From: Dehalococcoidia bacterium
Lineage (GTDB): Bacteria; Chloroflexota; Dehalococcoidia; GIF9; AB-539-J10
NCBI GenBank assembly: GCA_023128875.1
Contig: JAGMDB010000092.1
Location: 1 to 19,051, forward strand
Direction: 5' to 3'
DNA: 19,051 nucleotides
Shown here: in pieces, positions 1-19,051 of the stretch
How positions within the stretch are numbered: position 1 is the first letter of the stretch
Layout of the letters: every line of letters starts with the position of its first letter
The notes under the pieces: model-generated
What the model was told of the DNA's origin: nothing
The model's database searches: none
The model's input: the letters and a program-made list of their open reading frames with translations, nothing else
Translations under genes and position numbers: made by a program

Positions 1-183
1 CAGTTTATTTTGACGCAACACGGCCTATTCATTACATCAGCAAGCGTTTTATACTTACATAAGCACACCTCCTCATATTTCAGCGCCTTGGAAAAGCTTT
101 CCATAGTAGTCTTTTCATAGGGATTTCCCTTCCGTGACATGCTGCACACCCTGGTCTGAGTGACGGATTGTGCCCGGGGCTGG
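1..183 (-). pseudogene. IS3-family transposase (OrfB/DDE integrase) remnant, cut by left edge
   Basis: Reading the minus strand from about 183 down to 1 gives two pieces of an IS3-type OrfB integrase core in different frames. The first (about 183-142) reads PGTIRHSDQGVQ and matches the family PG-LI-HSD-G-QY block that carries the second catalytic Asp. The second (143-3) reads SMSRKGNPYEKTTMESF and onward to ALKYEEV; its ME Glu, codon 99-101, is the family's catalytic Glu. About 20-25 residues normally separate these blocks. Here they meet directly with a frame change, so the gene is internally deleted and dead. The reading frame continues off the left edge and its last residues no longer resemble the family. 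The right boundary lies within a few bases of where fdhA homology starts at 183. Family assignment rests on recalled motifs, not on a search. Confidence 0.8.
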
Positions 184-1229
184 GTGCCTGTGATATGGGA
201 GCATTGCCTAATGTCTATTCAGGATACCAGAGTGTGATTGACGAAAAAGCGCGAGCAAAGTTTGGGAATGCCTGGAATGCGAAGCTACCTGAAAAACCGG
301 GGCTGACCGTAGTTGAGATGATAAATGAGGCAGCCAAAGGAAATATAAAGGCAATGTATATAATGGGCGAAAATCCAATGGTATCTGATCCAGACATCAG
401 CCATGTCAGGAAAGGACTGGAAAACCTTGAATTTATCGTTGTACAGGATATATTCCTCACCGAGACTGCCCAGTTGGCTGATGTTGTACTTCCGGCAACA
501 TCTTATGCTGAGAAGGAAGGCACATTTACCTCCACAGAGCGTCTGGTACAGATGGTGAGGAAGGCGATTGAGCCTCTCGGCGAGAGCAAAGCTGATTGGG
601 AGATAATCTGTAGTCTGGCTAAGACAATGGATTCCAAGGAATTTGGATATGGCTCGCCTGCTGAGATTATGGATGAGATAGCATCATTAACTCCCAGCTA
701 TGGGGGCATAGTGTATGATAGACTAAGATCAGGTGGATTGCACTGGCCGTGTCCATCTAAGGAACACCCGGGGACTCCTTATTTGCATAAGGAAAGGTTT
801 ACCCGTGCTAATGGCAAGGGCAAATTTTGGAACATAGAATTTAAAGAGCCAGCAGAACTTCCTGATGAGGAATACCCTTTCATGTTAACCACGGGGAGAA
901 CAATATTTCATTTCCATACGGGGACAATGACCAGGAAAACAGAATTACTAAACAAGGAGGCTCCCACGGGCTATGTGGAGATTGCTCCTAAGGATGCTGC
1001 CAGGTTGGCATTAGCTAATGAAGAATTTGTGTTGGTTCAAACTCGTAGAGGCCGGATTGAGATCAAAGCATTAGTAACGGAAAGGGTGCCTGAGGGTGTG
1101 ATTTTCATACCATTTCATTTCGCTGGATGCGCAGCAAACGTCTTAACGAATCCAGCGTTGGACCCAAAGGCAAAGATCCCCGAACTTAAAGTATGTGCCG
1201 CAAAATTGAAAAAGGTAAAAGTTTCATAA
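183..1229 (+). pseudogene. fdhA: 5'-truncated formate dehydrogenase catalytic subunit (C-terminal third)
   Basis: From GACDMGALPNVYSGYQ to the stop, this aligns without gaps of note to residues from about 550 to the end of the complete FdhA encoded at 3975-6668. Shared blocks include YIMGENPM, VVQD.FLTETAQ.ADVVLP, EIMDEIASLTP.YGG, PAELPDEEYPF and PFHF near the C-terminus. By eye the two are roughly 55-60% identical, so this is a diverged paralogue and not a recent copy. Everything upstream is missing: the NuoG-like iron-sulfur domains, the catalytic Cys/Sec and most of the molybdopterin domain. The upstream sequence is antisense IS3 transposase, so the apparent TTG start at 168 is not native. 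The remaining frame is open for about 348 codons, which suggests the loss is not very old. It cannot be catalytic. Any product would at most be a molybdopterin-dinucleotide-binding C-terminal domain. Confidence 0.85.
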
Positions 1230-1435
1230 ATTATCCTGTAGCCGAAGATGGCGCAGGTTTTATATTGCTCAAAAACTGGTAAATATCGAAGAAAGTGGAA
1301 GAGAAGCTATTCCAGAGGTTGCAGGCCTTGTTTGGGGGAGATAAGCTCAACGTGGCAGCCTTGCTCTGCATGCTCCAATCATAACTGAATTGCCCCTTAT
1401 CTCAGGCTCACCTTGTATTGGAAGAGACTAGTGCC

Positions 1436-1464
1436 TTGACTTTAGTAAGGCGATTAATTATAGT
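1436..1464 (+). promoter_or_regulatory. sigma70-type promoter for the pyridine-nucleotide oxidoreductase
   Basis: TTGACT (1436-1441), a 17-bp spacer and TATAGT (1459-1464) match the sigma70 consensus at 5/6 and 5/6 positions. The predicted transcription start near 1471 lies about 34 bases before the ATG at 1505. It also lies downstream of the longest possible start at 1418, which argues against that start. The rest of the 1230-1504 gap shows no gene I can recognise. Confidence 0.6.
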
Positions 1465-1504
1465 AGCGGGCATTAAAAAAAATGAGGAAGGAGTGATTAA
1501 AAGA

Positions 1505-2851
1505 ATGATTAGAAGTGAGCTGGTTATCGTTGGGGGTAATGCGGGAGGACTTCAGGCTGCTATTTGTGCTCAAAAGCACCAGCACCTGAAGGACATAATT
1601 GCTATTCGGCCGGAGGAAAAGGCCTTGGTCCCGTGCGGTATACCTTATATTTACGGTACGCTAGGCGATGTTGAGAAAAATATACTGCCCGACAAACTTT
1701 TTGGTGATGCCAAACTAAAGAGGGGCGAGGTGGCCTCTATCGACCGCAAGGCTAAGACAGTTATCCTCAAGGATGGCGAGATAATTGGCTACAATAAGTT
1801 GGTACTGGCTACTGGGTCAAACCCTGTGGAGCCGCCAATCCCAGGGGCAGATAAACGGAATGTTTGGTTTGTGAGGAAAGATTTTGACTATCTTGAACAG
1901 CTTGCTTCAGCTATGGACAGTGCAAGGCATATAGTGGTTATCGGCGGTGGTTTCATCGGGGTTGAGTTTGCCGACGAGTGCCACAAACGAGGCCCTGAGG
2001 TCACTATAGTGGAGCTATTGGAACACTGCCTGCAGTTAATTTGCCCTGAACAGCTATGCGTTCGTGCTGAAGATGCCTTGAGAGATAGGGGTGTCAAAGT
2101 CGCCACGAGTAATACTGTGAAATCTATTGGTGGTACTGATAAAGTAGAGTTTGTTACGTTGGAAAGTGGCGAGAAAATCGAGTGTGATATGGTAATCATA
2201 GGAATCGGAGTAAAACCAAATACCAAACTGGCGGAAGAAGCTGGTTTGGAGATTGGCCCCACTCGCGGTATTAAGGTTGATGAATTCCAGAGGACTACCG
2301 GTCTTGATATCTTCGCTGTCGGTGACTGTGCCGAAAAATACTCCTTCTTCAACAGCGCGCCAATTCCCCTTCGGCTCGCCTCGATTGCAACGCGCGAGGG
2401 CAAAATTGCCGCGGCGAATCTCTATAGCCCCCAATGGCGGAATATTGGGACCCTAGGTGTCTTTTCCACAATCATCGGAGAGACCGCCATTTCTATGGCC
2501 GGGCTGACCGATGCCGAAGCGGCTAAGGTCGGCTACTATGATATCGTTGTGGGTGAGGCTGAATCAGCATCTAAACACCCAGGTACTATGCCAGGTGCCG
2601 AGTCGATGAGGGTCAGGCTTATATTCGCTCGCAGGTCTGGCAAGTTGCTGGGAGGCTGCGCTTGCTGCGCCATGACCGCAGGCGAATTTAGTAATATTCT
2701 GGCAGCTTGCATAGTAAACGGGATGACCATGGAGCAGGTGGCTCTTTTCCCCATGGGCACTCATCCGTGGCTTACTGCTTCTCCCTTGGCTTACCAGCTG
2801 ACTGATGCTGCTAGTAATGCATTGCATAAGGTTAAAGGAGTGGCAGCATAA
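1505..2851 (+). CDS. FAD-dependent pyridine nucleotide-disulfide oxidoreductase (NADH oxidase / CoA-disulfide reductase type)
   Basis: The protein has 448 residues, the usual length for this family. In order it shows an FAD-binding VIVGGNAGG motif (residues 7-15), a redox-active cysteine at 44 in VPCGIPYIYG, LVLATGSNP (about 99-107), an NAD(P)H-binding VVIGGGFIGVEFA (about 144-156), and the second FAD motif DIFAVGDCAE (about 268-277). A C-terminal dimerisation domain follows. The single active-site Cys, with no CxxxxC pair, is typical of NADH oxidase, NADH peroxidase and CoA-disulfide/polysulfide reductases, so the exact substrate cannot be told. ATG 1505 is chosen because AAGGAG lies 11 bases upstream and a good promoter ends at 1464; upstream in-frame starts (1418, 1493) are less likely. 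An unusual GGCACC cluster (Cys 385, 387, 388) sits in the C-terminal domain. The protein is cytosolic. Confidence 0.85.
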   Translation: MIRSELVIVGGNAGGLQAAICAQKHQHLKDIIAIRPEEKALVPCGIPYIYGTLGDVEKNILPDKLFGDAKLKRGEVASIDRKAKTVILKDGEIIGYNKLVLATGSNPVEPPIPGADKRNVWFVRKDFDYLEQLASAMDSARHIVVIGGGFIGVEFADECHKRGPEVTIVELLEHCLQLICPEQLCVRAEDALRDRGVKVATSNTVKSIGGTDKVEFVTLESGEKIECDMVIIGIGVKPNTKLAEEAGLEIGPTRGIKVDEFQRTTGLDIFAVGDCAEKYSFFNSAPIPLRLASIATREGKIAAANLYSPQWRNIGTLGVFSTIIGETAISMAGLTDAEAAKVGYYDIVVGEAESASKHPGTMPGAESMRVRLIFARRSGKLLGGCACCAMTAGEFSNILAACIVNGMTMEQVALFPMGTHPWLTASPLAYQLTDAASNALHKVKGVAA

Positions 2852-2988
2852 TTCAGCATAATAGGAAAAATCACTTTAGCTGAGCCTACTATCGATTGCA
2901 GCAGGGCAAGTTCATTTTATTTTTCCTTTGCTCTGGGTGCTTGTTACCTTATTACTTTCCGCACGAATCAGTGTAGAGGCGATTAGCT

Positions 2989-3017
2989 TTGACATTCCCA
3001 TAGGATATTGATATACT
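2989..3017 (+). promoter_or_regulatory. strong sigma70-type promoter for the FNT channel
   Basis: A perfect TTGACA (2989-2994), a 17-bp spacer and TATACT (3012-3017, 5/6) precede the channel gene. The predicted start near 3024 gives a leader of about 39 bases containing AAGGAGG at 3046-3052. It is the best promoter match in the window and shows that the channel is not dependent on read-through from the oxidoreductase gene. Confidence 0.7.
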
Positions 3018-3062
3018 GAGCGCTCGTACAATAAGAAGATAAAATAAGGAGGAAACTAGGAG

Positions 3063-3881
3063 ATGGCTTTTAAATCACCTAAAGCTACAGTTGAAGCGAT
3101 TGATGCTGCCGGCTGTTCCAAGGCCGACCTGACGTGGGGCCAGTTACTAACCCTGGGGTTTTTGGCAGGGGCGTTTATAGCCTTTGGTGGGCTATTGGCG
3201 CTCGTGGTTGGTGGTGGCGTGCCAGCTATTAAAGCAGCAAATCCTGGATTACAAAAATTCATCTTTGGCGCTGTGTTCCCTGTCGGGTTGATACTTGTTG
3301 TAATCGCCGGCGCCGAATTATTCACAGGCAACTGTGCTTGTTGCATCCCAGCACTGCTGGCCAGAAAAGTAAAAAGGACTGCCTGTGCCAGGAATTGGGT
3401 GGTGTCTTACATCGGTAATTTCATAGGTTCACTCTTTGTGGCTTTCTTCTTAGTTTATCTAACCGGCCTATTAGCTAAAGACCCATGGTTGGCTAGTACC
3501 ATTGCCGTTGCTGAAGCAAAGGTATCCCAAGGTTTTTGGCCGCTCTTTCTCAAGGGTATCGGTTGTAACTGGCTGGTCTGCCTGTCAGTATGGCTCGCCG
3601 TTGCCTCAGAAGATACCATTGGCAAGGTCTGGGGCGTCTGGTTCCCGATTATGGCTTTCGTGGCTATTGGCTTTGAGCACAGTATCGCCAACATGTTCTT
3701 CATTCCAGTGGGCATCTTCTATGGCGCTGCGGTAACTTGGAGTCAGTTTTTCGTTACCAACCTTATTCCAGTTACCCTGGGAAACATTGTAGGCGGTGCT
3801 TTCTTTGTGGGTGGGGTTTACTGGTACGTCTACGGGGAGCGGCCTAACAAAGAGACTCGTACCATTCCACAGAAGAGTTAG
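3063..3881 (+). CDS. formate/nitrite transporter (FNT) family channel, FocA-like
   Basis: This is an integral membrane protein of 272 residues, the standard FNT length, with about six hydrophobic helices. Family landmarks are ELFTGN (residues 85-90), whose Thr88 matches the Omega-loop Thr91 of E. coli FocA, and GFEHSIANMFFIP (203-215), whose His206 matches the pore His209. CNWLVCL.VWL (168-177) and NLIPVTLGNIVGG (233-245) are also present. FNT pentamers pass formate, nitrite or hydrosulfide. With formate dehydrogenase genes on both sides, formate uptake or release is the likely role, but the hydrosulfide branch is not excluded. The ATG at 3063 follows AAGGAGG by 10 bases. A CACC cysteine cluster (91-94) directly after ELFTGN is unusual and echoes one in the preceding oxidoreductase. 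Confidence 0.9.
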   Translation: MAFKSPKATVEAIDAAGCSKADLTWGQLLTLGFLAGAFIAFGGLLALVVGGGVPAIKAANPGLQKFIFGAVFPVGLILVVIAGAELFTGNCACCIPALLARKVKRTACARNWVVSYIGNFIGSLFVAFFLVYLTGLLAKDPWLASTIAVAEAKVSQGFWPLFLKGIGCNWLVCLSVWLAVASEDTIGKVWGVWFPIMAFVAIGFEHSIANMFFIPVGIFYGAAVTWSQFFVTNLIPVTLGNIVGGAFFVGGVYWYVYGERPNKETRTIPQKS

Positions 3882-3927
3882 AAGTTAAGGCTTTTCTTAG
3901 CTAAGCGGCTGATGACCTCTCATTTCT

Positions 3928-3962
3928 AAAAAGCTTGCCTAAAATAAGATTTGGGAGGGCAA
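3928..3962 (-). terminator. weak terminator-like hairpin after fdhA
   Basis: On the minus strand, just past the fdhA stop, TTGCC and GGCAA can form a 5-bp stem with an 18-base loop, followed by GC and five T's. The stem is short, so this is only a possible terminator. No convincing terminator was seen for the convergent FNT gene. Confidence 0.25.
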
Positions 3963-3974
3963 AATCGTTGCTAC

Positions 3975-6668
3975 TTAACTTAGCTTTTCTATCTTTACCG
4001 CTGAGACTTTGAGCTCGGGAATTTTAGCCACAGGATCCAGAGCGTCGTTAGTTAAGAGATTTGCTGCTGATTCCCCGAAATGAAATGGCATAAAGACCTG
4101 GCCTGCATTCACCCGGTTAGTAAATTTTACTTTCACTTTGATCTCACCACGGCGCGAGTTTATCTTTACCCAATCGCTATCACTGACTTTCAATTTGTTG
4201 CCATCCTGTGGGTTCATTTCCAGAAATCCCTCTTTGACAAGGTTGTCTAATGCCCTCGCCCGTCGGGATAAAGACCCTGTGTGGAAATGTTGGAGAATTC
4301 TACCTGTGTTGAGCAAGAAGGGGTATTCTTCGTCTGGGAGTTCCGCAGGGGGTATGTAGTCTATAGGGCTAAAGAAGCCTTTTCCATTTGGCCTGGTGAA
4401 TTTATCTTTGTATAGATAAGCTGTGCCTGGGTGGTCACGACCTGGGCAGGGCCATTGCAAACCATTGTTACTGGCCAGTCGGTCATAATGAACTCCGCCA
4501 TAAATAGGGGTCAGGGATGCAATTTCATCCATCACTTCTGTAGGCGAATCATAATTCATTGGGTGCCCCATTCTTTGGCTTATTTCACATATGATCTTCC
4601 AGTCTTGATTACTTTGTCCAACTGCAGAAATAGCTTTACGGATACGCTGGATTCTGCGTCCAGTGTTAGTGAAGGTTCCATCTTTCTCAAAAGAGGTGAC
4701 ACCTGGCAAGACTACATCAGCCATTTGCGCTGTTTCTGTCAGGAAAACATCCTGGACTACCAGGAAATCTAGATTCCTTAATCCTTCTTTTACATGATTA
4801 AGGTTGGGGTCGCTTAGCATTGGGTTTTCACCCATTATGTAAAGCCCCTTGATTTTTCCTTTACTGGCTGCATCTACTATTTCTACTATGGTCAACCCTG
4901 CATCAGGAGAAAGCTCTGTCTTCCACGCTTTCTCAAATTTTTCTTTGATTTGAGGGTCGCTGACTTTCTGGTAGCCTGAATAGACATTGGGCAAAGCGCC
5001 TAAATCACAGGCGCCTTGAACATTACTTTGCCCTCGCAGGGGGTTAACACCGGTGCCCTCTCTCCCAATATTTCCGGTGAGCATAGCCAGGTTAGCCAGG
5101 GATTTAACATTGTCTGTGCCGGTGGTATGTTGTGTTATGCCCATTGCAAAAATGATCGAAGCTCTTCCTGCTTTCGCGTATAGCTTTGCTGCGGCGACCA
5201 GCTTATCATTGGGGATGCCTGTAATTTCTTCCACCTTTGCAGGAGTATATTTAGAAACCACTTTTTTAAGTTCCTGGAAATTCTCTGTGCGGTTCTGTAT
5301 AAATTCTTGATCATGTAGCCCCTCAGTTATGATTACATTCATTAGCCCATTGATCCAGGCAACGTCGCTTCCGCCTCTCTGCCTCATCCATACCTGGGCA
5401 TATTTTGCTATCTCTATCTGTCGGGGATCTACTACAATTAATTTCAAGTTACCATATGTTACGGAATGCTTGAGCAGGTCACCAATCACAGGGTGGGATT
5501 CAGTAGTATTAGATCCAGTTATCAGCACGACATCCGATTTCTCAAACTCACGAATTGAGTTAGTCATTGCACCACTACCAAAAGCCCAGGCAAGGCCTGC
5601 TACAGTAGATGCATGGCAGAGGCGAGCACAATGATCCACGTTGTTCGTGCCGAAACAGGAACGGACAAATTTTTGAAACAGGTAATTCTCCTCATTAGTG
5701 CATTTTGCTGATGAGAACCCAGCTAATGTATCGCTGCCATAGCTATTTTTTAATTCCCCAAACTTACTGGCAACCAAATCCAGGGCTTCGTCCCAAGTTG
5801 CCTGCTCGAATTTGCCATTTCGTTTAACCAATGGAGTGGTAAGGCGGTCGGGGTGGTTAACATAGTCGAGGCCAAAGCGCCCTTTAACGCAGGCGTGTCC
5901 CCTATTATCAGGCCCATCTTCAACTGCATAAACCTTTATGGGCTTGTTATCCTTGATATTCAATTCTAGCTGGCAGCCGACCCCACAATAAGGACATGTG
6001 GTCTGGATTTTCTGTAATTCCCAGTTCCTTCCCTGGAAGCGCGATGATTTCTCCGTTAGCGCTCCAGTGGGGCAAGCTTGGATGCAAGCTCCACACGAAG
6101 CACAATCAGTCTGGGCTATTGGCTCACTTGCTCCAGCACCTATGACTATTGCAGGACCGCGGCTTGTGAATTCCAGAATGTTCCGGCCTGCAATTTCTGC
6201 ACATGCGCGGACACAGCGCCCGCAAAGAATGCACCTGTTTGGATCTCTTCTAATTACCTCGCTGGAATCATCAATTGGTTTAATTTCTCTATTCATTGGG
6301 AAACGCACTTCATCGATGCCGAACTGGTAAATTAAATCCTGTAGCTCACAGTGTCCGTTGCTCTCGCAAGTCAGGCAATTGTGTTCATGCTCTGATAGAA
6401 TCATTTCCAAATTCAACCGGCGCAAGTCGTTGAGCTCCTCGTCTTCGGTTATAACTTCCATTCCATCAGCCACCACTGTACAGCATGAAGGTACAAGGCC
6501 TCGCATCCCCTTAACCTTAACCAGGCAAAGCCTGCAGGCTCCGACGGTGCTTAGCCCCTTCTTATAGCACAGGTGTGGGATTTTAAACCCGTTTTCCTCA
6601 CAAACATCTAGCAGATTAACCCCTTCTTCAACTTCACAAACCTTTTCATTAATGAGTATCTTCGCCAT
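3975..6668 (-). CDS. fdhA: NAD(P)-linked formate dehydrogenase, catalytic alpha subunit (Cys type) with NuoG-like N-terminus
   Basis: The 897-residue cytosolic subunit oxidises formate to CO2, or runs the reverse reaction, at a Mo/W bis-MGD centre. Domains in order: [2Fe-2S] ferredoxin domain (Cys 34, 45, 48, 62 or 63); NuoG-type HX3CX2CX5C cluster (His94, Cys98, 101, 107); two [4Fe-4S] clusters (Cys 146/149/152/156 and 189/192/195/199); molybdopterin oxidoreductase domain opening with its own [4Fe-4S] site (Cys 225, 228, 232, 260); C-terminal dinucleotide-binding domain. The catalytic position is Cys351 in NVDHCARLCHAS, encoded TGC, where many relatives use selenocysteine; His352 follows as expected. 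The ATG has AAAGGAG about 9 bases upstream. It is the last gene of the nuoE-nuoF/gltD-fdhA operon, 15 bases after its neighbour. The many Fe-S clusters would carry electrons to the NuoEF-like partners. MobA and FdhD nearby serve its cofactor. Confidence 0.95.
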   Translation of the reverse strand: MAKILINEKVCEVEEGVNLLDVCEENGFKIPHLCYKKGLSTVGACRLCLVKVKGMRGLVPSCCTVVADGMEVITEDEELNDLRRLNLEMILSEHEHNCLTCESNGHCELQDLIYQFGIDEVRFPMNREIKPIDDSSEVIRRDPNRCILCGRCVRACAEIAGRNILEFTSRGPAIVIGAGASEPIAQTDCASCGACIQACPTGALTEKSSRFQGRNWELQKIQTTCPYCGVGCQLELNIKDNKPIKVYAVEDGPDNRGHACVKGRFGLDYVNHPDRLTTPLVKRNGKFEQATWDEALDLVASKFGELKNSYGSDTLAGFSSAKCTNEENYLFQKFVRSCFGTNNVDHCARLCHASTVAGLAWAFGSGAMTNSIREFEKSDVVLITGSNTTESHPVIGDLLKHSVTYGNLKLIVVDPRQIEIAKYAQVWMRQRGGSDVAWINGLMNVIITEGLHDQEFIQNRTENFQELKKVVSKYTPAKVEEITGIPNDKLVAAAKLYAKAGRASIIFAMGITQHTTGTDNVKSLANLAMLTGNIGREGTGVNPLRGQSNVQGACDLGALPNVYSGYQKVSDPQIKEKFEKAWKTELSPDAGLTIVEIVDAASKGKIKGLYIMGENPMLSDPNLNHVKEGLRNLDFLVVQDVFLTETAQMADVVLPGVTSFEKDGTFTNTGRRIQRIRKAISAVGQSNQDWKIICEISQRMGHPMNYDSPTEVMDEIASLTPIYGGVHYDRLASNNGLQWPCPGRDHPGTAYLYKDKFTRPNGKGFFSPIDYIPPAELPDEEYPFLLNTGRILQHFHTGSLSRRARALDNLVKEGFLEMNPQDGNKLKVSDSDWVKINSRRGEIKVKVKFTNRVNAGQVFMPFHFGESAANLLTNDALDPVAKIPELKVSAVKIEKLS

Positions 6669-6683
6669 TTTAATATTGCTCCT

Positions 6684-9600
6684 TTAGCTTAATTCAGCAT
6701 CGCATCTGAGACATCTTTCTGCTTCTTCCATTGCCTCTTCCTTTGAATAGTTAGACGTGGTTTCTTGAAAGTTTGCAGTTCTTATTTCCACATCACTTTC
6801 TTTAATCTTCACTCGTGGTTTTTCCTGTGGATCTTCATCAGGTGCAAATGGAATTTGATATCTCTCATGGTCTTCTCTCTCTGGTATAGGACCTAAAGCT
6901 TCTCCTCTTAAGTACCTTTTAATTGAGGACACGGCTCGCTGTCCCGCGGCAACTGCGTCTATAACTGTAAGGGGTCCTGAGACTGCGTCTCCGCCAGCGA
7001 ATACGCCTTCCATATTGGTTGCTAGAGTCCTTTGGTCTACTACTATAGTTCTATTTTTGGCTAGCTTTATCTTGTCATCATCCAGGAAATCGCTTTCTGG
7101 GAATTGGCCAATTGATTCTATGACTGCATCGGCCTCGATTACGTATTCAGCGCCTTCGATTTTATAGGGTTTTTTCCTCCCGCTTCTATCAAATTCCCTG
7201 AGTTCCATCCTGGCACATTTCACCTTGCTGACTTTGCCGTCTCCCATAATTCCAATCGGAATGCTAAGGCAATCTATTTTAATACCCTCTTGTTCAGCGG
7301 CTTCAATATCTTCCTCTATCGCGGGCATATCTTTTCTCTCTCTTCTGTACACTATCCTCACATCCGCTCCCATTCTTTTTGCTACCCGTGCGCAATCCAT
7401 TGCACTATTTCCCCCTCCGATTACAATGACGCTTTTCCCAAGCTCTACTTGTTTGCCTAAGTTTGCGTTGCGTAGAAATTCTACTCCCCAATAGACTCCC
7501 TCCAAATTTTCTCCTGGAATATCCATTTTTCTCTCACCGTGAGCTCCGATAGCCAGGAATACTGCTTTAAATCCTTTACTAAACAAACCTTCGATAGTTT
7601 CGATGTGGGTATTTAGCTTAATTTCAACCCCCATTTTCTTTATCTGCTCTATTTCATAATTAAGGATACTATTTGGCAATCTGTATTCTGGAATGCCCAC
7701 GGCGAGCATCCCCCCGGCAGCTGGCAAGGCCTCAAAAATAGTAACCCTGTAGCCATCTATTACCAGGTCGTAAGCAGCCGAGAGTCCTGCAGGGCCAGAA
7801 CCCACAATGGCGATTCTTTCATCTCTCATCTGCTTTGACTGAGGGTTATACTCAAAATGATTCGCGTAAGCGTAATCAGCCACGAACCGTTTTATATGCC
7901 TGATTGCTATTGGCTCATCCAGATTTCCCCTCTCGCACTTAGATTCGCAGGGGTGATTACATACTCTTCCTAATACAAGAGGAAGGGGATTTGTCTGTCT
8001 GATTACTTTGTAGGCTTCTTCAAACTTGCCTTCTTTTACCAATGCTAGGTAGGTAGGTGCATCTTGATTTACGGGGCAAGCGTTCTGGCATTTAGTTCTA
8101 AATAAGGCAGCGCAAATGCCAGCAGGACATACTTTGTCAATTATATGTGCCTCGTATTCATCTCTGAAATGGCGAATAGTGCTTAAAGTGGGGTTGGCAG
8201 CAGTTTGCCCTAATGCGCACAGCGCTGTTTTTTCGATGCCTTTTGCCAGATTTTCCAAGGCTTCCAGGTCTTCTATTTTTCCTTTGCCTTCTGTTATCTT
8301 GGTCAAAGTATCTATCATTAATGGAAGCCCTCTGCGACAGGGAAGGCACTTCCCGCAGGATTCATCCTTATCAAATTCCAGGAAAAACCTCGCTGTATCC
8401 ACCATGCAAGAATCCTCATCTAAGACAACCATGCCGCCAGAACCCATCATGGAGCCGATTTCTTTAAGAGATTCGTAGTCTATAGACATGTTCAGGTATT
8501 CGGCAGGAACGCAGCCACCTGAAGGGCCGCCTAACTGAACTGCCTTGAATTTCTTCCCATTGAGAATTCCTCCACCAATATCAAAAACTACTTCACCAAG
8601 GCTGATTCCCATTGGGACTTCAATTAAGCCGGTGTTATTTATCTTGCCAGTCAGGGAAAATACCTTTGTGCCTTTAGTGCCTTCTGTTCCAACTGAACTC
8701 CACCAGGATGCACCATTGCGAATGATAAGAGGTATATTGGATAAGGTCCCAACATTGTTTATCACGGTAGGCTTTCCAAACAAGCCTTCGTTTGCTGGGA
8801 AGGGAGGTCTTGGTCTGGGGTTCCCCCTTTTTTGTTCTAACGATGCTAATAGAGCAGTCTCTTCCCCACATACAAACGCTCCAGAGCCAAGGAAAAGCTC
8901 GATATCAAAATTGAAATCAGTGCTAAAGATATTTTGCCCTAAGAATCCATATTTCCTTGCTTGATCAAGTGCTACTTTTAGAGTCTCCACCGCAAGCGGA
9001 TATTCAGCTCTAACATATATGTATCCTTTGCTGGCACCAATCGCGTATCCAGCGATGGCCATCCCTTCTAAAACTGCGTGTGGATTTCCCTCCAGTTCAG
9101 ATCTGTTCATGTAAGCGCCGGGGTCGCCTTCATCAGCATTACAGACTATATACTTCTGATTCCCTTTGGCTTTGAATGCGAAACTCCACTTAACCCCTGT
9201 AGGGAAACCAGCCCCACCTCTTCCTCTCAACCCGGATTTCTTAACCTCTTCGATAACTTCTTCCTGCCCCATTTGCAAAGCTTTTCCTAGAGCAAAATAG
9301 CCTTCACTTGCGATATAATCCTCAATTATCATCGGGTCAATCAAACCATTGTTATGCAAAACTCTTCTAGTTTGTTTGGCATAGAAATCCATGTCGTACA
9401 GTGAAACAACCTTTCGTTTTTTCACTGGATCGAAAAACAACAGCCTCTCCACTATCTCTTTATTGATGACATGTTTTTGGATAATCTCCTCTATATCCTT
9501 GCCCTGTACACGGGTGTACAGAGTGCCACCTGGATGAATAACAACTATGGGCCCTTTTTCACAGAGCCCCTGGCATCCTGTAGGTACAACTTCTACTTTG

Positions 9601-9803
9601 TCCTGGAGATTATGTTTTTTAATGACTCTGTCAAAAATTTTATAGAGATTTTCTTCCCCTGCAGAAGCAATACACCCACTTCCCCTGCACATCATGATAC
9701 TGATCTTCCGTGTATCGTCTTTTGTTAAGGGGCGCCTATCCATGCGTCTGTCCAATTTCGGCTTGTATTCGTCTCTTATTTTTATCAGTTCTTCAATGTT
9801 CAT
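6684..9803 (-). CDS. NuoF-GltD fusion: NADH dehydrogenase (HydB/HndC-like) subunit fused to glutamate synthase small-subunit-like oxidoreductase
   Basis: A single 1039-residue frame joins two enzymes. N-terminal half: thioredoxin-like [2Fe-2S] domain (Cys 39, 44, 77, 81), then the NuoF core with FMN/NAD-binding GLRGRGGAGFPTG (191-203), CNADEGDPGAYMNR (221-234), GSGAFVCGEETAL (306-318) and a [4Fe-4S] site (Cys 483, 486, 489, 529). C-terminal half, from about 555: GltD-type cysteines (including 572, 576, 615, 619, 623), FAD-binding IAIVGSGPAGLSAAYDL (664-680), NAD(P)H-binding VIVIGGGNSAMDC (about 792-804) followed by VYRRER (818-823), and a terminal CLRC (1031-1034). The bacterial-ferredoxin tail usual in HydB is replaced by GltD. 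Role inferred: electron exchange between FdhA and NAD(H), with a second flavin for NADP(H) or ferredoxin. It starts 9 bases after nuoE, with an AAGGTGA ribosome site. Confidence 0.9.
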   Translation of the reverse strand: MNIEELIKIRDEYKPKLDRRMDRRPLTKDDTRKISIMMCRGSGCIASAGEENLYKIFDRVIKKHNLQDKVEVVPTGCQGLCEKGPIVVIHPGGTLYTRVQGKDIEEIIQKHVINKEIVERLLFFDPVKKRKVVSLYDMDFYAKQTRRVLHNNGLIDPMIIEDYIASEGYFALGKALQMGQEEVIEEVKKSGLRGRGGAGFPTGVKWSFAFKAKGNQKYIVCNADEGDPGAYMNRSELEGNPHAVLEGMAIAGYAIGASKGYIYVRAEYPLAVETLKVALDQARKYGFLGQNIFSTDFNFDIELFLGSGAFVCGEETALLASLEQKRGNPRPRPPFPANEGLFGKPTVINNVGTLSNIPLIIRNGASWWSSVGTEGTKGTKVFSLTGKINNTGLIEVPMGISLGEVVFDIGGGILNGKKFKAVQLGGPSGGCVPAEYLNMSIDYESLKEIGSMMGSGGMVVLDEDSCMVDTARFFLEFDKDESCGKCLPCRRGLPLMIDTLTKITEGKGKIEDLEALENLAKGIEKTALCALGQTAANPTLSTIRHFRDEYEAHIIDKVCPAGICAALFRTKCQNACPVNQDAPTYLALVKEGKFEEAYKVIRQTNPLPLVLGRVCNHPCESKCERGNLDEPIAIRHIKRFVADYAYANHFEYNPQSKQMRDERIAIVGSGPAGLSAAYDLVIDGYRVTIFEALPAAGGMLAVGIPEYRLPNSILNYEIEQIKKMGVEIKLNTHIETIEGLFSKGFKAVFLAIGAHGERKMDIPGENLEGVYWGVEFLRNANLGKQVELGKSVIVIGGGNSAMDCARVAKRMGADVRIVYRRERKDMPAIEEDIEAAEQEGIKIDCLSIPIGIMGDGKVSKVKCARMELREFDRSGRKKPYKIEGAEYVIEADAVIESIGQFPESDFLDDDKIKLAKNRTIVVDQRTLATNMEGVFAGGDAVSGPLTVIDAVAAGQRAVSSIKRYLRGEALGPIPEREDHERYQIPFAPDEDPQEKPRVKIKESDVEIRTANFQETTSNYSKEEAMEEAERCLRCDAELS

Positions 9804-9812
9804 AGTTTCACC

Positions 9813-10292
9813 TTAGTTATATTTCTCCAATACCTCTTTTACTTTTGCTGGTTTCATCCTTCCGTAAACTTTACCGTCCACAGTTATCACTGGCCCAATT
9901 GCGCAACACCCCAAACACCTGATTACCTCCAGCGAAAATCTCCTGTCGACAGTGGTTTGCCCTGGTTCTACTTTGTATTTCTTTCTTATTTCACCTAAAA
10001 TATCCTTGGCGCCTCTAACATAACAGGCAGTTCCCATGCAGGCAGTTACGCTATGTTTTCCTGGAGGAAATAACCTGAAGAAATTATAAAAACTCACAAT
10101 TCCGTATACTTTACTTATGGGTACATTTAATCTGTCTGCAATTAGCTTCTGCCCTTCCAGTGGGACATACCTAAGCTGGCTCTGTATTTCCTGTAATACT
10201 TTCACTAACTGGCCCGGATTCTCTCTGTTACTCTTGATGATGTTGTCGATTGTTGCGATCTCATCTTTTGTCAATGCGCTAACTTTCTCCAA
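9813..10292 (-). CDS. NuoE/HydC-like [2Fe-2S] subunit of the formate dehydrogenase complex
   Basis: The 159-residue protein has the NuoE (24-kDa) thioredoxin-like fold signature: a helical N-terminus, VPISKVYGIVSFYNFF (57-72), and the [2Fe-2S] ligands CX4C (Cys85, Cys90) and CX3C (Cys126, Cys130 in RCLGCCAIGP). Its length is normal. It starts with TTG, supported by a strong AGGAGGT five bases upstream. It is the first gene of the leftward operon, followed after 9 bases by the NuoF-GltD gene. In related soluble hydrogenases and formate dehydrogenases this subunit pairs with the NuoF subunit and takes part in electron transfer near FMN. Here it is expected to be part of a cytosolic NuoE/NuoF-GltD/FdhA complex. 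Confidence 0.93.
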   Translation of the reverse strand: MEKVSALTKDEIATIDNIIKSNRENPGQLVKVLQEIQSQLRYVPLEGQKLIADRLNVPISKVYGIVSFYNFFRLFPPGKHSVTACMGTACYVRGAKDILGEIRKKYKVEPGQTTVDRRFSLEVIRCLGCCAIGPVITVDGKVYGRMKPAKVKEVLEKYN

Positions 10293-10297
10293 ATTTT

Positions 10298-10304
10298 ACC
10301 TCCT
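10298..10304 (-). promoter_or_regulatory. ribosome binding site fixing the TTG start of nuoE
   Basis: Minus-strand AGGAGGT is seven bases of perfect anti-SD complement, placed five bases before the TTG at 10292. No ATG or GTG alternative keeps the family N-terminus with comparable spacing, so this site decides the start. Confidence 0.8.
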
Positions 10305-10347
10305 GCTCTTTATCTGAACCTCATATGAGCTTAATTGCAAAGGCTAC

Positions 10348-10376
10348 ATTATTTCATTTTGCGCTACCTAAATCAA
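10348..10376 (-). promoter_or_regulatory. candidate promoter of the nuoE-nuoF/gltD-fdhA operon
   Basis: On the minus strand TTGATT (10376-10371), a 17-bp spacer and AATAAT (10353-10348) match the sigma70 consensus at 4/6 and 5/6. The predicted start near 10341 gives a leader of about 48 bases. The match is moderate, and an upstream activator site would fit it. Confidence 0.4.
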
Positions 10377-10383
10377 TAGCATT

Positions 10384-10404
10384 GACACGGCATAGTGCGG
10401 TGTC
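10384..10404. promoter_or_regulatory. 21-bp dyad in the divergent fdh/fdhD region, candidate operator
   Basis: GACACGGC, five bases (ATAGT) and GCGGTGTC form an inverted repeat with arms matching at 7 of 8 positions. A further ACAC half-site follows at 10411-10414, giving GTGT-N7-ACAC. The dyad centre is about 53 bp upstream of the predicted nuoE start and about 106 bp upstream of the fdhD one. That is a plausible position for an activator serving the leftward operon. The regulator is unknown and not encoded in the window. Confidence 0.4.
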
Positions 10405-10465
10405 CAGGATACACTATACAAATCGGGCGCTTAGGCTACAGGGCTGCATTGCGCAATATAAAAGC

Positions 10466-10493
10466 TTGAAAGAAAACAGAGGCAGTGTAGAAT
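10466..10493 (+). promoter_or_regulatory. candidate promoter for fdhD-mobA
   Basis: TTGAAA (10466-10471, 4/6), a 16-bp spacer and TAGAAT (10488-10493, 5/6) lie about 55 bases before the fdhD ATG. The leader is about 49 bases and contains a GGAGA ribosome site. Confidence 0.4.
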
Positions 10494-10548
10494 ATATGGC
10501 AAATTCGGCTAATAAGAGGGCTGGAGAACAGGTGTTAGGAGAGATGCC

Positions 10549-11253
10549 ATGGCAGAATTAGCAACGGTTGAAATACAAAGAGTATCAAATCAACATGGGA
10601 AAGTTGACTCGGATGCAGTCATTTTTGAGGCTAAAGTTCTTCTTATGCTCAATGGCAAGAGCTACAAGTCGTTCTATTGTTTACCAACTTACCTAGAGGA
10701 GATGGTCCGGGGATATCTAATCTCTGAGGGAGTATGCAGCCTATGTGACATAAAGGGTATAAAAGCTAGGCCACATGGGGAGAGATTTGTGGTTGAAGCT
10801 GTCATTAACAGCCGCAACATAAAACTGGATGAAATCAAATCAGCGATAAAGATAAGTATAGCTGATATCTGGGCAGCAGCAGAGAAGCTCAATGAATCCA
10901 GTATTCTATTCAGGGAGACCGGAGGCACTCATGTCGCCGGGATACTCAACAGGCGTGATTCAGTCTTTGCTGAGGATATAAGCAGGCACTGCGCCATAGA
11001 TAAGTCCCTTGGCCTTGCATTCCAGAAAGATATGAGCATTGCTAGGAGTGTACTAATAGTATCATGTAGGCAGACAGCATCAACGATCAGTAAAGCAATC
11101 TATAGCCGAATCCCTATAGTGGTAAGTACCTCAGCCGTTACCGGCCTGGCTATAAAGAGTGCACGGCAGTATGGCATAACCCTTATCGGATTTGCTAGAG
11201 AACACAGATTCAATATTTATTCTCATAAAGAAAGAGTCATCGGGAGCGGCTAG
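10549..11253 (+). CDS. fdhD: FdhD-family formate dehydrogenase accessory protein, lacking the cysteine loop
   Basis: FdhD passes sulfur from a cysteine desulfurase to the Mo/W-bis-MGD cofactor of formate dehydrogenase. The family frame is clear: LLMLNGKSYKSF.CLP..LEEMVRGYLISEGV (from about residue 31), TGGTHVAG (about 123-130), EDISRHCAIDKSLG (about 143-156), a VLIVSCR segment, VVSTSAVTGLA and TLIGFAR...FNIYSH near the end. At 234 residues it is about 25 shorter than usual. The missing part is the mid-protein segment that holds the CGxCG-type sulfur-carrying cysteines; none occur between residue 67 and the TGG motif. A CSLC pair sits earlier, at 63-66, where relatives have none that I recall. 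It is either a divergent FdhD with relocated chemistry or an impaired one. The ATG at 10549 follows AGGAGA. The gene is divergent from the formate dehydrogenase operon and 42 bases ahead of mobA. Confidence 0.85.
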   Translation: MAELATVEIQRVSNQHGKVDSDAVIFEAKVLLMLNGKSYKSFYCLPTYLEEMVRGYLISEGVCSLCDIKGIKARPHGERFVVEAVINSRNIKLDEIKSAIKISIADIWAAAEKLNESSILFRETGGTHVAGILNRRDSVFAEDISRHCAIDKSLGLAFQKDMSIARSVLIVSCRQTASTISKAIYSRIPIVVSTSAVTGLAIKSARQYGITLIGFAREHRFNIYSHKERVIGSG

Positions 11254-11295
11254 CCCGGGTATGAACCTAATCGATAGATTCTTCAGGTATGCGGG

Positions 11296-11892
11296 ATGGT
11301 GACATCAATTGTCCTTGCTGGTGGGAAAAGCCTGCGGCTGGGCAGGTGTAAAGCAATGGAGACTATCTGCGGCCAGAGCCTGGTCAAGCGTGCTATCGAA
11401 AGGCTGAAGACAATGAGCAACCAGATTCTGATAGTAACCTCTCAAGAGCAGCCTGACCTTCCAATCACTCGTGAGGCAGAAATTGTAGAAGATATTTATC
11501 CTGGCAAGGGGCCTCTGGGGGGTATATATACAGGACTGCTTGCTTCTGAGCTTCCCTATAGTATCGTTGTTGCCTGTGATATGCCTTTCCTTAATGTTGA
11601 GCTATTGCGTTATCTGATTGAATTATCCGAGGGCTTTGATGCTGTTATCCCCCGATTAGAAGAGGGGAAAATTGAGCCTCTCCACGCTGTATATTCACGG
11701 AAGTGCATAAATACAATAAGAGCAGAATTGGAGTGTGATCACTTGAAGATCAGCCAAGCGCTTGACATTCTGCGTGTCAGGTATGTCGAGCGGGAGGAAT
11801 ATCACAGATTTGACCCTCAGCTTTTAAGCTTTTTCAATATAAATTCCCTAGCGGATTTGAAACAAGCCGCTGCGATTGCCATGAAGGAGTAG
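11296..11892 (+). CDS. mobA: molybdenum cofactor guanylyltransferase
   Basis: The 198-residue protein has the MobA nucleotidyltransferase signature at its N-terminus: IVLAGGKSLRLGRCKA (residues 5-20), equivalent to LAGGxSxRMGxxK. The Mg-binding VVACDMPFL block lies at about 92-100. MobA joins GMP to molybdopterin to give the dinucleotide form that FdhA binds. Position between fdhD and hypF and next to formate dehydrogenase fits this role. Where many family members have Asp before the P-loop-like Lys, this one has Cys (RCK), a small oddity. Related MobA-like cytidylyltransferases cannot be wholly excluded, but bis-MGD demand from FdhA favours guanylylation. The ribosome site before ATG 11296 is weak (CAGG/CGGG). 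Confidence 0.85.
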   Translation: MVTSIVLAGGKSLRLGRCKAMETICGQSLVKRAIERLKTMSNQILIVTSQEQPDLPITREAEIVEDIYPGKGPLGGIYTGLLASELPYSIVVACDMPFLNVELLRYLIELSEGFDAVIPRLEEGKIEPLHAVYSRKCINTIRAELECDHLKISQALDILRVRYVEREEYHRFDPQLLSFFNINSLADLKQAAAIAMKE

Positions 11893-12024
11893 AATTAGCT
11901 TTGGAAATGGAAGCGACTTGAATATTACCCTCTAGAAGACAAGAAAACGAAATAATTTATCGTTTACCTGTAAGTTCGTCACATAGATAGGTGGCCTGAC
12001 CTGGTTTGAATAGATAGATAATAA

Positions 12025-14403
12025 ATGAGGCATAAGTTACGTATGGCTAAAACAAAAAATCCGCGGCTTGCTCATATCAGCGTTCGTGGTGTAGTTCAAG
12101 GAGTAGGCTTTAGGCCCTTTGTCTACGGGCTAGCAATTAAGCACGATTTAAAGGGATGGGTATACAACACCTCCGAGGATGTTAAGATTGAGGTAGAAGG
12201 GAAAAGTGAGGCCGTCAAACAGTTTCAATTAGAGCTTAAGACAAAAGCTCCTCCCCTAGCTCATATCGAAGATACAACCACTACCTACCGCCATCCCATT
12301 GGCTATAAAAAGTTTGAGATCCGCCATAGCGTTGCTGTGGAGGGAAAATACCAGCTTATCTCTCCAGATATTGCTACCTGCCAGACTTGTTTAAGTGAAC
12401 TGCTAAATCCCAATGATAGACGCTATCGTTATCCTTTTACTAACTGCACTAACTGTGGGCCACGCTTCACCATAATTGAGAGCATGCCTTATGACCGCCC
12501 AAAAACTACCATGCACCATTTTCACATGTGCCCCCAATGCCAGGCTGAGTATGATAATCCTTTAGACCGCCGTTTCCACGCTCAACCAAACGCCTGCCCG
12601 AAATGTGGCCCCCGGGTTAAGCTGGTCGATGCACAGGGTAAGGAAGCTGTTGCACAGAAAGCAAAGCAAGCCCACTCAGATGCCATAGCCATTGCCAGCC
12701 AGCTTCTAAAGGAAGGAAAAATTATTGCCATCAAAGGACTGGGGGGATTCCTCTTGGCTTGCGATGCCACTAATGAATGGGCGGTTAACACATTGCGCCA
12801 CAGGAAAAAACGCTCCTCTAAACCATTCGCCATAATGGTATCCGACATAGACGAGGCTAAAAGGCATTGCTACGTCTCACCAAGTGAGGAGAAATTACTC
12901 ACCTCCACAGAAAACCCCATTGTACTTACAAAGTGGAAAAGTGATTCATCTGTATCGCGTGAGGTAGCTCCAAATTTAGAATATCTAGGAGTCATGCTGC
13001 CTTATACGCCGTTGCATCACACTCTGCTTAGAGACACTCAATTGCCATTAGTGATGACCAGTGGCAACCTAAGTGAAGAGCCCATTGCTAAGGATAACGA
13101 TGAAGCTTTGAGAAGGCTCTCGGGAATCGCCGATTATTTCCTGATTCATAATCGGGATATTTATTCCCGCTATGATGACAGCGTAGCCATGGTGGAAAAG
13201 GAAACGTGCCAGCTTGTGAGGCGAGCTCGCAGCTATGCTCCCTACCCCATCACCCTGCCTTTTAAGGCTAAACAAGTGCTTGGCTGTGGCGCTGCAATGA
13301 AGAACACGTTTTGCCTGACTAAAGACAGCTATGCTTTCCTGAGCCAGCACATTGGAGATTTGGAAAACTGGGAGACTATGGAGCATTTCATTGACACCAT
13401 CTCCCTTTACAAAAGACTATTTCACATCAAACCTGATTTAATTGCCTGCGACCTTCACCCTGATTACCTTTCCACTAAATACGCTCAAGAACTGGGGAGA
13501 GCCTTCGCCAACGGTCAGGACAGCGTTGGGATAAAACTCATTCCCGTGCAGCATCATCACGCCCACATTGCTAGCTGCATGGCAGACAACGGGTTAGAAG
13601 CCTCAGTTATAGGAGTTGTCTTTGATGGAACAGGATTGGGCAGTGATGGGCATATCTGGGGAGGAGAATTCCTGGTGGCTGACTATCAAAGTTTTAGTAG
13701 GATGGGACATCTGGAGTATCTACCTTTGCCCGGAGGAGATGCGGCGATAGAAAGGCCTTACCGCACTGCCATCGCCTATGTTCTTAGCCTTCTGGGAGAA
13801 AATGCGCTGAGTGGACTGGCTTTTGCGGAACAAGTTAACGAGGTTGAAATCAGTATTATTAAGCGCCAAATCGAAACGAGGCTGAATTCACCATTAAGTT
13901 CAAGCATGGGGCGCCTGTTTGATGCTGTATCAGCACTGATAGGTATAAGAGATAGAATAGATTATGAAGGACAAGCGGCTGTAGAGTTAGAAATGGCTGC
14001 CTATCCTTGTGATGGCCAGAAGCACAACGAGGAAGCAACTTCTGAGCAAAACTACCCATACCACATAATGGAGGATAAAGGGGTGAGGCTCATAAAGCTA
14101 GACGACCTTCTCTCAGCAATAATCGGAGATTTAAGCCAGGGCATGCCTCAAGGTAGAATATCCATTAAATTCCACAACACCGTGGCTCAGATGACAAACG
14201 AGATGTGCCAGCTAATAACTAATGAAACCAGCATTAAGCGAGTGGCTTTAAGTGGTGGCGTATTCCAAAATCGGTTACTGCTCAGAAAGACAATTAACTT
14301 ACTGGAAAACAATGGTTTCCAAGTATTTACCCATAGGCAAGCGCCCTGTAATGATGGTGGTATCGCCTTAGGGCAGGCAGTTATTGCCAATTTCGCTGAA
14401 TAA
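12025..14403 (+). CDS. hypF: [NiFe] hydrogenase maturation carbamoyltransferase
   Basis: HypF converts carbamoyl phosphate and ATP to a carbamoyl adenylate and moves the carbamoyl group to the C-terminal Cys of HypE, the source of the cyanide ligands. All domains are present in 792 residues. The acylphosphatase domain contains VRGVVQGVGFRPFVYGLA (20-37). Two zinc fingers follow (Cys 119/122/141/144 and 169/172/191/194). The YrdC-like domain has IAIKGLGGFLLACDA and later VMTSGNLSEEPI. The Kae1-like domain has CDLHPDYLSTKYA, HHHAHIASC near 510, GVVFDGTGLG, VALSGGVFQNRLL and CNDGGIALGQA. ATG 12025 lacks a clear ribosome site; ATG 12043, with GAGG 11 bases upstream, would remove six residues and keep all motifs. 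A 132-bp gap separates it from mobA with no clear promoter. Confidence 0.96.
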   Translation: MRHKLRMAKTKNPRLAHISVRGVVQGVGFRPFVYGLAIKHDLKGWVYNTSEDVKIEVEGKSEAVKQFQLELKTKAPPLAHIEDTTTTYRHPIGYKKFEIRHSVAVEGKYQLISPDIATCQTCLSELLNPNDRRYRYPFTNCTNCGPRFTIIESMPYDRPKTTMHHFHMCPQCQAEYDNPLDRRFHAQPNACPKCGPRVKLVDAQGKEAVAQKAKQAHSDAIAIASQLLKEGKIIAIKGLGGFLLACDATNEWAVNTLRHRKKRSSKPFAIMVSDIDEAKRHCYVSPSEEKLLTSTENPIVLTKWKSDSSVSREVAPNLEYLGVMLPYTPLHHTLLRDTQLPLVMTSGNLSEEPIAKDNDEALRRLSGIADYFLIHNRDIYSRYDDSVAMVEKETCQLVRRARSYAPYPITLPFKAKQVLGCGAAMKNTFCLTKDSYAFLSQHIGDLENWETMEHFIDTISLYKRLFHIKPDLIACDLHPDYLSTKYAQELGRAFANGQDSVGIKLIPVQHHHAHIASCMADNGLEASVIGVVFDGTGLGSDGHIWGGEFLVADYQSFSRMGHLEYLPLPGGDAAIERPYRTAIAYVLSLLGENALSGLAFAEQVNEVEISIIKRQIETRLNSPLSSSMGRLFDAVSALIGIRDRIDYEGQAAVELEMAAYPCDGQKHNEEATSEQNYPYHIMEDKGVRLIKLDDLLSAIIGDLSQGMPQGRISIKFHNTVAQMTNEMCQLITNETSIKRVALSGGVFQNRLLLRKTINLLENNGFQVFTHRQAPCNDGGIALGQAVIANFAE

Positions 14404-14501
14404 ACTCCCAAGACAAGAGCAAGGAACCCCAAACCATAATCCCTGCTAGCCCGAAGTTGCGTCCTATCAAATACCATGACAACAGCACAAGGTTGGTACG
14501 G

Positions 14502-14530
14502 TTGTATTGTTCAGTAAGATTAGCTAAAAT
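14502..14530 (+). promoter_or_regulatory. possible promoter immediately before hypC
   Basis: TTGTAT (14502-14507), a 17-bp spacer and TAAAAT (14525-14530) resemble a sigma70 promoter. The start would be near 14537, only about 7 bases before the hypC ATG, giving a nearly leaderless message. It may be chance in an AT-rich gap. Confidence 0.25.
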
Positions 14531-14543
14531 GACCAACAAAGTT

Positions 14544-14774
14544 ATGTGTCTTGCAGTGCCAGTAAGAGTTATCTCCAAAGAAGGTGACGCGGCGGAAACA
14601 GAGATCGCCGGGGTGAGACGCTTGGTTAGCATTGCCCTAACCCCGGAAGTAAAAGTGGGAGATTATGTGTTGCTCCACACGGGTTATGCCATAGGCATTG
14701 TAGATGAAGCGGAAGCCAAGGAAACCTTAAAGCTCCTGGAGGAAATAGTAAGCCTCAGTGAAGCTCATCGATGA
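14544..14774 (+). CDS. hypC: [NiFe] hydrogenase maturation chaperone HypC
   Basis: The 76-residue protein of the HypC/HupF family begins MCLAVPVRV. After removal of Met the N-terminal Cys2 binds iron and the partner HypD, so the start must be the ATG at 14544. The in-frame ATG at 14529 and earlier starts would bury the Cys and are rejected, even though no strong ribosome site precedes 14544. The middle part matches the family fold: AGVRRLVSIALTPEVKVGDYVLLHTGYAIGIVD-like beta barrel (residues 22-54), then a helical tail ending LLEEIV. HypC shuttles the Fe(CN)2CO unit between HypCD and the hydrogenase large subunit. Its last 17 bases overlap the start of hypD, implying coupled translation and the usual HypC:HypD stoichiometry. 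Confidence 0.92.
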   Translation: MCLAVPVRVISKEGDAAETEIAGVRRLVSIALTPEVKVGDYVLLHTGYAIGIVDEAEAKETLKLLEEIVSLSEAHR

Positions 14775-15852
14775 GTACCAAAATAGCGCACTAGCTAGAA
14801 AACTGGCCATCAGAATCGCTAATCGCTCCGCTAAGCCGATCAGGTTAATGGAATTCTGTGGTGGACATACTCATGCCATAATGAGATATGGAATCCGCCA
14901 ATTATTGCCTGAGACGGTGGAAATGAGAGCAGGGCCAGGTTGCCCTGTATGTGTTACAGCAACTGCTGATTTGGATAAAGCTATTGCCATGGCTCACTTA
15001 GCCGGTGTCATCATCACCACTTTCGGGGACATGATGAGAGTTCCTGGCAGCCACTCCAGCCTACAGCAAACAAGGGCTGAAGGAGCAGATATACGAGTTA
15101 TCTATTCCGCTATGGATGCTGTGGAAATAGCCAGAAGCAACCCACAAAAATCGGTCATCCTCATAGGCATCGGCTTTGAAACCACAGCACCAACCATAGC
15201 TGCCTCTACAATCAAAGCACAGAAAGAAGGCATTGAAAATTTCTATGTCCTTTCCCTGCTCAAATTAAGCCCGCCGGTGATGAAGGCGATACTGGAGCTT
15301 GGCGAGGTAAGGCTAGACGGCATTATCTGCCCTGGACATGTCAGCGTTATAATCGGCTCCTATCCCTATGAATTTATCCCCAAGAACCATAATGTTGGCT
15401 GTGTTATCTCGGGCTTTGAACCTTTAGATATCTTGCTATGCATAGACAGACTGGTGGAACAAATTGAAAGCGGCCAGCCAAAAGTGGAAATAGCGTATCG
15501 CCGTGGAGTAAAGCCTGAAGGCAACGAAAAAGCCTTAGAATTGATGGGGGAGGTTTTTGAAATTGCTCAAGCTAACTGGCGGGGAATCGGGGTTGTGCCT
15601 CAAAGCGGCTTAAGGGTTAGCCAAAAATATGAGCATTTTGATGCTGACAATCTCTTTCGGCTAAACTTGAAACCTACCGGGGAGCCTAAAGGGTGTCGTT
15701 GTGGCGAGATACTCCGTGGCATAGCCACACCTCCTGAGTGTGGACTTTTCGGCAAGGTTTGCACTCCAGAGAAGCCTATAGGTCCTTGCATGGTCTCAAG
15801 CGAAGGCGCTTGCGCTGCTTATTATAAATATGGTGGGATAAGCTATGAGTGA
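14758..15852 (+). CDS. hypD: [NiFe] hydrogenase maturation protein HypD
   Basis: HypD is the 364-residue scaffold with a [4Fe-4S] cluster on which, together with HypC, the Fe(CN)2CO group is assembled. It shows FCGGHTHAIMRYG (33-45), GPGCPVC (59-65), TTFGDMMRVPGS (87-98) and GFETTAPT, the three conserved HypD blocks. The C-terminal cysteine-rich cluster has Cys 313, 315, 328, 335, 344 and 352. It uses a GTG start at 14758; translation from there gives the family N-terminus MKLIDEYQ, and no other in-frame start precedes the first motif. A GGAGG sequence lies 15 bases upstream, rather far, so coupling to hypC translation probably helps. It overlaps hypE by 8 bases. Confidence 0.96.
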   Translation: MKLIDEYQNSALARKLAIRIANRSAKPIRLMEFCGGHTHAIMRYGIRQLLPETVEMRAGPGCPVCVTATADLDKAIAMAHLAGVIITTFGDMMRVPGSHSSLQQTRAEGADIRVIYSAMDAVEIARSNPQKSVILIGIGFETTAPTIAASTIKAQKEGIENFYVLSLLKLSPPVMKAILELGEVRLDGIICPGHVSVIIGSYPYEFIPKNHNVGCVISGFEPLDILLCIDRLVEQIESGQPKVEIAYRRGVKPEGNEKALELMGEVFEIAQANWRGIGVVPQSGLRVSQKYEHFDADNLFRLNLKPTGEPKGCRCGEILRGIATPPECGLFGKVCTPEKPIGPCMVSSEGACAAYYKYGGISYE

Positions 15853-16849
15853 TAATGTTCTTTTGGCCCATGGCAGCGGTGGCAAGCTCAGCCATGATTT
15901 GATTGAGAAAAAATTACTTCCACCTCTGGCTAATCCTATGTTAAATCGATTAGATGACTCAGCTATTTTTGAATTTAGCGGACATCTTGCCTTTACCACC
16001 GATAGCTATGTAGTTAACCCTATTTTCTTCCCTGGTGGAGATATAGGCAAGCTGGCTATTTGTGGCACAGTTAACGATTTATCCATGAACGGAGCAAAGC
16101 CTCTATACTTGAGCCTGTCTCTGATTTTAGAAGAGGGTTTCTCCTTAAGCGAACTTGACCGCATAGTTGGGTCGATAAAGGCAGCCGCTGAAGAAGCCGA
16201 AGTACGTATAGTCACCGGGGATACCAAGGTAGTAAATCAGGGACAGGCTGACAAGCTATTTATCAATACCTCAGGGATAGGAGCAATTCCTCTGGGAATT
16301 GATATTTCAGGAGCCAATGCCCGAGCAGGAAATAAAATCATCCTGAGTGGCACTATTGGCGATCATGGTATAGCTGTAATGTGTCAGCGTGAAGGATTGA
16401 AGTTCTCCACTCCTGTACAAAGCGATTGTGCTCCGTTAAACAAACTGGTATCTCAAATGCTAAAATCATCACCAAGAATCCATTGCCTCCGTGACCCTAC
16501 CAGAGGTGGGTTAGCTACTGTGCTTAACGAGTTTACTCAGCAATCAAATGTAGGTATCGTGTTAGAAGAGGATAAGATACCAATGAAGGAAAGTGTCAAG
16601 GCTGCCTGTGAGCTTTTGGGCTTCGACCCCCTTTATTTAGCCAATGAGGGTAAGCTGGTAGCTATAGCCGAGCCAGGCGACGCTGGTAAGATTTTAGCTG
16701 AAATGCAGCAAAATATCTACGGCAGAGATGCAGCCATCATCGGCGAGGTGAGCAATGCTCACCCTGGAAGGGTAATCATGAAAACAAAACTGGGGCCCTC
16801 CCGAGTTGTTGATATGCTCTCCGGGGAGCTATTACCAAGGATATGCTAG
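15845..16849 (+). CDS. hypE: [NiFe] hydrogenase maturation protein HypE
   Basis: HypE dehydrates the thiocarboxamide on its C-terminal Cys to thiocyanate and donates CN to iron on HypCD. The 334-residue protein is of the AIR-synthase (PurM) fold, with LLAHGSGGKL (6-15), FTTDSYVVNPIFFPGGDIGK (about 50-69), CGTVNDLSMNGA (about 73-84), VTGDTKVV and RDPTRGGLATVLNE. It ends in PRIC, with the essential terminal Cys334 as the last residue, so the end is intact. It starts 8 bases inside hypD. The next gene, NAD kinase, begins 10 bases after its stop, so the hyp operon runs on into nucleotide-metabolism genes. Confidence 0.97.
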   Translation: MSDNVLLAHGSGGKLSHDLIEKKLLPPLANPMLNRLDDSAIFEFSGHLAFTTDSYVVNPIFFPGGDIGKLAICGTVNDLSMNGAKPLYLSLSLILEEGFSLSELDRIVGSIKAAAEEAEVRIVTGDTKVVNQGQADKLFINTSGIGAIPLGIDISGANARAGNKIILSGTIGDHGIAVMCQREGLKFSTPVQSDCAPLNKLVSQMLKSSPRIHCLRDPTRGGLATVLNEFTQQSNVGIVLEEDKIPMKESVKAACELLGFDPLYLANEGKLVAIAEPGDAGKILAEMQQNIYGRDAAIIGEVSNAHPGRVIMKTKLGPSRVVDMLSGELLPRIC

Positions 16850-16859
16850 AATAAGGTTC

Positions 16860-17684
16860 GTGAAGCAAGTTGGTATTCTGTACAACTCTAAGCTGGAGAA
16901 AGCCCGAGATGTAGCTAACAAGCTGGGTAAATTATTGTATGCCCAGGGAGTTTCTTCATGGCAATGCCCGGCCTGCGAAGAAGACAAGGCTAAGCAGCAA
17001 GTAGCTGGCTCAGATTTGGTTTTGAGCATTGGTGGTGATGGCACCATACTTCACGCCGCTCACATTTCAGCTCCCGCAAATGTGCCCATATTGGGCATAA
17101 ATTTAGGGAGGTTAGGCTTCATTACTGAGCTAAACGCTGATGAAGCTGCATCAAAATTACCCAGCCTGCTTAAAGGTGCTGGTTGGATTGAAGAGAGAGC
17201 CATGCTTGAAACTCGACTTGAAGACAAAAGTTTCCACGCCTTGAATGATGTGGTAGTGCGAAGTACCGCTGTTCGCCTTGTTAACATAAAGGCAGAAATT
17301 GACAGCGAAATGCTAGCCACTTATAGGGCTGACGGAGTTATTATAGCCACAGCTACCGGCAGCACTGGTTATTCGCTGGCAGCCGGCGGGCCAATCCTCC
17401 ACCCCCAATCCAGAGAAATAATACTGCAGCCAATATCCTGCCATCTTGGATTGAGCCATACTCTGGTCTTGCCCCCACAAAGTATAGTCGTTTTAGGGAT
17501 TGCCACTGGAGATAGGGCCATACTCAGTCTTGACGGCCAGGTCGACATATCTTTACACAACAAGCAAGATATCAGGATAAAACTCAGTTCCTACGTAGCT
17601 CGTTTCTTGAAAACACATCAGCCAGAATATTTCTATAGCTCACTGTGGCAGAAGCTGCGAGGGAAGGAACAATATGAAGATTGA
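16860..17684 (+). CDS. nadK: NAD kinase
   Basis: The ATP-dependent 2'-phosphorylation of NAD+ makes NADP+. The 274-residue cytosolic protein contains the diagnostic GGDGT (58-62), ILGINLGRLGFITEL (following it by about 15 residues), an ALNDVVV segment, and YRADGVIIATATGSTGYSLA with the catalytic region. GTG 16860 is preferred because it yields MKQVGILYNS, the typical start of the family; an earlier TTG at 16806 would add 18 residues read inside hypE. The ribosome site (AAGG) is close to the start, so coupling to hypE is likely. A CPAC pair at 36-39 in the variable N-terminal loop is of unknown meaning. Its end overlaps the following acetyltransferase by 11 bases. Supplying NADP may tie in with the NADP-capable GltD domain upstream, but that is a guess. 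Confidence 0.93.
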   Translation: MKQVGILYNSKLEKARDVANKLGKLLYAQGVSSWQCPACEEDKAKQQVAGSDLVLSIGGDGTILHAAHISAPANVPILGINLGRLGFITELNADEAASKLPSLLKGAGWIEERAMLETRLEDKSFHALNDVVVRSTAVRLVNIKAEIDSEMLATYRADGVIIATATGSTGYSLAAGGPILHPQSREIILQPISCHLGLSHTLVLPPQSIVVLGIATGDRAILSLDGQVDISLHNKQDIRIKLSSYVARFLKTHQPEYFYSSLWQKLRGKEQYED

Positions 17685-18126
17685 GAAAGCAAAAGCAAGC
17701 GATGCCACCTCAATACAACAATTAATTAATCACTTTGTAAGCCAGGATGATGTACTACCTCGCGCCTTAAGCGAGATTTATGAGAATATTAGAGATTTTT
17801 TTGTAGTTAGGGAAGGAAATCAGGTTATTGCTTGTGCAGGATTGCATATAGACTGGATTGATTTGGCTGAAATAAAGTCATTGGCCGCCATCGAGGAAGA
17901 CCAGCATCAGGGAATCGGTTCTTCGTTAGTTCAGGCTTGCCTTAATGAGGCTAAAGAGTTGGGCATAACTACTGTCTATTGTCTTACTCGCAGACGATCT
18001 TTCTTCGAGAAGCAAGGGTTCCATCTGGTTGATAAAATGGAATTGCCACGCAAGGTATGGGGAGATTGCTATCGCTGTCCCAAATTCCCTGACTGTGATG
18101 CATCAGCTCTTATTTACCATATCTAG
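17674..18126 (+). CDS. GNAT-family N-acetyltransferase, ArgA-like (short N-acetylglutamate synthase type)
   Basis: The 150-residue single-domain GNAT has the acetyl-CoA pyrophosphate-binding QHQGIGSSL (77-85) and the conserved AEIKSLAA strand before it (65-72). The C-terminal block LPRKVWGDCYRCPKFPDCD (124-142) has Cys 132, 135 and 141. That tail is characteristic of ArgA-like amino-acid acetyltransferases without the kinase-like N-terminal domain. N-acetylation of glutamate, the first step of arginine synthesis, is the likely reaction; other amino-acid substrates remain possible. The ATG at 17674 has AAGGA about 7 bases upstream inside the end of nadK, an 11-base overlap that suggests coupling. 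No other arginine genes are in the window. Confidence 0.8.
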   Translation: MKIEKAKASDATSIQQLINHFVSQDDVLPRALSEIYENIRDFFVVREGNQVIACAGLHIDWIDLAEIKSLAAIEEDQHQGIGSSLVQACLNEAKELGITTVYCLTRRRSFFEKQGFHLVDKMELPRKVWGDCYRCPKFPDCDASALIYHI

Positions 18127-18169
18127 CGTCACCACGGTGAGCCGAAGCCCTAGGCCCTTCGCTTCTTGC

Positions 18170-18259
18170 CATTTCGAGGAACGAATGCGACAAGACAATA
18201 TTCTCTCACTTGACAGGACAGAGGCAGGATAAGGGTGACAAACAAAACGAAGCAATCTC
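18170..18259. repeat. possible degenerate intergenic repeat (REP/MITE-like) between GNAT and Nudix genes
   Basis: The 146-bp gap contains CATTTCGAGGAACGAATGCG from 18170 and ACGAAGCAATCTC at 18247-18259. Both resemble parts of a dispersed intergenic repeat of the general form CATTGCGAGGAGCGAAGCGA followed by CGAAGCAATCTC, which I recall from many bacterial genomes. The resemblance is from memory and the element here looks decayed. Confidence 0.35.
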
Positions 18260-18272
18260 AGGAAGGAGAGTC

Positions 18273-18824
18273 ATGTTGCCAGAGAAAAAGCTATCCAGCC
18301 AGCAAATTTATCGCGGTCGGGCAGTGAACTTACACCTGGATACTGTAGAGAAACCCAGCGGCAAAAAAGCTACTCGAGAAGTGGTAGAACATAGTGCTTG
18401 CATAGCAGCAGTAGTCCTTGATGACCAGCACAATGTGCTTTTGGTTCGCCAGTTTCGCTATCCAGTAGGCAAGTTCCTCCTAGAAATTCCTGCGGGAGGC
18501 ATTAACCCTGGTGAAGAACCTATTGAGTGTGCTCGCCGCGAATTGCAGGAGGAAATTGGTTACTTCCCCCAGAAAATAAATAAGATAGGTGGGTTTTATG
18601 CCATCCCTGGCTACGGCACGGAGTACCTGCATTGCTTTTTGGCCAGTGACCTTATCCCCAGCCGCCTTATAGCCGAGGATACCGAAGGCATTGAGCTAGT
18701 TCGAGTCCCTCAAAATCAGATACATCAGCTTGTCGCTTCAGGTGAGGTTTGCGATGCCAAAAGCATTGCTGCCTTACTCATTTTCCTCTCCATACAGCAA
18801 GGAAGGATAAGCACGTCTCAATAG
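18273..18824 (+). CDS. Nudix hydrolase, ADP-ribose pyrophosphatase type
   Basis: The 183-residue protein has a full Nudix box, GGINPGEEPIECARRELQEE (about 75-94), fitting Gx5Ex7REUxEExGU. It also has the preceding VLLVRQFRYPVGKFLLEIPAG segment and the PGYGTEYLHCFLA strand typical of ADP-ribose pyrophosphatases (NudF/YqkG group). The expected reaction is hydrolysis of ADP-ribose to AMP and ribose 5-phosphate, clearing a product of NAD breakdown. ATG 18273 has AAGGAG just upstream (18263-18268); an earlier start at 18210 adds 21 unconserved residues and is rejected. It lies 146 bases past the GNAT gene and may be a separate unit. Other sugar-nucleotide substrates are possible. Confidence 0.88.
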   Translation: MLPEKKLSSQQIYRGRAVNLHLDTVEKPSGKKATREVVEHSACIAAVVLDDQHNVLLVRQFRYPVGKFLLEIPAGGINPGEEPIECARRELQEEIGYFPQKINKIGGFYAIPGYGTEYLHCFLASDLIPSRLIAEDTEGIELVRVPQNQIHQLVASGEVCDAKSIAALLIFLSIQQGRISTSQ

Positions 18825-18909
18825 CTTCTATGAAAAGAGTTTATAAAGCCCCTGAGATAGCGGGAATGCCAGCATACTCTGCCAGAAGTTAGGGATGGGA
18901 GACGCACAA

Positions 18910-19051
18910 TCACTGAATGGTATCTGGAGTCACAAGCTGCTGCCCAAGACGAAAGGCATCTTGCAAAGCTGTGGGATGCTCCCTAATTTGAGCTTTGCCA
19001 TCAATTCCCCTAATTAGTAAATCATTGGCATATTTCACACCGATGGCATCG
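18910..19051 (-). CDS. unidentified protein, C-terminal end only (cut by right edge)
   Basis: An open minus-strand frame enters from the right edge and runs 46 codons to a TGA at 18910-18912. It reads DAIGVKYANDLLIRGIDGKA and ends LGQQLVTPDTIQ. The composition is protein-like (alternating charged and hydrophobic residues, no low complexity), and the stop lies in a sensible place for a gene convergent with the Nudix gene. I do not recognise the family. The 85 bases between the two stops show no clear terminator. Confidence 0.5.
   Translation of the reverse strand, partial: DAIGVKYANDLLIRGIDGKAQIREHPTALQDAFRLGQQLVTPDTIQ

Follow-up and report, generated by a model that had tools for sequence, protein, structure and literature searches.

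Does a formate dehydrogenase (FDH) whose NuoF subunit is fused to a GltD module deliver electrons to NADP(H) as well as to NAD(H)? The question is raised by a locus in the window, the whole 19,051-nucleotide stretch of DNA from an uncultured anaerobe, a Dehalococcoidia bacterium, analysed here (Table 1). Three stop-free ORFs, fdhA, nuoF-gltD and nuoE, lie on the minus strand exactly where a preliminary description of the DNA had placed a three-subunit FDH, with intergenic spacers of 15 and 9 bases. The intact ORFs, the Pfam matches and the relatives of the genes confirmed that assignment.

The formate dehydrogenase locus and its surroundings

FdhA scored 901 bits with the TIGR01591 Fdh-alpha profile (cut-off 666), in agreement with its Pfam and PDB matches, and its active site is intact as judged from the motif HCARLCH. 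Among the 120 matches listed, the named FdhA relatives include Deltaproteobacteria (93% identity), Candidatus Aerophobetes (68 and 72%), Dehalococcoidia/Dehalococcoidales (66–69%), and Latescibacteria (66%). The top PDB matches of the nuoE product were HydC chains of bifurcating hydrogenases. The gene for an FNT channel, convergent with fdhA in the window, also adjoins fdhA in one congener (L117).

Part of a second FdhA is encoded near the beginning of the contig. In a congener, the 90% identical orthologue sits in another FDH cluster, whose NuoF bears a tail (L146). An ordinary ferredoxin-type bifurcating FDH was considered for this second enzyme and rejected from the Pfam matches of the congener cluster, which encodes FlpD and a flavoprotein subunit that has Fe-S domains at either terminus and may be read as HdrA-like.

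The preliminary description had connected the FDH with a Wood-Ljungdahl route. CODH/ACS genes are present in the genome of the window, and a gene for FTHFS was found in both congeners, so that the link is plausible from gene content; the window's own genome, which is 68% complete, gave no FTHFS match above the cut-off. The neighboring NAD kinase gene, once taken as a hint, overlaps the end of a hyp cluster and says little about the FDH, and functional inference from it was dropped.

Table 1. Features of the FDH locus (positions in the window; residues are those of the encoded protein)
Feature	Position	Strand	Basis
Second FdhA, C-terminal part, cut by contig start	168..1229	+	Pfam/TIGR profiles
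FNT formate/nitrite channel, convergent with fdhA	3063..3881	+	Pfam
fdhA, 897 aa: molybdopterin FDH catalytic domain preceded by a NuoG-type Fe-S region at the N-terminus	3975..6668	-	
FDH active site C351-H352 (Cys, not Sec)	5613..5618	-	PDB matches, motif HCARLCH
NuoF-GltD fusion, 1039 aa	6684..9803	-	Pfam, chain matches, AlphaFold model
C-terminal CLRC (C1031, C1034)	6702..6713	-	alignment
FAD + NADP(H) Rossmann domains (Pyr_redox_2), residues 663–954	6942..7817	-	Pfam, alignment
Y819-R820-R821, predicted NADP 2'-phosphate site	7341..7349	-	aligned with YRR of NfnL, StnC
GltD-type [4Fe-4S] domain (Fer4_20), residues 563–648; C572, C576, C615, C619, C623	7860..8117	-	Pfam, alignment
B2 ligands H553, C559, C564 (C466, T504 upstream)	8112..8147	-	A. 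mobile HydB alignment, PMC9304861
NADH_4Fe-4S domain, residues 469–553; B1 ligands C483, C486, C489, C529	8145..8399	-	Pfam, alignment
FMN/NAD(H) domain (Nuo51), residues 187–358, bifurcating-type A230 + M232	8730..9245	-	Pfam, PMC7311640 criteria
N-terminal thioredoxin-like [2Fe-2S] domain, residues 31–110, B5 type; C39, C44, C77, C81	9474..9713	-	
nuoE/BfuC, [2Fe-2S] thioredoxin-like (C1 cluster), 159 aa	9813..10292	-	Pfam PF01257 160 bits
fdhD and mobA: FDH sulfurtransferase, Mo-cofactor maturation	10549..11892	+	Pfam/TIGR profiles

Two halves of the NuoF-GltD fusion

The InterPro domains that define the Bfu family were mapped to Pfam numbers that we take to be their equivalents. The fusion matched the FMN domain (PF01512, 152.6 bits) and the NADH_4Fe-4S domain (PF10589, 107.5 bits); the scores of the SLBB domain (PF10531, 19.9 bits against a cut-off of 27) and the thioredoxin-like domain (24.3 bits, just below the cut-off of 24.8) were lower. 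In the Bfu family, BfuB carries these FMN, NADH 4Fe-4S, and SLBB (IPR019554) domains together with a ferredoxin-type 4Fe-4S domain (IPR017896; clusters B3/B4), and is accompanied by the NuoE-like BfuC (PMC9304861). The FMN and NADH 4Fe-4S domains, the B2 ligands, and BfuC are all present in the window. C466, T504, H553, C559, and C564 align with C438, C476 (often Thr), H525, C531, and C536 of the published B2 ligand list, which includes a His that non-bifurcating homologs lack (PMC9304861), and C466, H553, C559, and C564 occur in 73 of 73 fused ORFs sampled. Bifurcating-type beta subunits are further marked by A or E at position 232 of T. maritima HydB, M at 234, F rather than Y at 367, and GGPSG in the SLBB domain (PMC7311640); the fusion has A230, M232, and GGPSG, the positions being placed by motif and not by alignment with the T. 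maritima protein. These residues, the cluster ligands, and the matches to HydB-type chains ruled out an ordinary complex-I NuoF. With its thioredoxin-like N-terminus and B2 site, the NuoF half is, by sequence comparison, HydB-like save for the missing ferredoxin tail. Only 52 of the 73 fused ORFs retain C39 and only 50 retain C44, so the B5 cluster is not a feature of them all.

The absence of the tail had been proposed earlier and was borne out: no ordinary Fer4 ferredoxin domain (B3/B4) is among the 18 Pfam families matched by the fusion, which has Fer4_20 instead, and the protein shows no match to the tail of the same genome's own HydB. Matches to HydB-type chains stop at residues 568–574 and those to the GltD chains of Stn and Nfn start at residues 569–571; the GltD half begins eight residues past the last B2 ligand, in the place of the tail. 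In the AlphaFold model of the fusion (mean pLDDT 86.8, pTM 0.82), the overlay with 9bov_A extends to residue 1039 and those with two HydB-type chains to residues 627–628, a hint that the tail and the Fe-S domain of GltD occupy equivalent places, the overlay ranges alone being insufficient as proof.

Residues for FAD, for the NADP phosphate, and for Fe-S clusters are present in the GltD half. In addition to the YRR motif, R708 aligns with R239 of StnC; arginines of such NADP-phosphate sites are discussed in an excerpt of PMC8965080. The CLRC pair is C-terminal in the fusion and N-terminal in NfnL, indicating that the GltD module is circularly permuted as in StnC. K638 aligns with K170 of StnC, and this position is occupied by K in 60, H in 10, and R, S, and a gap in one each of the 73 fused rows, in contrast to NfnAB, where NfnB has Glu (PMC10482914). 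Overall, the GltD half is closer to the GltD of Stn than to NfnL. An NfnB-like bifurcation at its FAD is disfavored by the Lys in place of the Glu ligand and by the FAD of StnC, which has been reported as non-bifurcating. The FAD, NADP, and cluster-cysteine residues are kept in nearly all fusions sampled. A loss of flavin- or nucleotide-binding residues from the GltD half, looked for by alignment, did not occur, and two flavins and two pyridine-nucleotide sites are predicted in the complex, as the preliminary description had suggested. The architecture, the ligands, the nucleotide-binding residues, and the intact FDH site can all be seen in the sequence itself.

Distribution of the fusion and comparison with known systems

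The fusion is not unique to the window. In the survey of fused versus separate forms that had been suggested, NuoF was fused to GltD in 74 of the 108 NuoF ORFs of the loci counted (L089 duplicates L011). None of these 74 was found to bear a ferredoxin tail, and tail and GltD occurred together in 0 of the 108. The catalytic partners of the fusion vary: its neighbors in the sampled genomes encode [FeFe]-hydrogenases, [NiFe]-hydrogenases, FDHs that are live, or dead FDHs followed by metVF. Relatives 93, 88, and 85% identical span 97–100% of the fusion among the 120 matches listed; an assembly artefact was rejected on the basis of closely similar full-length fusions in other data sets and of the 74 fused ORFs. 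No description of a NuoF-GltD fusion was found in a partial literature search confined largely to journals outside subscription.

The sample is defined as follows. A scan with the pattern CN[AG]DEGDP supplied 56 of the 73 fused ORFs, and any count of A230 and M232 is therefore biased, because the pattern adjoins them; a pattern-free protein search gave 16 of the 73 and seven further rows, 23 in all. The main count omitted 26 loci (L001, L002, L007, L092, L093, and L095–L115), most of which repeat another locus in shorter form or lack NuoF, and among them were six further relatives' fusions (L099, L102, L103, L104, L109, and L115); L024, L028, and L117 fell below 85% NuoF coverage. Ten omitted or low-coverage rows checked later (L097 and L117 being the same gene) all had the B1 and B2 ligands, and no ferredoxin tail was found in them. 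L004, one of six ORFs classed as having neither module, is truncated where its contig ends and nearly duplicates an ORF that bears a tail. A single origin of the fusion was rejected, as the fused label takes eight changes in a tree of 107 NuoF cores, at least four of them forced by starred branches. In the GltD tree (77 rows), the label "other" takes in truncated fusions and the change count is meaningless. Each tree came from a quick search, with SH-aLRT as its sole support measure.

Bfu-type FDHs and GltD modules are both known, and the window holds, by its domain make-up, a variant with GltD in place of the ferredoxin tail. Type 1 Fdh-Bfu, predicted for example in Carboxydothermus hydrogenoformans (PMC9304861), likewise combines NuoE, a HydB-type NuoF, and an FdhA with a NuoG-like N-terminus in one cluster, but its BfuB ends in the ferredoxin tail. 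Alkaliphilus serpentinus (L074), of this layout, has the gene order of the window and a TGA codon at the active-site position. The FDH of Moorella thermoacetica is NADP-dependent (PMC5736913, PMC6288185), and its FdhAB locus (L091) also pairs FdhA with a GltD-type FAD/NADP protein that carries CLRC at the C-terminus. The latter protein, which we infer from its make-up to be FdhB, is 38% identical to the window fusion over the aligned part but has only the B1 part of NuoF, without the thioredoxin-like domain, the FMN domain, or the B2 ligands, and no NuoE was seen in this 3.8 kb locus; the window has a complete HydB-like NuoF and NuoE. Stn/NfnABC (S. ovata StnABC, 8oh5; C. saccharolyticus, 9bov) shares the BfuBC core and the permuted GltD with Lys. 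There, however, GltD resides in the NuoG-like subunit, StnB bears the tail, and the FdhF domain is inactive, whereas the window has GltD on a tailless NuoF and an intact HCARLCH. HylABC-FdhF2 of C. acidurici also joins an FDH to a NuoE/NuoF-type bifurcating core, but it has four subunits, is specific for Fd and NAD, and contains two extra 4Fe-4S sites in HylB (PMC5736913; excerpt of PMC5861303). The [FeFe]-hydrogenase clusters (M. thermoacetica DSM 21394, L011) have the same fusion architecture, with the best segment 54% identical, and HydA instead of FdhA.

Proposed electron transfer to NADP(H) and its alternatives

We propose, with middling confidence, that FMN and GltD in this Bfu-type FDH couple formate/CO2 to different carriers, FMN to NAD(H) and GltD to NADP(H) and perhaps to ferredoxin as well. 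The main reason for caution is the M. thermoacetica hydrogenase described below. The product of the three genes would be a soluble, HydABC-like FDH containing molybdenum or tungsten, in which FdhA would oxidize formate or reduce CO2. The NuoG-like Fe-S chain of FdhA would carry electrons to B1 and on to FMN, the site of the NAD(H) reaction in the NuoF half. FMN, NuoE (C1), and B2 would form the same core as the electron-splitting core of HydABC and Stn. The ferredoxin tail of HydB, with its two [4Fe-4S] clusters, takes up the second branch from B2; in the fusion, this branch would enter GltD and run through two [4Fe-4S] clusters to FAD and NADP(H), with ferredoxin possibly docking at the GltD clusters. 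The predicted overall reaction is 2 formate + NAD+ + NADP+ <-> 2 CO2 + NADH + NADPH. We infer the electron path, the use of NADP, the coupling, and the direction from this arrangement. Published potentials place both the NAD and the NADP branch of formate oxidation downhill, and this direction therefore does not call for bifurcation; coupling would matter mainly in reverse, from NADH and NADPH to formate.

It is possible, but rather doubtful, that GltD is instead a ferredoxin port, in which case the enzyme would be an Fd/NAD-bifurcating FDH and NADP(H) an additional or a regulatory outlet. In M. thermoacetica DSM 21394, the one full-length HydA match that was found adjoins a NuoF-GltD fusion, and the purified M. 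thermoacetica HydABC is reportedly called ferredoxin- and NAD-dependent in the title of its paper. If that HydABC is the DSM 21394 fusion enzyme, the fusion can still use ferredoxin; a review, however, puts the HydB at about 65 kDa, a size that does not fit the 1011-aa DSM 21394 fusion. Docking would be expected near the distal [4Fe-4S] cluster of the GltD module, as in NfnB, in which ferredoxin is placed most probably on the GltD-like subunit, close to its distal cluster (excerpt of PMC5861303). Against this reading, all 74 fused ORFs lack a detectable tail, and related genomes hold separate tail-bearing complexes (the Stn-like cluster L133 and the second-FDH NuoF L146), which would make a second ferredoxin version partly redundant.

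We consider it unlikely that NAD+ at FMN and NADP+ at FAD are reduced independently without bifurcation, as in an M. thermoacetica NADP-FDH with an added NAD diaphorase. Coupling is not forced by thermodynamics, and the FdhB-like remnant points to GltD working with an FDH in the absence of the FMN domain, the thioredoxin domain, and the B2 ligands; the B2 ligands lost there are, however, kept in every fusion tested. A structural or regulatory GltD half in an NAD+-only enzyme is highly improbable, given the near-universal retention of its FAD, NADP, and cluster residues in the fusions sampled.

A less probable extension of the coupled FDH is a plug-in made of NuoE and NuoF-GltD, in which NADP(H) has taken over the low-potential side of the electron-splitting Bfu core from ferredoxin and which may have been combined repeatedly with FDH, [FeFe]- and [NiFe]-hydrogenases, and, via a dead FDH, MetVF. 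If this reading is true, ferredoxin-free bifurcating enzymes would exist, including a methylene-THF reductase making NADPH from NADH. If NADP(H) takes the place that ferredoxin has in HydABC, the requirements of the FMN-B2-C1 core would be separable from the choice of the low-potential carrier. The redox accounting of acetogens and their relatives would change, with NADH and NADPH balanced inside a formate or H2 enzyme and not by Nfn, Stn, or Rnf, and a route to the joint regeneration of NADH and NADPH driven by formate would be available. As the fusion suggests, an energy-saving enzyme in anaerobes may be given a different partner much as one changes a plug.

Architecture of the fused subunit and its locus

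FdhA from the window scores 901 bits with the FDH-alpha model (cut-off 666). It has a NuoG-like Fe-S type N-terminus and an intact HCARLCH active-site motif with C351-H352; judged from its sequence, it is a Cys enzyme, not a Sec enzyme. By sequence the NuoF half is HydB-like: among solved structures it matches best the HydB subunits of bifurcating hydrogenases, with 743.8 bits to that of A. mobile and 742.9 bits to that of A. woodii, and far less well T. thermophilus Nqo1 (388 bits). The ligands of Fe-S cluster B2 listed in PMC9304861 align to C466, T504, H553, C559, and C564, and the bifurcating-type residues of PMC7311640 correspond to A230, M232, and GGPSG.

Loci and gene arrangements discussed in the text
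Feature	Location	Strand	Arrangement
nuoE	window	minus	159 aa; 9-base spacer to nuoF-gltD
nuoF-gltD	window	minus	1039 aa; 15-base spacer to fdhA
fdhA	window	minus	897 aa
fdhD, mobA	window	plus	beyond the nuoE end of the FDH genes
FNT channel gene	window		flank opposite fdhD/mobA
hypF, hypC, hypD, hypE-like	window 12025-16849		adjoin the FDH genes
Left-edge FdhA	window 168-2851 region
Second NuoF-GltD paralogue	L116:2-2020 (G000:C137)		cut by contig start
Congener cluster	L146:76-10673 (G002)		NuoE, tailed NuoF, 1090-aa protein, FlpD/MvhD, Fe-S protein, FdhA, CoA-disulfide-reductase-like
Dead FDH with MetV and MetF	L122:3712-11522, L015, L016, L125-L128		dead FDH-like, NuoE, NuoF-GltD, MetV, MetF, tightly packed
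Dead FDH, MetV only visible	L019, L129		dead FDH-like, fusion, MetV
[NiFe]-linked fusions	L118-L121, L123, L124, L134, L029		NuoE, NuoF-GltD, NuoG-like, [NiFe] small and large subunits
Double cluster	L131:692-10241 (G016)		NuoE, NuoF-GltD, second NuoE, tailed NuoF, NuoG-N-like protein, live FdhA, FNT beyond

On its contig C120, the genome (999 kb, 184 contigs, 68% complete, the window being its entire contig C177) carries genes for CdhC/AcsB, a CODH-type protein of the prismane family, and a CdhD-type protein. FTHFS gave no match above cut-off in this 68%-complete genome and was detected in both congeners, one of which (G002, at locus L117) shares the order of fusion, fdhA, and FNT. The hyp genes are in keeping with a [NiFe] hydrogenase encoded at another place in the genome. 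The second fusion paralogue of this genome is 58% identical, and its NuoF half clusters with [NiFe]-linked fusions in the tree. The left-edge FdhA has an orthologue in the congener cluster, whose 1090-aa protein (a NuoG-N-like start, then a flavin domain flanked by Fe-S domains) appears to be HdrA-like; such an FDH complex would possibly have two bifurcation sites.

Distribution, partners, and descent of the fusion

In the sampled loci, whose pattern-scan part was the best 80 of 590 ordered by likeness to the query, 108 ORFs had 85% or more of the NuoF core: 74 were fused to GltD, 28 had a ferredoxin tail, 6 had neither, and none had both. The preliminary description had placed the GltD module where HydB-type proteins carry the tail, and this is borne out. 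By depositors' record titles, fused loci within the best 80 of 590 come from Chloroflexota, Deltaproteobacteria/Desulfobacterales, Firmicutes including Moorella thermoacetica, Bacteroidales, Spirochaetes, Actinomycetota, Acidobacteria, Omnitrophota, Planctomycetota, Atribacteria, and others.

With the duplicate L089 removed, all 73 fused ORFs of this sample (scan part, best 80 of 590) keep the B1 and B2 ligands, A230, and M232, a count biased toward the latter residues since 56 came from the scan pattern CN[AG]DEGDP adjacent to them; 16 others came from a pattern-free protein search of relatives, and one is the window. Seven further fusions from the pattern-free search, outside the first count (L097 and L117, one gene, being taken once), all have the B1 and B2 ligands, and the six that reach A230/M232 have both. 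In the 73, GGPSG is present in 70, position 504 is T (47), C (13), S (9), V (2), or A (2), and the thioredoxin domain always has C77 and C81, with C39 in 52 and C44 in 50 only. Of the six NuoF paralogues among the matches listed that lack both tail and GltD, five carry T at 230 and K at 232, and one is a truncated tail-bearing form.

Partners were assigned as genes within 2.5 kb on the same strand. Among the matches listed (scan part, best 80 of 590), the 74 fused ORFs adjoin [FeFe]-HydA (21, including the duplicate L089), a NuoG N-terminus alone (15), a lower-identity FDH-like protein (11), a NuoG-like protein (9), or a close FDH (4: the window, L017, L037, and L130); 14 have no recognised partner, several at contig ends. 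HCARLCH is found in all four close FDHs and in L117, a shortened fusion outside the count; the active-site Cys and His are absent from all 11 lower-identity partners. MetV directly follows the fusion in nine of these 11 loci, with MetF visible behind it in seven; in the other two the contig stops within the fusion. L021 has the order fusion-MetV-MetF too, its upstream region being cut off. This gene set is a candidate NADH/NADPH-linked methylene-THF reductase complex. Eight of the nine NuoG-like loci listed (the exception is L014) are followed by genes for the small and large subunits of a [NiFe] hydrogenase, called via Pfam at L120; this arrangement resembles the NiFe HydABCSL hydrogenase but lacks the tail. 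Five [FeFe]-hydrogenase operons (L010, L022, L030, L031, and L061) encode two NuoF proteins, a bifurcating-type fusion and a non-bifurcating type whose diagnostic sites hold T and K. Both kinds of BfuB, the NuoF-type subunit of the HydABC-like Bfu family, occur within the single FDH cluster at L131, where the FdhA catalytic part matches the window's at 74%.

In a quick tree built on 107 NuoF cores, fused forms interleave with tailed ones; this takes eight changes, and the starred branches force at least four of them. Each of the four FDH-linked fusions sits in a place of its own. One of them, L130, whose FDH is live, forms a sister branch to eight dead-FDH fusions, and the other three dead-FDH fusions cluster elsewhere. 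Because the NuoF half of L124 falls within the [NiFe] group and its GltD half within the MetVF group of a quick GltD tree, halves have probably been swapped between fusions.

Electron carriers of the fused enzyme

Our preferred explanation is a Bfu-type FDH interconverting formate/CO2 with NAD(H) at FMN and with NADP(H), perhaps also ferredoxin, at the GltD module. In PMC10482914, bifurcation by the transhydrogenase StnABC is assigned to FMN together with clusters B2 and A1, the ferredoxin site to the StnB C-terminus, and the GltD-domain FAD is non-bifurcating. By analogy, the second branch of the window enzyme would run from B2 through the GltD clusters and FAD to NADP(H). The potentials in PMC6288185 (CO2/formate, -432 mV; NADPH, about -370 mV) and PMC9304861 (NADH, about -280 mV) give a mean of -325 mV for NADH plus NADPH, and formate oxidation would yield about 20.6 kJ per mol. 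Both branches are downhill for formate oxidation. Coupling would count mainly in the opposite direction, in which NADPH could aid NADH electrons onto CO2 when formate is low.

The strongest evidence against a pure exchange of ferredoxin for NADP is the HydABC of M. thermoacetica. In strain DSM 21394 (L011; G001), a 1011-aa fusion adjoins HydA, the one full-length HydA match in the draft genome; of the other matching ORFs, one has 33% identity across residues 148-406, and the remainder align solely with the N-terminal Fe-S part. The purified HydABC is reportedly ferredoxin- and NAD-dependent. A review gives HydB as about 65 kDa. Should the purified HydABC contain this fusion, ferredoxin use without the tail is feasible; because of this evidence, we give our preferred explanation, NADP(H) at the GltD module, about an even chance. 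The same genome has a tailed NuoF beside an apparent fdhA start that the contig end truncates. A 710-aa FdhB-like protein (a NuoF remnant plus GltD, without the FMN domain or B2 ligands) lies beside another fdhA start, likewise cut. In its make-up this protein agrees with the NADP-dependent FDH of M. thermoacetica (PMC5736913).

Relation to known enzymes

PMC9304861 defines BfuB by four domains, one of ferredoxin type, and NuoF-GltD fusions would therefore escape that survey; the word "GltD" is absent from its main text. HydDB uses GltD or NuoF domains of the downstream gene to sort [FeFe] hydrogenases (PMC5037454), Stn-like clusters adjoin an FDH gene in Dehalobacteriia (PMC10327494), and gltD, nuo, and met genes are named in the legend to a figure of Wood-Ljungdahl gene neighbourhoods (PMC7325909). 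The NfnB-like insertion in ANME-1 HdrA (PMC9012536) is a parallel case in a different bifurcating family. We found no description of the NuoF-GltD fusion in the accessible literature. Each domain is already known; the combination appears to be the new element, and it predicts a testable switch of electron carrier.
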